Of a stretch of 64,000 nt of DNA, positions 1 to 64,000 are shown one piece after another (positions within the stretch are counted from its first letter, which is position 1; every line of letters starts with the position of its first letter). Location of the stretch: positions 868,001 through 932,000 of the forward strand of contig NZ_AP018827.1 in NCBI RefSeq assembly GCF_003966695.1. The letters are read 5' to 3'. This DNA comes from Asticcacaulis excentricus. GTDB lineage: Bacteria; Pseudomonadota; Alphaproteobacteria; Caulobacterales; Caulobacteraceae. The notes under the pieces are model-generated. The model searched no databases, was not told the DNA's origin, and saw only the letters and a list, made by a program, of their open reading frames with translations. The position numbers and the translations under genes are program-made.

Positions 1-216
1 TTTGGAAGCCAGTGCGGCGGCCACCTGATCGGCCAGAGGCGCGGAGACGGCCAGACCGGCGGCCCCGAACCCGGTCAGGGCGACAGCCGCGGCGGCAAAA
101 CGGATATTGCGTACGGTAAACCCGGCAGACGCGGCCTCGCGCGACGGGTAACGCATCTGCGTTTCCGCGTTCAGCGCGGCTTTTAGCCGTGACAGGTCGT
201 GAGGTGGGCGCGTCAT
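1..216 (-). CDS. Partial hypothetical protein with one hydrophobic segment
   Basis: The reading frame opens at an ATG (complement of 214-216) and is still open after 72 codons at the window edge, so the C-terminus is missing. An AAGGA ribosome-binding site lies 8 nt upstream. The first 38 residues are polar and charged. They are followed by an Ala/Gly-rich hydrophobic stretch (about residues 40-60) that could be a membrane anchor. It is co-oriented with the flagellar operon upstream but separated from it by 340 bp. I do not recognise the family, and a flagellar role is only a guess from position. Confidence 0.55.
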   Translation of the reverse strand, partial: MTRPPHDLSRLKAALNAETQMRYPSREAASAGFTVRNIRFAAAAVALTGFGAAGLAVSAPLADQVAAALASK

Positions 217-556
217 GACGCTCGAATCCTTGCCCTGATTGGGCTTAAGGCAGGGTTAACGCCGAGGTAACGAAGGTTGATTTTTGGAGTCAATGATCCG
301 TCAGTTTGTCGGGTAACCGATGGTAAATCGCTGCGCGGAGCGCAAAAAACATATGGGGACACGCTGCATAAGGTTAACGGTCGCACCGAAACGTCCCAAA
401 ACCCCCACCACCACATCTCACCTGATTTCGCTACGCTCATCAGGCTCGTGTGGTCCCCCTCCCCAACAGGTTGGGGAGGTATAATATATGGGTGCAGGGG
501 CCGTGCCCCTGCCCGCCGGAGGCAAGTAAAGCCCGCCGGAGGCAAGAGGGTGCCTT
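217..556. other. Intergenic region with small hairpins and a direct repeat
   Basis: No convincing gene. The part next to the partial gene (about 217-300) should hold its promoter. Next come a compact palindrome (458-479) and a GC hairpin with 8-bp arms at 494-501 and 505-512. A 15-bp sequence, CCCGCCGGAGGCAAG, occurs twice in tandem with 5 nt between copies (about 512-547), directly downstream of the motE-like gene. The hairpin may terminate that transcript, but no clear U-run follows. Confidence 0.5.
458..479. repeat. Compact C-rich/G-rich palindrome (family member 1)
   Basis: Perfect 10-bp arms CCTCCCCAAC and GTTGGGGAGG around a 2-nt centre. Similar compact palindromes occur at 9343-9360 and 34056-34075, and a weaker one near 15135-15153, always between genes. 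Confidence 0.55.
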
Positions 557-1384
557 TTACTTCTTCGCAGGGGCCGGCGTGGCCGGAGCGGCACCGGCGG
601 CATTGACCTTATCCAGACGGTTTTGCAGGTCATCCGCCTTTTTCATGCGCTGGGCCAGCTTTTCGGTCAGGTCGCGCGCCTTGTCGGGCTGCATCTGAGC
701 CAGCATGGCCGCCAGGTTGCGCTCCTTCATCTTCGACGCGATGGGCAGGCGCACATCGTCCTTGAGCGTTTCCATGACCTTGGCGGCGTCCTTGGGCTTC
801 ATGGATTCATAGACCTTGACCATGCGCAGCACATCTTCGTCGCCGGTCTTGTTGGCCTGATCGAGCAGGGCCTGCACCTGGGTCTTGAGGTCGCCCAGTT
901 GCTTGATTCGGCCATCGAGCTTGCTTTCAGCGGCGGCGATCAGTTGCTCCTGCGTCGCCATCTGCTTTTCGCGGGCGTCCAGTTCGGCGCGACGCTGCGC
1001 CAGCGCCTGAATGACCTTCAGTTCCGAGGGCGACATGCCGGCCTGCTTGGCGAGGTCATCAACCGAGGTGGCGCAGACCGGGGCGGCCTTGGCAGCGGCG
1101 GGCTGAGCGGCATCGAGCACCGACAGGGCCTTGTCATCGCCGGAGACCGAACCGGCGGCGGATTCGGCCGCATCGGTGGCCGTGTCATCCGCTGAGGTCG
1201 CCTTTTCAGTCTTGGGCTTGGCCTCCCCCTTCTTGGCGCCACCGTCGGCTTTCGGGGCCTCGGCCCAGGCGGTGGCGCTTTTGAGGAAGGCGGGCATGGC
1301 CTCGATGGAACCGACCGCACGGACGGCGATAACGCCGCCGACAGCAACGGCGATCAGCGGCAGGAGGCGAAGATGATTGGCCAT
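557..1384 (-). CDS. motE: MotE-like flagellar protein (MgtE N-domain type)
   Basis: 275 aa. There is an N-terminal hydrophobic anchor (about residues 5-22), an Ala/Lys/Glu-rich linker (40-100) and a coiled-coil-prone stretch (about 115-180). The C-terminal part has the pattern VYESMKPKDAAKVMETL...LAAMLAQMQPDKA, typical of the MgtE intracellular N-domain fold of alphaproteobacterial MotE. In that family the protein is membrane-anchored with its C-terminal part in the periplasm and acts as a chaperone for motility proteins. It lies last in a fliL-fliM-DUF6468-motE run, all on the minus strand. The family call rests on the C-terminal motif and the neighbourhood. The low-complexity linker is probably variable. 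Confidence 0.75.
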   Translation of the reverse strand: MANHLRLLPLIAVAVGGVIAVRAVGSIEAMPAFLKSATAWAEAPKADGGAKKGEAKPKTEKATSADDTATDAAESAAGSVSGDDKALSVLDAAQPAAAKAAPVCATSVDDLAKQAGMSPSELKVIQALAQRRAELDAREKQMATQEQLIAAAESKLDGRIKQLGDLKTQVQALLDQANKTGDEDVLRMVKVYESMKPKDAAKVMETLKDDVRLPIASKMKERNLAAMLAQMQPDKARDLTEKLAQRMKKADDLQNRLDKVNAAGAAPATPAPAKK

Positions 1385-1481
1385 TATCTACTTACTCAGG
1401 CTTTTGCTTTATCGCGCATTTGAATCCGAAAACCGCTTCACCTTTTGGCTTCGCCGAACTCCGTTTCGGAATGCGCTCGTG

Positions 1482-2402
1482 TCAACGCAGCCGCCGGAAC
1501 AGGGGGCGCGCGGGTTTGGGGGCCGCCTCTGCGGCTTGGGGAGCGGGCCTGTCCGGCTCAGCCGCCTGACCCGCGTCAAACAGTTCGTCATCAAGCGCCG
1601 ACGGCAGCCGCGAACGCGACAGCCGCAAAGAGTCGGGACGAACATTCGGAGCCACAGAAGGGTTGGGCGGCGCGCTTCTGCGGCCTTCGGTACGCAGCGG
1701 CGGCGTCTCCGCTGAGGCGCGGCGGGCCGGACGCTGGGGTTCACGGTCCTCAGGATCGGCGAACGCTCTCAACATTTCGTTAATCGCTTCCAGCCCGATG
1801 GCGCTAACGGCGGCCTGTTCATCGAGCGGCGGACGCGGCGCGGACGGCGTTTCGGGGCGCTGACCGCGCGACAGGCGGTCATTCATGTCGCGCAGACGCC
1901 CCGAAAGCGGCAGGTTGAGGTCTTCATCGGCCTCATCCTCGTCTTCAAAGGCCGGACGTCCGCGGCCGGCATAGGTCTGACGCCCTTCGGCCCCACGCGC
2001 CCCGGCCCAACTGTCGCGCTGAGCGCTACGCGCTACCGACAGAGAGGGCCCCGGCTCAGGTTCGACGATGCGCGTCACCGGGGTGACATTCCCCTCTTCG
2101 AGGTCACGGCGGGCGCGTTCGGCGCGGTTAATCTGGCTTTCCAGTTTCGACAACAGGTCACGCGCCGCCAGAATGCGCCCGTGCAGCAGTTCCTGCGACT
2201 CGTCGGCATTGGCGTGCAGTTCGCGCAAGGAGGCGTGCGCCTTGATGGCCGCCTGATCCAGCTCAGCCACTGCCTTGATGAAGCTCTCCTGCCCGTTACG
2301 CAGCGCCTTCAGGCGCGCATTGAGGCGCATGCCGTACCACAGGGCCACCAGCAGCAGGCCCATAAGGACCATATCCATGATCAGTCCGGCGGCGGCGGGC
2401 AT
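1482..2402 (-). CDS. DUF6468 family protein of the flagellar operon
   Basis: 306 aa. One N-terminal membrane segment (about residues 6-24, MDMVLMGLLLVALWYGM) is followed by a coiled-coil region (25-100, rich in Ala, Leu and Arg). The rest is a long disordered Arg/Pro/Ala-rich C-terminus. This architecture, 9 bp after fliM, is that of the DUF6468 proteins found beside fliM in Caulobacteraceae. The function is unknown to me; the membrane anchor and operon suggest an accessory role at the motor or switch. The start at 2402 is the first ATG after fliM, but Met9 is also possible. Confidence 0.7.
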   Translation of the reverse strand: MPAAAGLIMDMVLMGLLLVALWYGMRLNARLKALRNGQESFIKAVAELDQAAIKAHASLRELHANADESQELLHGRILAARDLLSKLESQINRAERARRDLEEGNVTPVTRIVEPEPGPSLSVARSAQRDSWAGARGAEGRQTYAGRGRPAFEDEDEADEDLNLPLSGRLRDMNDRLSRGQRPETPSAPRPPLDEQAAVSAIGLEAINEMLRAFADPEDREPQRPARRASAETPPLRTEGRRSAPPNPSVAPNVRPDSLRLSRSRLPSALDDELFDAGQAAEPDRPAPQAAEAAPKPARPLFRRLR

Positions 2403-2411
2403 GGGGGCGGA

Positions 2412-3575
2412 CTACTTCTTCCTGATCTGCGTCAATCGGCGCTTGGTTGAGGCCGCCAGCGGGTGATCGACGCGGACAGCGATATTGTGGCCTTTGCGTC
2501 CCATCTTGCCATTGGTCAGCGGAATCGTGCCGCACCGCAGTTCAATGGGAGAATCAGCCGTTGCATTGAGCACGATGGTCTCACCGACCTTCAAGTTCAA
2601 GACCTCAGACAGCGGCATCTGCTGTTCGTCGAGTACGGCGCGCACTTCCATCTGAGTCGTCCACAGTTCCGTGGCCAGGTGGCTTTCCCAGATGTTATCG
2701 CGGCCGAACTTTTCGCCCATGAACTGCTGAAGCAGCATCTTGCGGATGGGTTCCAGCGTCGCATAGGGCAAGAGAAGCTCCACGCGCCCGCCGCGGTCTT
2801 CCATGTCGATGCGCAGCTTGACCAGAATGGCCGCATTGGCCGGGCGCGCAATGGCGGCAAAGCGCGGATTGGTTTCCAGACGGTCGAGATTGAAATTGAC
2901 CGGCGTCAGCGGCTCAAACGCCATCTTGGCGTCGTGCAGGATGACCTCGACCATGCGCTGCACCAGCACGCGCTCGATCGTCGTGTAGGGGCGGCCTTCG
3001 ATGCGCAGCGCCGCCGTGCCGCGCCGCCCGCCCAGAAGCACGTCCACAATGGAATAGATCAGGTTGGAATCGACGGTCAAAAGCCCGTAATTGTCCAGTT
3101 CCTCGGCACGAAACACCGCCAGAATGGCCGGCAGCGGGATGGAGTTCAGATAATCGCCGAAACGGATGGACGAGATATTATCGAGCGACACTTCGACGTT
3201 GTCAGACGTAAAGTTACGCAAGCTCGTCGTCATCAGGCGCACCAGCCGATCGAAGACGATTTCCAGCATCGGCAGGCGTTCATAGGACACCATGGCCGAA
3301 TTGATGATGGCCCGGATGCCGGACCGCTCATTATAATCGTCGTCGCTGAGGTCAAAACCCAGCAGGCTGTCGATTTCGTCCTGATTGAGGATGCGCTCGG
3401 CCCCGGTGGGCGAGGCCATGCGCGAGTCCATGCCTCCGCCGCCGACCATGGCTTCCCATTCGGCCGCCAGATCGCCCGCCCCCCCGTCGCCCCCGCCGCC
3501 GGTCGCCGCTTCGGCCTCGGCGGCCAGTTCGGCCTCCCATTGGGCCATTAAGGCTTCCTGATCGACTTCCGCCAT
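2412..3575 (-). CDS. fliM: Flagellar motor switch protein FliM
   Basis: 387 aa. FliM forms the C-ring with FliG and FliN and binds CheY-P. The CheY-binding/EIDALL-type motif appears as LNQDEIDSLLGF at about residues 62-73, after an unusual acidic Ala/Gly-rich extension of about 60 residues. That extension contains two similar QWEAEL/AEWEAM segments. The middle domain follows (about 85-290), including GGRRGTAALRIEGRPYT, and then the C-terminal SpoA/FliN-like domain (about 310-380). It is 47 bp after fliL and 9 bp before the DUF6468 gene, so probably co-transcribed with both. Confidence 0.95.
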   Translation of the reverse strand: MAEVDQEALMAQWEAELAAEAEAATGGGGDGGAGDLAAEWEAMVGGGGMDSRMASPTGAERILNQDEIDSLLGFDLSDDDYNERSGIRAIINSAMVSYERLPMLEIVFDRLVRLMTTSLRNFTSDNVEVSLDNISSIRFGDYLNSIPLPAILAVFRAEELDNYGLLTVDSNLIYSIVDVLLGGRRGTAALRIEGRPYTTIERVLVQRMVEVILHDAKMAFEPLTPVNFNLDRLETNPRFAAIARPANAAILVKLRIDMEDRGGRVELLLPYATLEPIRKMLLQQFMGEKFGRDNIWESHLATELWTTQMEVRAVLDEQQMPLSEVLNLKVGETIVLNATADSPIELRCGTIPLTNGKMGRKGHNIAVRVDHPLAASTKRRLTQIRKK

Positions 3576-3622
3576 TTACGCCTGCTTCCCGACTCTTACC
3601 CGAAACCTGCTGTTACCCTGAT

Positions 3623-4279
3623 TCAGGTAATCAGCATCTCCTCAATCAGCACCGCATTGACCTTATGCGGGGCCAGTACCAGATTGACGCGACGCAGAAT
3701 CTCCAGACGCAACTGATAACTGCCCTGAGAGCCGGTCACGTCCTCCGGGCGCAACTCGCGCAGGAAGCCCTGCAACACGTCATCAATACGCGGCAGGCTC
3801 TGGTTGAGCAGTTCGACCGTTTCGTGATCCGCCACTTCAAAGGTCAGTTTCAGCTTGAGATAGGTCGCCTTGCCATTGGTCGTCTGGATATTGGCCAGCG
3901 TGTCCGGCAGGGTGAAGTAGGTGATGCCGTCCGGCCCTTCGGCGATCACCGGCTGGGTCTTGGGATCGACCTTTTCGCCGCCACCGCCGTGGCCGCCCTT
4001 CTCTTCCTTCTTCTTGCCGTGGCCGTCGTCTTTTTTCTTTTCTTCGCCATGGCCGCCCTTGGCCTCTTCGCCGTGCGCACCGGCTTCGGCGGCGGGCTTG
4101 GGCTTCAGGAACAGGAAATAGGCCGCGGCCCCGCCCCCACCGAGCAGCACCACCGCGCCGCCGGCAATGGCGATCAGCATGATCGGCAAGCCTTTTTTCT
4201 TTGGGGCTTCGCCCTCTTCGCCTTCGGCACCGTCAACCGGCGGCGCCTCTTCCTTCTTGGGTTTCTCTTTCTTGGCCAT
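3623..4279 (-). CDS. fliL: Flagellar basal body protein FliL
   Basis: 218 aa from the ATG at 4279; an upstream in-frame ATG at 4324 would add 15 residues that do not resemble FliL. A Lys/Glu-rich cytoplasmic tail is followed by a single transmembrane helix (about 31-58). Next comes a striking His/Gly/Lys/Glu linker (about 66-103). The periplasmic FliL domain (about 110-218) ends in the family-typical VNAVLIEEMLIT. FliL rings surround the stator and modulate torque. First gene of the fliL-fliM-DUF6468-motE run. Confidence 0.93.
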   Translation of the reverse strand: MAKKEKPKKEEAPPVDGAEGEEGEAPKKKGLPIMLIAIAGGAVVLLGGGGAAAYFLFLKPKPAAEAGAHGEEAKGGHGEEKKKDDGHGKKKEEKGGHGGGGEKVDPKTQPVIAEGPDGITYFTLPDTLANIQTTNGKATYLKLKLTFEVADHETVELLNQSLPRIDDVLQGFLRELRPEDVTGSQGSYQLRLEILRRVNLVLAPHKVNAVLIEEMLIT

Positions 4280-4327
4280 TACCCGCCCGACACCATGAGT
4301 CCATACAGGCTTTAAGCGTCTCAAAAC

Positions 4328-4335
4328 ATGGTTAA
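4328..4335 (-). promoter_or_regulatory. Candidate CtrA half-site upstream of fliL
   Basis: Reads TTAACCAT on the minus strand, 49 bp before the fliL ATG. TTAACCAT is a known CtrA-associated half-site in Caulobacter, and fliLM is CtrA-controlled there. There is no full TTAA-N7-TTAA site here, so this is tentative. A further GTTAACGCGCTAAC sequence lies upstream on the same strand. Confidence 0.3.
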
Positions 4336-4407
4336 CGAAGCGTTTGGAAAAACGGTTAGCGCGTTAACTTTTTCACGAGAGAGGGGAATTTGAGCCAACT
4401 CCCATGC

Positions 4408-4511
4408 GAAAAGTCGTTAGTTTGGATGAGATGGCAGGAGGCTAGCGCCGCCCGTATATGAATACGGGCAAGCGACGCCGACGCCCCAGATCGCCAAACT
4501 CACGACTTTTC
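4408..4511. repeat. 104-bp inverted repeat with nested hairpin between pgsA and fliL
   Basis: 18-bp arms at 4408-4425 and 4494-4511 match at 17 of 18 positions when one is reverse-complemented. A second perfect hairpin (8-bp arms at 4450-4457 and 4462-4469, loop ATGA) sits inside. The right arm ends on the first base of the pgsA stop codon. It could be a terminator-like RNA structure for pgsA, a small mobile palindromic element, or both. There is no obvious target-site duplication. Confidence 0.6.
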
Positions 4512-5140
4512 TAAAGTTGGCGGCGCGTTTGGATAAAGTAGGTCACGCCCGTCCAGATCGAGGCCAGAGCGGCGAACCACAGGGCCAGATAGGCGATGGT
4601 GAAGAAGGGGTCGTACCAAAGCGGCAGCAGCTTTTCCAAACCGAAGGCGGCCCAGCTTTCGGTGATCAGCAACGCGCCCAGCGACGTCATCTGAATGGCC
4701 GTCTTCCACTTCGACAGCAGGGTCACCGGCAGGGACAGGCTGCGCCCGGCTGTGGCTTCGCGCAAGGACGAGACGGCAAATTCACGGAAGAGGATGATGG
4801 CGCCGGGCAGGACAAAGATGGGGTCGCCCGTGTGCATGGCGAACAGGCCCAGAAGCGTGCCGCAGACCAGAATCTTGTCGGCAATGGGGTCAAGGATCGA
4901 GCCCCAGACCGAAACGGCGTTCAGCCGACGCGCCAGATAACCATCGAGGTAGTCGGTCGCCGCCGCCACCACAAACAGATAAAAAGCCCAGCGTTGCAAC
5001 CCGAAGATCATGTCCGGCATCACCGACACCATCGGAATGGCATCCGCCGACACCGCCATCAGCACAAACATGGCGATCCCGAGCACCAGCCGGGTGGCCG
5101 TCAGTATGTTGGGGATGGGGTTGACCTGTTCGTTCGTCAT
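4511..5140 (-). CDS. pgsA: CDP-diacylglycerol-glycerol-3-phosphate 3-phosphatidyltransferase
   Basis: 209 aa from the ATG at 5140 (MTNEQVNPIPN); the open frame extends upstream without family similarity. The CDP-alcohol phosphotransferase motif is complete: D63-x2-D66-G67-x2-A70-R71-x8-G80-x3-D84-x3-D88. Several transmembrane helices surround it. The enzyme makes phosphatidylglycerol phosphate from CDP-diacylglycerol and sn-glycerol-3-phosphate in the inner membrane, the committed step to phosphatidylglycerol and cardiolipin. It stands alone between the chemoreceptor and the flagellar block. Confidence 0.92.
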   Translation of the reverse strand: MTNEQVNPIPNILTATRLVLGIAMFVLMAVSADAIPMVSVMPDMIFGLQRWAFYLFVVAAATDYLDGYLARRLNAVSVWGSILDPIADKILVCGTLLGLFAMHTGDPIFVLPGAIILFREFAVSSLREATAGRSLSLPVTLLSKWKTAIQMTSLGALLITESWAAFGLEKLLPLWYDPFFTIAYLALWFAALASIWTGVTYFIQTRRQL

Positions 5141-5271
5141 CACACGTACCTTGGTTTTTACCGGCCTTGGGTTTTTACCGGCGCACTGTTTGGCACTTCT
5201 GACGCCAAATCTCAAAGGAAAAAGCCCGTGGGACGAAACCGTCGTCGGCCTTTTCCCTCCTGCGCCGCACC

Positions 5272-6885
5272 TCAGGCCCGGATCTGACGCACGAAGCCGT
5301 CCACCTTGTCGCTCAGTTCGCGGGCGCGGCCCTGCAAGGCAACGCTCGCCCCGGCGACCTTTTGCGCCGTCAGGCCGGTGTTTTCCGCCGAGTCGGTGAC
5401 ATTTTGCATATTGTCGGCGATTTCACGCGCCCCGGCCGCCGTGGCGTGGATGGTGTGCGAAATTTCCGCCGTCACCTGCGACTGCTGACCCACGGCCTCG
5501 GCAATGACGCCGGTGCCCGCTTCAATCTCGGCAATGGTGCGCAGGATGTCGTTCATCGCCTCAACCGACAACTGGGTTTCGGACTGAATGGCGCCGACCA
5601 GCGCCGAAATATCACCCAGCGCTTTCGACACCTGATTGGACAGGGCCTTGACCTCAGAGGCGACGACCGCAAAGCCGCGGCCCGCCTCACCGGCGCGCGC
5701 TGCCTCGATGGTGGCGTTGAGCGACAGGAGGTTGATCTGACCGGCAATGGTGTTGATCAGCCCGACGACATCGCCGATACGCCCCGACGATTCGCTCAAC
5801 CGTTGAATCACCGACTTGGCCGTGTCGCCCTTGTCCGAGGCCACGCGCACCACGGCGGCGGCGTGTTCAGCCTGTTCGCGGATGGCGGCGATGGAGGCCG
5901 TCAGTTCTTCGGCCGCGGCGGCCACCTGAGCCGAGTTGGAGGCGGCGTTCTGCGAAATGCCCGAAACGCGATGGGTGCGCGTCTTGGTGTCCTGCGCGAT
6001 ATGGGTCACGTTATCGGCCTCTCCTTTCAGCAGGGCCGTGGCCAAGATCACCTCACTGACCACCGTCGTCACCGAGGCTTCCAGTTCATCAGCCAGCGCA
6101 TTCAGCGTGCGGCGGCGCAGGTGCGCGGCGCGTTCGGCTTCGTGTGCTTCGGCTTCCTGACGCTGGCGCTCCATATCGCTGATGCGCTGCGCCTGCTCGG
6201 CGGCAGCCTGCCGCGAGCGGGCCATGACCTGACGCGCCCGATAGACGCCCAAACCGACCCCGACCGCGCACAGGGCGGCCAGAGCCAGACCGATCAGCAG
6301 GGCCAGACGGATACGATTGAGGCTGGCCTGATATTCTTTCAGCGTGATGTCCACCCCGACCATACCGGCAAACTGCCCCGATGCATCGGTAAAGGGCGCG
6401 TAGCCGGACAGGAAGGTGCCCCATTTGTCGGTGACCGGTTCGCTTTCGGTCGCGCCCTTGCGGTCGCGGAAGGACTGCACCAGCAGGGGCGAGGCGTCTT
6501 TATATTCTTCCATCACCGCCGAGGGCTCACCGTTGCTGCCGGTGGGCTGCACGTCCATGACGAAATAGACCTTACCCTCGCGCTCGACCATAGCGTAGAT
6601 GAAGGCCAGACGCTTGTCGGCATCGACCAGCTTCTGAAACGGTGCGGCGACCTTCTGATAGTCGGCGCCCGCCTTGTCTGTCCCGGAGGTGAAGGTCGAA
6701 AGGGTTGCCGTATCCAGCAAGGCGGCGGCCTGATGCGAAAGACCGTTGAGGTTGTCGCGAATCTCGGTCTTCATGCCGTGCTGCGCCGTCATGTACACCG
6801 CCAGCGACGCCACCAGCGCCACACCGAAGACCAATGCGCCCGCCAGCACGCCGTCGCGCAGGGGGTTGATACCCTGAACCGTCAT
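5272..6885 (-). CDS. Methyl-accepting chemotaxis protein with Cache-like sensor
   Basis: 537 aa with a GAGGTGG ribosome-binding site. TM1 (about 12-34), a periplasmic Cache-type sensor region (about 35-188, with [20 protein letters not shown] and GVDITL), and TM2 (about 190-213). I see no clear HAMP domain, only a coiled stretch, then the MCP signalling domain (about 270-537). The hairpin tip region is recognisable in [20 protein letters not shown] and [12 protein letters not shown]. It should relay a periplasmic ligand signal to CheA/CheW; the ligand is unknown. No CheR/CheB-tethering pentapeptide is evident at the C-terminus. Confidence 0.9.
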
Positions 6886-6984
6886 CTTCCACCTCGTTTT
6901 GATAAAACGCTGGATTCGGTTTTATGGCCGCAATGGTTAATTTGGGTTAATTTTGCGCCGCACACAAAAATTTCATCATCATAC

Positions 6985-7019
6985 CAACGGCCGAAGAGGC
7001 TGACCGCCTCCGGCCGTTG
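6985..7019 (-). terminator. Hairpin terminator candidate after the ABC exporter operon
   Basis: Arms CAACGGCCG (6985-6993) and CGGCCGTTG (7011-7019) enclose a second helix GAGGC/GCCTC (6996-7000 / 7006-7010) with a 2-nt bulge. On the minus strand it lies downstream of the exporter permease; on the plus strand it is followed by AAAA. No strong U-run on the minus strand. Confidence 0.5.
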
Positions 7020-7024
7020 AAAAC

Positions 7025-7066
7025 TCGAGACTGTCTCATATGTGTCAATGACTAAGACAGTCTCGA
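7025..7066. repeat. Perfect 12-bp inverted repeat in the same intergenic region
   Basis: Arms TCGAGACTGTCT and AGACAGTCTCGA are separated by 18 nt. It lies between the end of the exporter permease and the chemoreceptor start. It may add to termination or be an operator for the chemoreceptor gene, about 140 bp upstream of that start. Confidence 0.5.
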
Positions 7067-7104
7067 AAGGCATACCCAGAGGCATTTTCAATGCCCCTTG
7101 GGCA

Positions 7105-8235
7105 TCAATCCAATGTCACCCGATAACGTTTCAGCGCAATAAAGCTGGCGACCGTGATGAAGACCAACAGCGGCCAGATATTGTGCCACACGGCGGCGGC
7201 ATCGGCGCCTTTGAGCATAATGCCCCGCACGGCGCGCAGGAAATGCGTCAACGGGAAGACCGAGCCGATCCACTGCGCCCAGTCGGGCATACCGCGAAAG
7301 GGGAACATAAAGCCCGACAACAGGATCGACGGCAGGAAGAAGAAGAAGGTCATCTGCATGGCCTGCATCTGGGTGCGGGCAATGGTTGAGAAGGTGAACC
7401 CTACGGCCAGATTGGCGATGATAAACAGGCCGACACAGGCCAGAAGCAGCCAAGGCGAGCCCAGAAACGGCACGCCAAATACGAAGGTCGAAGCCAGCAA
7501 GACTATACCGGTCTGGATCAACCCCACCCCGACATAGGGGGTGATCTTGCCCACCATCACCTCCCACGGACGCGCCGGCATGGCCAGAAGATTCTCCAGC
7601 GTGCCGCGTTCGCGTTCGCGCGTCATGGCCATGGAGGTGATCATGATCATGGTCATGGTCAGGATGACACCCAGAAGCCCCGGCACGATATTGTACTGGG
7701 TGATGCCCTCGGGGTTGTAGCGGCGGTGGACCACCACATCGACCAGAGGCGTTTGCCCTTGCAGACTGGACCAGCCGCGCCCTAATCCATGATTGATGGC
7801 CCTTCGCACAATCTCGTTCATCTGCCCCACCGCCCCGGACGCCGCCGAGGGGTCAGAGGCGTCCGCGGACAGCAGCAGTTGCGGCCGGTCACCGCGCAGC
7901 AGGTCGCGCGTAAAGCCCGATGGCACCTCGACAACAAAGGCCACTTCGCCATTTTGCAGCAGGCGATCGGCCTCCGCAGGGTCGAACACCTGCTGTTTGA
8001 TGTCGAAATAGGTCGATTGCTGCATGGCGGCGACGATGGACCGCACGGCAGGGCTGGTTTCCTCCAGATAGACGGCGGTCGGCAGGTGGCGCGGATCGGA
8101 ATTGATGGCAAAACCGAACAGGGTCAACTGGATGATCGGCACCATGATCATCATGCCGAAGGTCATGCGGTCGCGCCGCATCTGGATAAATTCCTTGGCC
8201 AGTATGGCGAGGATGCGTTTCAGCGGGGCGATCAT
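7105..8235 (-). CDS. ABC-2 type exporter permease (YbhS/YbhR-like)
   Basis: 376 aa with a GGAGG ribosome-binding site 8 nt before the ATG. One N-terminal membrane segment (about 20-40), a large periplasmic domain (about 45-175), then five hydrophobic segments (about 178-370). The signature TMIMITSMAMTRERERGTLENLLAMPARPWEVMVGKI of ABC-2 permeases lies around residues 195-230. It should form the membrane part of an exporter with the ATPase encoded upstream and the HlyD-like lipoprotein. Order and families match E. coli ybhGFSR with cecR, an efflux system for drugs and cations. Here a single permease gene is seen, so it may act as a homodimer. Confidence 0.88.
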   Translation of the reverse strand: MIAPLKRILAILAKEFIQMRRDRMTFGMMIMVPIIQLTLFGFAINSDPRHLPTAVYLEETSPAVRSIVAAMQQSTYFDIKQQVFDPAEADRLLQNGEVAFVVEVPSGFTRDLLRGDRPQLLLSADASDPSAASGAVGQMNEIVRRAINHGLGRGWSSLQGQTPLVDVVVHRRYNPEGITQYNIVPGLLGVILTMTMIMITSMAMTRERERGTLENLLAMPARPWEVMVGKITPYVGVGLIQTGIVLLASTFVFGVPFLGSPWLLLACVGLFIIANLAVGFTFSTIARTQMQAMQMTFFFFLPSILLSGFMFPFRGMPDWAQWIGSVFPLTHFLRAVRGIMLKGADAAAVWHNIWPLLVFITVASFIALKRYRVTLD

Positions 8236-8248
8236 GATTTATCCTCCG

Positions 8249-8281
8249 CCCCGTCCGCTTTTTCCGTGAGGAAAAACGGAC
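8249..8281 (-). other. Hairpin between exporter ATPase and permease genes
   Basis: GTCCG-C-TTTTTCC pairs with GGAAAAA-CGGAC across a GTGA loop with one bulge. It sits in the 91-bp gap between the two genes, just before the permease ribosome-binding site. It may be a processing or attenuation structure. Confidence 0.35.
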
Positions 8282-8326
8282 AAAACATGGAATAGGAAGG
8301 CGGAGCGGCAAACGCAGAGTCTTTTT

Positions 8327-9244
8327 TCATGATTTGTCCACCGCCTGACTCATTAAATGGATAAACACATCTTCAAGGCTGGGGCGTTCGCGTCGCCACT
8401 GCGTGCCCGCCCCGCCTTCGCTGGCGATCAGGGCGTCGAGTTTGGCGGGATCGCTGTCGGACACGTGCAGGGCCGAACCGAAATAGGCCACGTGTTCGGC
8501 CCCGTCGCGGCCGCGCAGACGGTCGGCCAGCGCCCGCACGCCGGGCCCTTCGGCCACCCAGGTGTGCAGACCGCTCTCGTCGATGATGCGGCTGACCGGC
8601 CCCTGCGTCATCAACTGGCCATAGGCAATATAGACGATCTCGTCGCAACGCTCGGCTTCATCCATATAGTGGGTTGAAACCAGCACAGTCAGGCCTTCGG
8701 CGGCCAGCCGGTGAATCTGGTCCCAGAAGTCGCGGCGCGCCTGTGGATCAACGCCGGCCGTCGGCTCATCCAGCAGCAGCATGGCGGGGTTGTGCAGGGT
8801 GCAGGCGGCCAGCGCCAGCCTCTGCTTCCAGCCGCCCGAAAGCGTCCCGGCCAGTTGTTTCTGACGGCTACTCAGGCCCAGGGTTTCCAACGTCTGATCA
8901 ACGACTTGTTTTATATTCCTAAGCTCATAAAGCCGCGCCACGAACTCCAGATTTTCGCGGATCGACAGGTCTTCCCAGAATGAGAATTTCTGCGTCATGT
9001 AACCGACCTGCCGCTTGATCTGACGGCTGTCGGCGATAAGGTCGTAACCGAGGCAGGTGCCCTGCCCCGCATCTGGTTTAAGAAGTCCGCATAACATACG
9101 GATAGTTGTTGTTTTTCCGGAACCATTCGGCCCCAGAAAGCCCCAGACCTGCCCCTTCGGCATTCGGATGGCGACCTTATCGACCGCCACGCGATCGCCG
9201 AAGCGCTTGGTCAGGCCGTGCACATCAATGGCAAGGTCGGTCAT
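8327..9244 (-). CDS. ABC exporter ATP-binding protein
   Basis: 305 aa. Walker A GPNGSGKTT (38-46), signature LSGGW (135-139), Walker B MLLLDEP (155-161) and an H-loop in STHYMDEAE are all present, so it should be active. A C-terminal extension (about 220-305) is typical of drug-exporter ATPases of the CcmA/DrrA type. It is preceded by an AAAGG ribosome-binding site. It energises the permease encoded next. E. coli YbhF has two ATPase domains; this protein has one. Confidence 0.93.
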   Translation of the reverse strand: MTDLAIDVHGLTKRFGDRVAVDKVAIRMPKGQVWGFLGPNGSGKTTTIRMLCGLLKPDAGQGTCLGYDLIADSRQIKRQVGYMTQKFSFWEDLSIRENLEFVARLYELRNIKQVVDQTLETLGLSSRQKQLAGTLSGGWKQRLALAACTLHNPAMLLLDEPTAGVDPQARRDFWDQIHRLAAEGLTVLVSTHYMDEAERCDEIVYIAYGQLMTQGPVSRIIDESGLHTWVAEGPGVRALADRLRGRDGAEHVAYFGSALHVSDSDPAKLDALIASEGGAGTQWRRERPSLEDVFIHLMSQAVDKS

Positions 9245-9342
9245 CCTTTATCCTCGCCTGTTTACGGAGTAACCCGTTCGATAGACCGGAGGCTGGGCCG
9301 CCCCCCACCGTCTTTGCCGCCCTTCGGGCGTCAAATCCACCT

Positions 9343-9360
9343 CCCCCAGCACGCTGGGGG
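9343..9360. repeat. Compact C-rich/G-rich palindrome (family member 2)
   Basis: Arms CCCCCAGC and GCTGGGGG around a 2-nt centre, in the 134-bp gap between the lipoprotein and ATPase genes of the exporter operon. Confidence 0.5.
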
Positions 9361-9378
9361 CGTATGAAATTACTCCGC

Positions 9379-10314
9379 TCATAGCGCCACATCCACCGGC
9401 TGACCGGCCTTGAGCGCGTCGGGTTTTTGTGGCGTCGCCTCGATCAGAAAGACCAGCTTCTTGCGCTCGCGCACCGAATAGATGACCGGTGGTGTGAACT
9501 CGGCCTCCGGCGACACATAGCGCACCTTCGCCGCCTGCGCCTGACAACCGTCGCAGGACACCCGGACCGTCTGCCCGACCTTGATTTTGGGCAGATCGCC
9601 TTGGGGCACGTAAAAGCGCACAAATTCGCGCCCCTTGGGATAGACGCTCAACACCGGCGTGCCGGCCGCGACAAATTCCCCCGCCTCGTGCAGTCGCCGC
9701 TCCACCTGCCCGCTGAGGCGCGCCTTCACTGCCCGTTCGTCCAGCACCCATTGCGCCTGTGCGGCCTCGGCCCCGGCGGCCTGCGCCTGTGCCCGCGCGG
9801 CGGCCAGTTGATCCGTGCGCGCCGCCTGACGCCGTGCCTCGATAGTGCGCTCAATGGCGGCGACATTGGCCTCAGCCGCCTGCCGCGTCGCCCGAAGCTG
9901 ATCGAGTTTGGCCTGCGACACGTAGCCCTGCGGCGCCAGCCTGGTGTAGCGCGCCTCTTCGGAACGGGCGAGGTCGAGCGAAGCGCGCGCCTGATCGCGT
10001 TCTTTCAACAGGGGCGCGATATCCACCTCGCGCGCCCCCTTGCTGAGATCGCTCGCGGTCGCTTCGGCGGCTCGCCTCTGGCTCTCGGCGCCGTTTAAGG
10101 CCTGCTGCTGCTGCGTCGCATCGAGCGTAAACAGGGGCTGGCCTGCGCTGAGCACCGCCCCGTCATCGACATAGACCTGCGTCAGCCAGCCGGACTGTGG
10201 TGCGGCGACCGCTACCGACTGCGCCTCGACATAACCCGTATAGTGCCCGGCCTCGTCGCGCGTGCAGGCGCTCAGGCATAGCGGCAGACACAAAAGCGCG
10301 TAGCGACGACTCAT
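9379..10314 (-). CDS. HlyD/YbhG-family periplasmic adaptor lipoprotein
   Basis: 311 aa. Lipobox LSAC with Cys17 predicts a lipoprotein. A biotinyl-lipoyl-like segment (about 30-65, YVEAQSVAVAAPQSGWLTQVYVDDGAVLSAGQPLF) is followed by an Ala/Arg/Gln-rich alpha-helical hairpin (about 70-200) and beta-barrel segments to the end. It should bridge the inner-membrane ABC exporter to an outer-membrane channel. Its start overlaps the stop of the tetR gene by 4 bp (ATGA), indicating translational coupling. No outer-membrane factor is in this operon. Confidence 0.88.
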   Translation of the reverse strand: MSRRYALLCLPLCLSACTRDEAGHYTGYVEAQSVAVAAPQSGWLTQVYVDDGAVLSAGQPLFTLDATQQQQALNGAESQRRAAEATASDLSKGAREVDIAPLLKERDQARASLDLARSEEARYTRLAPQGYVSQAKLDQLRATRQAAEANVAAIERTIEARRQAARTDQLAAARAQAQAAGAEAAQAQWVLDERAVKARLSGQVERRLHEAGEFVAAGTPVLSVYPKGREFVRFYVPQGDLPKIKVGQTVRVSCDGCQAQAAKVRYVSPEAEFTPPVIYSVRERKKLVFLIEATPQKPDALKAGQPVDVAL

Positions 10315-10940
10315 GGCCTCACTCCTCTCAGAAACGTCTCGACATGGGCCTTCAGATAGGGGCGCGCCTTCACCGCCGGGGCGCTGATCTCACCGAAGGT
10401 GAAGTACCACAGGGCCGCCTTAACCATCGGGGCGATAAACAGGTGAGCATAGAGTTTCGCGTCCCCCGCCCCCAATTCGCCGCGGCTTATGGCGCGTCGG
10501 AACAGGTCTTCGAGCGCCCCCAGAACCGGCGTGATCACCTCTTCATGATAAAAGCGCGCCAGTTCGGGAAAGCGCGAGGCTTCGCGCACCAGCAGCTTGG
10601 GATAAAGCGGCACGGTGCCCGCGTCGATCTTGCCGCCGATAAAGTGCGCCACCCGTTTCAACAGCCAGCCCACCGGGCCGTTATAATGGTTGAGCACAAA
10701 CAGGATGCGTCCGACGCGCGGCAACACGTCGCGCCGCAACAGGGCTTCGAACAGCGCTTCCTTGGTGGGGAAATAGAGATAGACCGTGCCCTTGGACACG
10801 CCCGCCGCCGCCGCCACATCGTCCATGCGCGTATCGGCAAAGCCGTGGCGGCTGAACAGGTCGTGCGCCGCCCGCAACAGGGCGTCGCGGCGCACATCGG
10901 GCGACAGGCGCACTCTTTTTTTGGGCAAAAGGTCGGGCAT
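10311..10940 (-). CDS. TetR/AcrR-family regulator of the exporter operon (CecR-like)
   Basis: 209 aa. The N-terminal helix-turn-helix (about 18-62) has the family pattern DDVAAAAGVSKGTVYLYFPTKEALFEALL. The C-terminal part is a ligand-binding helical domain. It is the first gene of the exporter operon, like cecR in front of ybhGFSR in E. coli, so it is expected to repress its own operon and be released by a drug-like ligand. A perfect palindrome lies 12-25 bp before its start codon. Confidence 0.9.
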   Translation of the reverse strand: MPDLLPKKRVRLSPDVRRDALLRAAHDLFSRHGFADTRMDDVAAAAGVSKGTVYLYFPTKEALFEALLRRDVLPRVGRILFVLNHYNGPVGWLLKRVAHFIGGKIDAGTVPLYPKLLVREASRFPELARFYHEEVITPVLGALEDLFRRAISRGELGAGDAKLYAHLFIAPMVKAALWYFTFGEISAPAVKARPYLKAHVETFLRGVRP

Positions 10941-10951
10941 GGGCTTTACTG

Positions 10952-10965
10952 ACTGACTGGTCAGT
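10952..10965. promoter_or_regulatory. TetR-type operator before the exporter operon
   Basis: Half-sites ACTGAC and GTCAGT with a 2-nt spacer. The palindrome ends 12 bp upstream of the tetR ATG, a position that suits autorepression. Confidence 0.6.
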
Positions 10966-11011
10966 ACTCAATATCACGGCGTTCGCGTTTCGACAACCGC
11001 GACAGATTGGC

Positions 11012-11088
11012 ATGTAATGCAAACCTGACATTTTTTTCTCATGTCAGGTTGACATTACATTTTTGCGATGTAAGTTAAACCTTACATC
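11012..11088. promoter_or_regulatory. Inverted-repeat operator array before the membrane protein/XRE pair
   Basis: Two nested structures. A 20-bp inverted repeat with two mismatches (11012-11031 and 11041-11060, 9-nt spacer) has outer ends ATGTAA/TTACAT. A perfect 8-bp repeat GATGTAAG/CTTACATC lies at 11067-11074 and 11081-11088. The shared hexamer ATGTAA occurs in all, suggesting cooperative binding by the small XRE regulator encoded downstream. Confidence 0.6.
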
Positions 11089-11128
11089 CGGCCCGATGTC
11101 CTTTCATTTTTCACCAAGGACGACACCC

Positions 11129-11518
11129 ATGAACCTGAAAACACCCGCCGCCGAATACGCGATTCAAATGACCCTCTGGATGGCGCTCTATGCTGGCCTG
11201 CTGATCGGCGCGATCCTGTATATCAAGGCCAACCACCCGACGGGTCCGCTGCTGTACGCACTGGCCGTCCTGCCCGCCCTGCCCATCGGCGGGACCATCG
11301 TTACCTTCCTGCGCTTTATCGAGCGTTCGGATGAGTTTATCCGCGCCATGATGGTCCGCCGCGTCCTGATCGCCATGGGCCTGACCCTGTTCCTCAGCAC
11401 CGTTATCGGCTTTATCGAGAACTTCACCGAAACCCAGTTGATCGAGCGCTATCTGGTCTATCCGATGTTCTGGGCTTGCTTCGGGCTGGCGTCGCCCTTC
11501 ATCCGGGGTAGCAAATGA
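11129..11518 (+). CDS. Small integral membrane protein paired with an XRE regulator
   Basis: 129 aa from the ATG at 11129, which has an AAGGA ribosome-binding site; an in-frame start at 11063 lies inside the operator array. Four hydrophobic segments (about 12-32, 40-60, 78-98, 108-124) predict an inner-membrane protein. No enzymatic motif seen. It overlaps the following XRE gene by 4 bp (ATGA). The coupling suggests that the membrane protein senses or modulates a signal for the regulator; that is inference. Confidence 0.75.
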   Translation: MNLKTPAAEYAIQMTLWMALYAGLLIGAILYIKANHPTGPLLYALAVLPALPIGGTIVTFLRFIERSDEFIRAMMVRRVLIAMGLTLFLSTVIGFIENFTETQLIERYLVYPMFWACFGLASPFIRGSK

Positions 11519-11727
11519 AGAACCGCCTGAAAGACCTGCGCACCGAGGCCGGTCTGACCCAGGCCGATCTGGCCGCCCGCCTCAATGTCTCGCGGCAGGC
11601 CGTTATCGCCATCGAGTCCGACAAACACGACCCGTCGCTCGATCTGGCCTATCGTATCGCCGCCATTTTCGACCTTGCCGTCGAAGCGATTTTTGAAAAT
11701 CCGCATCGCCTGAACTCAGGCGAATAA
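11515..11727 (+). CDS. Small XRE-family transcriptional regulator
   Basis: 70 aa, almost entirely a Cro/C1-type helix-turn-helix (about 5-60: LKDLRTEAGLTQADLAARLN, SRQAVIAIESDKHDPSLDLAYRIAAIF). The C-terminal pattern AVEAIFENP is typical of the YozG/antitoxin-like small XRE regulators that accompany a membrane protein. It probably binds the ATGTAA repeats upstream of the pair and autoregulates. The alpha/beta hydrolase begins 26 bp downstream and may be in the same transcript. Confidence 0.9.
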   Translation: MKNRLKDLRTEAGLTQADLAARLNVSRQAVIAIESDKHDPSLDLAYRIAAIFDLAVEAIFENPHRLNSGE

Positions 11728-11753
11728 ATCTCAGATTTACAAAGGAAAACACC

Positions 11754-12689
11754 ATGTTAAAACGCAGCCCCTGCGCGCGTTCACGCCCTACCCTTGTCTT
11801 CTGGCTGACCATCGCTTTTGCTATCTTAATCGCCTGCGCGTCGGGCGTGAAGGCCGCCACGCCCTTCCCCGATGCCCCCACCGCGCGCTTTTCGGTTGAG
11901 GTGGTGGGCACAGGCCCCGACCTGATCCTTATTCCCGGCCTCAACTGCTCCCGCGAGGTGTGGGAGGCCACGGCCGAACGCCTCAAAGGTCGCTATCGCC
12001 TGCACCTGCTGCACATCGCAGGCTTTGCCGGTGAGCCCGCCGGCGGCAATGCCCAGGGCCCGGTCATCACCCCGTCCGTTGAGGCGCTGAATGCCTATAT
12101 CGTGCAAAACAAGCTGAAAGACCCCATTGTGGTGGGTCATTCGCTGGGCGGGCTGATGGGGCTCAAGCTGGCCACCCGCCACCCGCAGGCCCTGTCGAAG
12201 CTAGTCGTCGTCGATGCCCTGCCCTTCATCGGCGTGCTGTTCAACCCGGTCGCCACGGTCGATACGATCGCCCCGCAGGCCGCTCAGTTGCGCGACGCCC
12301 AGCTTAAGGTCGATGACGCCACCTATAAGGCGCAGCAGGACGCTGCCCGTGCCGCTCTGGCGGCGGCCACCACGGATGCCGAACGCCACCAGCGCCGCAT
12401 CGCCCTGTGGACGGCGCTGAGCGACCGCCGCGTCTCGGCTCAGGCCTTCTATGACGATATGACCATGGACCTGCGCCCTGAGCTTTCGAAGATCACCGCC
12501 GCGGTGACGGTCCTTGTGCCGCACCACGCCTCCCTGCCCTACACGGCGGAACAGACCTCCGGTTTCTATACCCTGCAATATAACGGTACGGCGAACCTCA
12601 CTATTGTCGGCATCAAGGACAGCCGCCACTTCATCATGTACGACCAGCCGCAGGCCTTTGCCGAAGCACTGGATGCCGCATTGCGATAA
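11754..12689 (+). CDS. Exported alpha/beta-hydrolase
   Basis: 311 aa with an AAGGA ribosome-binding site. An N-terminal signal sequence (about 1-34) precedes an alpha/beta hydrolase fold. The nucleophile elbow is GHSLGG with Ser130; the oxyanion region is IPGLNCSREVW (60-70); a candidate catalytic His lies in DSRHFIMYDQP near the C-terminus. A lid-like helical region spans about 165-225. It probably acts on an ester or similar substrate outside the cytoplasm; the substrate is unknown. It follows the XRE gene closely. Confidence 0.85.
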   Translation: MLKRSPCARSRPTLVFWLTIAFAILIACASGVKAATPFPDAPTARFSVEVVGTGPDLILIPGLNCSREVWEATAERLKGRYRLHLLHIAGFAGEPAGGNAQGPVITPSVEALNAYIVQNKLKDPIVVGHSLGGLMGLKLATRHPQALSKLVVVDALPFIGVLFNPVATVDTIAPQAAQLRDAQLKVDDATYKAQQDAARAALAAATTDAERHQRRIALWTALSDRRVSAQAFYDDMTMDLRPELSKITAAVTVLVPHHASLPYTAEQTSGFYTLQYNGTANLTIVGIKDSRHFIMYDQPQAFAEALDAALR

Positions 12690-12695
12690 TCGACA

Positions 12696-12726
12696 AGGCC
12701 GGGTCGCTGAAAAGTGATCCCGGCCT
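12696..12726 (+). terminator. Hairpin after the alpha/beta hydrolase gene
   Basis: 8-bp GC-rich arms AGGCCGGG and CCCGGCCT, 15-nt loop, 7 bp after the stop codon. No U-run, so termination may be weak or Rho-assisted. Confidence 0.45.
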
Positions 12727-12815
12727 GTTCACCAAGGAGACTGCGACGAAAGACCACATAAAGCCTAAGGGCAAACGGGCGTAAGAGCAGAACGTACCGC
12801 TTCAGGACGCTGCTC

Positions 12816-14231
12816 ATGCCCGACACCTCATTTCCAACTCCGTCGTTCGCTCAAAAATCATGGCCAGAGAAATCGTGGCAAGAGCACGATGTGATGCGCT
12901 TTATGGGGCGTGAGGCCCCGCGCTACACCTCTTATCCCTCGGCGCATCATTTCGGGGCCCTGACGCCGGAGACCTATAAGGGCTGGCTGTCGTCCCTGCG
13001 TCCGGATCAGCCTATTGCCCTTTATCTGCACATCCCCTTCTGCGAGCAGATGTGCCATTTCTGCGGCTGCAATACGCGCGCGACGCTGAAATACGCGCCG
13101 GTCGAGGCCTATGTCGGGGCTCTGGTCGCCGAAATTCAGATGGTCGGTGCGCATCTGGGATTCCGCCCGGCGGTGCACAGCGTGCACTTCGGCGGTGGCT
13201 CGCCCTCCATGCTCAAACCCGCCGATATGGGGCGCCTTTTTGAGGCTATACATGAGGCGTTCGACCTGCGGCCGGACGCCGAAATCGCCATAGAACTTGA
13301 CCCGCGCCGCGTTACGCTCAGCAAGATCAAGGCCTATGCCGCCTTTGGCTTCAACCGCGTGTCTCTCGGCATTCAGGACACCGATCCCGTTGTGCAAGCC
13401 GCCATCAACCGCATCCAGCCGCTGGAGCAGGTCAAGACGGTGATGGGCCACCTGCGCGACAATGGCCTCAATCGCATCGGCATTGATCTGGTCTATGGCC
13501 TGCCGGGCCAGACTTTGAACAGCCTAGATACCACCCTCGCCCACGTGTCCGAACTGGACCCCGACCGCATCTCGGCCTTTTCCTACGCCCATGTACCGTG
13601 GGTGAAGAAGCACCAGACCCTGATCGACGAAGCCCGTCTGCCCGGCACCGAAGAGAAGGTGGCCATGTTCCTGCGCCTGTCGGACTATCTGACGTCGCAC
13701 GGCTACCGCGCCATCGGCATCGACCACTTCGCCAAGCCCGACGACGAGATGTCGCGCGCGTTTGAGGCGCGGACGCTGCGCCGCAATTTTATGGGCTATT
13801 CGACCCTGCCCAATGACTATTTGCTGGGGCTGGGGGCTTCGTCCATCGGGGAACTTGACGGCGGCATCATGCAGAATATCCCGCAATCGACCACGTATCA
13901 AAACCGCCTTGTGGCCGGCGACTGGACCACGGTGCGCGGCTGGGCCTATCAGGGCGATGACACGCTGCGCAAGGCGGTGATCAGCGACCTCATGTGTTAT
14001 TTCGAAGCCGATATCCCGGCCATACTGGAACGCCACAGCTATGCGGCGGATTATCTCGATGCTGACATAGCCGGGCTGTCCGACTTTGTGGCGGCGGGTC
14101 TGGTGAGCGTCGAAGACCGCCGTGTGCGCTTCCATTCGCCGCTGAAGATGCTGGCGCGCAATGTCGCCTGCGCCTTCGATACCTATGCGCGGCAATCCGA
14201 AGCGCCGAACCGTTACTCCAAGGTCGCCTGA
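12816..14231 (+). CDS. hemN: Oxygen-independent coproporphyrinogen III oxidase
   Basis: 471 aa. A radical-SAM enzyme that decarboxylates coproporphyrinogen III to protoporphyrinogen IX when oxygen is low. The cluster motif is C76-x3-C80-x2-C83 followed by a fourth Cys (C85), inside YLHIPFCEQMCHFCGCNTR, which is diagnostic for HemN. The GGGSPSML glycine-rich SAM motif follows, and the C-terminal HemN domain is present. Length fits bacterial HemN (about 450-470). I found no FNR-type box in the 126 bp upstream. Its 3' end overlaps the convergent permease gene by 19 bp. Confidence 0.94.
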   Translation: MPDTSFPTPSFAQKSWPEKSWQEHDVMRFMGREAPRYTSYPSAHHFGALTPETYKGWLSSLRPDQPIALYLHIPFCEQMCHFCGCNTRATLKYAPVEAYVGALVAEIQMVGAHLGFRPAVHSVHFGGGSPSMLKPADMGRLFEAIHEAFDLRPDAEIAIELDPRRVTLSKIKAYAAFGFNRVSLGIQDTDPVVQAAINRIQPLEQVKTVMGHLRDNGLNRIGIDLVYGLPGQTLNSLDTTLAHVSELDPDRISAFSYAHVPWVKKHQTLIDEARLPGTEEKVAMFLRLSDYLTSHGYRAIGIDHFAKPDDEMSRAFEARTLRRNFMGYSTLPNDYLLGLGASSIGELDGGIMQNIPQSTTYQNRLVAGDWTTVRGWAYQGDDTLRKAVISDLMCYFEADIPAILERHSYAADYLDADIAGLSDFVAAGLVSVEDRRVRFHSPLKMLARNVACAFDTYARQSEAPNRYSKVA

Positions 14232-15121
14232 GGTTTACTGAAAAGAGCGCGCGGGTCGAACCCGACCACCAGCGCCGTACCCCACAGGACAAGCGCCCCG
14301 CCGATCAGCGTGCTCAGGCCCACCGCCTCGTGCAGGAACAGCCAGCCCCACAGCGTGCCAAAGACCGGGATCAGGAAGGTGACGGTCAGGGCGGGGGCCG
14401 CGCCTATGTCATTGATCAGACGGAAATAGATCATGTAGGCGATGCCGCTGCACACGACGCCCAGAGCGATAACGGCCGCGACCATCAGCGGCGTCAGGTG
14501 TGCGATCTGGTCCGCCTGAGGCGTAAAGAAGGGCAGAGCCGGCGCGATCAGCACAACCGAGGCCCACATGCCGCCGTGGGCATTGGACAACGGATCGGGT
14601 GTGCGCGGCGCGTGACGCGCATAGACCGAGGCAATGGCGTAGCACAGCGCGGCCAGCATCCCTGCGCTGATGGCCAGCAGGCTTTGCGCGTTAAGATGCG
14701 CGGCATCAAGCCCGACCAGCACGCTCACCCCGGCAACGCCAAGCGCCAGACCGGCCATCACCTTCACAGGCGGCCATGCGCGTGACATCACGGCCGACAG
14801 GATCACGCCGAACAGGGGCGCCTGCGCATTGAGAATGGACAGCATAGACGCTGGCAGGGTCTTGGCGGCAAAGGCGAACAATAAAAAGGGCACGGCCGAA
14901 TTGAACAGGCCGAGGATCAGGAAGTATTTGTAAAACCCCTTGATCTGTAGCGTCTGGCGTGTCGCTACGCCCACACCGGTCAGAAACACCGCCGCCAGCA
15001 GGACGCGGATCGCGATCAGCCATACCGGCCCCAGCGCCCCGACGCTCAGGCGCATGAACAGGAACGAACCGCCCCAGATGGCGGCCAGAGACAACAGACG
15101 GATCAGGCTGGCAACAGACAT
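14213..15121 (-). CDS. EamA-family DMT superfamily permease
   Basis: 302 aa from the ATG at 15121, preceded by GAGGT; the frame extends upstream but without similarity. Ten hydrophobic segments form two EamA repeats (about 5-140 and 150-290), with WGGSFLFMRLSV and the second-half pattern SGIAYMIYFRLINDIGAA...PVFGTLWGWLFLHE. Such proteins export amino acids, nucleobases or other metabolites across the inner membrane; the substrate is not predictable here. It converges on hemN with a 19-bp overlap. Confidence 0.87.
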   Translation of the reverse strand: MSVASLIRLLSLAAIWGGSFLFMRLSVGALGPVWLIAIRVLLAAVFLTGVGVATRQTLQIKGFYKYFLILGLFNSAVPFLLFAFAAKTLPASMLSILNAQAPLFGVILSAVMSRAWPPVKVMAGLALGVAGVSVLVGLDAAHLNAQSLLAISAGMLAALCYAIASVYARHAPRTPDPLSNAHGGMWASVVLIAPALPFFTPQADQIAHLTPLMVAAVIALGVVCSGIAYMIYFRLINDIGAAPALTVTFLIPVFGTLWGWLFLHEAVGLSTLIGGALVLWGTALVVGFDPRALFSKPQATLE

Positions 15122-15134
15122 AAATACCTCAAAT

Positions 15135-15153
15135 TCCCCCACTTCGCAGGGGA
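15135..15153. repeat. Weak C-rich/G-rich palindrome (family member 3)
   Basis: TCCCC pairs with GGGGA across 9 nt, just upstream of the permease start. Less symmetrical than the other members. Confidence 0.3.
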
Positions 15154-15390
15154 GGATGTATGCAACGCATCGAACAAGCGTCCCGTCTCTTGCGGCGAAA
15201 ACGATTCTACGTCCAGTGGCGAGGGTGCCATTCACCGCATCTATCCTGCCAGTTCCCGTCAGCAGCGCGAAACGTTTGAAAAATTCTCTTTATCTAAAAT
15301 TCAAAGACTATCTATTTCATTTATTCCCACGCAACCGCCATAGTCACCCCATACCTCCCCGGAAACCAAAGATTCAGGAAAGACAAGACG

Positions 15391-16857
15391 ATGAGCGAGA
15401 GCAAGTGCCCCGTAATGCACGGTAAAATCATGACCACCAGCGCGGGCGCGCCGGTGGCGGACAATCAGAACAGCCTGAGCGCCGGACCGCGCGGGCCGCT
15501 TCTGATGCAGGACTATCAGCTCATCGAAAAGCTGGCGCATCAGAACCGTGAGCGCATCCCGGAGCGCGTCGTCCATGCCAAGGGCTGGGGCGCGTTCGGC
15601 ACCTTCACCGTCACGCACGACATCTCAAAATACACGCGCGCCAAGGTCTTCGCCCTGGGGGCCACCACGCCTCTGCTGGCGCGCTTTTCAACCGTGGCCG
15701 GAGAACTGGGCGCCGCTGATGCCGAGCGCGATGTGCGCGGCTTTGCCCTCAAATTCTACACCTCAGAGGGCAACTGGGACCTCGTCGGCAACAATACGCC
15801 GGTCTTCTTCATCCGCGACCCGCTGAAATTCCCCGACTTCATCCATACGCAGAAGCGCCACCCGCGCACCAACCTGCGCTCCCCGACCGCCGCCTGGGAC
15901 TTCTGGTCCCTGTCGCCCGAAGCCCTGCATCAGGTGACCATCCTGATGTCTGATCGCGGCATCCCCACCGATCCCATGCACATGGACGGCTTTGGCTCTC
16001 ACACCTACAGCTTCCTCAACGCGGATGGCGAGCGCTTCTGGGTCAAGTTCCACTTCAAGACCCGTCAGGGCCACGCCCACTACACCAATGCCCAGGCCGC
16101 CGATGTGATAGGGCAATCGCGCGAAACCTACCAGGAGGCTTTGTTCGGGGCCATCGAGGCGCATCAGTACCCGAAGTGGGACGTCAAGGTGCAGATCATG
16201 CCGGAGCTGGAGGCTGACACCACGCCCTACAACCCGTTTGACCTGACCAAGGTGTGGCCGCACAGCGATTATCCGCTGATCGACGTCGGTGTGATCGAGC
16301 TGAACCGTAATGCGTCCAACTATTTCGCTGAAATCGAGCAGGCGGCCTTTTCGCCATCGAACATCGTGCCCGGCATCGGTTTCTCGCCGGACAAGGTGTT
16401 GCAGGCGCGGCTGTTTGCCTATGCCGACGCCCACCGCTACCGTCTGGGGACGCACTATGAGGCCCTGCCGGTCAATGCGCCGAAATGCCCGGTGAACCAT
16501 TATCACCGCGACGGTTCGATGCGCTTTTTCGACAATTTCCAGTCGAACCCGGACGCCTATTACGAGCCCAACAGCTTTGGCGGCCCCAGCGAAGCCCCGC
16601 AATACCGGGAACCGCCTTTGCGCCTCTCAGGCGACGCTGACCGCTACGACCACCGCGAGGGCAATGACGACTACAGCCAGCCGCGCGCCCTGTTCAACCT
16701 GTTCGACGACGCTCAGAAAGCGCGGCTGTTCTCGAATATCGCCGCCTCCATGGCCGGCGTGCCCGACGTCATCATCGAACGCGCCCTCACCCACTTCGAA
16801 CGCATCCACCCGGACTACGCCGAAGGTGTCCGGGCGGCGCTGAAAAGCAACAGATAA
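15391..16857 (+). CDS. katA: Monofunctional heme catalase
   Basis: 488 aa, small-subunit clade length. It converts hydrogen peroxide to water and oxygen. Catalytic His62 (in RVVHAKGWG), the distal Asn of [10 protein letters not shown] (about N135) and the axial heme Tyr344 (in [14 protein letters not shown]) are all present. No signal peptide, so cytoplasmic. A CAGGAAAG ribosome-binding site precedes the ATG. The 155 bp upstream are AT-rich near 15290-15330 and could hold an OxyR-type promoter, but I cannot define a four-part OxyR site. A strong terminator follows. Confidence 0.95.
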
Positions 16858-16868
16858 ACAGCGCCGAG

Positions 16869-16902
16869 AGCCCCGTCAGTTCACCTGACGGGGCTGTTTT
16901 TT
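16869..16902 (+). terminator. Rho-independent terminator of catalase
   Basis: Perfect 11-bp stem AGCCCCGTCAG / CTGACGGGGCT with a 5-nt loop, followed by GTTTTTT. It lies 12 bp after the katA stop codon and also abuts the 3' end of the convergent gene, so it may serve both. Confidence 0.9.
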
Positions 16903-17677
16903 ATGCACGCCGCCTGACGGTCAGGGCCAGAGCCAGCAACAGGCCGATGCCGATGACTGCCGTAAAGGCCATCAGCGGCTCGTCCTGACGCTGCACATTG
17001 GCGGCGGCGATCCAGCCCAGCGCCCAGACCAGCGGCACGGCGTAGATGCGCGAGCGCGTCAGGCGCAGCATAATGCCTGCAAAAGCAATCAGGCCCAGCA
17101 GAAAGCCCAGTGACACCATGACCTGTCGCGGATCGGGCTGAAGACCGGCGGCCACCAGTGCCGAGGTGAAGTTGACCACCGTCGCGGCCGAAATCCAGCC
17201 GGTCACCAGAGCCAGCGGGGCCACGACAAAGCCCGTTTCGCTCTTGCTGAGGCTCAGCCGTCTCAGGCGCATCAGCCCGGTGAGGCCTGCGGTGAGCGAC
17301 ACGGTGATGATGGCAAAGCTCACCCAGTCGATGCCATGGATGGGCACCCAGATCGACCACACCGTATTCAGCAACCAGATCACCGCCGTATGCGGCCACG
17401 CGACCCGCAACGCTTCATTTTCGGCGTGACGGATGGCCCACACCGCGCCGACCAGCGCCCACAGATAGATGACGCCCCAGATGGCGAAGGCCGGCCCCAG
17501 CGGCACCAGAGGGTGCGAGGTCAGGGCCGACTGTTCGGCGACACTGCGGCCGATGCCCAGCCACTCCGGCACCTGACCGCTGAAAATCTGCGCCAGACCG
17601 AGCAGCAACAGCAGCCAACCGGCCGCCGGCGCACGACCGGTACGCACGGAGTCTATAGAGGTGATGGTGCGGGCCAT
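16901..17677 (-). CDS. Multi-pass membrane protein, TspO/MBR-like
   Basis: 258 aa with seven or eight hydrophobic segments and many tryptophans. The segments FAIWGVIYLWALVGAVWAI and LLNTVWSIWVPIHGIDWVSF recall tryptophan-rich sensory proteins of the TspO/MBR family, but the protein is longer than classic TspO (about 160 aa). A distant or double-length relative is likely. TspO proteins bind porphyrins and act in redox or stress responses. A catalase gene on one side and hemN nearby would fit a tetrapyrrole/oxidative-stress theme, but this is inference. Confidence 0.45.
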   Translation of the reverse strand: MARTITSIDSVRTGRAPAAGWLLLLLGLAQIFSGQVPEWLGIGRSVAEQSALTSHPLVPLGPAFAIWGVIYLWALVGAVWAIRHAENEALRVAWPHTAVIWLLNTVWSIWVPIHGIDWVSFAIITVSLTAGLTGLMRLRRLSLSKSETGFVVAPLALVTGWISAATVVNFTSALVAAGLQPDPRQVMVSLGFLLGLIAFAGIMLRLTRSRIYAVPLVWALGWIAAANVQRQDEPLMAFTAVIGIGLLLALALTVRRRA

Positions 17678-17757
17678 GTGACTCTCCCTTGCTTGAACGC
17701 TTTTTATACGCTCGTCAGAGGGATTACGTTCACGCCCTTGCTATCACGAAAGGGAGA

Positions 17758-17988
17758 TCAGGCCTTTTTGACGAACTCGGTGCGCAGGACAAGGCCGCGT
17801 ACCTTCTCGTGGTTGCACTCAATCTCGTCTTCGTCATAGGTCAGGCGGATATTCTTGATCAGCGTGCCGCGCTTGAGCGTCACACCGCCCGACCCCTTGA
17901 CCTTAAGGTCCTTGATCAGGGTGACGTTGTCGCCATCCGCCAGACGCGCGCCATTGGCGTCCTTTACGATCAGTTCTTCATCGGACAT
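17758..17988 (-). CDS. PhnA/YjdM C-terminal domain protein
   Basis: 76 aa: the whole protein matches the C-terminal PhnA domain (VKDANGARLADGDNVTLIKDLKVKGSGGVTLKRGTLIKNIRLT...). The N-terminal zinc ribbon of full-length YjdM (about 110 aa) is absent. These proteins were historically named for alkylphosphonate use, but their function is not established. It is a single-gene unit on the minus strand with a GGAGCC ribosome-binding site. No phosphonate genes are nearby. Confidence 0.8.
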   Translation of the reverse strand: MSDEELIVKDANGARLADGDNVTLIKDLKVKGSGGVTLKRGTLIKNIRLTYDEDEIECNHEKVRGLVLRTEFVKKA

Positions 17989-18063
17989 GGCGAGGCTCCT
18001 TGCTAGCTTCCGTCGCGCCCTGCCTAACCGATCACCCTCATTTCCACAATACAGGTATGGAAA

Positions 18064-18480
18064 TTAATCCCGGCAATAGCCTTCGCCGTTGGAAACGGAG
18101 ACGCAATCCAGCTTGTCCGCCAGATATTTGACGCCGGTTTTGGCCCCGGTCGTATGGCGGATGAGCTGGGTTTCGCCGTTACGCTCGATCTGCATGGCAT
18201 TGCCATTGACCGTTCCGGTAAATACGCCCGGTGTGTTCGTACCGCTCAGCGTCACTTCGTAATCGTGTTGACGCGCCACGACCTCAAGCGAGGCGCCTTC
18301 CGGCCCGGTCCAGCGCCCGACATAGCCGGCGGCAACATCGGCGGCTTTCGACGCGCTGGTCGAGGCGGCGCTGGAGGCCGAGGCCTCCGCTTCGGTGGGG
18401 GTAGAGGTGTCGGTCTTGGGCGAACAGGCGATCAGTGACAGCGAGGCCAAAACCGGGAACAAACTTAAAACAGGGCGCAT
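18064..18480 (-). CDS. Small secreted lipoprotein of unknown function
   Basis: 138 aa from the ATG at 18480. Two more in-frame ATGs directly precede it (18483, 18486) and no clear ribosome-binding site decides between them. Lipobox LIAC predicts lipidation. A Ser/Thr/Ala-rich linker (about 20-48) is followed by a compact domain (about 52-138) with GYVGRWTGPEGASLEVV, which resembles small beta-rich lipocalin-like or META-like domains. Two Cys near the C-terminus could form a disulfide. No functional call. Confidence 0.6.
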   Translation of the reverse strand: MRPVLSLFPVLASLSLIACSPKTDTSTPTEAEASASSAASTSASKAADVAAGYVGRWTGPEGASLEVVARQHDYEVTLSGTNTPGVFTGTVNGNAMQIERNGETQLIRHTTGAKTGVKYLADKLDCVSVSNGEGYCRD

Positions 18481-18559
18481 CATCATCGTACCATTATGCA
18501 CATCAGGGGCTTCGTGCTAAGAAACCTGACGGGGATGATAATACAGATAAACTTCTGGT

Positions 18560-19822
18560 GTGATGCCGCTCTTACGCTCCATTTATAAAACCGCCATAGT
18601 CGGGGCAGGCACCACGGGTCTGGCTCTCGCCGGGTTTCTGAAGGCCGATGGCCATGCGGTCGATGTGTTCGAACGCTTCGAAACGCCGCGTCCACTGGGG
18701 GCGGGCCTTCTGCTGCAACCGTCCGGGCTGGCGGTTCTGGCGCGTCTGGGGCTGGATGAAAAGCTCATCGCTCTGAGCGCGCCCGTGCACAACCTCTATG
18801 GGGAGACCCAGCGCGGGACGGTGATCTTCGATCTGGACTACCGCAGTCTGGCGCCCCATCTGTTCGGTCTGGGCACCCATCGCGCCAGCCTGTTTCAGGT
18901 TCTCTACGATCACGTCGTTTCGCTCGGCGTTCCCATCCATACCGGATGCGATGCCGTGGAGACGCGCACCCACGCCGATGGCAAGCTGTCGCTGAGTCTG
19001 GCGGATGGCCGCGACGCCGGGCCGTTTGATCTGATTATCGACGCCAGTGGACGCCATTCGAAACTCGCCCGGCAGCACGGCGCTATTGCCCACGACACGC
19101 CCTATCCTTACGCCGCCCTGTGGGGCGTGGTTCACGATCTGGAGGGCTTCAGCAAAGACCACCTCCTGCAACGTTATGACGCCGCGCGGGTCATGATCGG
19201 TACCCTGCCTCTGGGGCAAACCCCAACCGACCCACAGCCGCACATGGCTTTCTTCTGGAGCCTGCCCGCCCGCGATCATGTGAGGGTGCGCGCCGACGGA
19301 CTGGCGGCATGGCAGGAACGTGTCACTCATTATTGGCCCCAGATGGCGCCTTTTGTGGCGCAGTTCACGGACTTCGATCAACTGACCTTTGCCGAATACG
19401 GCCACCGGGTGATGAAGCGCTGGCACGACGGGCGTCTGGTCTTTACCGGCGACGCTGCCCATCCGATCAGCCCGCAACTGGGGCAAGGGGCCAATCTCGG
19501 CCTGTGCGACGCCCTGATCCTGAGCGAGGCCCTGTCACGTAGCGCAACCCCTGAGGATGCCATTGCGGCCTATAGCCGGGCACGCAAGGCGCATCTAACC
19601 TTTTATCAGATCGCCAGCCGCTGGATGACACCCTTCTTTCAGTCCGATCAGACCCTGGCCCCTTGGGTGCGCGACCGCACCTTCGGGCTGATGTGTCGGA
19701 TGCCGTGGATGAAGCAGGAGATGCTGCGAACCTTGTCCGGCATAAAGACGGGACTCTTCAGTCACCTCGATCCCGGTGACTGGCACGCTCGCTATCGCCT
19801 CAGACCGGGCGCACCGCACTAA
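18560..19822 (+). CDS. FAD-dependent monooxygenase (UbiH/PHBH-type)
   Basis: About 420 aa; GTG at 18560 or ATG at 18563 can start it. The Rossmann motif is AIVGAGTTGLALAGFL, the DG motif region is near DLIIDASGRHSKLARQHG, and the second FAD motif is LVFTGDAAHPISPQLGQGAN. These are the hallmarks of class A flavoprotein hydroxylases. They hydroxylate an aromatic or quinoid substrate with NAD(P)H and oxygen. The substrate is not evident and no ubiquinone or catabolic genes are adjacent. It may be one of the poorly characterised NAD(P)/FAD-dependent oxidoreductases. Confidence 0.85.
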   Translation: MMPLLRSIYKTAIVGAGTTGLALAGFLKADGHAVDVFERFETPRPLGAGLLLQPSGLAVLARLGLDEKLIALSAPVHNLYGETQRGTVIFDLDYRSLAPHLFGLGTHRASLFQVLYDHVVSLGVPIHTGCDAVETRTHADGKLSLSLADGRDAGPFDLIIDASGRHSKLARQHGAIAHDTPYPYAALWGVVHDLEGFSKDHLLQRYDAARVMIGTLPLGQTPTDPQPHMAFFWSLPARDHVRVRADGLAAWQERVTHYWPQMAPFVAQFTDFDQLTFAEYGHRVMKRWHDGRLVFTGDAAHPISPQLGQGANLGLCDALILSEALSRSATPEDAIAAYSRARKAHLTFYQIASRWMTPFFQSDQTLAPWVRDRTFGLMCRMPWMKQEMLRTLSGIKTGLFSHLDPGDWHARYRLRPGAPH

Positions 19823-19841
19823 AATCAATGATTGATATGGC

Positions 19842-21140
19842 TTAATTGAACAGCAACAACCCCGCTATCGCCGCGTTCATCAGATTGGCCAGAGTGGCGG
19901 CGAGAAGCGCCCTTGGCCCCAGCTTGACGATCATATCGCGCTGATTGGGGGCCAGACCGCCGATCACCGCCAGTTGGATGGCGATGGACGACAGATTGGC
20001 GAAGCCGCACAGGGCAAAGCTCATTATGGCGGTTGAACGCGGCGACAACTGCCCGCCCTCTTCCATCAGGTGCAGATAGGCGACAAATTCGTTCATGATC
20101 AGCTTTTCGCCGAACAGGCCGCCGGCCGCCACGGCCTCGTTCCACGGAATATTGATCAGGAACATGACCGGCGCGAAAACAAAGCCCAGAATTCCCTGAA
20201 GCGTCAGGTCCGGATAGCCGAACAGACCGCCTATACCGCCCAGAATGCCATTGAGCAGCGCGATCAGGGCCACAAAGGCCAGCACCATGCCGCCCACCGA
20301 AATGGCGATCTTCAGGCCGTCCTGCACGCCGTCGGAAATGGCGGCCAGCAGGCTCTTGGGGTGGTGGTCGGCGTCTTCCATGATCGGTTCGGGCGAATGG
20401 ATCACCGCCCCTTTAGGATCGGGAATGATGATCTTGGCCATCAGCAGCCCGCCGGGCGCCGACATGAAGCTGGCGGCGAGTAGGTAGTCGATCTTGATGC
20501 CGATTTGCGCATAGGCGGCCAGAATGGTGCCCGCCACGCCGGCCATGCCCGAGGCCATGATGGCAAACAGTTGCGCCTTGGTCAGGCCCGCCAGATAGGG
20601 CCGCACGACCAGCGGCGATTCGCTTTGCCCGACCAGCACATTGGCCGCCGCCGCCAGCGCCTCAACGCGGCTGATGCCGATGATAAAGCCCAGGCCCCCG
20701 CCGATCACCTTGATGATCAACTGCATGATTTTCAGGTAATAAAGCACCGAGGCCAGCGCCGCGAAGAAAACGATCACCGGCAGCACATTGATGGCGAAGC
20801 CCGCCCCGCCCGGCACGTTGACCAGCCCGCCGAACAACATGTCAATGGCGCCCTTGGAATAGCCCATCAGGGCTTCGACGCCGTGCGCGATGGCCTGCAC
20901 CCCCGCCTTGCCCCAACTGGTGTGCAGGACCAGTACGCCGATCAGCACCTGAAGCGCAAAGGCACACGCCACCATGCGTAGCCGGATGGCTTTGCGATCG
21001 GCCGACACCAGAAACGCGATCAACAGCAGGGTGACAATGCCGCCTATACCGATCAGCCAGTGGTTACTGGTCAAACCGGAGGGCAGGCCAGAAGACAGGC
21101 CAGTAACAGACGGAACGGAGGCGGAGGCAGAAGCGGCCAT
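19842..21140 (-). CDS. Concentrative nucleoside transporter (NupC/CNT family)
   Basis: 432 aa from the ATG at 21140; the upstream 42 codons lack family character. About ten hydrophobic segments. CNT hallmarks: VLVGQSESPLVVRPYL (the GQ-S-E-P motif that contacts the nucleoside), MASGMAGVAGTILAAY, FMSAPGGLLMAKI, and NEFVAYLHL near the C-terminus. CNTs import nucleosides with sodium or protons. It lies 71 bp after the DcaP-like porin gene in the same direction, so the two may form an outer- plus inner-membrane uptake pair. Confidence 0.9.
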   Translation of the reverse strand: MAASASASVPSVTGLSSGLPSGLTSNHWLIGIGGIVTLLLIAFLVSADRKAIRLRMVACAFALQVLIGVLVLHTSWGKAGVQAIAHGVEALMGYSKGAIDMLFGGLVNVPGGAGFAINVLPVIVFFAALASVLYYLKIMQLIIKVIGGGLGFIIGISRVEALAAAANVLVGQSESPLVVRPYLAGLTKAQLFAIMASGMAGVAGTILAAYAQIGIKIDYLLAASFMSAPGGLLMAKIIIPDPKGAVIHSPEPIMEDADHHPKSLLAAISDGVQDGLKIAISVGGMVLAFVALIALLNGILGGIGGLFGYPDLTLQGILGFVFAPVMFLINIPWNEAVAAGGLFGEKLIMNEFVAYLHLMEEGGQLSPRSTAIMSFALCGFANLSSIAIQLAVIGGLAPNQRDMIVKLGPRALLAATLANLMNAAIAGLLLFN

Positions 21141-21210
21141 GCGGGTACTCAGGCAAAAACGAAGGGGTGAGCCTAAGCACCGCCGCGGGCCGGGGTCAAT
21201 GCGCACGCAC

Positions 21211-22527
21211 TCAATAGGCGTATTTCGCCGCCAGTTCGAGGCGGTCCAGTCGCCCGCTCTGCCCATTCAGCAGTTCGCGTTTACCGCTGCGCAGTTCGAT
21301 ACCGAGATCGAGCCCCCTGACCGGCGTGAAAAACAGGTTGGCGGCCAGACTTTGCGCCGATTTTGACGCCAGAGCCGGGCTGCCTGCCGGATAGTCGGCG
21401 TTCAAAAACGACGCGGCGAAGGTCGAACGCAGGCGCGGCGTCCAGCCCAGCTTCACCGCCACAAACCCTGAGGTGACACCGACCGCCTCCATCTTCGATC
21501 CGGGCGTCCCGGCATAGACGACATCGGGCGCGAAGTTGAGCCCGACATAGCGCCCGATACCCTCCCCGCCGGTCAGCATAAAGCGCAGATCATGACGCGC
21601 CTTCGTCCCGAACGGCACCCTGCCCGACAGGCTAAGACCGTAGCCCGACGCCGTGGCCCCCACCGCGCCATTATCGACGGCCAGTTGCCGCGCCAGAACG
21701 GCCAACGCGAAATCGCCATAAGGCCTTTTGAGGCTGAGGCGCGCTGTCACATCGGGCAGGCGGTCGTCGTCGTTTTCGATCAGGGTCGCCGCGGTGGGCG
21801 TAATCGACGCCGTTTCCGGGTTTTCCAGCGCCACGGCCAGGCTGTAACCCGCCCCCAGCGGCAGCGTATAGCGCACCTGCGGCTGACGCACGAAGACCGT
21901 GCCTTCGGTGGGGCCGACAAAATCCGTGCTTTCCGGCAGGGCGGCGACGTTCTGGAACGTCGTCCAGTCCTGCCCGAACAGCCAGCGGCCATAGGTGATA
22001 TAGGCGCGTCGCAGCGCCAGATTATAGCCATTGGTGGTGCGTTCGCTGCCACCGCCGGGCGTGGTCTGGAAATCGGCCTCGACATAGCCGCTTAAGCCCG
22101 AACCGCTGTCCATCGACACCGTCAGGCGCGTCTGTTTGGCGATAAAATCGGCGTCGCTGTGTTCGCGCGTCCCCCCCACGGGGATGTACGCCGGCAGGTA
22201 GAAGTCGCGCCCCAGCGATCCGGTGGCCAGATCGCCGGAATCGTAGCGGCTGAACAAGGCATTGGTCTTGAGAAAACCGCCGAAACGTAAGGCGGGCCCG
22301 GTAGCTTGGACGAGTTGGGTCTGGGCGGATTGGGGCGGGGCGGACGGTGGGGCCTTTTCGGCTTTCAACCCGGCCAGTTCGGCGCGCAGGCGGCTCAGTT
22401 CGCCCTCCATCGCCGCCAGCCTCTGTTCAAGCGCCGCCTCAGACGGCACGGTCTGTTGCGCGCTGACGGGGCCAGCCGCCAGCGCCAGCCCGACCGCAGA
22501 GGTCAGGCCGATCAGGGTATATCGCAT
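21211..22527 (-). CDS. DcaP-like trimeric outer-membrane porin
   Basis: 438 aa. Signal peptide (1-23, cut after VSA), a short coiled coil (about 28-60, EAALEQRLAAMEGELSRLRAEL), then a 16-strand-porin-like barrel to a terminal aromatic residue (AAKYAY). The segment FGGFLKTNALFSRYDSGD and DFIAKQTRLTV are characteristic of DcaP-family proteins, which take up dicarboxylates and other small anionic solutes. Upstream, three GACCTTGGTC boxes separate it from a divergent LuxR-type response regulator. Confidence 0.82.
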   Translation of the reverse strand: MRYTLIGLTSAVGLALAAGPVSAQQTVPSEAALEQRLAAMEGELSRLRAELAGLKAEKAPPSAPPQSAQTQLVQATGPALRFGGFLKTNALFSRYDSGDLATGSLGRDFYLPAYIPVGGTREHSDADFIAKQTRLTVSMDSGSGLSGYVEADFQTTPGGGSERTTNGYNLALRRAYITYGRWLFGQDWTTFQNVAALPESTDFVGPTEGTVFVRQPQVRYTLPLGAGYSLAVALENPETASITPTAATLIENDDDRLPDVTARLSLKRPYGDFALAVLARQLAVDNGAVGATASGYGLSLSGRVPFGTKARHDLRFMLTGGEGIGRYVGLNFAPDVVYAGTPGSKMEAVGVTSGFVAVKLGWTPRLRSTFAASFLNADYPAGSPALASKSAQSLAANLFFTPVRGLDLGIELRSGKRELLNGQSGRLDRLELAAKYAY

Positions 22528-22620
22528 GTGAACCTCCCCGCTTTTTGTTGCCCTTTTTTGCTATTCCGGGTGGGCAGCGGTGAGACAGAGGATCAGGCCG
22601 AAGAGGCGGTAATTGAAGGA

Positions 22621-22669
22621 CGACCTTGGTCGAGACGGCCCCCGACCTTGGTCGTTCAGACCTTGGTCG
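22621..22669. promoter_or_regulatory. Three GACCTTGGTC palindromic boxes
   Basis: Identical 10-mers (each GACC-TT-GGTC, within CGACCTTGGTCG for the first two) start at 22622, 22644 and 22659. The spacings are 22 and 15 bp. They lie between the divergent porin (start 22527) and response-regulator (start 22790) genes, consistent with binding sites for that LuxR-type regulator. Confidence 0.65.
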
Positions 22670-22789
22670 AATGAAGGTGCGGAATGAGACCCATAGCCGC
22701 ACTTGGGTCTGGACATGTCAGCGCCAAGGGTACAGATTGAGCGCGCCAGCATTTTCAATAATAAAAAGAATGCGGCCGGAGGTTTCGTC

Positions 22790-23437
22790 TTGAGTATGCC
22801 CCTTCCCGTTTCGGCCCCCTCCATTCTGGTCGCCGATGATCACCCGCTCTTTCGTCAGGCCCTGATACTGGCGGCGCGCAAGGTCCGCCCGGACGCCCAT
22901 ATCCTCGAAGCCGGTACGCTGGATGCCGCGCTGGAGGCGGTGCGTCAGGCCACCAACCTCAAACTGGTCCTGCTTGATCTGCGTATGCCCGGTGCCGAGG
23001 GCTTTTCCGGCGTCGCCCTGCTACACGCCGAGGTGCCGCACGTGCCCGTGCTGGTCGTTTCGGCCGCCGACGCCGAAAAGGCGGCGCGCGAAGCCCGGCG
23101 CTTCGGGGCCGTGGGGTTTATCGGCAAGGATCAGCCCCTGCCGCGTATGCAGGAGGCCATCAGCGACGCTCTGGAAGGTCGCGTCAGCGACACCCCGCCC
23201 GCCGATCCGGAGGTCGATACGGTGGCGGCCAAGGTCGCCGACCTGACCCCCACGCAGTTGCGCGTGCTGCTGGGCGTGCTGGCGGGGCGGCTCAACAAAC
23301 AGATCGCCTACGACCTCAGCATTTCGGAGGCCACGGTGAAGGCACATATGACCGCCATCATGCGCAAGCTGGATGTGCAGAACCGTACTCAGGCCGTTCT
23401 GGCCGCCCGCGCTCTGGGCATCGGGATAGAGGGTTAA
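22790..23437 (+). CDS. LuxR-type response regulator (CrbR/ErdR-like)
   Basis: 215 aa from a TTG at 22790, chosen because GGAGG lies 7 nt upstream; the ATG at 22796 would be 13 nt away, and an ATG at 22703 has no ribosome-binding site. Receiver domain (about 9-125) with the DDHP acidic pair and the phospho-acceptor Asp in LVLLDLRMPG; GerE/LuxR helix-turn-helix at about 148-210 (LTPTQLRVLLGVLAGRLNKQIAYDLSISEATVKAHM). It converges on a symporter-histidine kinase hybrid. This is the pairing of CrbS/CrbR and MxtR/ErdR systems, which control acetate and alcohol utilisation in Vibrio and Pseudomonas. Confidence 0.88.
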   Translation: MSMPLPVSAPSILVADDHPLFRQALILAARKVRPDAHILEAGTLDAALEAVRQATNLKLVLLDLRMPGAEGFSGVALLHAEVPHVPVLVVSAADAEKAAREARRFGAVGFIGKDQPLPRMQEAISDALEGRVSDTPPADPEVDTVAAKVADLTPTQLRVLLGVLAGRLNKQIAYDLSISEATVKAHMTAIMRKLDVQNRTQAVLAARALGIGIEG

Positions 23438-26400
23438 ACCCCCAGCCACTGCCGCAGGGTTTTGGGCTCAGCGGGTTTGGCGAAGACCGGCACGCCCACC
23501 GCCTCAGCGGCCGCCTCGGTCGCCGGGTCGCGGTCGGCGGTAATCAGGGCGACACGCAGGTCTGGATTACGCCCCCGCAAACGCCGGATCAGCGACAGGC
23601 CGTCCTGACCCTCACTCAGATTATAGTCGATCAGGGCGCAGTCGGCGGTTTCGGCCTGACTGAGAGCCGCCTGCGTGTCATCCACCGCCTGCACGGCACA
23701 CCCCCACTGCGTCAGCAGCGCCGACATGGCTTCGCGCACCGCCGGCTCATCGTCGACGATCAGCACGCGCCGCGCCGGGGCGTTAGTTGCCACCGGTACC
23801 GCTGTCGTGGCCTCAACGGCCTCCACGCGCGGCAGGGTCACGGCAAAGCGGCTGCCGCGCCCCAAGCGCGAACGCACCTCGACACGCAGCCCCAGAAGCC
23901 GCGCCGTGCGCTCGACAATGGCCAGCCCCAGCCCGACCCCAGCCTCACCCGATACGCCCAGCCGCTCAAATTCACGGAAGATACGGTCCTGATCGGCCTC
24001 GGCAATGCCGACGCCGGTATCATAGACCTCGATCCGCACACGGTCTGTGCGCGGCCGCAGCACCAGCAGCACGCCACCGGTTTTTGTGTAGCGCACGGCA
24101 TTGGACAGGAAGTTTTGCAGGATGGAGCGCAGCAGGGTGCGGTCGCTCTCCACCCACACCGAGGGCGCGATCAGGCGTAAACTCAGCCCCTTTTCCGCCG
24201 CCAGCGGCGTGAAGATCAGGCTCAGATCCCGGGCCAGAACCGACAGGTCGAAGCGCACCGGGCGCGGCGTGACGCCCCCGGCATCGAGCTTGGAGATATC
24301 GAGCAGGGATTTCAGCAGGGCATCCGCCGCCTCGATCGAGCGTTCGACATTATCAACCAGCGCCCGCGCCTCGCCTTGCGTCTCCTCCGCCAGAGCCGCT
24401 GTAAACAGGCGCGCGGCGTGCAGCGGTTGCAGCAGATCATGGCTGGCCGCCGCCAGAAAGCGCGTCTTTTCTTCGGTCGCCCGCGCCAGAGCCGAATTGA
24501 CCAGCCGCAGCTCCGCCGTCCGGCGTTCCACGCGGCTTTCCAGCTCGGCGCGCGCCGTTTCCAACGCTGACAGGGCGTCGGCCTCGCCCGTCACATCGGT
24601 AAAGCACATAACATAGCCGCCGCCTGGCATGGGGCCGCCGACCGTGCGGATCACCCGCCCGTCATTGCGCCGCCGTTGAAAAGCGTGGTGCGTGCCGCGC
24701 CGCATGTGGTCCAGCCGGCGCGCGACGTGGCTTTCGACCTCGCCCGGCCCGCACTCGCCGCGTTCGGCATTGAAGCGGATCAGCTCGGCCACCGGCGTGC
24801 CGACGCGCACAAGCTCAGGCGGGTATTGAAACAGCTCCAGATAGCGCGTGTTCCACGCCACCAGCCGCAGGTTCTGATCGACCACGCTGACGCCGGGGTC
24901 GATGTTTTCCAGCGTCGCCGCCAGAAGGCCGCGCGAAAATTGCAGGCTCTGGCCCGACCGGTCGAGCAGGCGCGCCACCTCATCCACGCTGATCGCCGTG
25001 CCGGACAGGGCGGACGACACGATGGCGTGGGCCGAAGGCGCGCCGACCACCCCGGCGATCAACCGCTCGGCCCGGCGCACGGCGGCGCGGTCGATGGGGG
25101 CGTGGTCCTGTATACGGCCAAAGGCTTCGGCGACCGCTTCGGGCCCGGCAAAGCGCGCCGTCAGCGTGGTCAACTGCCCCAGACTGTGCACCGCGCCTTG
25201 CCGCACCGTCGGCGTCAGGCGCAGGCCAAAGCCCGGACGGGTGCGCCCAAAGGCCGAGGCCAGCGCCCAGGCGGCGGCATTGGCCCCCAGCGACGCCACC
25301 ACCCCGTGCACCAGCGGATTGAGGTCCGGCCACAAGGCCTTTATGCCGAACAGGCCCTGCGGATCGAACAGCGTCAGGGCCGCCCCTTCAAGCCAGTGCG
25401 TCGAAGCTATGGTCGGCCAGAACAGGGTGTAGGTCCACACGATCAGACCGGCCAGCAGCCCGGCCTGAATGGCGGCGGCATCGCGCGCCTTGCCATTGAC
25501 GGCCAGAAGCAGGGCCGGAGTAAACTGTGCGATGGCGGCAAAGGCAATCTGCCCGATGACCGCCAGTTGCTGCCCCGGCGGCACCCACAGGGCATAGGTC
25601 AGGGCCGCGCCCATCACCGCCGCAATCGAAGCGCGGCGCACCCACAGCATCAGCTTGCCGAAATCCGCCGCTGCCGAGGCGCTGCGGTGACGCAGCAGGA
25701 AGGGCGCGATCAGGTCGTTGGAAATCATGGTCGAAAGGGCGATGGTTTCGACCAGAACCATGCCCGTCGCCGCCGCAAAGCCGCCGATAAAGGCCAGCAG
25801 GGTCAGACCATTCAGCCCCGCCGCATAGGGCAGGTTGAGCACGAACAGATCATGCGGCACATCCGGGCTCAGAAGCGTCAGTCCGGCCAGCGTAATGGGC
25901 GGCACCACCACAAGCGTCGCCAGCAGATAGCCCACGAACGGCCAGCGCGCCCTTTGTGCGTCCTCCGGTCGGTCGGCCCCGATGACCGCCGTGTAGAACT
26001 GACGCGGCAGGCACACCACGGCGGCCATCGACAGCAGCGTCATGACTCCAAAGTCGAGATTGAGCTGAGACGGGGCAAAGCGGGCGGAAAAATGCGCCCA
26101 GCCGTCGCTGCGCAAATCGGGCGGCGCGCTCATAAAGGCCAGAACGGCAAACCCGGCCACGGCAACCAGCGCCACCAGCTTGACCAGAGATTCGGTGGCA
26201 ATGACGTAGAAGATGCCCTCATTGCGGCTGGAGGCCACGTAGTGGCGCGTGCCGAACAGCATGGCAAACAGCGCCAGGGCCAGCGCCGTCAGGGTCATGG
26301 GCCATAGCCGCTCACCGCCCGCCACCGCCGCAAAGCTGGTCCCCACCGAGCGCAATTGTAACGCCACATAAGGAATGGTGCCAAACAGAGCCAGCAGCGT

Positions 26401-26760
26401 CACCAGCGCCGCCACGCCGCGACTCTTGCCGAACCGCGCGCCGATGAAGTCGGAGATCGAGGTCGCCCCTTCGGCGCGCACAGCGGCAATCAGGCGCGTC
26501 AGAAACCCGGACGCCAGAAGCCACAACAGGATCGGCCCCAGATAGATGGGCACGAAGCTCCACCCCTCCCCGGCCGCCGATCCGACCGCGCCAAAGAAGG
26601 TCCAACTGGTGCAATAGACACCGAGAGACAGGGCATAGGCCGGCAGCCTCAGCGGCGAACGCCCGCCCTCACGCCGCGCCCGCCCTTCGGCCCAGGCGCC
26701 GATGGCAAACAACCCGGCTACATAGGCTGCCGCTGCGATGAGGAGAATATAGCCGTTCAC
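23434..26760 (-). CDS. Sodium:solute symporter-hybrid histidine kinase (CrbS/MxtR-like)
   Basis: 1108 aa. The N-terminal half (1 to about 490) is a sodium:solute symporter-like domain with 12-13 membrane segments. A PAS-like domain follows (about 620-730, ATLENIDPGVSVVDQNLRLVAWN), then HisKA with the phospho-His in AAASHDLLQPLHAARLF, HATPase (N box LQNFLSNAVRYTKTGG; G boxes DTGVGI and GVGLGLAI), and a C-terminal receiver (VLIVDDEPAVREAM; Asp in CALIDYNLSEG). It should sense a solute or membrane state and signal to the convergent LuxR-type regulator. The stop codons of the two genes overlap within TTAA (23434-23437). Confidence 0.92.
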   Translation of the reverse strand: MNGYILLIAAAAYVAGLFAIGAWAEGRARREGGRSPLRLPAYALSLGVYCTSWTFFGAVGSAAGEGWSFVPIYLGPILLWLLASGFLTRLIAAVRAEGATSISDFIGARFGKSRGVAALVTLLALFGTIPYVALQLRSVGTSFAAVAGGERLWPMTLTALALALFAMLFGTRHYVASSRNEGIFYVIATESLVKLVALVAVAGFAVLAFMSAPPDLRSDGWAHFSARFAPSQLNLDFGVMTLLSMAAVVCLPRQFYTAVIGADRPEDAQRARWPFVGYLLATLVVVPPITLAGLTLLSPDVPHDLFVLNLPYAAGLNGLTLLAFIGGFAAATGMVLVETIALSTMISNDLIAPFLLRHRSASAAADFGKLMLWVRRASIAAVMGAALTYALWVPPGQQLAVIGQIAFAAIAQFTPALLLAVNGKARDAAAIQAGLLAGLIVWTYTLFWPTIASTHWLEGAALTLFDPQGLFGIKALWPDLNPLVHGVVASLGANAAAWALASAFGRTRPGFGLRLTPTVRQGAVHSLGQLTTLTARFAGPEAVAEAFGRIQDHAPIDRAAVRRAERLIAGVVGAPSAHAIVSSALSGTAISVDEVARLLDRSGQSLQFSRGLLAATLENIDPGVSVVDQNLRLVAWNTRYLELFQYPPELVRVGTPVAELIRFNAERGECGPGEVESHVARRLDHMRRGTHHAFQRRRNDGRVIRTVGGPMPGGGYVMCFTDVTGEADALSALETARAELESRVERRTAELRLVNSALARATEEKTRFLAAASHDLLQPLHAARLFTAALAEETQGEARALVDNVERSIEAADALLKSLLDISKLDAGGVTPRPVRFDLSVLARDLSLIFTPLAAEKGLSLRLIAPSVWVESDRTLLRSILQNFLSNAVRYTKTGGVLLVLRPRTDRVRIEVYDTGVGIAEADQDRIFREFERLGVSGEAGVGLGLAIVERTARLLGLRVEVRSRLGRGSRFAVTLPRVEAVEATTAVPVATNAPARRVLIVDDEPAVREAMSALLTQWGCAVQAVDDTQAALSQAETADCALIDYNLSEGQDGLSLIRRLRGRNPDLRVALITADRDPATEAAAEAVGVPVFAKPAEPKTLRQWLGV

Positions 26761-26810
26761 GACCCTGCACCCTATGGCCCTTGTCCGTCGATAACACCCT
26801 TTAAACGAAC

Positions 26811-26838
26811 AAAAAACCCCCGGTCCTGCGACCGGGGG
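26811..26838 (-). terminator. Rho-independent terminator of the TonB receptor gene
   Basis: On the minus strand a 9-bp stem CCCCCGGTC/GACCGGGGG with a 4-nt loop is followed by six T. It lies 26 bp after the TonB-dependent receptor stop codon at 26864. Confidence 0.9.
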
Positions 26839-26863
26839 TCAAATCTGGCTCTCTTAAAAGAGC

Positions 26864-29848
26864 TTACCAGTTGCGCTGGATCGACAACACGAAGGTGCGG
26901 CCCATCTGATCGTACTGGCTGGTCAGAGCCGCGTTACCGAGGCGAGCCGCACCGTAGCCAGAGATCGCCGGCGGTTGCTCGTTGGTAACGTTGCGGACCG
27001 TCCCGACCACCGACCAGTTGTCAAACTTCTTCCGCAGTGACAGCGTATGCATGGCATAGAACTCGGCGTTCATCTTGTAGTACACCGGGGTCGGCGAAGC
27101 ATAGTAGGTCGCTTGCGAGTTGTAGTCGTAATAGTCGAAGTCCGAAGACTTACCCACCAAATTGACGTTCCAGTTCAGCGTGTAATCGCCACGGTTGAAG
27201 CGGAAGTTAAGATTGCCAACATACTCAGGGGTCCCGACGAAACCGAGCTGGTTTTGAGTCGGCGAACCGTTGAGCAGGGTGTAAGTCCACTTCCGGATGA
27301 AAGAGTTTTCACTTTCAACACGGAAGTCGAACCAATCGAACTTGTGATCGTAGCTCATGGTCAGGTCGAAACCACGCATGAACTGTTCGGCCACGTTCAG
27401 ATAGTTGTTCTGAACCGTGAGGATCCCGTAACGGGTAAGCGAAGTCGGGTTTAGATCGCGGGTAAACAGCGAGCAGAAGGGCGACGACAGGTTCGGCGAA
27501 CGGTAGCATTCGTAAAGAATGTTAGCGGCCCCAAACGTAGAAACCTGATTCTCGATCTTCGTTTCGAAGAAATCAACGGCCACGTTGAGCTTGGCGAACT
27601 TAGGTGTCCAGACCAGACCAACGGTGCGGTTGAGCGAGGTTTCAGCCTTCAGCAGGCCCTTGCCACCACCGGAGAAGATGGTTGCCGAGCTTATGCCCAA
27701 AGCATTGTAGTTGGTCGGAATGCCCTGAGCCGCACAGTTGGCAACGATCGTGGCGTTCGGGTTATTGACCGCCGCAAGGTTGTAGCACGGGTCAATCGCC
27801 GACTGACCCAGGAAGCCCGACTGGTTGGCCAGGTACAGTTCATACAGGGCCGGTGCGCGGAACGAGTCCCCCTGCGACATACGCAGACGCCATTCCTTGC
27901 TGATCGCCCAGTTCAGAGCGGCCTTGTAGGTGCTGTTCGAACCGTAAGAGTCGTAGTCCGAATAACGGGTCGAGAGGTTGATATCCAGTTTTTCAGCAAA
28001 CGGCAGGCCCTTCAGAACCGGAATATCCAGTTCGAGGAAGGCTTCCTTCACCGTGTCCTTGCCGACGGTTTGACCCGAAGTCGTCGAACCCCAGTAGTTG
28101 GAGGCCTTGGCCTGAGTACCCGGATTGTCGTTCAGTGATTCCTGACGGTACACAAAGCCGACCGAAGCCGCCAGCGTACCGGCCGGCAGGTCAATCAGAT
28201 CACCGGAGAAATCCGCTTCGGCATAGCTTTGGATGTAGCTGGTCTTACCTTGCTCATACCCAAAGATAAAAGCCGATTCCTCAGGCGTGAAGATGCCCGA
28301 TTCAACCGTCGAAGGACGGAAGTAGTTGACGCCACCCGTCGGACAGGCCGTTGCTGACTTGAGGATGGTCAGGTCACACGCAACGGCACCCGTGGTCGCC
28401 AGAACGCGGTCATTGTAGATGAAGTCCGCGCCATAGATAGCCTTAGAACGCGACGTCTGGGCATAAACATCCCAGGTCCAGTTCTTGAAGATGCCGTAGG
28501 ACGGAAGGATGCCCTTGATACCGGCCAGAGCACGCAGATAGCGAACTTCCTGGTCGCGGTTCGAATCCACCGTGATGATGGTACGGGCAAAACCTGGCGC
28601 GTAACCGTTGGGGTTACCCACGCGGAACGGGTTGTTCGGGTTGTTGAAGTGAACCGTCGGGAACAACTGACGGAAATTGCGCTGCGAAGATTCACGCACA
28701 TTGTACATGAATTCGCCGTACACTTCGGTGTTGTCGGTCAGGTCATAGCCACCAAAGAAGTTGAGCGACTTCCGCGTAACCGGCGAATAGATGTCGCGGT
28801 CCTTGTAACGCTCAAGATAGGTGACCTGATCCGCACGCGAAGCGCGCGTCTTGGTCGCATCCACGTTCGTCGAACCCGCTGGGCAGGGCTTGGACGGATC
28901 CACGCAATAGGTCGCGCCAACACGATGGAAGTTGGTGATGTCATCACCAAAACCGCCGCCGTTCACAGCCCCTTGCTGGTACACATAGTTGCGACCGGTC
29001 GAGAGGTTGTCAAAACGGTTGGTCAGGAGTTGCGTACACTTGTATTTGCCCGTCTTCGGATCAATCAGGTCCGCACGGCTGCCGTCAGCGTAGAACATAT
29101 AGTCTTCGGGGCAAGACCAGTCGCGGTCGCCCAGCTTCAGGGCCTTCTGCTGATAATATTCAGCCGTGAAGATACCGTGGAAACGGTCCTTAACAACGCC
29201 TTGAGAGACGGAGAGGTTGTACTCTTCGCCGCCGCTTTCTTCCGGCTGCGAGATAACAACGCGGGCCGCACCACCATCCATGTTCTTCTTGGTGATGATG
29301 TTGATAACGCCCGCAACCGCGTCCGAACCATAGATGGACGAAGCACCGTCCTTCAGAATTTCGGTGCGATCAACGACCGCATTCGGGATGGTGTTCAGGT
29401 CAGCCGGCCCAACGGTGCCGCCAACGCCAGCCGGGCCCACACGGTGACCGTTCAGCAGAACCAAGGTACGGTTAGCGCCCAGACCACGCAGCGAAACCGT
29501 GTTGGTGCCAGGACCACCGGTCGTGACGTAACCGGTATAGTTGTTGTTGATCTGAGCCGCGTTGTTTGCGGTGGTCGAACCCTGAATGATCTTGGTGGTA
29601 TCGGTCTGCCCCACCATCGTCGAACGCTCAGACGTAATGATCTGCACCGGCGAAGCCGCAGTGAACTCATTACGACGGATGCGCGAGCCAGTAACCACAA
29701 CTTCTTGAACGGCGGAAGCATCTTCCTTGGCGGCTTCCTGCTTGGCAGCCTCCTCAGCCGTCGGTGTCGTCTGGGCCTGCGCCGTCGCTGCCAGAGCCGC
29801 AAGGCTCATAAACATCGTTGACGCGAGCATCAATTTTTCTCGTCTCAA
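26864..29848 (-). CDS. TonB-dependent receptor, peptidase-associated
   Basis: 994 aa from a TTG at 29848, chosen because GGAGGG lies 6 nt upstream; an ATG at 29860 would place that ribosome-binding site inside the gene. Signal peptide ending ATAQAQ. The TonB box region is AVQEVVVTGSRIRR. Plug domain (about 60-210) with VSLRGLGANRTLVLLNGHR and GASSIYGSDAVAGVINIITKK, then a large barrel ending in FVLSIQRNW. This class is often linked to peptide or oligosaccharide uptake in Caulobacterales and Xanthomonadales. It is divergent from an S9 peptidase gene 485 bp away. Confidence 0.92.
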   Translation of the reverse strand: MRREKLMLASTMFMSLAALAATAQAQTTPTAEEAAKQEAAKEDASAVQEVVVTGSRIRRNEFTAASPVQIITSERSTMVGQTDTTKIIQGSTTANNAAQINNNYTGYVTTGGPGTNTVSLRGLGANRTLVLLNGHRVGPAGVGGTVGPADLNTIPNAVVDRTEILKDGASSIYGSDAVAGVINIITKKNMDGGAARVVISQPEESGGEEYNLSVSQGVVKDRFHGIFTAEYYQQKALKLGDRDWSCPEDYMFYADGSRADLIDPKTGKYKCTQLLTNRFDNLSTGRNYVYQQGAVNGGGFGDDITNFHRVGATYCVDPSKPCPAGSTNVDATKTRASRADQVTYLERYKDRDIYSPVTRKSLNFFGGYDLTDNTEVYGEFMYNVRESSQRNFRQLFPTVHFNNPNNPFRVGNPNGYAPGFARTIITVDSNRDQEVRYLRALAGIKGILPSYGIFKNWTWDVYAQTSRSKAIYGADFIYNDRVLATTGAVACDLTILKSATACPTGGVNYFRPSTVESGIFTPEESAFIFGYEQGKTSYIQSYAEADFSGDLIDLPAGTLAASVGFVYRQESLNDNPGTQAKASNYWGSTTSGQTVGKDTVKEAFLELDIPVLKGLPFAEKLDINLSTRYSDYDSYGSNSTYKAALNWAISKEWRLRMSQGDSFRAPALYELYLANQSGFLGQSAIDPCYNLAAVNNPNATIVANCAAQGIPTNYNALGISSATIFSGGGKGLLKAETSLNRTVGLVWTPKFAKLNVAVDFFETKIENQVSTFGAANILYECYRSPNLSSPFCSLFTRDLNPTSLTRYGILTVQNNYLNVAEQFMRGFDLTMSYDHKFDWFDFRVESENSFIRKWTYTLLNGSPTQNQLGFVGTPEYVGNLNFRFNRGDYTLNWNVNLVGKSSDFDYYDYNSQATYYASPTPVYYKMNAEFYAMHTLSLRKKFDNWSVVGTVRNVTNEQPPAISGYGAARLGNAALTSQYDQMGRTFVLSIQRNW

Positions 29849-30333
29849 GGTACCCTCCATAAAACAACTCATAAGCGCACTGCCGCCCCCTTTTGCTGGC
29901 GATGCACTGCCGAATTTCGCAAAGAAAATTTCAACCGAAATCATTTGCGCGAAAGTTTTATATTAAACTAATTTTCAAAAACAAAAGCGAAATAGGGCAG
30001 AAATGTGCTCATGAACAAAACCTGTCGCAAATTTATCACTTATTCGTCACCATATCGAAACAAAGCACGTCGTTATCTGTAGTGATTACAGGCGCCGCAA
30101 GAGCCCTCTAAATACCTTCAGCTTTATGGGCTTTAAACAGAGGGAGATACATTTCCCTTTCTTTTTAGCGACTTAATTCGAAACTTCGTATCAAAAACTT
30201 ATCTACCGCCAAGATGTTTATGATCTTGTCTAAAGTTCGGCGGTTGGCATATGGTGATTGCTGGTGAAACCAGCGGTGGGATATCTGCCGCTTCAGACTT
30301 TCGACCTAACCCCGCTCTGCGCAGGAACACACT
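29849..30333. other. Divergent promoter region of TonB receptor and S9 peptidase
   Basis: 485 bp, clearly more AT-rich than its surroundings (29900-30060). Visible elements: TTTCGC-AAA and TTTGCGCGAAA facing each other around 29915-29955, and a CAAGAT-N7-ATCTTG palindrome at 30210-30228, about 105 bp before the peptidase start. No gene is convincing here; short frames in it have no recognisable features. Confidence 0.5.
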
Positions 30334-32385
30334 ATGGCTTTCTATTTATCCTTGCATTCGTCTCATAGAGCACTGGCTGCTGCTTTTTTTCTGTCGTCCG
30401 CCGTGGCAGTTCCGGTCGCCGTTCTGCCGACCGACGCAGACGCTGAGGCGGCCCCTCCCTCTGCCGAAGATTTCGGGCGCCTGCCCGCCCTTAGCAGCCT
30501 GACCCTGTCCCCAGACGGCAAACACATCGCGGCCGTGTCATCTCAGGATGGCAAGACATCTTACATCACGGTGTGGGAAACATCTGATATGTCAAAGCCG
30601 ATCGGGATCGGTTCTGATCCGCGTGTCCGGTTTATGGGCGTCAACTTCGTCAAGGACGAACGCCTGTCCGTGACGGTCCGGCAAATTTTCGATTACGGCT
30701 CTCTGAAGACTTTTCTGTTCAAGAACGAGTTCACCGATCTTACCGGTTCCAAATGGTTTAAAGGCACCCCTGAACGCAAGGCGCAGAGCGAGGCCGAAGA
30801 AATAAACCGAGCAACGAGCAGTGCCCAAGTGGTATCCACCCTCCCGAATGATCCGGAAAACGTTCTGGTGGCTGGTGACCAGGGGGCAATTTACAAATCG
30901 AACCTGAAAACAGGGAAAATCACTCTGTATGAGCGTCTGGGCGAAAGAGACGGAAGCCTTTTTTATGACTTCAACGGCGTTCTGCGCGCAAAGTCGTTAA
31001 TCAAGTTCGAAAACGGCAACAGCTTTGCGGTGCAGATGGTAAAAGACCCGGACACCAACGAGTGGAAGGAAATATTTCGGGCTTATTTCAAGGAACGTGA
31101 AATACCCTCTATTGTGGGCCTGACCAAAGACCCGAACATCATCATGGTTCGGGCGCGCAGAGGGCAGGATCACACAGCCATCTACCACTACGATATTCGC
31201 TCGAACACGTTTAAGGATGTTGTCTTTGCACATCCGAGCTTTGATGTGGGTGGCGTACTGCTGGACCACCGAACCGGCGAAATCATCGCCTTTAGTTACA
31301 TGGCCGACCGTCCGAGCCTCTACTATGTAGATGAAAAGCTTGATGCTACCATGAAGGGTATAGAACAGGCCTTGGGTCTCAAGACCGAGGTTATCACCTG
31401 GAAAGATCTGGCCACATCAAAGGAGTCAAAGCTTCGTCTCCCGGATGGAGCCAGCCTGTCGCTGGTCGATTACAGCTCAGATTTCAAAACACTGATCGTC
31501 AGAAAGTCGGGCCCATCGACCCCCGACGAATACTACCTTTACATCGACGGTAAGGGCCTGCAGGGCATCGGATCGTCGCGCCCGTGGCTGGATACGTCGC
31601 TGCTTGGAGAAGGCCATCTGGAGCAATTTACGGCCCGTGACGGACGCCCCATACCGGCTCTGGTCTATAAGCCAAAGGTCGAAAAATACGGTAAAGGCCC
31701 CTATCCGACCCTGATTATTCCGCATGGCGGTCCGTGGGCCCGCGATTATCTTGACTGGAGCGTCATTACCCCATGGGCACAGTATTTCGTGGCGCGCGGA
31801 TATGCCGTGGCCATGCCGCAATACCGTGGTTCAGATGGCTGGGGCTGGGCTCAGTGGACGGCGGGCGACAACAAGTGGGGCGAAGAAATGTCTGACGACA
31901 TGGATGACGTCGCGCTTGGCATGGTCAAACAAGGCGTAGCGGACCGCAATCGCCTCGCCATGCATGGTTACTCCTTCGGTGGGTATTCCGCCATGGCGGC
32001 GATCGTTCGACCGAATCCTATCTACCAATGCGCCATTTCCGGTGCCGGCCCCTCTTCACCCAAGTCCATGCAACGCGAAACCCAGGATTCACGCTTCACG
32101 CGTGAATTCCAGCGTCCGTTCGTCGATGGTCTGGATGCAAAGGCCAATGTGGCCAATGCCAGCATTCCTATCCTGATCTATCACGGCGACCGTGACACGA
32201 ACGTTCTTCCCGGGGAGTCCAAGGTTTTCTATGAAGCTTTGATCAGTGCCAAGAAAAAAGCCGAATATGTGCTTTTCAAGGATATGGGTCACGAGGCCAA
32301 CAAATGGGGCCCGGAGCACGAAATCAAGCTTCTGAACATGGTTGATAATTATTTGAAAACAGACTGTAAGGCTGGCGGGCTGTAA
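30334..32385 (+). CDS. Exported S9-family peptidase (prolyl oligopeptidase fold)
   Basis: 683 aa. N-terminal signal sequence (about 1-32), beta-propeller-like region (about 45-400), and a C-terminal alpha/beta-hydrolase domain. The catalytic triad is visible: Ser547 in GYSFGGYSAM, Asp621 in HGDRDTNV and His653 in MGHEANKW. The enzyme should cleave short peptides, typically after proline or with dipeptidyl specificity, in the periplasm or outside the cell. The divergent TonB-dependent receptor fits a peptide-scavenging pair. Confidence 0.92.
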   Translation: MAFYLSLHSSHRALAAAFFLSSAVAVPVAVLPTDADAEAAPPSAEDFGRLPALSSLTLSPDGKHIAAVSSQDGKTSYITVWETSDMSKPIGIGSDPRVRFMGVNFVKDERLSVTVRQIFDYGSLKTFLFKNEFTDLTGSKWFKGTPERKAQSEAEEINRATSSAQVVSTLPNDPENVLVAGDQGAIYKSNLKTGKITLYERLGERDGSLFYDFNGVLRAKSLIKFENGNSFAVQMVKDPDTNEWKEIFRAYFKEREIPSIVGLTKDPNIIMVRARRGQDHTAIYHYDIRSNTFKDVVFAHPSFDVGGVLLDHRTGEIIAFSYMADRPSLYYVDEKLDATMKGIEQALGLKTEVITWKDLATSKESKLRLPDGASLSLVDYSSDFKTLIVRKSGPSTPDEYYLYIDGKGLQGIGSSRPWLDTSLLGEGHLEQFTARDGRPIPALVYKPKVEKYGKGPYPTLIIPHGGPWARDYLDWSVITPWAQYFVARGYAVAMPQYRGSDGWGWAQWTAGDNKWGEEMSDDMDDVALGMVKQGVADRNRLAMHGYSFGGYSAMAAIVRPNPIYQCAISGAGPSSPKSMQRETQDSRFTREFQRPFVDGLDAKANVANASIPILIYHGDRDTNVLPGESKVFYEALISAKKKAEYVLFKDMGHEANKWGPEHEIKLLNMVDNYLKTDCKAGGL

Positions 32386-32400
32386 AACGTCCTCAGTCAA

Positions 32401-32432
32401 AAAGCCGAAGCACGAAGGTGCTTCGGCTTTTT
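32401..32432 (+). terminator. Rho-independent terminator of the S9 peptidase gene
   Basis: Perfect 13-bp stem AAAGCCGAAGCAC / GTGCTTCGGCTTT, GAAG loop, continuing into TT and a further T-rich run. It lies 16 bp after the stop codon. Confidence 0.92.
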
Positions 32433-32458
32433 CATTTTTTATCTATCCTCAGATCGCA

Positions 32459-34033
32459 TCAGTCCGCCGCGTGGACCTGTCCGTTGGCCATCGCCTTTCG
32501 GCTCAGCCAGATCAGCGGGATCAGACACACGATGATGATGGACGAGATGCGGAAGATATCGACCGTGGCCAGCAGATAGGCCTGCTGACTGACTTGCCGC
32601 GTGATGGCGGCGACGGCCTGCGCCTGAGACAGGCCCATCTGCATCATCTGATACACGACCTGATCGACGCCTCCGGCCCCGCCGGAATTGCCGCCGCCCG
32701 AACCGCCCGCCATCGCTCCGGCAATGTTGTTCAGGGCGTGGGTTTCGTAATTGTCCCACAAGGTGGTGGTCAGCGAGGCCGCGAACGAGCCCGCCGTGAT
32801 GCGGGCAAAGTTCGACAGGCCCGACGCAGCCGGCATCTGATGCGGCGCAACATCACGGAACGATACGGTGATCATCGAGGTGAAAAAAGTGCTCATCGCG
32901 GCCCCCATCACGAACATGGGCAGGATCAGGTGGCCGAAGTCGATATCCGGCGAATAGAGCGAGCGCATATAGAAGGACAGGGCAAACAGCAGCAGCGAGA
33001 TCGTCGCCATGATGCGTGCGTCGATGCGGTTGGAAATCTTGGCCACAAACGGCGTCAGGAAGACGGCCACCACCCCCGACGGCGCGGCCGCCAGACCGGC
33101 CCAGGTCGCTACATAGCCCATATTGGTTTGCAGCCACAGCGGCATCAGCAGATTGTTGCCGAAGAAGACCGCATAGGCCGCGCACAGCGCGATAACGCCA
33201 AACGCGAAGTTGCGGCTTTTAAACAGCGACAGATCGACCACCGGGTTCTTTTCGTTCAGTTCCCAGATCAGCCAGGCCACAAACCCGATGAGGGCCAGCA
33301 GCGACAGGATGACGATATGGGCCGAATTGAACCAGTCGGCATCCTTACCGGTATCGAGCACCAGTTGCAGCGTCCCGACCCAGAAGACCAGCAGCGAGAA
33401 GGACACCATGTTCAGCTTGCGCGCTACGGTCGGGGTTTCGCGGTTGTGCATGAAGCGCCAGCAGATCCACGTACAGGCGATCCCCACCGGCACATTGATC
33501 AGGAATATCCATTCCCAGGCAAAATTATCCGAAATCCAGCCGCCCAGAATGGGCCCCAGCACCGGTGCGACCAGCGTGGTCATCGACCACACCCCCAGTG
33601 CCGTTGAGCGTTTATCGGGGGGGAAGATCATGATCAGCAGGGCCTGAGAGCCCGGAATCATCGGGCCTGACACCGCCCCTTGCAGGATGCGGAACAGGAT
33701 CAGCGACGGCAGGTTCCACGCGATACCGCACAGGAACGAGGCCAGCGTAAACAGGGCCACCGAGACGACAAAGGTGCGCACCACGCCAAAGCGCATCATC
33801 AGCCAGCCGGTCAGCGGCACCGAGATGCCGTTGGCGACGGCGAAGGAGGTGATGACCCACGTCCCCTGATCGGAGGCAACGCCGAGATTACCGGCGATGG
33901 TCGGCAGGGCGACATTGGCGATAGTGGAGTCGAGCACCTGCATGAAGGTGCCGAGCGCCAGCGCCACGGCGGCGAGAGCCAGTGACACGCCGGTCAGCGG
34001 CGCGGGTCCGGCAGAGGAAGAAGATGAGGCCAT
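32459..34033 (-). CDS. DHA2-family MFS efflux permease (EmrB-like)
   Basis: 524 aa from the ATG at 34033 (GGAG 6 nt upstream); the in-frame ATG at 34054 is less well placed. Fourteen membrane segments. DHA2 motifs: LDSTIANVALPTIAGNLG (motif D1), GWLMMRFG (motif A), and GPILGGWISDNFAWEWIFLINVP (motif C region). Works with an EmrA adaptor and an outer-membrane channel to expel hydrophobic drugs. It is last in the NodT-EmrA-EmrB operon, 80 bp after emrA. Confidence 0.92.
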   Translation of the reverse strand: MASSSSSAGPAPLTGVSLALAAVALALGTFMQVLDSTIANVALPTIAGNLGVASDQGTWVITSFAVANGISVPLTGWLMMRFGVVRTFVVSVALFTLASFLCGIAWNLPSLILFRILQGAVSGPMIPGSQALLIMIFPPDKRSTALGVWSMTTLVAPVLGPILGGWISDNFAWEWIFLINVPVGIACTWICWRFMHNRETPTVARKLNMVSFSLLVFWVGTLQLVLDTGKDADWFNSAHIVILSLLALIGFVAWLIWELNEKNPVVDLSLFKSRNFAFGVIALCAAYAVFFGNNLLMPLWLQTNMGYVATWAGLAAAPSGVVAVFLTPFVAKISNRIDARIMATISLLLFALSFYMRSLYSPDIDFGHLILPMFVMGAAMSTFFTSMITVSFRDVAPHQMPAASGLSNFARITAGSFAASLTTTLWDNYETHALNNIAGAMAGGSGGGNSGGAGGVDQVVYQMMQMGLSQAQAVAAITRQVSQQAYLLATVDIFRISSIIIVCLIPLIWLSRKAMANGQVHAAD

Positions 34034-34055
34034 AAGGCACTCCATTAAGTTCAAC

Positions 34056-34075
34056 TCCCCCTGAAATCAGGGGGA
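34056..34075. repeat. Compact C-rich/G-rich palindrome (family member 4)
   Basis: 9-bp arms TCCCCCTGA and TCAGGGGGA with a 2-nt centre, in the 80-bp gap between emrA and emrB. Confidence 0.5.
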
Positions 34076-34113
34076 TACCGGCCTAGCCGGAAGGCGGTTA
34101 TGTACGACAGGCC

Positions 34114-35259
34114 TTACTTCGATACGTCGATCTTGGCCTTCATCGACAAGCCGACGCGCAGCGGGTGTTCCTTAAGGTCCTTTTCGTCGATCTGGATGCG
34201 CACCGGCAGACGCTGCACGACCTTGATCCAGTTGCCCGAAGCGTTCTGCGCCGGGATCAGCGAAAAGGCCGAGCCCGTACCACCGGAAACGCCGACGACC
34301 TTGCCCTTGTACTTTATGCCTTCGCCGTACAGATCGGAGGTCAGTTCAACCTCCTGACCCGGCTGCACTTTCTTGAGCTGCACTTCCTTGAAGTTGGCAT
34401 CGACATAGGCCTGCGAAATCGGCACCACCGACATCAGCGGCGAGCCCATCTGCACCTGCTGGCCGACCTGCACCGACTTGCGGGTAACGACACCGGCGAC
34501 GGGCGCGCGCACAACGGTGCGTTCCAGCGCCAGTTCCGCCGAGGCGAGACGCGCGCGCGCCGCCATGATTTCCGGGTTTTCACCCGGCTTGACACCCGCG
34601 ATCAGCGTCGCATTGCTCTGACGGTTGCCTTCGGCCGAAGCCAGCGCAGCCTGCGCCTGAATGCGGGCGGCGCGGGCGGCATTGAGGTTGGCGATGGCGG
34701 CCGCATAGGCGCTTTCGGTCGCCACGACCTCTTCCTGAGACACGGCCCCGCTGGTGGCGAGGTTCTTGCGACGCTCGAACTCGAACCGCGTGCGGTTGAC
34801 CTCAGCCTCGGCGGCCTTGATCCCGGCGTCGGCGCGCACGATGTCGGCCTCGCGGGCACCCATCTGACCGCCCAGCGCCTTGTCGTTGGCGTAGTAGCCC
34901 ATCACGCGGCGTTCGGCGGTGGCCAGAGCCGCGCGCGCAGACTCAACGGCGATCTTGGCATCGGCATCGTCGATGACCAGCAGCACGTCGCCGGCCTTCA
35001 CCATCTGGGTTTCCTTGACGAGGATGCGGGCGACCGGTCCGCCGACCAGCGCGTTGACCTGCGCCGTTTCAGCCCCGACATAGGCGTTGTCGGTCGAAAC
35101 ATAGTGCGAGGCGACCAGCATGTAATAGGCGCCGTAGCCCAGAACGCCCACGGCCACCACAGCGGCCAGACCGGTCAGGAGCTGACGACGGCGATCATTG
35201 GATTTGGCAGGGGACGTCTGAGCCGGCGCAACGGGCGGGGTGTTTTCAGTATCGGACAT
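34114..35259 (-). CDS. EmrA/HlyD-family membrane fusion protein
   Basis: 381 aa. Cytoplasmic N-terminus, one membrane helix (about 28-50), a biotinyl-lipoyl half (VSTDNAYVGAETAQVNALV), an alpha-helical hairpin (about 95-210), and the second lipoyl half/beta barrel (RAPVAGVVTRKSVQVGQQV). Characteristic of EmrA in MFS-type tripartite efflux pumps. Encoded between the outer-membrane lipoprotein and the MFS permease, with 29 bp to the upstream gene. Confidence 0.92.
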   Translation of the reverse strand: MSDTENTPPVAPAQTSPAKSNDRRRQLLTGLAAVVAVGVLGYGAYYMLVASHYVSTDNAYVGAETAQVNALVGGPVARILVKETQMVKAGDVLLVIDDADAKIAVESARAALATAERRVMGYYANDKALGGQMGAREADIVRADAGIKAAEAEVNRTRFEFERRKNLATSGAVSQEEVVATESAYAAAIANLNAARAARIQAQAALASAEGNRQSNATLIAGVKPGENPEIMAARARLASAELALERTVVRAPVAGVVTRKSVQVGQQVQMGSPLMSVVPISQAYVDANFKEVQLKKVQPGQEVELTSDLYGEGIKYKGKVVGVSGGTGSAFSLIPAQNASGNWIKVVQRLPVRIQIDEKDLKEHPLRVGLSMKAKIDVSK

Positions 35260-35288
35260 GGTGCGTCACTTTTTCTTCAGCGTGGAAT

Positions 35289-36644
35289 TCAGTAGGAACC
35301 GCCAAGCGCCTTGACCATAGCGACTTCGAGGGTCAGGGCGCGGCTTTGCAGGGCCGTATTGGCGGTCCGCTGCGACAGGAGATTTTGTTCGATAACCAGC
35401 AGGCTGGCGTAATCGCTGAGGCCTGCCTCGTAGCGCAGACGAGCCATGCGATAGGCCTCCTCGCTGGCGGCGAGGGCTTCGTTGGAGAGGCTCAGTCGCT
35501 CGCTCAGCGCCGTCTGGCTGGCACCGGTATCGGCGACCTCTTGCATGGCGTTGATGACGGACTGGTGATAGCTGGCCAGAGCGACCGATTGATCGGCTTC
35601 GGTGCCGCGCAGATTGGCGCGCAGCTTCCCCCCCTCAAACAGGGGCAGGCTGATCACCGGGCCGGCATTGATGGCGTCCATGCCCGACCCGGACAGGTCG
35701 TTGAGGAACACCTTGCCCGCAAAGGCCATCAGGTTGACATTGGGATAGAAGGACGCCTTGGCGCGCTCAGTGCCGTGTACGGCCTGTTCGGCCCGCGCCC
35801 GCGCAGCGGCCACGTCCGGACGGCGGGCAACCAGCTCCAGATCAATGCGCGTTGGGGCCTTGAAATCGTGCGTATCGGGCAGGACGGGTCTCGGCAGGGT
35901 TTCGCCAAAGGCCGGGGCCTGACCGGCCAGCGCCGCGATCAGGTGACGCTGAATCAGGATGCGCTCATTCAGAGCCGCCACCTCGCCCTTGCTGTTGGCG
36001 ACATTGGCGCGGGCCTGTTCCAGCTCGGCGCGCGGGCGCAGACCACCCTCGACCTTTTGCGCGACCAGGGACTGGGTGTCTGTACGAATGGCCAGATTGC
36101 GCTCGGCGACATCGAGGTCTTTGTACATATGACCCAACTCGAACCAGGCATTGACCAGAGAGGTCGAAAGGACCAGCACGGCCTGCTGACCGTCGGCGCG
36201 CGCGGCCTCGGCAACCGACACCGCGGCCTTCACCCCGGCGCGGTTCTTGCCCCAGAAATCCAGTTCCCAGCCGAAATTGATGCCCCCGAGGGTCAGGGCA
36301 TCAATGGCGGGATCCTTACCCCCCATCTGCAAGGACGCCCCCAGGGCCGTCGCCGTAGGATAGAGCGTCGCCTTTTGCGTATCTTCCAGAGCGCGCGCCT
36401 TCAGAAGACGACCGGCGGCAGCGGTCAGACTGGGGGAGTCGCGCAAGGCCGTTTGGACCAGATCGGTAAGTTGCGCGTCCTTATAGCCTTCCCACCAGCG
36501 GCCGATCAGCATGTCCTGAGGCACAGCACTGGCGGTCGGGATAGGGGAAACGGGCTCAGTCTTGGGCAGCGCGGCGCAGGCGGTAAGCGCCAGGGCCGAA
36601 ACGCCCATAAGCAAACCCATTGCGGGTCGTTTAAATACAAACAT
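35289..36644 (-). CDS. NodT-family outer-membrane efflux lipoprotein
   Basis: 451 aa. Lipobox LTAC (Cys23), so lipid-anchored to the outer membrane. Two repeats of the TolC/OEP fold (about 60-240 and 270-445) with ARRPDVAAARARAEQAV and RYEAGLSDYASLLVIEQNLLS, typical of the NodT/OprM branch. First gene of the efflux operon, driven by the promoter at 36698-36726 between two operators. Confidence 0.92.
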   Translation of the reverse strand: MFVFKRPAMGLLMGVSALALTACAALPKTEPVSPIPTASAVPQDMLIGRWWEGYKDAQLTDLVQTALRDSPSLTAAAGRLLKARALEDTQKATLYPTATALGASLQMGGKDPAIDALTLGGINFGWELDFWGKNRAGVKAAVSVAEAARADGQQAVLVLSTSLVNAWFELGHMYKDLDVAERNLAIRTDTQSLVAQKVEGGLRPRAELEQARANVANSKGEVAALNERILIQRHLIAALAGQAPAFGETLPRPVLPDTHDFKAPTRIDLELVARRPDVAAARARAEQAVHGTERAKASFYPNVNLMAFAGKVFLNDLSGSGMDAINAGPVISLPLFEGGKLRANLRGTEADQSVALASYHQSVINAMQEVADTGASQTALSERLSLSNEALAASEEAYRMARLRYEAGLSDYASLLVIEQNLLSQRTANTALQSRALTLEVAMVKALGGSY

Positions 36645-36667
36645 CAGGTACGCCCTCAGTTTATCGA

Positions 36668-36682
36668 ACCGTACGGTACGGT
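36668..36682. promoter_or_regulatory. TetR operator O1 of the efflux operon
   Basis: Perfect palindrome ACCGTAC-G-GTACGGT, just downstream of the -10 box of the minus-strand promoter, so binding should block transcription start. Identical to O2, 63 bp away. Confidence 0.75.
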
Positions 36683-36697
36683 CATTTATCTGTTGCG

Positions 36698-36726
36698 CCT
36701 ATACGCCGCGCTCGCTATATTGTCAA
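36698..36726 (-). promoter_or_regulatory. Sigma-70-type promoter of the NodT-EmrA-EmrB operon
   Basis: On the minus strand: -35 TTGACA (complement of 36721-36726), 17-bp spacer, -10 TATAGG (complement of 36698-36703). Flanked on both sides by identical TetR operators. Start point expected near 36690. Confidence 0.75.
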
Positions 36727-36730
36727 TAAA

Positions 36731-36745
36731 ACCGTACGGTACGGT
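36731..36745. promoter_or_regulatory. TetR operator O2 of the efflux operon
   Basis: Second perfect copy of ACCGTAC-G-GTACGGT, 4 bp upstream of the -35 box and about 107 bp before the divergent tetR start codon. It could repress both directions. Confidence 0.75.
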
Positions 36746-36851
36746 CAGTAATTTTTTGCGCGCCGCAGCAAGCTGATGTATCGACGACACATATTCAAAA
36801 CGTGGTCCGTCGCAACGTCTGCAAATGATTGCACGCCACACTGAGGCTAAG

Positions 36852-37475
36852 ATGCAAGAGTTAAAATCTCGTCCCGACAAGGACGCCCGTCGTGAAGCTA
36901 TACTGGATGTGGCCAGCCGGATTTTCCTCGAAGAAGGGTTTGATGCGGCGTCCATGTCGGCCATCGCCGCGAAGCTGGGCGGCTCGAAGGGCACGCTTTA
37001 TAACTACTTCAAAAGCAAGGAAGAACTGTTCGAAGCCTTCGTGGATCGCCATTGCGCCATCCATGCGCGGCTAATTGACTCGTTTGAGGTCGAGGGCGGC
37101 GGCTATCGCGAAGCCCTGCGCCGCTGGGCCCGTCAGTATCTGCGCATCGTGACCGCCGACTCAACCATGCGCAATTACCGCGTCATCATGGCGGTGTCCG
37201 AACGCTGGCCTGACATAGGCCGGGCCTTTTACGAAAACGGCCCGCTGCGTGGTGCCCGTAATGCCGCCAACTTTCTGGCCGAGGCGGCCCAGGCCGGCGA
37301 ATTCGTCATCGACGATACCTTACGCGCGGCGCATCAGTTCATCGCCCTGTGCCAGAGCCGTTATCAAAAGGCGCGCTTCCTCAACTACCTCCCCGAACCG
37401 GACGAGGCCGAAATCGAAGCCGAGGTCGATGCCGCCGTTGCCGCCTTCTATGCGGCTTATGGACGACGAGGCTAA
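36852..37475 (+). CDS. TetR/AcrR-family repressor of the efflux operon
   Basis: 207 aa from the ATG at 36852, which follows GAGG by 5 nt; an ATG at 36825 is an alternative. Helix-turn-helix (about 10-55: MSAIAAKLGGSKGTLYNYFKSKEELFEAFV) and a C-terminal ligand-binding domain of the AcrR type. It is divergent from the NodT-EmrA-EmrB operon, with two palindromic operators between. Expected to repress the pump until a substrate binds. Confidence 0.92.
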   Translation: MQELKSRPDKDARREAILDVASRIFLEEGFDAASMSAIAAKLGGSKGTLYNYFKSKEELFEAFVDRHCAIHARLIDSFEVEGGGYREALRRWARQYLRIVTADSTMRNYRVIMAVSERWPDIGRAFYENGPLRGARNAANFLAEAAQAGEFVIDDTLRAAHQFIALCQSRYQKARFLNYLPEPDEAEIEAEVDAAVAAFYAAYGRRG

Positions 37476-37479
37476 CACC

Positions 37480-37552
37480 TAGTGTCATGAATCTGAAATT
37501 CACATGCGATTGATATCACCCTATGGCGAATTTCAGATTCAACAGGACACTA
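37480..37552. repeat. 73-bp TA-flanked palindromic element (MITE-like)
   Basis: Begins with TAGTGTC and ends with GACACTA. Inside these the arms GAATCTGAAATTC (37489-37501) and GAATTTCAGATTC (37528-37540) are exact inverted repeats. The TA ends recall IS630/Tc1-type derivatives that target TA. It starts 5 bp after the tetR stop codon. No coding capacity. Confidence 0.6.
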
Positions 37553-37579
37553 GTGTACTGACACATTCATAGGATGTGG

Positions 37580-37750
37580 ATCGGCGTCCACCCCGGGACG
37601 TCTTCATCCCGTTTTAACCGCCTGATTTGCAACGGTAAACTCTGGAATGCCCGGGTACCGATCGGCGCCGATCGGAACCCGGGCATTGCAAATATCTCAT
37701 CGAAATCAAATAATTATTGAAATTGCTGTGATCCCACTTTTGACGCCGAA
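37580..37750 (+). repeat. Palindromic 171-bp repeat, copy 1 (left flank of the island)
   Basis: Ends ATCGGCGTC / GACGCCGAA form terminal inverted repeats. The interior carries a 48-bp near-palindrome (37643-37690) with 23-bp arms. Copy 2 at 59484-59653 is colinear over its whole length and in the same orientation. Several differences within the arms are paired (for example C-G here, T-A in copy 2), so the stem is conserved. It has inserted into the 3' part of the LuxR-type gene. Non-coding; MITE-like. Confidence 0.8.
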
Positions 37751-38226
37751 CTACACACATCGAGGTTTTCCAACTGCCTCGCCCGTCTGACGGACGTCGC
37801 CAGGGCGATACCGCCCCGAAGGGTCCTCGGTCCCGGGAATGGCACGCCGATGCCATTGTACAATCCGCCGTCTTCAGCTTCGCGCAGGAAATGTCTTTGC
37901 CGACGGGTGAGCTCGGTTTGGTGTTCGATGTCATTCCAGCGGAAGGGACGAACGGAACCCACGGCCCATTTGACGACCGGGTCGATACGCGCCAGACCGT
38001 TATGGGCATAGTAGTCCTGCCAGACCGCGGGATAGGTGCTGATCAGCCCGAAGCCCTGGGCGGACGCGTCGAGATCCAGATCGCGCAGGACCGAGAAGTT
38101 CACCCGATCATAACCGATGTGGGCCATGGCATCGATGAACAGGTCGAACAGCCGGTCGACGGATCGGACCCTGCTCGTGTCTTCTATAAATTGCTCAAGA
38201 GAATACTGACCGTTTGCATAAAGCAT
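37714..38226 (-). pseudogene. LuxR-type autoinducer-binding protein truncated by a repeat
   Basis: 170 aa from the ATG at 38226 (GGAG 6 nt upstream; 38244 is the alternative). It carries an autoinducer-binding domain with the family pattern STYPAVWQDYYAHNGLARIDPVVKW, holding the conserved Trp, Tyr and Asp that line the acyl-homoserine-lactone pocket in LuxR/TraR. The C-terminal LuxR helix-turn-helix is missing: the frame enters the palindromic repeat at about 37750, and its last 12 or so codons and stop come from the repeat. No luxI homologue lies in the window. It may be inactive or act as a DNA-binding-deficient AHL-binding protein. Confidence 0.8.
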
Positions 38227-38450
38227 GACCGACTCCGTAACCATTGGATGTCCAACGCATTTGTCCGGAGTGGCTTTTTCGGTCTCCCACGCCCCGCGCC
38301 CTACCGGCGGTACTGGCGCAACAATACGCGCATTAGTTGAAAATGAGAAGCAGATTCAAAATAAACGCGGGGATTGCAAGGCGGATGCGGCATTCACGCT
38401 ACAGGTTTGAGTGTCCTTACCACTTCAGTCAGCCTATAGGGACGCAGACC

Positions 38451-39848
38451 TTATGCCGCTCGCAGCCCCAGCCAGGTCCGGACACCCGGTAAGTGTCTCA
38501 GGATCAGGAATTCAAGCGTACCAACGACGATCAGACTGATCCCTAAAACCGGCAGGAATATTCCTAAGGCCACGATCAGTATCAGGAGGCCAATGCCCGC
38601 TGGCGTGGTCGCTGCCGGCTCCGGCGCACCAAGCTTCCCCGCCGGACGACGCTTCAGCCACATGACGACGCTACTGACGCACAGAGTGATCAGAGACAGG
38701 GCGGTAAAGACGCCCAGTGCCTGGTTTAGCCAGCCGAAAAGATGCCCTTCATGCGCGGCGATCATATACCCAACGACCTGATCAATGGGATGTTTCTGGG
38801 CAAAGGTTTCGCGGCTCAAAACCTGACCGGACTGGGGATCAAGCTTCAGAGTCACCCTGAGCGGCCGGTTCTGCGTGTTGGATTGGGCGGTCCAGTCTTT
38901 GACCTTCTTCGACGGCGCATTGATTGTCACGGGCGCCGGCAGGTCCAGCGCCTGTACTGTGGCGTACATGCGGTCGACTGACACCACAGGCGTGCCGTTG
39001 GTGTGACCTTTGTGACCGGCATGCTGACCTTGGCCCGTCTCATGATCGGCATGCTCTGAAACACCGGTTTCCGCGCGCTCCGTCTTGCGGTCAGCGGCGC
39101 GGCCCGAACTCCAGTCCTGTTTGACAGCCGCTGTGTGGGTAACGACGCGCACCTGCTTGAAGGCGTCACCCCAAACGGAGGTCCACGGAAGCCCTGACAG
39201 TAACAGGAACAGGGCAAAAAATGAGACATAGATACCCGTCACAGCGTGAAGGTCGCGCCAGAACAGGCGCTTGCCCATGCCTGTCCGTGGATAAAGCACG
39301 CCCGCCGGCCCTGAGGCCTGACGCGGCCACCACAGATAGAGCCCGGTGAGGATCATGACGATGGCCCAGCAGGCAGCCAGTTCCACGATGATCTCGCCGA
39401 CCTTTCCGGACAGAAGCTCCCCGTGAATGTTTTTCACCTGCGCCATAAAGCGCTGTTCCTCAGGAACGGATTTGAGGATCGCGAGCGTTTGGGGGTGAAC
39501 GTACAGTCTCAGCTTTTCGCCGTTCTCCGTAAACACAACGCGCGTGGCATCCTGAGGGTTCTGGCGCACCTCAACAGATGACAGTTTGGCCCCCGGATGG
39601 GCCGCACTGGCCGCTGACACCTGCTCGGTGATGGATTTCACCGGCCCGGTAAAGGACAGAGCATCGTATGGCCGGTCTATGGCGCTCTCGATCTGGGGTT
39701 TAAACAGATAGAGAGAACCGGTGATCGACAATATGATGATGAACGGGATGCAGAACAGGCCCGCGTAGAAGTGCCAGCGCCAGACGGCCCGCACCATGGC
39801 CTGGCGGCGCTTGGCGCGGTTCAGAGACTCCTCAACGGACGTGGACAT
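38451..39848 (-). CDS. PepSY-associated membrane protein with a His-rich loop
   Basis: 465 aa. Four main membrane helices: about 27-50, 152-175, 203-225 and one near the C-terminus followed by a further hydrophobic pair. Two PepSY-like periplasmic regions (about 55-140 and 285-370). The family (PiuB/PepSY_TM) often accompanies TonB receptors in iron or copper uptake and may reduce or transfer the metal. A periplasmic insertion has five histidines at about 266, 269, 276, 279 and 282 (HxxH, HxxHxxH spacing), suggesting metal binding. The gene follows its TonB receptor by 9 bp, so the two are co-transcribed. Confidence 0.85.
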   Translation of the reverse strand: MSTSVEESLNRAKRRQAMVRAVWRWHFYAGLFCIPFIIILSITGSLYLFKPQIESAIDRPYDALSFTGPVKSITEQVSAASAAHPGAKLSSVEVRQNPQDATRVVFTENGEKLRLYVHPQTLAILKSVPEEQRFMAQVKNIHGELLSGKVGEIIVELAACWAIVMILTGLYLWWPRQASGPAGVLYPRTGMGKRLFWRDLHAVTGIYVSFFALFLLLSGLPWTSVWGDAFKQVRVVTHTAAVKQDWSSGRAADRKTERAETGVSEHADHETGQGQHAGHKGHTNGTPVVSVDRMYATVQALDLPAPVTINAPSKKVKDWTAQSNTQNRPLRVTLKLDPQSGQVLSRETFAQKHPIDQVVGYMIAAHEGHLFGWLNQALGVFTALSLITLCVSSVVMWLKRRPAGKLGAPEPAATTPAGIGLLILIVALGIFLPVLGISLIVVGTLEFLILRHLPGVRTWLGLRAA

Positions 39849-39857
39849 GGACAGCCT

Positions 39858-42179
39858 CTACTGACGATACTTAAGTTCGATGAGAACGGTGCGCTGCGGC
39901 AGCGGGTGCGAGACGTAGGCCTGATAGTTGGCGACATTGTCAATGCCCACACTGACCTGCGTCCGCGGCGTTACCGCATAGTTCACCTTCAGATCGTAGG
40001 TGTTGTATTCGCTCTGGAAGCCAAAGGCGCGGCCGCGCGACAACCCGAAGAGGTCAGAGTTCGGCCGAGAGGCATAGCGCCAGCCCATCGTGCCTTTCAG
40101 CTTCTCGGTGAAGGCATAGGTCAGGCTGCCGTTCGAGCGCCAGCGCGGGATGCGCGGGAACTGCACGCCCTCGGCTGCCCGGTTGGCGGGGTTTTCAACC
40201 GTCTTGGCGTCCATCCATGACACGCTGCCGTTCAGGTCGAGGCCCGTGATGAGGAAGTCTTTGGCCTCATAGATGGCTTCCACACCATACTGCTTCATGC
40301 GCGCGATGTTCTTATAATTGGAGACCGTGTTGCCGTACTGATTGATGCCCTGGAAGGAGAAGATGGCGTCATCAATGTCCTGACCGAAGGCCGACAGGGT
40401 CAGGTTCGAGCGCGCGAACTTACGGCGGGCAATCAGGCTGATGTCCTTCGATTTTTCGGCTTTGAGATTGGGGTCGAAGCTATCAGGCAGAATAATCTGG
40501 GCGACCGGATCAAACGTGCCCTGATAGAGCTCGCCCACGGTTGGGAAGCGCGTGGCGGTGCCAAGGCTCAATTGCAGGCTCAGCGTATCCGAGACTCGGG
40601 TTTGCAGCGACAGTTTCGGATCCACCGAGGTCTGGCTGCGCGTGTCGTAGCGGGTGATAACCTTCTGGTTGGCGCTATTCAGGCCGCCGAGACCGCCATC
40701 AAAGGCGCGCCAGCGGTCGGCTCTGACACCCAGCGTCAATTCGGTGCGGTCGCTCAGGCTGATCTCGTCTTCAACGAAGACGCCGAACCCGGAGGTCTTG
40801 CCGAAGGTGCCGGAATTATAGGTGGCATTGGCGGCGGTGCGCCAGTTCGTGACCGAATAGATGGTCTGACCAGCCTTATAAAGGTTCTGGTTGACACCGA
40901 AGGTGATGTCATGGGCGCCAAAGGCCTGACGCATGGAGGCATCAAAGGCCCACCAGCCCGGTGTGTCCTGAAGTGTCTGCCGACCCGCGCCCGACGACAG
41001 CCCGGTCTGGAAATCATTCGAGGCCCGGCCGTCGCTTTCGGCGATCCAGAAGCGCGACAAATTAGCCCGCACGTCCCATCCGCCCCAGGGGCCGCTGACA
41101 CGGCCACCGGCCAGGTACTCGGTGCGCTCAGAGGTCGAATGGGTAATGCCGGTAGCGTTGTAGTACACCCCGTTGAACTTCACGCGGCCCTGATAGACAG
41201 GCAGTCCGGTAGAGGTTGCCGTCAACCAGGTGCGCGCGTCGGTCAGGTTCTGGGATGACTTCCACAAGACGAGCAGACCATCGGCTTTCCAGCCCGCGCC
41301 CAGATCATAGCTGGCGCGCAGCCGCGCCTGATCCTGCACGACATCGACGGGCGACTGCGCCCCATACACCGGCGTGGCCAGACGCGGATCGACATAGGCC
41401 CCGGTGACATCGGTATAGGTCGCCTGCACCGAGGCCGAGGTCGGTTGCGTGGCAACGCGCGAGAGCAGGTTATAGGTCATCGACTGACCGGTATTTTCAA
41501 AGTGGCGATAAGAGGCGCGAAGGCCCAGACGGCTGCCCTGCGGCTTCCAGTTGAGGCCGCCTTCAAAGCTGTAGCCCTCAAACGTCTCATCAAAGCCGTA
41601 CTCTTTGAACGGCATGATCATCTTCTGGACGGTGGCGTACCCGCCATTGGCCTTGGGCTCATCGGTCGTGATCGAGACCACGCCCCCCATCGAATTGCCG
41701 TTATAGCGCGCCGAATAGGGTCCGTAGACGATATCGAACTGCCGGATTTCCGACGGGCCGACCACGTTCCATTTCGGCGGGAAATCAAACCGGTTACCGA
41801 GGAAGTTGGACACGAGGAAGCCATCGACGAGAACGATGGTGCGCGCGCTTTGCACGGTATTGGCACCGCGCATAGCCACCACCGCATTGTCATCACCGGC
41901 AAAGCGCTTGCGGACAAAAAAATTGGGCGTGTACTTCATCAGGTCTTCGACGTTGAGCGCGTTGACCTTTTCAAACTCTTCCCGGCCCAAAGAGACGGAC
42001 AGGCCTCTGGGCTTGACGGTGATCGGCGTGTTTTTCTGTCCGACAACGATGATGTTCTCAACCTTGTCTTCGGCGGGTGCTTCGGATGTCTCGGCCGCGT
42101 GAGCGCTCAAAGGAAGCACAGATGCCCCCGCCAGAAGCGTGGCCAGAAGTGCATTTTTTTTAGAGATGAACATGCCCAT
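39858..42179 (-). CDS. TonB-dependent receptor of the first TBDR-PepSY module
   Basis: 773 aa from the ATG at 42179 (Met at 42173 also possible); the frame extends upstream without signal-peptide character. Signal peptide ending AHA, then ENIIVVGQ (TonB box), plug domain with ALNVEDLMKYTPNFFVR and YGPYSARYNGNSMGGVVSI, and a barrel ending LIELKYRQ. No N-terminal signalling (STN) domain. Ligand unknown; the linked PepSY protein and the island context favour a metal chelate. A GGACA-N3-TGTCC box lies 78-90 bp before the start. Confidence 0.9.
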   Translation of the reverse strand: MGMFISKKNALLATLLAGASVLPLSAHAAETSEAPAEDKVENIIVVGQKNTPITVKPRGLSVSLGREEFEKVNALNVEDLMKYTPNFFVRKRFAGDDNAVVAMRGANTVQSARTIVLVDGFLVSNFLGNRFDFPPKWNVVGPSEIRQFDIVYGPYSARYNGNSMGGVVSITTDEPKANGGYATVQKMIMPFKEYGFDETFEGYSFEGGLNWKPQGSRLGLRASYRHFENTGQSMTYNLLSRVATQPTSASVQATYTDVTGAYVDPRLATPVYGAQSPVDVVQDQARLRASYDLGAGWKADGLLVLWKSSQNLTDARTWLTATSTGLPVYQGRVKFNGVYYNATGITHSTSERTEYLAGGRVSGPWGGWDVRANLSRFWIAESDGRASNDFQTGLSSGAGRQTLQDTPGWWAFDASMRQAFGAHDITFGVNQNLYKAGQTIYSVTNWRTAANATYNSGTFGKTSGFGVFVEDEISLSDRTELTLGVRADRWRAFDGGLGGLNSANQKVITRYDTRSQTSVDPKLSLQTRVSDTLSLQLSLGTATRFPTVGELYQGTFDPVAQIILPDSFDPNLKAEKSKDISLIARRKFARSNLTLSAFGQDIDDAIFSFQGINQYGNTVSNYKNIARMKQYGVEAIYEAKDFLITGLDLNGSVSWMDAKTVENPANRAAEGVQFPRIPRWRSNGSLTYAFTEKLKGTMGWRYASRPNSDLFGLSRGRAFGFQSEYNTYDLKVNYAVTPRTQVSVGIDNVANYQAYVSHPLPQRTVLIELKYRQ

Positions 42180-42256
42180 AGTCCCCAAGTCGGATGCGAC
42201 CAGACGTCGCTCACAGTTGGGAGGCCGTGTAACGGAGTTCCCGGCCCCAGACAGTT

Positions 42257-42269
42257 GGACAAAATGTCC
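42257..42269 (-). promoter_or_regulatory. Island box A (GGACA-N3-TGTCC) before TBDR-PepSY module 1
   Basis: Perfect palindrome GGACAAAATGTCC centred 84 bp upstream of the TonB receptor ATG, in the gap between regA and the receptor gene. Confidence 0.7.
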
Positions 42270-42280
42270 TATACCTATGG

Positions 42281-42811
42281 TTACTTTACAGGCTGTTTCG
42301 CCAGTTTGCGAGTCAGGGTGCGACGGTGCATCCCAAGTCGACGGGCGGTGGCGGAGATGTTGTAGTTGGTCTCGACCAGCATCTCGTGAATGCGTTCCCA
42401 TTCCAGATTCTTGATCGAGGTCGGGCGTGGGGTCAGGGCCACGTCGGTACTGGGTTCATCGTGCTCGAACGCCGCGATAATCTCATCGGCGTTGGCGGGT
42501 TTGGCCAGATAATGCGTGGCCCCCAGCTTGATGGCCTGCACCGCCGTATTGATGCTGGCATAGCCGGTCAGAACAACAATACGCATGTCCGGGTCGAGCG
42601 CATGCAGGCCTTTGACGCACTCCAGGCCCGACGCTCCGGGCATTTTAAGATCGACCAGCGCAAAAGCGGGTTTCAGGGTCTCAGCCAGCGCAACCCCGTC
42701 TTCCGCCGTGTGGGCGACATGGGTCTTAAAGCCGCGTCGGCCCAATGACCGGGCCAGAGACGCGGCCAGATCCTTGTCGTCATCAACAATCAGGGTCGTC
42801 AGATTGGTCAC
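42281..42811 (-). CDS. regA: RegA/PrrA/ActR-type response regulator
   Basis: 176 aa. Receiver domain (about 5-115) with the DDD acidic pocket, phospho-acceptor Asp54 in FALVDLKMPG and a conserved Lys in YLAKPAN. A short proline-containing linker is followed by a Fis-like helix-turn-helix (about 132-172, EMLVETNYNISATARRLGMH, RRTL). This layout and length are specific to the RegA/PrrA/ActR redox-response family. Its start overlaps the regB stop by 4 bp. It is the best local candidate to bind the GGACA-N3-TGTCC boxes, including the one before regB. Confidence 0.92.
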   Translation of the reverse strand: MTNLTTLIVDDDKDLAASLARSLGRRGFKTHVAHTAEDGVALAETLKPAFALVDLKMPGASGLECVKGLHALDPDMRIVVLTGYASINTAVQAIKLGATHYLAKPANADEIIAAFEHDEPSTDVALTPRPTSIKNLEWERIHEMLVETNYNISATARRLGMHRRTLTRKLAKQPVK

Positions 42812-44139
42812 AGGTCACGCTCATCTTGCAAAAGGATGGCCCCCAGAGGCAGCCTCAGTTCGACACGCGCACCCGGCCCCTTCCCATCTGTACTCGCCCG
42901 GTTCGAAGCGATGAGTTGTCCGCCCAGCGAACGGAGCGTGTTATGCCCCAGAAAGAGGCCGAGTCCCCGACCACTCCGGCCGGCCTCGTCCTTTGTTGAG
43001 AGATAGGGTTCACCGATCCGCGATAAGATATCCGGATGGAAGCCCGGCCCTTCGTCGTCAACGGCCAGGATCAGCGTGTCAGCTTCTACTCTGGCCATAA
43101 ATACTACCGTCTTGTCTCGGCCAGCGGCTTCAACGGCATTATCCAGAAGGTGCGTCAGGGTCTGAGACATGACGCGGTCAGCGGCCACGCTGACATCAGG
43201 CACATCAAGGTAGGCATCCAGAATGACGTCCGGGTTTTGATTTTGCCAGTCGCCCAGCGTCTGCTCCAGAAAGCCTCTGAGTGAAGTGGCCATCGCGCCT
43301 TCACCTCTGGCTGAACCCGAAGCTGACAAAATGCCGGTGATGATGGCTTTACACCGCTCAAGCTGTGTCTGCATCGTTTGGATGTCCGCCAGTTGCTCGG
43401 CGCGCTTACGCGGCACTGACAGGTCGTGCCAGTCCTTGAGGATTACCGACAGGGTCGTCAGAGGCGTGCCCAGTTCGTGCGCGGCGCCCGCACTCAACAG
43501 CCCCATCCGCACGATTTGTACGTTTTCCGCAGACTGCTGCTGAAGCTGCGCCAGTTCCTGATCGCGAGCCCGAAGATTGGCCGTGATCCGCGACACAAAA
43601 AACACCACCAGACAGGCTGCCATGGCATAGGCAATCATCATCCCGTGCACGTGCATGTCAAAGCCAGCAGAGGTGCCGCCGTGGTGTTCATGCGCTGCCG
43701 GATAGGATTGCCGGAAGAAGCTCAGGCCTGCGTAAAATACCAGCGTACTGGCCGCGATACTCCAGGCGTAGAGCGGTTTTAACAGCACCGAACCGATGAT
43801 CACCGGAAGCAGGTACAGAAGGATGAATGGGTTGGAGGTGCCGCCACTCAGGTAAAGCTGCGCGGTAAAGGCCACCACATCGACCATGAGCCCGGCAAAC
43901 AACTCAAAATCGCTGATACGCGCTTTGGATTTGTATCGATAAAGAGCCCAGAGGTTGAACGCAACGAGCGCGGCGGTGACCCAGAGCATCTCCCCGATTC
44001 GGATAACCAGGTTGAAGCCGTAATAAACTGTCAGGATCGTCGCCAACTGGCCATAGAAGGCCATGCCGCGCAGATGGATCAACTGCAGCAGGTTTTTGCG
44101 TAGCGTTTCCTGTTCAATGTCTTGAGAGTGATGGGCCAT
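42808..44139 (-). CDS. regB: RegB/PrrB/ActS-type redox sensor histidine kinase
   Basis: 443 aa from the ATG at 44139. Six membrane segments (about 25-190) contain GGTSNPF (99-105), the quinone-associated motif of RegB. A periplasm-facing loop (about 147-170) is rich in His and Met (His150, 152, 153, 163, 165) and could sense metal, though His is also common there in relatives. The phospho-His is His221 in GAAHELGTPLTTLS. The redox-active Cys of RegB is conserved as Cys263 in LERCKAI. The HATPase domain holds DDEGPGF and GLGLFLG. It signals to RegA, coupling gene expression to respiratory redox state. Confidence 0.93.
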   Translation of the reverse strand: MAHHSQDIEQETLRKNLLQLIHLRGMAFYGQLATILTVYYGFNLVIRIGEMLWVTAALVAFNLWALYRYKSKARISDFELFAGLMVDVVAFTAQLYLSGGTSNPFILLYLLPVIIGSVLLKPLYAWSIAASTLVFYAGLSFFRQSYPAAHEHHGGTSAGFDMHVHGMMIAYAMAACLVVFFVSRITANLRARDQELAQLQQQSAENVQIVRMGLLSAGAAHELGTPLTTLSVILKDWHDLSVPRKRAEQLADIQTMQTQLERCKAIITGILSASGSARGEGAMATSLRGFLEQTLGDWQNQNPDVILDAYLDVPDVSVAADRVMSQTLTHLLDNAVEAAGRDKTVVFMARVEADTLILAVDDEGPGFHPDILSRIGEPYLSTKDEAGRSGRGLGLFLGHNTLRSLGGQLIASNRASTDGKGPGARVELRLPLGAILLQDERDL

Positions 44140-44196
44140 GGTGCGGGCTGAAAGAGGTAAACCTTGCTGATATCGGGAGAGAGCGGGGTGTCCACT

Positions 44197-44209
44197 GGAC
44201 AGATTGTCC
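44197..44209 (-). promoter_or_regulatory. Island box B (GGACA-N3-TGTCC) before regBA
   Basis: Perfect half-sites GGACA and TGTCC with spacer GAT, centred 64 bp before the regB ATG. Suggests autoregulation of regBA. Confidence 0.65.
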
Positions 44210-44221
44210 CACACGCTCAGA

Positions 44222-45481
44222 TCAGTGATTGTGGGAATGGGCGCTCACCTGCCCGGTTACCGGGATGTCGAGTTCCACCCTACCCTCTCGCTCAAACGTC
44301 AGGATCACCTTTTGTCGCTCTCCTTCGACCAAAGGACGGTTCGTCCCGGTGAGCATGATGTGCGCGCCCATGGGCGCGAGCACCAGACCGGCCTGGGCAG
44401 GGACGCTGAAACCCTCCGGAGCGGGGGCCATTCCCATAAGTCCGTCCCTCATCGACATAATGTGCAAGGAGGCCGTCTCGGCGCAGGCGCATTGCGCACT
44501 CAGGAGGCGGTCCGGGGTCTTTCCCGTATTATCCACCGTGAGATAGATCGCGCTCACCGGAACCGTGCCGCGTGTGGCACGCATGGCGTACTGGCTGATG
44601 CGCAAGGCTCCGGCCTCAACAACCGGCGGCGCCGCCTCGCTCAGGACCGGGGCTTCAAAGCGATGCACGGGGGCGCTCAAGGTTGTCAGGCAGGCGGTGA
44701 CAACGAGAACCGCGCCAAATAGCCCCACCTCGCCTTTAACCACCCGGCGCAACAACTGACCGGCGGCTTCGCTTTCAGCGAGGCGCGGAACCAGCCGCCA
44801 GCGATTGAAGGCGGCAAGGCCAAGCAGCCCCGCAACCAGGGCGACCTTGAGGACCAGCCATCCGACGTAAGGCTGAGACAGGTCGATTTCGGTTCCCAAC
44901 AGAATGACGGCCATGAAGGGACCCGCCATCACAAGCGCCAGAACCGCGCCAAAGGCCTGTTGGCTGAACCTCTGCGCGACCTCTCCTAACTCAGTCGGGC
45001 TTTCCAGCGACAAAAGACGCCAGAGCCCCCCGAACCACCAGGTCGCCAGACCGATATGCAGTCCCACGAAAATCGCCCCACCGACCCCAGCACGCGCAGC
45101 CATATGGCCAGAAAAGGCCAGTCCGGCCACGAGACCGACGGCCCCCGCCAAACGAATGAGCGGGCGAGTGCCCCCTAGTCCAATGGCAACCGCGCTGACG
45201 AACTGAAGGATAAGGCTTAAGCCCGCGGCCGATCCGAACAGAGCCGACAGGGTCGGCGCATCAAATCCGCCCCCCAGACGCAGGAACAGGAAACAGAACT
45301 GGGTCGCCGCGATCAGGCCGGTAAAGGCCGCCAGACCCAGACTGTTCAGCTCAAGCCGTCGGCGGTAACCGTAAAGCGAGGCATCCGCAAAGATGAGCCC
45401 TGCGGTCGCAAACACACCCCCATAGAGCATGGTTTTGAGAAGGGTGCTGAACACCAGTTCCAGGGTCAATCCACCGTCCAT
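44222..45481 (-). CDS. copD: CopD copper permease fused to a PCu(A)C copper chaperone
   Basis: 419 aa. The ATG at 45481 overlaps the copC stop as TGATG. Residues 1 to about 270 form a CopD-type membrane domain with eight hydrophobic segments (histidines at about 126 and 142 are possible copper ligands). The domain 286-410 is a periplasmic PCu(A)C chaperone with the ligands His340, Met351, His374 and Met376, matching H-x10-M-x21/22-H-x-M. The tail ends HSHNH. CopD is thought to move copper inward, and PCu(A)C delivers Cu(I) to oxidases, so the fusion links import to delivery. I do not recall this fusion as standard; it is normally two proteins. Confidence 0.88.
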   Translation of the reverse strand: MDGGLTLELVFSTLLKTMLYGGVFATAGLIFADASLYGYRRRLELNSLGLAAFTGLIAATQFCFLFLRLGGGFDAPTLSALFGSAAGLSLILQFVSAVAIGLGGTRPLIRLAGAVGLVAGLAFSGHMAARAGVGGAIFVGLHIGLATWWFGGLWRLLSLESPTELGEVAQRFSQQAFGAVLALVMAGPFMAVILLGTEIDLSQPYVGWLVLKVALVAGLLGLAAFNRWRLVPRLAESEAAGQLLRRVVKGEVGLFGAVLVVTACLTTLSAPVHRFEAPVLSEAAPPVVEAGALRISQYAMRATRGTVPVSAIYLTVDNTGKTPDRLLSAQCACAETASLHIMSMRDGLMGMAPAPEGFSVPAQAGLVLAPMGAHIMLTGTNRPLVEGERQKVILTFEREGRVELDIPVTGQVSAHSHNH

Positions 45482-45831
45482 CAGGGGGCTTTGCGGATAT
45501 TGACGATGATCACGCCCTCGACCACATGACCGTCCGGCGACAAGGCCTTCCATCTCAGTTCATTGCGCCCGGCCGGCAGGTCCGGGGAGACGGCAGTAAA
45601 GCTGTCCGACTCGCCTGCGGGTGAGAATTTCAGGCGCTTCTGTCCGTTTGCATGTTTGCTGACCAGAGAGGTAAGCCGCACGGGCTCGGCAAAGGTCAGA
45701 ACGATTTCCGGCGGAGATTCCGTGAGTACCTCGCCGCTTTGCGGCACCGTAGCGATCAGGGGCGTGTGGGCACTGGCTGCCACAGGCAAGCTGATCAGCG
45801 CGGCTACAAGCGTCAGGACCTTGAGTTTCAT
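45481..45831 (-). CDS. copC: CopC/PcoC periplasmic copper-binding protein
   Basis: 116 aa. Signal peptide cut before His (AASA|HTPLIATVPQSGE). The N-terminal His together with the Asp and His of SPDGHVVEGV are the canonical Cu(II) ligands. The Met-rich Cu(I) site of some CopC proteins is not evident. Immunoglobulin-like fold. It hands copper to CopD; the gene is translationally coupled to copD and lies 9 bp after mbnH. Confidence 0.92.
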   Translation of the reverse strand: MKLKVLTLVAALISLPVAASAHTPLIATVPQSGEVLTESPPEIVLTFAEPVRLTSLVSKHANGQKRLKFSPAGESDSFTAVSPDLPAGRNELRWKALSPDGHVVEGVIIVNIRKAP

Positions 45832-45840
45832 ATCGCCTCC

Positions 45841-47013
45841 TTAAGGTTTCGGCCAGGGATTGGAAAATCTAGGGTCCCGCAGGACCTCTTCATCAGTTTG
45901 CGCCCGCAGGAAGGCTTTGAGGTCTTCCCGCTCTTTTTCGGTCAGGGAAAAGCCCGGCACAAACGAGCTCTTCAGAGGATTGAGGCGGCCTTCTCCCTTG
46001 TTCGGCCCCTCTTTAAGGGTACGCCCGCCCGCCGCATAGTGATCAATGACCTCATCCAGCGTTGCTGCCGAGCCATCATGGAAATAAGGAGCGGTCACCG
46101 CGACGTTGCGCAGGCTGGGGGTGCGAAAGCGTCCCATATCTTCGGCGCGACCCGTGATTTCCTTGATCCCCTGATTATCGGGCGGATAAGCGCCCTTTCC
46201 ATCGAGATTGTAAAGCCCGGTATTGTGGAAGGCAAAGGCCCCCAGCCTGTTGCGCGCATGGCGCTCCGAATCTGAGAGGTTCAGACCATTATGGCAGTGG
46301 TGACATTCCAGCTTCTCGCTGAAAAACAAGGCCTCCCCTCGCAAAACCGAGTCTGAGACGGCATCGACATCGCCCTCATAACGATACCGGTCATAAGGCG
46401 AGCGAAACGAGACGATCGAGCGTTGAAACGCTCCCAGCGCCCGCGTCACGGTCGCCAACGATATCTCTCCCTTCTCGCGTGGGAAAGCCTTGCGAAACAG
46501 GGCGGGATAGACGGGTTCGGCCTTCAGCCGGGCAATCATCTCGTCTTCCCGGCCGGATAGCCCCAGTTCCACCGGCTCCGTCCCGGTCAGCGGAACGAGG
46601 GCCTGCTGCTCGAACGAATGAAGCAACGGGTTCGACCAGGTCATCACCGGAAAATAAGCTGAATTGACCAGAGACATCGAATTGCGCTTGGTGTGCTCAC
46701 CCGTTACGCCGGGCGATGTGGCGCGCCCGTCCGTGAAGGCACGCGCCTGTTCATGACACGAGGCGCAGGACATCGAGCCGTCCCGTGACAGGCGCGTGTC
46801 GTAAAAGAGATAGCGGCCCAGTTCGACCTTAGCGGCCGTGGTCGGGTTGCCCCTGGGCTCCAGCGGTTTGGGGGCCCAGGCGGGCAGCCTGAAATCAAAG
46901 TGGCTTTCCACCCAGTCCCCGAGCGCTTCGACGCGCGAAGCGCCGCTGGCCTGCAACCCTGCAAGGCCAAGGGCTACGACGATCGAACCTATGACAACAG
47001 CGCGTTTGATCAT
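45841..47013 (-). CDS. mbnH: MbnH-like di-heme cytochrome c peroxidase-family enzyme
   Basis: 390 aa. N-terminal signal/anchor, then two c-type heme sites, CASCH (83-87) and CHHCH (237-241), in a BCCP/MauG fold. Proteins of this subgroup pair with a four-Cys MbnP protein; the published MbnH oxidises a tryptophan of MbnP to kynurenine, creating a copper site. Here the gene overlaps mbnP by 4 bp and precedes copC, which fits that role. It could also be a peroxidase in the strict sense; pairing with MbnP argues for the modifying function. Confidence 0.85.
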   Translation of the reverse strand: MIKRAVVIGSIVVALGLAGLQASGASRVEALGDWVESHFDFRLPAWAPKPLEPRGNPTTAAKVELGRYLFYDTRLSRDGSMSCASCHEQARAFTDGRATSPGVTGEHTKRNSMSLVNSAYFPVMTWSNPLLHSFEQQALVPLTGTEPVELGLSGREDEMIARLKAEPVYPALFRKAFPREKGEISLATVTRALGAFQRSIVSFRSPYDRYRYEGDVDAVSDSVLRGEALFFSEKLECHHCHNGLNLSDSERHARNRLGAFAFHNTGLYNLDGKGAYPPDNQGIKEITGRAEDMGRFRTPSLRNVAVTAPYFHDGSAATLDEVIDHYAAGGRTLKEGPNKGEGRLNPLKSSFVPGFSLTEKEREDLKAFLRAQTDEEVLRDPRFSNPWPKP

Positions 47014-47885
47014 TTTACGGTTATGAAGGCCTGACCTTGCGACGGCTTGCCTCTGAAAGTCAGGCCCAGACGGTCAAAGAGGCCCACGCAGTCATTGTCC
47101 TCTTCGCTCGACATGCAACCGGATGGGCTTTGCGGCGCATTGGTGGTGATGTCGGTCGTCGCCAGAACCGCGCCAAGGTCCATGACCAGCGTATTGGTCT
47201 TCGGATTAAACGCGGTAAAGCGATATTCGGGACGGTTGGGGTTGCTGCAGGCCATTTTCGGCGGCGTCACCCACGACCCCTCCCCGCAAGCCGTGCTGCC
47301 AAGATGAATCGAAAAGCCGCTGGCTGAGGCCGTTTTTCCCGCGGCTGGAGCGGTTTCAAGATCGATGGTCGTGAACTTGTAACCCACTCGCCACGGCCAG
47401 GCGGTGGCCGACAGATTGAGGGGCGCCGGGGCCAGAGTGGGGTCCTGATGATTGATCTCAAAGGGAACACCGATGTCAAACACCACGCCCGAATAGTCGC
47501 CCTTCGGCGCCGTGCCTTTGATCGTTGTGTTCAGGGGGGCGTTACCGTTGCAGTTGCCGGTTGCGTTCTCAAAATCAAGCAAGGCCACCTTGTCGTCCTG
47601 CCACACACCGTCCGGTGTCAACGCCATCGGCACCTCTTTGCCGTCCTTAGTGAGGAGGCGGAAATTCGACACATAGATCCGGAAGTCCTGCAGTTCAAGG
47701 CTCGCGCCCGTGCTGCCGATGCCCGTGTAACGCTGACCACAGGTGAGCGGCGCACCGTTCACAGCGGCGGCAAAGCGGATTTCAACCGACTGGGATTTTG
47801 GCGCCGCCAGTGCCGGTGCCGCCAGCGTGGTCAGTGCCATGGCTGCCATTAAGCTGACGCCGGACCGGGATTTTGCAAAAGACAT
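47010..47885 (-). CDS. mbnP: MbnP-family copper-binding protein
   Basis: 291 aa. Signal peptide ending ALAAP. Six cysteines (49, 112, 200, 213, 257, 266) include the set that defines the metallo-mystery-pair four-Cys family. The segment SATAWPWRVGYKF has Trp163 and Trp165 in the conserved W-x-W-x2-GY-F context. A tryptophan of MbnP is converted to kynurenine by MbnH and then takes part in copper binding; which of the two applies here is not determined. Twenty-one bp after the upstream TonB receptor gene, so one operon. Confidence 0.88.
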   Translation of the reverse strand: MSFAKSRSGVSLMAAMALTTLAAPALAAPKSQSVEIRFAAAVNGAPLTCGQRYTGIGSTGASLELQDFRIYVSNFRLLTKDGKEVPMALTPDGVWQDDKVALLDFENATGNCNGNAPLNTTIKGTAPKGDYSGVVFDIGVPFEINHQDPTLAPAPLNLSATAWPWRVGYKFTTIDLETAPAAGKTASASGFSIHLGSTACGEGSWVTPPKMACSNPNRPEYRFTAFNPKTNTLVMDLGAVLATTDITTNAPQSPSGCMSSEEDNDCVGLFDRLGLTFRGKPSQGQAFITVK

Positions 47886-47906
47886 GAGTGTTCCTTTCGG
47901 CAGGGG

Positions 47907-49976
47907 TCAGAAGTCCAGTTTGAGTGACAGACTGACGCTACGCCCCTCGGCGGGCAGGATGTAGCGGGAAACGTGGAGGTGGCTGGCGACATAGTAGTCT
48001 TTATCAAGCAGGTTGCGGATATTGACTTGGAGCCTCACTGGGTTTCCAGCCATCTCCATACGGAACCCTTGAGTCAGATCGACACGGGCATAGGCCGGCA
48101 GTTCGATAGTGTTCTGGCTGTCGGCGAAGCGCTTTGACTGCCCATACAGACCCAAACCCGTATAGGCGAAGGCGTTCCAGTCATGGGTCACAAAAACGCT
48201 AAGGGTATGGCGCGCGGTATTGGCGACCGATTTGCCAGCCAGTTCACTGTTGCGGGTATATTTCGCCTCGGTCAGACCGTAGGCGAGGTCAAGCCGAAGA
48301 CTGTTGCTGATTTCCCCATTTGCTGCCAGTTCGATCCCCCGCGAGCGCCCCTCCCCGGCCAGCGTCTTGTCAAACGCATAGGCCGTTGAGGGATCATCGG
48401 CGAGCAAATTGCTCTGATCCAGTTGGTACGCCGCTGCGCTGCCCGTGAAGCGACCGTCCAGGAAGCGCCCCTTCCATCCGGCTTCCCACTGTTTGGAGAT
48501 ACGCGAGGGCAAGGACTGGTTGAGCTTGGAGGTCGCCTGGTTCGGTGCCATGCCTTCAGAATAGGACCCAAAAACCGCATGGTTTGAACTTACCTCGTAG
48601 GTCACACCGAGCTTTGGGTTGACACGATCTTCCTGAACCGGAAGCACGCCCGTCGTCCCGTAAAGAAAATCCTGATCAACATATTGCAGACCAAGCACCA
48701 GACCGAGCCGGCCCAGATCAATCCGATCCTGTAAGGTGAGGCTCTTCGTTGTTACATCCATACGGGTCGAAGTGGCGGTCAGCGTTCCCGATGGCGCGGT
48801 CACAAGCCCAAACACCGGTGCGAAGATATTGATATTGGGGGAGTTGGCGGCCGGGACCCGCAGAGACAGAAGGGCGAGCTCTTCGGTTTGATAATCGAGG
48901 CCCAAAAAGAGATTATGAGCCACGCCACCGAAGGTTTCGGTTCCAGTCAGCGATAGCTGAGCACTATCGGTATCGCGCTTCCCATAGGGTTCATAGGCCG
49001 TGGCGCGGGTATAGACGCCGGGCTGGCCAGCGACCGCCGAAAACACGGAGTTACGAATAGAGGTCTGATGACCGTCCGCGTGCAGGAGGCGCGTCGATAC
49101 TTGCCAGTTTTTAGACAGCCTGAGATCGCCCTGAAGGGTATAGATGCGATTATTGAGGGTTGACGGCGCAAATGGCTCGCCAAGTTGCAAGGTGAGTGGA
49201 ACCTTTGCCGGACGACCATTTATGCCCGGCACCCCGAAATCCGGCTCGTAGGTCTGATCGGTGGCTTCAAAGTCAAACAGCACGCGGTAGAGATCGGCAT
49301 GGCTCTTGGAGATCGACCACTTCAAACCGTTGAGTTTGTCCTTCGCGTCGCGCCATTCGCTCGATGTGGATCGCGTCAGAATAAGGCGGGTGGCCAGTTC
49401 ATTTTGCGCAGACAAAACGAGGTTGCCGTCCAGATAGGCCTCGCCCTGATTGTGAGAGCCGACCTGGGCGTAGGCGGACGCGAAGGTGCGGGGTTGCGGC
49501 GTTTTGGTCACGACGTTCACACTGCCGCCCGGCTCCGTGCGCACCGCCGTCAAGGCCCCAGCACCGCGGACCACATCCAGCCGTTCAACGAAGGCGCTGG
49601 CGTACCCGTAATTGCTCAGACGCACGCCATCACGCATGACCCGGCTGTTGCCCGTCCCGGAGTCGGCGATCGCACCCCTGAGCATAAAGACGGGTGAGTG
49701 CACACCGGTGAAGCTGAAATCGGGCTGTGCGCCAGGAACGTTGCGAAGGGCATCATTGAGCGTCAGACCGCCCTGAATATCTACCGTTTCAATATCAACG
49801 CTTGAGGTTGAGAACGGTACCTTCTGGTCCGGAGCGGGGGCACCGGCGGCCAGATTGGATGACGCGCCGCGGACGATGACCTCTGTAACAGGGGCATTCT
49901 CTGTTGTTTCCGCGATGGCAGGAAGGGCTGAAGCCAGAAGCGCGATGGCCGTCGAGGTCAGAAAGAAGGGTTTCAT
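47907..49976 (-). CDS. TonB-dependent receptor next to mbnPH
   Basis: 689 aa from the ATG at 49976 (signal peptide MKPFFLTSTAIALLASALPA). TonB box VTEVIVRG, plug with LTLNDALRNVPG and VERLDVVRGAGALTAVRTEPGGSVNVVTK, barrel ending SLSLKLDF. The plug resembles siderophore receptors of the FhuA/FcuA type. Encoded directly before mbnP; TonB receptors linked to MbnP/MbnH occur in copper-responsive loci, so a copper chelate is the favoured ligand by context. It has no box of its own and should be read from the promoter upstream of the other receptor (52970). Confidence 0.9.
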   Translation of the reverse strand: MKPFFLTSTAIALLASALPAIAETTENAPVTEVIVRGASSNLAAGAPAPDQKVPFSTSSVDIETVDIQGGLTLNDALRNVPGAQPDFSFTGVHSPVFMLRGAIADSGTGNSRVMRDGVRLSNYGYASAFVERLDVVRGAGALTAVRTEPGGSVNVVTKTPQPRTFASAYAQVGSHNQGEAYLDGNLVLSAQNELATRLILTRSTSSEWRDAKDKLNGLKWSISKSHADLYRVLFDFEATDQTYEPDFGVPGINGRPAKVPLTLQLGEPFAPSTLNNRIYTLQGDLRLSKNWQVSTRLLHADGHQTSIRNSVFSAVAGQPGVYTRATAYEPYGKRDTDSAQLSLTGTETFGGVAHNLFLGLDYQTEELALLSLRVPAANSPNINIFAPVFGLVTAPSGTLTATSTRMDVTTKSLTLQDRIDLGRLGLVLGLQYVDQDFLYGTTGVLPVQEDRVNPKLGVTYEVSSNHAVFGSYSEGMAPNQATSKLNQSLPSRISKQWEAGWKGRFLDGRFTGSAAAYQLDQSNLLADDPSTAYAFDKTLAGEGRSRGIELAANGEISNSLRLDLAYGLTEAKYTRNSELAGKSVANTARHTLSVFVTHDWNAFAYTGLGLYGQSKRFADSQNTIELPAYARVDLTQGFRMEMAGNPVRLQVNIRNLLDKDYYVASHLHVSRYILPAEGRSVSLSLKLDF

Positions 49977-50004
49977 GAGTCTATATCTATCCAGAAAGCG
50001 TGTC

Positions 50005-50836
50005 TCAGACGGGGGATTTGGCCGCAATGGCGCGGGCCTTGGCATCCATTGGCGCCAGCATGTCCGTGATCATCTTACGCATCCGGGGCTCGGTCGTCTG
50101 AGGCGTACCCCCCGGTATGGGCGGTTCCGGGGCGTATTCAGCCATCAGCATCAGCCCCTGAGCGTAGGCGTCACCGCGCAGCAACCGCGTTACCGTTATG
50201 GCCATGTCGATACCCGCCGAAACACCGGCCCCGGTGACCATCTGACCGTCAACCACAACGCGGGCATCGACCGGACGCCCTCCGAAGGCCTCAAGCGACT
50301 GACGTGCCGCCCAGTGCCCTGTGCAGGTCTTGCCCTTCAGGAGCCCGGCGGCGGCCAGAACAAGCGAGCCGGTACAGGTGCTGGTGATGAATTTCGCCTT
50401 TTCCGCGCTGTTTTTCAGGAACGACAGCACCTGTGGGTCTTCCATGGCGCGCAGGGTACCGGTCGTCCCCCCCGGGTACAAAAATGACGTCATAATTCGG
50501 TCTGGCGGAGGCCAGTGTTTTGGTGGGCAGAATGGCCACACCCGTGTCTGTCATGACGGGCGCGACCTTATCCTCCATCGTGAGGATATCGACCTTTGCC
50601 CCCATCAACTGCGAGAAGAAGTATTGGGGCCCGATGAGATCAAGCGCCGTGAACTTGGGGTAAACCAGCATGGCAATCTTTTCGTTGCCGAGCAGCTTCA
50701 GTTCGGGAATGGCCGCCATCATCTGCTCATGGCTCTGAGCCGCGTCAGCCTCCTGAGCGTTGGCCATAGGTGCCATAACGCCCAGGCTCGCCAGCATAGA
50801 GGCTATACCCATCATATCTCGACGACTGATCGACAT
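50005..50836 (-). pseudogene. Tat-exported isonitrile-hydratase-like DJ-1/PfpI protein, frameshifted
   Basis: The N-terminal part is read from 50836 and the C-terminal part, ending at 50005, from another frame. The break is a run of seven C (plus strand 50467-50473); with six the frame gives a continuous 276-aa protein. N-terminus: twin-arginine signal (SRRDMMGIA). DJ-1/PfpI core: KIAMLVYPKFTALDLIGPQ, nucleophile Cys in STCTGSLVLAAAGLLKG, then GHWAARQSLEAFG and GAGVSAGIDMAI, close to isonitrile hydratase (InhA). That enzyme turns isonitriles into N-formamides. It sits 10 bp after one TonB receptor gene and 28 bp before the next. True pseudogene, sequencing error and slippage-controlled expression are all possible. 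Confidence 0.82.
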
Positions 50837-50846
50837 GGCTGCCCCC

Positions 50847-52970
50847 TTAATAGGCCAGACGCAAGGTCACAGAGGCCGTGCGCGGTGCGCCCGGCTGTAC
50901 CCAGTCCTGCACAAACTGATGCGATCCGGTGTAATAGCGCTCATCGAAGAGGTTATTGACGTTGAGCTGGATAAGCGCGGCCTTGCCACTGACCTCGAAG
51001 GCCCGCGATACCATGGCATCGACCCGCGTGTAGGCCGGCATGACAAAGGTGTTGCCAATGTCGCCATAACGGTCACCCTGATAGAAGAGCCCTGCCCCAA
51101 CACGCCATTTCTCCGAAACACTGTAGGTGGCCCAGAGGCTGGCAGCGTGCTCGGGCACATTGGCCAGCGCCTTGCCCTGATAGTTGGCGTCCTGCGTGAC
51201 CTCGGTATCTGTGTAGGCGTAGGAGGCAATCAGCGACAGGGCGGGCGTCACTTCACCAATGACATCGACTTCCAGCCCGCGGGAGCGCGCTTCACCGGTC
51301 GTCAGGATCTCGCCCGTCACATAGTAGAGCGTGAAGTCAGCCCGGTTTTTCTTGATCAGTTCGTAGAGGGCAACGGTGGCTGAGAGCTTTCCATCCGGGG
51401 CCTGATATTTGTAACCGATCTCGGTCTGTTTCGCGGTTTCGGGATCGACGGCCTTGCCCAGCATATCACGACCATTATTGGCGGCGAGAGATGACTGGGC
51501 CTGCGCATAGAGGGTCTGGTTGGGCGAAAACGACCAGACAAGACCGGCCCTTGGCGAGGTGTACTCAACCGTATTGGTCGTCACACCGGGGAGAATATAC
51601 CCCGCTTCTGCCTTATCGTGGCGCACCGCCAGAACCAGATTCAGCCCGTTGCCGAAATCGATCTGATCCTGAACACTGAGCCCTTGCCAGTTGTTGTAGT
51701 CCACATAGTCCAGCGCATCGAGAACGACCGTGTCGCCGAGCTTGGGCGTGTTGGTGAAGACAGGATTGTAGATATCCACGCCGCCGATGGCGGAGAAGAG
51801 CGTAATGCCTTTCTTTTTCGCGCGATAGGCATCAGCACTGATCAGCAGATTGTGGGTGACCTTGCCCGCGGTGATCTTACCGGTCAGGTCGAGCGCATAC
51901 TGTCCCATCGAATTGGAGCCGTCGGGACGCGCATAGTAATAGTACCGGCACAAGGGGTTCCCGTCCCCATCGCAGGCACCCGACATGGCCATATCCATAC
52001 GATAGGGTGTGATATCGACCTCGCGCATGTCGGCATCAAAGCTGATGGCTTTGGCCTTCAGGCTCCAGTTATCCGAGAGCCGATGAGCGACTTCGAAGCG
52101 CAGGACGCGGCTTTCGATGTGCGAGAGTTCTGGTGCATTGTTGAACTGCGTGTGCAAAGGCAGGTTGGCGACGGTATTGCCGATCGCCGGGATACCGTAG
52201 TCATTGCGGTAGCGATGATCGAGATAATCCGCCGAAGCGGACACCGTCGTGTTGGGCGAAGCCTGCCATTGAACTTTCAACCCGACCGAGGCCAGCTTTT
52301 CCTCGACGAAGTCACGCACCGAGTCTGTGGTGTAATAGCTGGCGGAACCGCCCACCAAAAGCGTCTTATCGTCAGTGACGGCCCCGCCGCCATTCAGGGA
52401 GGTCGAGGACAGGCCATATTCACCCAGGGTCTGCGCGAATTCGAGACCCGGCATGGCGCGCAGAGACTTGGTGACCACGTTCACAACCCCGCCGGGCTCG
52501 CCGCGGCCAAACAGGACCGAGTTCGGGCCTTTCAAGACCTCCACCGCCTGAACGTTGGTCATGTTAACCGGCAGGCCTGAGACCCGTGTGCCGTCGAGGT
52601 AATAGTTGGAGGCCCCCAGCATCGAGCCAAACGCTGTCATCGAGGTTGACGGAAAGCCCCGCAGAACCAGCAAAGGCTGCGTCAGGCCATTAAAGCCGAA
52701 ATCTGTTGTGACGCCCGACACATTGCGCGTGGCATCAGACAGGGTGAACACCTGCTGGTCCTGAAGAACCTCAACGGGCACAACCTGAATAGCCTGAGGT
52801 GTAAGGAGGTTCGGGATCGCTGTCCGGTTTGCTTCGGTTGTACGGGCCGGTAAAAGCTTACGGCCGGTCACCACGACCTCGGTTGTTACCTCACCCGCCT
52901 CGGCCGCCTGAGAGACAACAGGGGTCGACAGGGCGGCCATGGCCGCGGTCATCAAGAGATGGGTTTTCAT
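50847..52970 (-). CDS. TonB-dependent receptor heading the copper operon
   Basis: 707 aa from the ATG at 52970 (signal peptide ending VSQAAEA). TonB box TTEVVVTGRK, plug with FTLSDATRNVSGV and VEVLKGPNSVLFGRGEPGGVVNVVTK, barrel ending SVTLRLAY. The plug belongs to the ferric-siderophore receptor type (FcuA/FhuA-like). First gene of a colinear run of seven: this receptor, the isonitrile-hydratase-like gene, a second receptor, mbnP, mbnH, copC and copD. Gaps are all 28 bp or less. Box C lies 67-79 bp before its start. Confidence 0.9.
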   Translation of the reverse strand: MKTHLLMTAAMAALSTPVVSQAAEAGEVTTEVVVTGRKLLPARTTEANRTAIPNLLTPQAIQVVPVEVLQDQQVFTLSDATRNVSGVTTDFGFNGLTQPLLVLRGFPSTSMTAFGSMLGASNYYLDGTRVSGLPVNMTNVQAVEVLKGPNSVLFGRGEPGGVVNVVTKSLRAMPGLEFAQTLGEYGLSSTSLNGGGAVTDDKTLLVGGSASYYTTDSVRDFVEEKLASVGLKVQWQASPNTTVSASADYLDHRYRNDYGIPAIGNTVANLPLHTQFNNAPELSHIESRVLRFEVAHRLSDNWSLKAKAISFDADMREVDITPYRMDMAMSGACDGDGNPLCRYYYYARPDGSNSMGQYALDLTGKITAGKVTHNLLISADAYRAKKKGITLFSAIGGVDIYNPVFTNTPKLGDTVVLDALDYVDYNNWQGLSVQDQIDFGNGLNLVLAVRHDKAEAGYILPGVTTNTVEYTSPRAGLVWSFSPNQTLYAQAQSSLAANNGRDMLGKAVDPETAKQTEIGYKYQAPDGKLSATVALYELIKKNRADFTLYYVTGEILTTGEARSRGLEVDVIGEVTPALSLIASYAYTDTEVTQDANYQGKALANVPEHAASLWATYSVSEKWRVGAGLFYQGDRYGDIGNTFVMPAYTRVDAMVSRAFEVSGKAALIQLNVNNLFDERYYTGSHQFVQDWVQPGAPRTASVTLRLAY

Positions 52971-53036
52971 TAGGTTTCCCGGCATCAGCGAAAGATATGC
53001 TCACGCTCGTAGCCGTTGGTGCGTCCCAAAGAACTT

Positions 53037-53049
53037 GGACATTTTGTCC
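53037..53049 (-). promoter_or_regulatory. Island box C (GGACA-N3-TGTCC) before the copper operon
   Basis: Perfect palindrome GGACATTTTGTCC centred 73 bp before the receptor ATG at 52970. Confidence 0.7.
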
Positions 53050-53141
53050 CGTTTCATGACCTCCGCTTTTGAGTAGCGTGACATTCCTTCTCTCGCCCGT
53101 CACTTAGACGGTGCCCGCAGACAAAAACTGAGAGGAGCCAT

Positions 53142-53154
53142 GGACAAAGTGTCC
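53142..53154 (+). promoter_or_regulatory. Island box D (GGACA-N3-TGTCC) before sodB
   Basis: Perfect half-sites with spacer AAG, centred 129 bp before the sodB ATG at 53277. Confidence 0.65.
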
Positions 53155-53276
53155 AATCCCGGTCCTGCCTCCTGACGTATAGATATTTCGCTCACCCGAC
53201 GACCTGACCCTTATCGAATTTCTATCTCCGATCCGACATCTGTTGTCGCCCATCACCGCTCTTGAAAGGATCGATC

Positions 53277-53996
53277 ATGAAGTCCATGGCTTTCGCTACC
53301 GCCCTCGCCCTGCTGGCGACGACCACCGTGCCAACAGGAGTACGCGCGCAATCCATCTCCGCGACCTCCGCTGATGCGGCCTTTACCCTGCCCACCCTGC
53401 CCTATGCGGCAAATGCGCTGGAACCGGCCATTGATGCCGAAACCATGACCATCCATCACGATCGCCATCACAAGGCCTATGTCGATACGCTCAACAAAGC
53501 CATAAACGAGACCCCCGCGCTTAAGGGGAAATCGCTAGCAGAGCTTCTGGCTGGCGCTGGTAGCCTCCCTATGGTGGTGCGCAATAATGCCGGCGGACAC
53601 TGGAACCACAGTTTCTTCTGGCAAACCCTGACCCCTGCGGCGCAGTCCGGCCAGCCGTCTCCGGCACTGGCTAAGGCGATTGCGGATCAATGGGGTTCAC
53701 TCGACGCCTTCAAAGCGGAATTCAAGAAAGCCGGAACCGGCCGTTTCGGATCGGGGTGGGCCTGGCTGATTGTCGGGAAGGACGGCAAACTGGCCATCAC
53801 CTCCACACCCAATCAGGACAATCCGCTGATGGACGTCGCCGAGGTTAAGGGCACGCCAATCCTCGGTAACGATCTTTGGGAGCACGCCTATTATCTGAAG
53901 TATCAAAACAAGCGCGCCGACTATCTCGACGCCTTCTGGCAGATCGTCAACTGGAAGGCCGTATCTGACCGTTATGCCGATGCCATAAAGAAATGA
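53277..53996 (+). CDS. sodB: Exported Fe/Mn superoxide dismutase
   Basis: 239 aa from the ATG at 53277 (GAAAGGA ribosome-binding site). Unlike usual cytoplasmic SodB, it starts with a signal peptide (about 1-24, cut after VRA). Metal ligands: His60 in TIHHDRHHKAY, His111 in GGHWNHSFFW, and the Asp and His of NDLWEHAYY. GGHWNHSFFW with the Gly-rich stretch fits the Fe/Mn family. It should remove superoxide in the periplasm, sensible beside copper and heme redox proteins. Its own promoter region carries island box D. Confidence 0.92.
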   Translation: MKSMAFATALALLATTTVPTGVRAQSISATSADAAFTLPTLPYAANALEPAIDAETMTIHHDRHHKAYVDTLNKAINETPALKGKSLAELLAGAGSLPMVVRNNAGGHWNHSFFWQTLTPAAQSGQPSPALAKAIADQWGSLDAFKAEFKKAGTGRFGSGWAWLIVGKDGKLAITSTPNQDNPLMDVAEVKGTPILGNDLWEHAYYLKYQNKRADYLDAFWQIVNWKAVSDRYADAIKK

Positions 53997-54001
53997 GCCA
54001 G

Positions 54002-54027
54002 TGCCCGGCCACCACGGCCGGGCATTT
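54002..54027 (+). terminator. Terminator of sodB
   Basis: 9-bp stem TGCCCGGCC / GGCCGGGCA with a 5-nt loop, followed by TTT, 5 bp after the sodB stop codon. Confidence 0.75.
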
Positions 54028-54111
54028 CCCTACAAAGGATCTGGGAGGCGGTTACTCTTCCGATCTCTCCAAGTGACCTCTATAGCCAGCGGAAAACCCG
54101 GAAACTCGATT

Positions 54112-54552
54112 TTACGTCTTTTCGAAGAATTCAGGGAGGCGACCTTCCACGGCTTTCAACTCAGCCCCGGAGATGGTGAGCCAGGCGAGTTGCAGACCAT
54201 AAAAGAACATCAGGAGCGAAAAGGGTAACGAGAACGGCTCGTGCTCTTTGGCGAACCACAACGCACGTGATGCGAGGGTCAGTGCTGATGCGCCAGGCAC
54301 CCAGATAAGTAGCGACTGGAAAGGATGCAGATCGAACAGATTATGAAACGTCGCTTTTAGGGCCTGCCAGAAACAATAGACCGCTGACAAGGCCAGAGCC
54401 GCCACCGCGACCGCCGTCGAGAAGGGTTTATTGCCCGAAAAGATTACGACGAGCGCGAACAATGAGACATTGATCAAAGTCACGCGATGTCGACGTGAGG
54501 CGAACCAAAGCCAAAGATTGGAAGGTCCTGCAAAAGTCGGTCGTGAAGTCAT
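54112..54552 (-). CDS. Small four-helix membrane protein of the island
   Basis: 146 aa. Hydrophobic segments at about 22-40, 44-66, 80-100 and 105-128, with a charged C-terminus. Several Trp and Phe residues but no catalytic or metal-binding motif. I do not recognise the family. It has its own copy of the island box (E) 70 bp upstream, which places it in the same regulon as the TonB receptors and regBA. Confidence 0.7.
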   Translation of the reverse strand: MTSRPTFAGPSNLWLWFASRRHRVTLINVSLFALVVIFSGNKPFSTAVAVAALALSAVYCFWQALKATFHNLFDLHPFQSLLIWVPGASALTLASRALWFAKEHEPFSLPFSLLMFFYGLQLAWLTISGAELKAVEGRLPEFFEKT

Positions 54553-54615
54553 AAATGGAGAGCCCCGCAGTCAGTGTAGACGGCGGCGTATCCCTTTAAG
54601 AGGCTTGTGAGAACT

Positions 54616-54628
54616 GGACAAAGTGTCA
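54616..54628 (-). promoter_or_regulatory. Island box E (one mismatch) before the small membrane protein
   Basis: GGACAAAGTGTCA: one half-site perfect, the other with one substitution. Centred 70 bp before the ATG at 54552. Confidence 0.6.
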
Positions 54629-54630
54629 TT

Positions 54631-54660
54631 GGACATTCCGCCCCATGGGACGGAATGTCC
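54631..54660. repeat. 30-bp palindrome downstream of metY
   Basis: Arms GGACATTCCG and CGGAATGTCC around CCCCATGGGA; only one base pair breaks the symmetry of the whole. It is 24 bp after the metY stop codon and 2 bp from box E. It could be the metY terminator, an extra operator (its ends are GGACA and TGTCC), or both. Confidence 0.55.
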
Positions 54661-54684
54661 TTTCACCGTTATCGCATCTGCCGT

Positions 54685-55962
54685 TTACCCGGCCGCGCGG
54701 TTAAGAGCCTGATCAATGTCGGCGATAATGTCGTCGACATGTTCGATGCCAATCGACAACCGCACAAGATCTTCTGAAACCCCGGCCTTGGCCAGTTCCT
54801 CAGCGTTCAACTGACGGTGTGTCGTGGAGGCTGGATGGCAGGCGAGCGACTTGGCATCCCCGATATTCACCAGTCGGTAGATAAGCTGCAAGGCGTCGAT
54901 GAAGCGGGCCCCGGCTTCGCGCCCGCCCTTGAGGCCAAAGGACACAATGCCCGACCCCTGACCCTTGGTGTAGACCTCAGCCAAAGCCTTATAGCGATTG
55001 TCTTTCAGCCCGGCGTAATTGACCCAGGCGACACCCGGATGCTTGGTGAGATACTCGGCGACCGCCTGCGCATTGGCGCAATGCCTTTCGATACGCAGCC
55101 CAAGGGTTTCTAGTCCCGAAAGGATGAGAAACGCATTGTGGGGCGACAGAGCCGCGCCCTTATTACGCAGCGGAACCACGCGGCAGCGACCAATATAGGC
55201 CGCCGGCCCCAGAGCCTCTGTGTAGACAACGCCATGATAGGACGGGTCTGGTTCGTTCAGACACTTGAAGCGGGCCTTTTCTTTCACCCAGTCGAACCGT
55301 CCAGAGTCGACGATTATGCCCCCAATAGCATTGCCGTGGCCACCGATGTATTTTGTCAGGGAGTGCACAACAATATCGGCCCCGAAATCAAAAGGCCGGC
55401 ATAGGAAGGGCGTCGCCACCGTGTTATCGACGATAACCGGCACACCGTGCCGATGGGCAATCTCACTGACGCGGCGAATATCCACGATGTTACCCGCCGG
55501 ATTACCAATGGACTCGATGAAGACCGCCTTGGTCTTTTCATCAATCAGACGGTCAAGGGCATCGAAGTCATCGGCATCGAACAGCCGCACCTCAATCCCC
55601 TGACGCGGAAAGGTATGGACGAAAAGATTATAGGTGCCCCCATAAAGCTGGCTGACGGAGACGATGTTGTCGCCGGCATCGGTAATCGCCTCAATCGCAT
55701 AGGTAATGGCCGCCATGCCCGAACTGACGCAAAGCCCGGCCACACCGCCCTCCAGTTCGGCCACCCGCTGCTCCAGAACGGCGGTAGTGGGGTTCATGAT
55801 CCGCGTGTAGATGTTGCCGGCGACTTTCAGATCAAACAGGTCAGCCCCGTGCTGGGTATCATCGAACGTGTAGGATGTCGTCTGATAGATGGGAACAGCC
55901 GCCGAACGCTGCGGCGCTTCGGGCTTATAGCCGTGGTGAATGGCGAGGGTTTCGGGCTTCAT
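54685..55962 (-). CDS. metY: O-acetylhomoserine sulfhydrylase/aminocarboxypropyltransferase
   Basis: 425 aa, a PLP-dependent Cys/Met-metabolism enzyme that makes homocysteine from O-acetylhomoserine and sulfide. The PLP lysine is Lys204 in HSLTKYIGGHGN; SGMAAITYAIEAITDAGDN and QLYGGTYNLF are typical of MetY rather than MetB/MetC, as is the length. It is a single-gene unit inside the island with a degenerate box 35-47 bp upstream. Sulfur amino acid supply under copper or oxidative stress would be a rationale, but that is inference. Confidence 0.93.
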   Translation of the reverse strand: MKPETLAIHHGYKPEAPQRSAAVPIYQTTSYTFDDTQHGADLFDLKVAGNIYTRIMNPTTAVLEQRVAELEGGVAGLCVSSGMAAITYAIEAITDAGDNIVSVSQLYGGTYNLFVHTFPRQGIEVRLFDADDFDALDRLIDEKTKAVFIESIGNPAGNIVDIRRVSEIAHRHGVPVIVDNTVATPFLCRPFDFGADIVVHSLTKYIGGHGNAIGGIIVDSGRFDWVKEKARFKCLNEPDPSYHGVVYTEALGPAAYIGRCRVVPLRNKGAALSPHNAFLILSGLETLGLRIERHCANAQAVAEYLTKHPGVAWVNYAGLKDNRYKALAEVYTKGQGSGIVSFGLKGGREAGARFIDALQLIYRLVNIGDAKSLACHPASTTHRQLNAEELAKAGVSEDLVRLSIGIEHVDDIIADIDQALNRAAG

Positions 55963-56231
55963 GGTGACCTCTCTGTGAGACTGAAACGTGTGAAGTGGAA
56001 TGCCTGTCCATTGGCGTCGGTGCCGCGGCCTTAGGGGCCTTGTTCTGCAAGCTCACGCGTGAGGCTGAAAACGACCCAGGCTACTGACGCAGCCAGACTT
56101 TTCCCATTGTTATTATGGACTTAGCAAACATCTTATTCCTACCACTGCGTATTTAATTGTGTAAGGAAGAAATGCTCGCTGCATAGAATAGGCGGTCTAA
56201 TCTGACCGAGGCACACGCTGGTGCTGGGCAT
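55963..56231 (-). other. metY leader region
   Basis: 269 bp between metY and the PepSY gene. Near metY there is a degenerate island box (55997-56009), a GGCC-TTAGG-GGCC hairpin (56027-56039) and a CTCACGCGTGAG palindrome (56052-56063). The leader looks structured, but I cannot fit it to a SAM-II or other known riboswitch consensus by eye. The part near 56100-56180 is AT-rich and holds nothing I recognise. Confidence 0.35.
55997..56009 (-). promoter_or_regulatory. Degenerate island box before metY
   Basis: GGAATGCCTGTCC: one perfect half-site (TGTCC), the other matches 3 of 5. Centred 41 bp before the metY ATG. Weak evidence alone; noted because the other six units carry better copies. Confidence 0.3.
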
Positions 56232-57323
56232 CTACGAGTGCATGCGCCGGATCAGGTAGCGGGTCAGACCCGTTGCAAACAGAAGGATCGGGAACAGGCC
56301 TGCAAACATGACTACGAGGCGCCCAAAAAGTCCAAAGGCCTCACCGGTATGGAGGGGATGTAGCCAGTTCAGAATGATATCTGAGGCGCTGTCATGGGCG
56401 GGGTTGCGAGTGGCAATGACCTCGCCTGTGTCGGCCCTCAACCAGACCGTCGTTCGCGGAAAGCGCTGAGACGGTTCAAAGCGCTGTGCCATGATGATCC
56501 GGTAGGTCCCGGCACCCTCACCCGGCGTCTCAATCCAGCGGATGCGCGCCGTTGGAAACACTTTAGCGGCGGTGCGCATGGCGTCATCGACGGTTATCCG
56601 CGTGGGCACTTGCGCATAGGGTGTGAGGTCGGGTGCCTTAAATGTCGGTGCAAGCGCATTCAGCCCCGGACGGAACCATTCCGGTGCAGCCAGGAGGCTG
56701 CCGGTCACGCAGAAGAGCAGTAAAAAAGCAGCCCCCATTACCCCCATGAGCCGATGCCATTCAAACGAAGTGCGTATCCAGTGATACGGCTGATTGATTT
56801 GAAGGCTGGCCTTCAATCGCCCTTTGCGGGGCCACCAGAGCCATAGACCGGCGAGGATCAGACAGATGCCGATTAGCCCCACAGATGCGACGATTACCTT
56901 ACCTGGGCCATCAATGAGCAGGTGATAATGCAGGTCATAGACAAATGTGACAAAGAAGCGGCCCCATACAGCGGTGCGGACGACCTCCATGCGGGTCGGA
57001 TCGACCCAGACGATGAGGGGCGCAAAGGCCCGATCCTGAGTCTCAATAGGCTTATAGTACCGGGCAGAGATAACCCCGCCGGCTTGAGGCACTTCAATGC
57101 GCCATGGCCCCGCCCGGTCTGGTTCGGCTTTGCGGAGGGTTTGATAGACCGCCTCGTAACTGTCTGGTCTTGCGTGTGTGGGCACGGCTCGCAAGGAGGC
57201 GTGCGCGGTGGCATCTATCTCGACATAAAAGCTCAGGACCATACCGGTCAGGCCCAACAGCAGCAGAAACCCACCGACCGTCAGACCCAACCACCTGTGC
57301 AAACGCCTCAGTCCACCTCTCAT
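56232..57323 (-). CDS. PepSY-domain membrane protein of the second TBDR-PepSY module
   Basis: 363 aa. Membrane segments at about 12-34, 145-168, 190-215 and 335-355 with periplasmic PepSY-like regions between (VDDAMRTAAKVFPTARIRWIETPGEGAGTYRIIMAQ). HRWLG near the N-terminus and DLHYHLLI are family-typical His-containing motifs. It lacks the His-rich insertion of the other PepSY protein here. It begins 5 bp after its TonB receptor gene, mirroring the module at 38.5-42.2 kb. Confidence 0.87.
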   Translation of the reverse strand: MRGGLRRLHRWLGLTVGGFLLLLGLTGMVLSFYVEIDATAHASLRAVPTHARPDSYEAVYQTLRKAEPDRAGPWRIEVPQAGGVISARYYKPIETQDRAFAPLIVWVDPTRMEVVRTAVWGRFFVTFVYDLHYHLLIDGPGKVIVASVGLIGICLILAGLWLWWPRKGRLKASLQINQPYHWIRTSFEWHRLMGVMGAAFLLLFCVTGSLLAAPEWFRPGLNALAPTFKAPDLTPYAQVPTRITVDDAMRTAAKVFPTARIRWIETPGEGAGTYRIIMAQRFEPSQRFPRTTVWLRADTGEVIATRNPAHDSASDIILNWLHPLHTGEAFGLFGRLVVMFAGLFPILLFATGLTRYLIRRMHS

Positions 57324-57328
57324 TCGAG

Positions 57329-59359
57329 TCAGTACTTAAGTCGAAGCGAAAGGTAGGCCGCGCGGGGATCCGCCGGAGAATGCAAGGTTTGGCTCCCGTC
57401 CCACCACACATATTCGGAATAGGCATCCGTCAGGTTCTTCACCTCGGCCTGAACGTCAATCCTGGAGGTCAGTGCGTACACCACAGTGGCATTCACCTTT
57501 GAATAGGCACCAAAGCGACCGGTTGTATTGGTTTGCTCGAGATAATAGCTATCCTGAGCATTTCCGGCCAGGGACACCAACAGTTTTGATGTGGCCTGCC
57601 AGTCGACCCCGAGCGTGTAAATATGTGCCGGCACATGATCAATCGTCTTGCCGAGCGCCGCGGGCACTGCCGGGTCTGGTGTAATGATCTTTGCCTTCTG
57701 CCAGGCCAGTGCCCCCCACAGACTGAGCGTGGGCGTCACCTTCGCCGATACCTGAACATCGACACCTTCGCGTCGGGTGGCACCCAGATTTTCCGAGTCG
57801 CCCAAGGGATCATTCAGCTTGCGCTTGACCTCACCGGTGGCCTCCTGTTGCCAGACGGCAATACGACCGTTGACGGCCTTATGGCTAAATTTCAGACCGG
57901 CTTCCCACCCTTCATTGATAGACGGTTCGAGATCAACGGTGCGCGGTGGGATAAGATAGCTGCCCGATCCAACGCCGATCTGGAACGTGCGTCCCCAGTT
58001 GGCATAGCCCAGAACCTGCGGTGAAATCGCATAACTCACGCTCAACTTGGGCTGAGAGATCGTGCCATAATCATTGACCGGGGCCGCGACCCCACTGCGG
58101 TAATCGTAATAGCCACCCCTGATCTGATCCAGACGGACGGCCGGAACGATGCGCAGTCGAGACGTTGGCTCCAGAACCGCCTGAATATAGGCACCATAGG
58201 TATCCAGTCCATAGGCCTGATTGCGCGTTTGCGAGGTTCTTGAGCGTTGCACGGTCAGATAACGCTGGCTGATCACGTCCTGAGTCTGGAGGTCTGCCCC
58301 CGCCTCAAGGGTAACCGCCTGCCAGCCCTGCACCGGTACCGTCAGCAGCACGCGCGCCGTGACGCCCGACTGCTTTTCGCTCGCGATACGTTCCTGTTGC
58401 GAGGCTGAAGCAGAGAAACGGATGTAGCGGGTGTCATCGAACCGATTGTGATAGGCCCGCACCTCTGTCGTCAGGTTCTCGCCAATAGCGCCGTCATAGC
58501 CCACAATAATCTGAGACAGGGTCCGCTCATCGCCGTCTGTTTGGGAAATCCCGTAGGAGAGTTGCGGTCTGGTCCGCGCATCTGCGCCCGTCAGATACCC
58601 CGGTTCATCAGCCGTAACGGTGTAGTAGCGTCCCGACACCCACAGATGGCTCGCCCCCGAAGGGGTCGTATAGCCCAGTTTGGCAGACGCACCTTTACGC
58701 TCCATATGCGCGTGATCCCGGAAGCCGTCTGATTGTCGCCAGTTGAGCGCGTAGTTTTGGGTCAGGGCGCCGGACTGTATCCCTAAGGCCGTCTGCACCT
58801 CTTGCGTAGAGAAGCTGCCCACAGTGATCCGGGCCAGGCGATAGTCGCCGCCTGAGCGCGTCGTGAGACTGGCGTTACCGGCGATGTTATTTAGTCCGTA
58901 GCGCGGATCAACCGTCCCTCGCACGAGTTCTGCGGCTGTGATTTCCAGAGGGAACACACTGTCTATAAAGGTGATGGCACCATCATTGGTGTTTGACGGC
59001 ACACCATCAATCAACAGCTTGACGGCATTGAGTTCGCCCTCACCATTGAAACCCCGGATCGAAAACCGCCCAGACGAGGTGCCTTGTCCGAAATCCGTCA
59101 GTAGAACGCCCGGCAGTCTGCCAAAAAGCGCCCAGCTATTCTCCACCGTTTCGGCCTCAATCGCCTTGGCAGACAAGACATCCACTGAGGTATAGAGGCG
59201 CGATCGGATCGTGGTGCGCCGGGCCGCGACAATCACCTCCTCGGCCTGCCCCACATTGAATCGCGTATCCTGAGGCACTGTCTCCGGATCAGACTGCGCC
59301 AGAGCCGACGTCGCGATCAGGGGAAAAAGGCAGGCTGTTATGAAAAGTACGCGCTTCAT
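57329..59359 (-). CDS. TonB-dependent receptor of the second TBDR-PepSY module
   Basis: 676 aa from the ATG at 59359 (MKRVLFITACLFPLIATSALA signal peptide); Met at 59368 is an alternative start. TonB box AEEVIVAARR, plug with WALFGRLPGVLLTDFGQGTSSGRFSIRGFNGEGE and VRGTVDPRYGLNNIAGNASL, barrel ending AAYLSLRLKY. No STN domain. It is the first gene of a receptor-PepSY pair, under island box F. The ligand is unknown; a metal chelate is likely from context. Confidence 0.9.
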   Translation of the reverse strand: MKRVLFITACLFPLIATSALAQSDPETVPQDTRFNVGQAEEVIVAARRTTIRSRLYTSVDVLSAKAIEAETVENSWALFGRLPGVLLTDFGQGTSSGRFSIRGFNGEGELNAVKLLIDGVPSNTNDGAITFIDSVFPLEITAAELVRGTVDPRYGLNNIAGNASLTTRSGGDYRLARITVGSFSTQEVQTALGIQSGALTQNYALNWRQSDGFRDHAHMERKGASAKLGYTTPSGASHLWVSGRYYTVTADEPGYLTGADARTRPQLSYGISQTDGDERTLSQIIVGYDGAIGENLTTEVRAYHNRFDDTRYIRFSASASQQERIASEKQSGVTARVLLTVPVQGWQAVTLEAGADLQTQDVISQRYLTVQRSRTSQTRNQAYGLDTYGAYIQAVLEPTSRLRIVPAVRLDQIRGGYYDYRSGVAAPVNDYGTISQPKLSVSYAISPQVLGYANWGRTFQIGVGSGSYLIPPRTVDLEPSINEGWEAGLKFSHKAVNGRIAVWQQEATGEVKRKLNDPLGDSENLGATRREGVDVQVSAKVTPTLSLWGALAWQKAKIITPDPAVPAALGKTIDHVPAHIYTLGVDWQATSKLLVSLAGNAQDSYYLEQTNTTGRFGAYSKVNATVVYALTSRIDVQAEVKNLTDAYSEYVWWDGSQTLHSPADPRAAYLSLRLKY

Positions 59360-59417
59360 TTTGGTCATCCATTGTCGATGCTGCGCCGGGTAGCGGTCCC
59401 TGAGCGCAACATCGATT

Positions 59418-59430
59418 GGACAAAATGTCC
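59418..59430 (-). promoter_or_regulatory. Island box F (GGACA-N3-TGTCC) before TBDR-PepSY module 2
   Basis: Perfect palindrome GGACAAAATGTCC centred 65 bp before the receptor ATG; the same 13 bases as box A. Confidence 0.7.
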
Positions 59431-59483
59431 CAACACATGGGGTTATGGCCCCGAAGGCGAAATCCGTATAAAAGCTGTGTGTA

Positions 59484-59653
59484 TCGGCGTCCACTCCGGG
59501 ACGTCCTCATCCCGTTTTAACCGCCAGATTTGCAACAGTAAACTCTGGAATGCCTGGGTCCCGATCGGTGCCGATCGGGACCCAGGCATTCCAAATATCT
59601 CATCGAAATCATATGGTTATTGAAATTACCGTGGTCTCTCTTTTGACGCCGAT
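59484..59653 (+). repeat. Palindromic 170-bp repeat, copy 2 (right flank of the island)
   Basis: Colinear with copy 1 (37580-37750) and in the same orientation, with terminal inverted repeats ATCGGCGTC / GACGCCGAT. The central palindrome (59546-59593) has perfect 23-bp arms and a 2-nt centre. Short open frames across it are by-products of the repeat. It ends 27 bp before the left inverted repeat of the IS element. Confidence 0.8.
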
Positions 59654-59693
59654 CTACAGGCCAAGAAATGGGGAGCATGTGTGGACGGCTCCC

Positions 59694-59927
59694 TATTGGC
59701 AAGAAGATTTTGGTGTATTGATATCGGTCGGGTGCAGGCATGTGTCCGGCCTTTTGATGCGGCCGTTCATTGCCGCTGGCCCTGATGTATTCCGCAGATT
59801 GGATCCCAGACACGTCATCGCGCTTTTTTTGCGCCAGCTCCCAACGACGGGTTTTTCCAATCTCGGTATCGACCGCATTCATCACACCATCAGCACCTCA
59901 CCAATTCGCTGAACCTGCGCAGGTGGC
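59694..59927 (-). ncRNA. Candidate IS1111 bridge RNA region
   Basis: 234-nt non-coding end between the transposase stop codon and the subterminal repeat. In IS1111-type elements the guide (bridge/seek) RNA is encoded at this transposase-distal 3' end. I cannot delimit the RNA or its two loops by eye; the call rests on position and size. Confidence 0.4.
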
Positions 59928-60953
59928 CTACGCGGTCATTCCGTTAAAGCGTGTTCCGTTCACCATGAGCGCCCAGGCAATGCGCGCCATCTTGTTGGCC
60001 ATAGCAACGGCCACTACGGTGTACGGTTTTCGAGACAACATTCCAGCACCCCACGCCGCTGTCGTCGATTTTGCGCTTTTGCTAAATCGCAAGACGGCCG
60101 CCGCACCCACGACCAGCAATCGTCGGATATAGGGATCGCCCTGCTTGGTGATTTTGCCAAGCCGCTCTTTTCCTCCAGACGAGTTTTGACGCGGCACAAG
60201 GCCAAGCCAGGCGGCAAGCTGCCGGCCCGATTTGAACAAAGATGCATCAGCTACCGTAGCGGCGATAGCGCTGGCCGTAATCGGGCCAATCCCGGGTATA
60301 GTCTCAAGCCTTTGGCTGAGATCATTCGACCGGTGCCAAGCCAATATCTGCTTATCCACCTCGCCAACCTGCAGGTCCAGGTCCCGCAATTGTTGGGCGA
60401 TCGGGAGTAAGGCTGTACGAGCGACTGTGGTGATCATGTCGTGGTCTTCGTCTTCCACTAAGGCTAACAGCATATCAACGCCGCGGGCACCCAGCTGGGT
60501 CACGAGCCCAAGTTCGGCAAGGTGCCCCCTAAGGGCGTTTACAAGCATAGTCCGTTGCCGAATGAGGAGTTCGCGGACGCGGTGAAGCATCAGCACGCTT
60601 TGCTGTTCCTCGGTCTTCACCGGCACAAAGCGCATCGTCGGCCGAGTGACTGCCTCGCATATGGCTTCGGCATCAGCGGCATCATTCTTTTGTCGCTTCA
60701 CGTAAGGCTTCACATAAGCTGCCGGAATGAGTTTGACTTGGTGGCCCAAATCAATCAGTTGCCGCGCCCAGAAATGAGCTGTAGCGCACGCTTCAATACC
60801 GATTAGGCAGGATGGAAGCCCTGCGAAAAAGGCTCCAACCTCGTTTCGACGTAACTTTCGTCGAAAAACAACCGCCCCATCGGCCGCTATCCCATGGGCT
60901 TGGAAAACATGCTTGGCAATATCAAGACCGATCGTGGTAACCTCTTTCATGGA
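59928..60953 (-). CDS. IS110/IS1111-family transposase
   Basis: 341 aa from the ATG at 60953 (MKEVTTIGLDIAKHVFQ). N-terminal RuvC-like DEDD domain: Asp in GLDIAKH, Glu in IGIEACATAHFW, and the two Asp in KNDAADAEAICEA. C-terminal Tnp20 domain: IPGIGPITASAIAA, and the serine-containing LAAWLGLVPRQNSSGGKERLG, DPYIRRLLVVGA. All catalytic positions look intact and the length is normal, so it may be active. IS110 transposases are guided by an RNA encoded in the element. Confidence 0.94.
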   Translation of the reverse strand, partial: SMKEVTTIGLDIAKHVFQAHGIAADGAVVFRRKLRRNEVGAFFAGLPSCLIGIEACATAHFWARQLIDLGHQVKLIPAAYVKPYVKRQKNDAADAEAICEAVTRPTMRFVPVKTEEQQSVLMLHRVRELLIRQRTMLVNALRGHLAELGLVTQLGARGVDMLLALVEDEDHDMITTVARTALLPIAQQLRDLDLQVGEVDKQILAWHRSNDLSQRLETIPGIGPITASAIAATVADASLFKSGRQLAAWLGLVPRQNSSGGKERLGKITKQGDPYIRRLLVVGAAAVLRFSKSAKSTTAAWGAGMLSRKPYTVVAVAMANKMARIAWALMVNGTRFNGMTA

Positions 60954-61055
60954 TGGCTCTCCAATGTTGTGACCTTTGACAGCCACAGTATGGCACCTAG
61001 ATGCCGGGAGCGGGAGCCGTCCACCCCATCACGTCATTAGGGGCCAGAGCCAACT

Positions 61056-61991
61056 CTAAACTGGATTAATTCCAGGGGGCAACGTCGGCACCAGCTTTTT
61101 GACCAAGTCTAAGTTGCTTCTCGATACGGGCACTTTTACGCCCGAAGACAGGGTAATTTTCAAATTTCGGCCATCAACGTCAACCCTATGGATAGCAGAA
61201 TAGGATACCCAATGGCTTCTGTGAATACGCAGTCCGAGACTGACTGGGATCTGCGAGAGAACCATTTTTAGGGTCGCGGCCTCAAAATAATTCGAATGGT
61301 TTGTATGCACCCTGACGTAGTTACCTTCGGCACTAATGTGCAGAATGGAGGTAAGCGGTATTCGTGAGTTGCCGACCACAACTGTTCTTTTTTCATCTTT
61401 AATGCTCTGCGCCGGAACAACGGTTTCTTCGTTTTGGGCCACTTCATCGGTCTTGACGACATCATCGATCGGTATTGACCCAACAGAATAATCCCGAGAG
61501 CGTATTTCAAGCAGAATTTTCGGAATAAAAACCGTCCACAAAACAATGCTGACATGAACGATTATAAATATGTAGAAAACATATAGGAATAAACTTGTGG
61601 GGTTGAAAATATTTACTGATCTATTATTAAAAATAGCCAAACAGTAGGTGGTAAACAAGCTTGCAAAGGCGCCTGTCAGATCAAAAATGATTGAAGGAAC
61701 TCTACGCAAAAGCCTTCCGGAAACCGCCCAGGACAGCGCCAAGAGGGTCATCCATGCGATAGACAGTCCGACAACGCTGGATAAGGCGTAGATGGCTACC
61801 CTCAGCCAAAGCGGCATGCCCTGTGTCCAGGGTTGTTGATTCATCGCTACTGTCATCAGCGAGAGTGCCGAATAGGTTAACAGTATCCACGGGTGAAGGA
61901 ATACGGATGTCACCTCCTGCCGTGACAGGCTAACGACCCGGCCGGTGATCAGGACAACGTCAAACCTGTTCAATTGATTTGGTGCCTGCAT
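61056..61991 (-). CDS. Membrane-anchored LytTR-family transcriptional regulator
   Basis: 311 aa. The N-terminal half has four hydrophobic segments (about 30-50, 60-80, 100-120, 130-155). A polar linker (about 160-200) leads to a C-terminal LytTR DNA-binding domain (about 205-305) with ILHISAEGNYVRVHT, LGLRIHRSHWVSYSAI and ITLSSGVKVPVSRSNL. Such membrane-bound LytTR proteins respond to membrane or extracytoplasmic signals without a kinase. The gene is more AT-rich than the rest of the window, particularly around 61540-61640. No obvious target nearby; the ribosome-binding site is weak. Confidence 0.85.
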   Translation of the reverse strand: MQAPNQLNRFDVVLITGRVVSLSRQEVTSVFLHPWILLTYSALSLMTVAMNQQPWTQGMPLWLRVAIYALSSVVGLSIAWMTLLALSWAVSGRLLRRVPSIIFDLTGAFASLFTTYCLAIFNNRSVNIFNPTSLFLYVFYIFIIVHVSIVLWTVFIPKILLEIRSRDYSVGSIPIDDVVKTDEVAQNEETVVPAQSIKDEKRTVVVGNSRIPLTSILHISAEGNYVRVHTNHSNYFEAATLKMVLSQIPVSLGLRIHRSHWVSYSAIHRVDVDGRNLKITLSSGVKVPVSRSNLDLVKKLVPTLPPGINPV

Positions 61992-62525
61992 CTCATGACC
62001 ATTTTAAAAGAGTCGCGATACGACAATTCGTCCAATACCGCAGATATCTCACTCCACGGAATCATGCAACACAATGACTTTTTCGATCCATTGAAGCCCG
62101 AATTCATCCTCAAAATCTGACTTGTATATTTTGTTGAAGACACCTGTTTCCACGCCCTCACTAATATCCGGGCTCTGTGGATCTTCGGGTCAATCCCACC
62201 AACTCTCGGCCAAAATATGCAACAACCATTGAAGGGATCCGGGTCCTCGACATCAGAAACAAACAAACGCTTCGCCGAAGCGGTAACCGGAACAAATTGG
62301 AAAGCATTGGGTCCGCTTGTTATATCCCCTGAGAGAGACCTTTAGATTCCGGTTACGACATAACCCGGAGCGTCGCCGCACCGCAGGAAAACCTGGGCGT
62401 CCCTGAGCCCAACTATATCTCATACCGCGGGCGAAGGGTTTCGTCGCACCGATGCGGAGGCAGGTCGCCTAAACCTTCAGCCGGGCCTCTAGACTACCGA
62501 ATGCATGCGTAATGACAAAATCCTG
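61992..62525. other. 534-bp region without a convincing gene
   Basis: A minus-strand frame at 61970-62266 (98 codons) has no ribosome-binding site, overlaps the LytTR start and has atypical composition, so I leave it out. No clear hairpin terminator or repeat stands out. A decayed gene is possible. Confidence 0.5.
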
Positions 62526-62807
62526 TCAGCTTGCCCAGTGCGCATTGTATAAATGCCACTCCGCCAGTCGAACAGTTTGCGCGGCTTCGCCCACATCGAA
62601 CGATCCTGCGGCGGCGTAGATCCGCTCCAACCCCTCAGTTAGGGCCTCTGGTCCAATTGCCTCAAAAATAGCTCGGCGCTTCTCATCATTCAGAAGGGAA
62701 ACGCAGTACTCCAGGCAGTAGGGGTCCACAACTTCACGCAAATAATAACGGCCAGGAGGCTCAACAGTCTGGTCAATAATGCAGTCGTCTTTAAGTTTGT
62801 AGGTCAT
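62526..62807 (-). CDS. Small hypothetical protein beside the chemoreceptor
   Basis: 93 aa from the ATG at 62807, which has a strong GAGGTGGGG ribosome-binding site; the ATG at 62834 has none. Acidic, with Cys residues in VDPYCLEYCVSLLNDEKRRAIFEAIG and a Trp-rich end (LAEWHLYNAHWAS). Mostly helical in appearance. Family not recognised. It starts 31 bp after the globin-coupled chemoreceptor gene and is probably co-transcribed with it. Confidence 0.6.
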   Translation of the reverse strand: MTYKLKDDCIIDQTVEPPGRYYLREVVDPYCLEYCVSLLNDEKRRAIFEAIGPEALTEGLERIYAAAGSFDVGEAAQTVRLAEWHLYNAHWAS

Positions 62808-62838
62808 GCACCCCACCTCATCGATTACGGCCACGTAA

Positions 62839-64000
62839 CTACGCTCGTACCTTGCGTAGAAATCTGTCCACTTCTTCCCGAAGGGCCGTGCTCGTCCCGA
62901 TTAGGTTCGAGGATGCAGATTGAAGCTCCTTTGCTGAGCCAAAAACCTCCTCGTTTGCACTCGCAACGTCACCAATTTTGGTGACGACCTCTTGTGTTCC
63001 TGCTGCTGATTTTTGAATATTTGCCGTAATATCACGTGTTGCGGCGCCCTGTTCCTCGACCGCTGCCGCAATGGCAGTGGCGATCCCGTCGAGGCCTCCA
63101 ATTAGAGCCGATATCCTCTTCATGGCCGTCACGGCAGCCACCGTTGATTCCTGGATTCCGTTGACCTGTTCGGAAATCGTCGATGTCGCGGTGGCGGTTT
63201 GATTGGCAAGCTGTTTGACCTCAGACGCCACCACGGCGAAGCCTTTCCCAGCATCTCCCGCCCTTGCCGCCTCTATCGTCGCATTCAACGCCAGCAAATT
63301 GGTTTTAGCGGCAACATTGTTGATAAGAGCGACGACGTCACCGATTTTCTGTGCGGCAATCGAGAGTTCCTCAATTTGACTTGATGTACGATCGGCGTCC
63401 AACTTCGCGTTATTTGTCGCCGTGGAGGCCTCAGACGCCTGTCTTGCAATCTCGCCTATAGCGCCCGACAATTCTTCTGTAGATATGGCGATTGTATTGA
63501 CGCTATGAGAAGTGTCTTTTGATGTACCGACAACGTCACGAACACGATTTGCGGCTTTACTCGCATGGCCCTCAATCGCATCAGATGACTTACTAATTTT
63601 ATCGGCAGATTCAATAACTCGATTACTCATAGCGGCCACTGATTGTTCGAAGTCCAGAGCAATCTTGGCAAGCATATCCCGACGGTCATTTTCACCCGCA
63701 GCGATATATACAGCTATCGCGAAATTCATATCCATCATCACCGCCCTAGTGATTGCGGTGGAAAGGGTCTGTCTTTGCAGTGCATTCAACTTATCCCGCC
63801 GCCAGGGCAGCAGGTTTATCTCATTGATGCGCCTGATAATCTTGGTCAAAAGAAAGCTGTACCCGCCGATATACCATTTCGGCTGCAACCCTATCTTGTT
63901 ATGAACATCCCCAATTTTATTTACAGAATTAAAGTATGCTTCATCAAACTTTCCATCGGTTATAATTTCCCAATGCTCGATCTGTTTCTGTTTGGCGTGA
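62839..64000 (-). CDS. Globin-coupled methyl-accepting chemotaxis protein, 5' end cut off
   Basis: 386 residues are visible; the frame is open at the window edge, so the N-terminus is missing. Its first visible part, [25 protein letters not shown] (split here by codon 63901-63903 for His) and [16 protein letters not shown], is a protoglobin sensor domain; that His is the expected proximal heme ligand. The rest is an MCP signalling domain with [19 protein letters not shown] and [12 protein letters not shown]. There are no membrane helices, so it is a cytoplasmic oxygen/gas aerotaxis receptor like HemAT or McpB. An internal TTG at 63888 is not the true start. Confidence 0.92.

Follow-up and report, generated by a model that had tools for sequence, protein, structure and literature searches.

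A group 2 RegB/RegA pair and its candidate operator in a copper island of Asticcacaulis excentricus

Duplicated RegAB systems have been described as group 1 and group 2 (PMC8191878). The RegB kinase of R. capsulatus is stimulated by reduced quinol and inhibited by oxidised quinone, and group 1 systems are linked to copper through SenC and through copper binding by RegA, whose Cys mediates copper-dependent dimerisation (PMC9147068). In Burkholderia, cyo is under positive control by group 2 RegA (PMC8191878), and a cyoABCDsurF1regBA operon has been recorded in Sphingopyxis, where RegBA was suggested to activate the operon (PMC7713065). With regard to copper supply, pairs of a TonB receptor and a PepSY_TM protein serve the provision of copper to oxidases (PMC12914433, PMC13038864), and the aa3 oxidase of Caulobacter requires a TonB receptor (PMC12617631). 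Here we compare with these systems a RegB/RegA-type pair encoded within a 64,000-nucleotide stretch of the A. excentricus genome (the window).

Class assignment of the regBA2 pair

The initial annotation had placed a RegB/RegA-type pair inside a metal island, a description that domain searches bear out. The two genes, regB2 and regA2, are both on the minus strand and share 4 bp, and, in addition to the Pfam domains listed in Table 1, the top NCBIfam match is ActR/PrrA/RegA for RegA2 (170 bits, below the curated equivalog cut-off of 250) and ActS/PrrB/RegB for RegB2 (234 bits, below the cut-off of 350). The start codon of regB2 is probably ATG 44139, because the alternative GTG 44214 would place box B within the gene. 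RegB2 retains the quinone motif (GGTSNPF) and the redox-box Cys (ERCK), both as proposed, together with the HELGTP H-box; GG..NPF and the redox Cys are conserved in every oxidase-linked and island RegB sequence compared.

The same genome carries a second, canonical regBA (C1:1837453-1839384; 568.6 and 313.8 bits) that adjoins a sco-like gene, and when regBA candidates in this genome are ranked, the canonical pair comes first, the window pair second, and all others far behind. Matches across 299 genomes of the family had a bimodal distribution, with about 70 genomes carrying a RegB2 orthologue at 39–98% identity and canonical RegB falling at about 27–33%; in a pattern-based scan of named genomes, the sole real relative was a 98% identical RegB on a contig of Asticcacaulis sp. 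W46. Outside Asticcacaulis, the pair found in the family search terminates a cyoABCD-surf1-regB-regA operon, and a phylum-wide search detected the class, often in the same operon, in further families of Alphaproteobacteria and in two that lie outside it.

In a RegB tree rooted at its midpoint, island and oxidase-linked RegB form one clade (100/99) and group 1 a separate one (100/100), placing the window copy in a different class from canonical RegB. Within the former clade, the four island RegBs form a clade of their own (100/98) that is sister to the remainder (99/92). On this tree, we place the window pair in the group 2 RegBA class, with the island lineage as a separate branch. As is characteristic of group 2, the operon carrying regBA has a box in its promoter (box B). 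The cyoABCD-surf1 linkage, which is usual but not universal in group 2, is absent from the window pair, as is the sco/senC linkage characteristic of group 1, the sco gene lying beside the canonical pair instead. The earlier suggestion of a dedicated paralogue thus holds in part: a canonical pair exists elsewhere and the boxes are found almost solely in the island, but the window pair belongs to the known group 2 class and is not a private duplicate.

The copper island and its boxes

The neighbours of regBA2 are copper or metal genes, encoding CopC, a CopD-PCuAC fusion, MbnH, MbnP, four TonB receptors and two PepSY_TM proteins (Table 1). The genes of the MbnP/MbnH pair are adjacent and overlapping, with both products above their curated family cut-offs, and the order receptor then PepSY_TM occurs twice, at TBDR1 and TBDR4. 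Comparison of TBDR1 and TBDR4 with solved receptor structures yielded weak or no matches, none of them informative. The signal-peptide-like N-terminus of the boxed Fe/Mn superoxide dismutase would fit a periplasmic substitution for a copper-zinc enzyme under copper shortage.

Table 1. Genes and boxes of the island, with positions in the window
Feature	Position	Strand	Domain match or context
PepSY_TM membrane protein, downstream of TBDR1	38451..39848	-	Pfam PF03929
TBDR1, TonB-dependent receptor	39858..42179	-	
Box A, GGACATTTTGTCC	42257..42269		TBDR1-PepSY_TM promoter
regA2, group 2 RegA-type response regulator	42281..42811	-	Receiver and Fis-type HTH (Pfam)
regB2, group 2 RegB-type histidine kinase	42808..44139	-	HisKA and HATPase (Pfam)
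Box B, GGACAATCTGTCC	44197..44209		regB2-regA2 promoter (putative autoregulation); exact match
CopD-PCuAC fusion protein	44222..45553	-	Pfam PF05425 and PF04314
CopC	45481..45831	-	Pfam PF04234
MbnH-family di-heme enzyme	45841..47013	-	TIGR04039, 487 bits, over cut-off
MbnP-family copper-binding protein	47010..47885	-	TIGR04052, 277 bits, over cut-off
TBDR2, TonB-dependent receptor	47907..49979	-	Siderophore-receptor model, over cut-off
TBDR3, TonB-dependent receptor	50847..52985	-	Siderophore-receptor model, over cut-off
Box	53037..53049		Ahead of TBDR3 and collinear genes as far as CopD-PCuAC
Box	53142..53154		Ahead of divergent superoxide dismutase gene
Fe/Mn superoxide dismutase, signal-peptide-like N-terminus	53262..53996	+	Pfam PF00081/PF02777; sequence
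Membrane protein of unknown family, beneath two boxes	54112..54552	-	No Pfam match
Proximal box, TGACACTTTGTCC	54616..54628		1 mismatch; ahead of the 54112-54552 gene
Distal box, GGACATTCCGTCC	54648..54660		1 mismatch; 32 nt from proximal box
Cys/Met-metabolism PLP enzyme	54685..55962	-	Pfam PF01053
PepSY_TM membrane protein, downstream of TBDR4	56232..57323	-	Pfam PF03929
TBDR4, TonB-dependent receptor	57329..59368	-	
Box F, GGACATTTTGTCC	59418..59430		Ahead of TBDR4-PepSY_TM-PLP enzyme

Seven boxes lie upstream of island transcription units, two of them with one mismatch. Box B, the regulon box that had been attributed to the pair itself, lies 58 nt upstream of the regB2 ATG and has a −10-like TA 25 nt downstream; its core is exact, while its 3' side reads AG rather than the AA of TTGGACA-N3-TGTCCAA. 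There are nine exact copies of the core GGACANNNTGTCC in the 3.79-Mb genome, five of them intergenic in the island (42257-59430) and four within coding genes; at the density outside the island (4 in 3.78 Mb), about 0.02 exact cores would be expected in a 17-kb segment. When one mismatch is permitted, the 64-kb window contains 11 copies of GGACANNNTGTCC against 1.8 expected, a number reached in 0 of 100 shuffles. The four outside copies were rejected as regulon members, since all fall inside coding genes whose functions are unrelated; named by eye from translations, these encode two FAH-type hydrolases, a TldD-like peptidase and a pyruvate dehydrogenase E2. The sequence GGACGGTTCGTCC at 44334 was likewise discarded as a chance occurrence, because it is intragenic (in the CopD-PCuAC gene) and has no GACA-N3-TGTC core.

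In Asticcacaulis, all four genomes with RegB2 carry the island. RegB2 was found in the genus only together with the island, and not as a sole regBA copy retained in synteny where the island is lacking. MbnP is present in 3 of the 25 genomes of the genus, comprising three of the four RegB2-positive and none of the 21 RegB2-negative genomes (Fisher's test, P ~0.002, relatedness ignored). The fourth RegB2 genome (G129) is missing about 2.7 kb (window 45028-47684) near L087 5890, in an island that is otherwise collinear; this gap, which may be a deletion or an assembly fault, spans MbnH, CopC, most of MbnP and the start of CopD-PCuAC. A divergent relative (G133), with a RegB2 of only 49% identity, carries a separate version of the island in which the promoters of MbnP, TBDR3, PCuAC/TBDR, the regulator and TBDR2 have boxes. 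This version also holds two extra RegA-like response regulators (L089 14556-15595), divergent about a one-mismatch box, one of them apparently frame-broken.

A DJ-1/PfpI-like gene at 50005-50836 looks frameshifted or holds a sequencing error, because two overlapping ORFs, 50291-50836 and 50005-50541, each encode part of it in a different frame. The two copies of a 181-nt direct repeat (37575-37755 and 59478-59658; 89% identity, separated by 21.9 kb) flank the island, with an IS110-type transposase gene immediately beyond it (59928-60986). A repeat-bounded mobile element carrying the island was considered but is not proposed, as the repeat was not found in the relatives' loci examined.

Outside the genus, we called a box at cyoA promoters when its core had at most one mismatch. 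By this measure, all 13 cyo-linked group 2 loci of other families have TTGGACA-N3-TGTCCAA immediately upstream of cyoA, and in 36 of 37 Caulobacteraceae loci the box lies where the cyo operon begins, 4.8–5.3 kb upstream of regB2. It is absent from all six loci of the wider, group-2-type class that have no oxidase operon. Because the same box recurs, base for base, at cyo promoters in several orders, TTGGACA-N3-TGTCCAA is, on these comparisons, a specific and distinct group 2 operator that RegA2 would be predicted to bind; the original suggestion that its layout is compatible with the degenerate GCGNC-type repeats described for RegA/PrrA, here the group 1 kind, was set aside on the same ground. 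A literature search with the box sequence gave no regulatory paper among the results listed, and none of the searches carried out turned up a published site for group 2 RegA.

The layout of these promoters is similarly constrained. The AA following the box is near-invariant (27/27 and 25/27 promoters), and a TA dinucleotide lies exactly 26 nt past the box in 19 of 27 promoters and within a 3-nt bin in 21; no shuffle of 2000 showed clustering as strong, although related promoters among the 27 are not independent. All six gene-proximal boxes in the window fall in this same bin. If the TA represents −12/−11, the box centre would lie near −44, just upstream of −35, and the fixed spacing between box and −10 suggests activation by RegA2.

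In one genome (G388, L233 5012-10133), group 2 regBA is divergent from a cbb3-type oxidase operon and a one-mismatch box lies upstream of regB. Another genome (G233) has three exact boxes, one at cyo and one, GGACAGATTGTCC (L182 3861), ahead of an ompW-like gene near a cydB-like gene; besides cyo, the ompW-like gene may be a second target of group 2 RegA.

Proposed control of copper acquisition and its alternatives

Comparative sequence analysis shows group 2 membership of the pair, the association of the box with regBA across orders, the near-confinement of boxes to the island, their fixed spacing, and the co-occurrence of RegB2 with the island. We infer that RegA2 binds the box, that it activates, and that the signal is quinol, copper or both. 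We consider it likely that regBA2 is a group 2 system dedicated to the copper island, reading quinone and activating the island genes through the box. Because the pair sits in an island holding nearly all likely target sites, this redox switch probably tunes copper import to respiration.

RegB2 would most likely sense the redox state of the quinone pool through GGTSNPF and the redox Cys on the cytoplasmic side, and copper at the island-specific His/Met-rich periplasmic loop may tune this sensing. In such a scheme, copper shortage would disable heme-copper oxidases and quinol would build up, rendering RegB2 active. RegB2 would then phosphorylate RegA2, and RegA2∼P would bind TTGGACA-N3-TGTCCAA centred near −44 to activate the TonB receptors, PepSY_TM proteins, MbnP/MbnH, CopC/CopD-PCuAC and its own operon; it would also switch on the copper-independent Fe/Mn superoxide dismutase. 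That an oxidase regulator responsive to quinone has become a copper-starvation two-component system, with RegB2 reading both quinone and periplasmic copper and driving a copper regulon through a bo3-oxidase operator, is a bolder proposal that we advance tentatively and hold to be somewhat improbable as a whole.

The outer loop of RegB2 bears on what is sensed. The His/Met-rich stretch noted initially corresponds to FRQSYPAAHEHHGGTSAGFDMHVHGMM (residues 142-168, numbered from ATG 44139), which forms the third periplasmic loop in a topology deduced from the six-helix layout of RegB. This loop contains 8–13 His plus Met in the island clade, compared with 0–6 in oxidase-linked RegB (n=51) and 0–4 in group 1 (n=30), so that enrichment is confined to the island clade, which consists of two divergent lineages. 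This distribution, and the fact that the main regulated genes are all copper-related, would be expected if island RegB2 were mainly a copper (metal) sensor with quinone sensing secondary, a possibility that is compatible with quinone reading and that we take seriously while placing it below even chances. The full retention of GGTSNPF and the redox Cys argues against this reading, as does a genome of an unrelated alphaproteobacterial family (G847, L252 6581-10370), in which MbnP-MbnH is convergent with group 2 regB-regA and RegB2 has no His/Met-rich loop.

Dedication of the boxes to RegA2 can also be questioned, since another regulator, for example canonical group 1 RegA or a metal repressor, might read them, with regBA2 merely one target. 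We judge this unlikely: the box tracks group 2 regBA over several orders, no box is found at the cyo promoters of 9 of the 10 other-genus genomes lacking RegB2, and the alignment places differences between group 2 and group 1 RegA within and around the recognition helix. What lends the idea some weight is an exact cyoA box in a genome without RegB2 (G117), together with the cyo promoters of Asticcacaulis, most of which carry TGCGACA-N3-TGNC or AGACAATTTGTCC. Because genomes of the genus that lack RegB2 keep such sites as well, they are perhaps read by another regulator, and may be group 1 RegA sites. In the source genome, cyo lies on a different contig (C3) with a near-box at C3:287309 that cannot be assigned to RegA2 for this reason; the cyo promoter was accordingly discarded as proof of RegA2 control, AGACAATTTGTCC being shared with relatives that lack RegB2.

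RegA2 could act as a repressor of the island rather than an activator, given that the box is next to the expected −35, a position from which repressors too can work; we regard this as improbable, because a constant spacing with the centre near −44 is the usual layout of an activator touching RNA polymerase and because group 2 RegA of Burkholderia regulates cyo positively (PMC8191878). Finally, an iron (siderophore) uptake role for the island, with the pair controlling iron instead of copper, is equally doubtful: TBDR2 and TBDR3 exceed the cut-off of a siderophore-receptor model and PepSY_TM proteins can be ferrisiderophore reductases (PMC13038864), but CopC, CopD, PCuAC, MbnP and MbnH are copper-associated families, and TonB receptor and PepSY_TM pairs supply oxidase copper as well (PMC12914433, PMC13038864).

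If activation of the island by regBA2 is correct, it offers a possible explanation of how copper acquisition is kept in step with heme-copper oxidase demand in some alphaproteobacteria, and a concrete candidate operator for group 2 RegA in TTGGACA-N3-TGTCCAA. The fixed promoter layout and the clean presence or absence within one genus make the operator and coupling claims directly testable.

Relation to described systems

The closest described systems are the group 2 RegB/RegA pairs of cyoABCD-surf1-regBA operons, such as Sphingopyxis granuli SGRAN_2997-2991 (PMC7713065), with which the window pair shares its kinase and regulator class, the quinone motif and the redox Cys; the operator at the relatives' cyo promoters is the same as the island boxes. 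Whereas cyo-type regBA normally ends a bo3 oxidase operon, the island pair resides in a copper-acquisition island, belongs to its own RegB branch and has the His/Met-rich loop. Group 1 RegB/RegA (PrrBA, ActSR and the R. capsulatus system) shares the overall architecture, GGxxNPF, the redox Cys and the Fis-type HTH. It differs in forming a separate clade, in the presence of RegA Cys156, for which RegA2 has no Cys at the aligned place beside the HTH, and in its degenerate operator consensus, given as YSCGGS-N0-10-GWCRM in PMC5435760.

The CrtA-CrpH operon, which serves copper import in Bordetella pertussis (PMC12914433, PMC13038864), has, like the island, a TonB receptor followed by a PepSY_TM protein, and is tied to heme-copper oxidase function. 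It is controlled post-transcriptionally by CruR, with no RegBA; its likeness to TBDR1 and TBDR4 is one of gene order. TccA of Caulobacter vibrioides, from the same family as the source organism, is a TonB receptor proposed to feed copper to a respiratory oxidase; the available portion of that report (PMC12617631) concerns a single receptor and mentions no RegBA, and the likeness lies in receptor type and proposed role. Set beside these systems, the locus appears to be a coherent regulon centred on the island, whose regulator is of a known class in a new context and whose candidate operator is newly defined.
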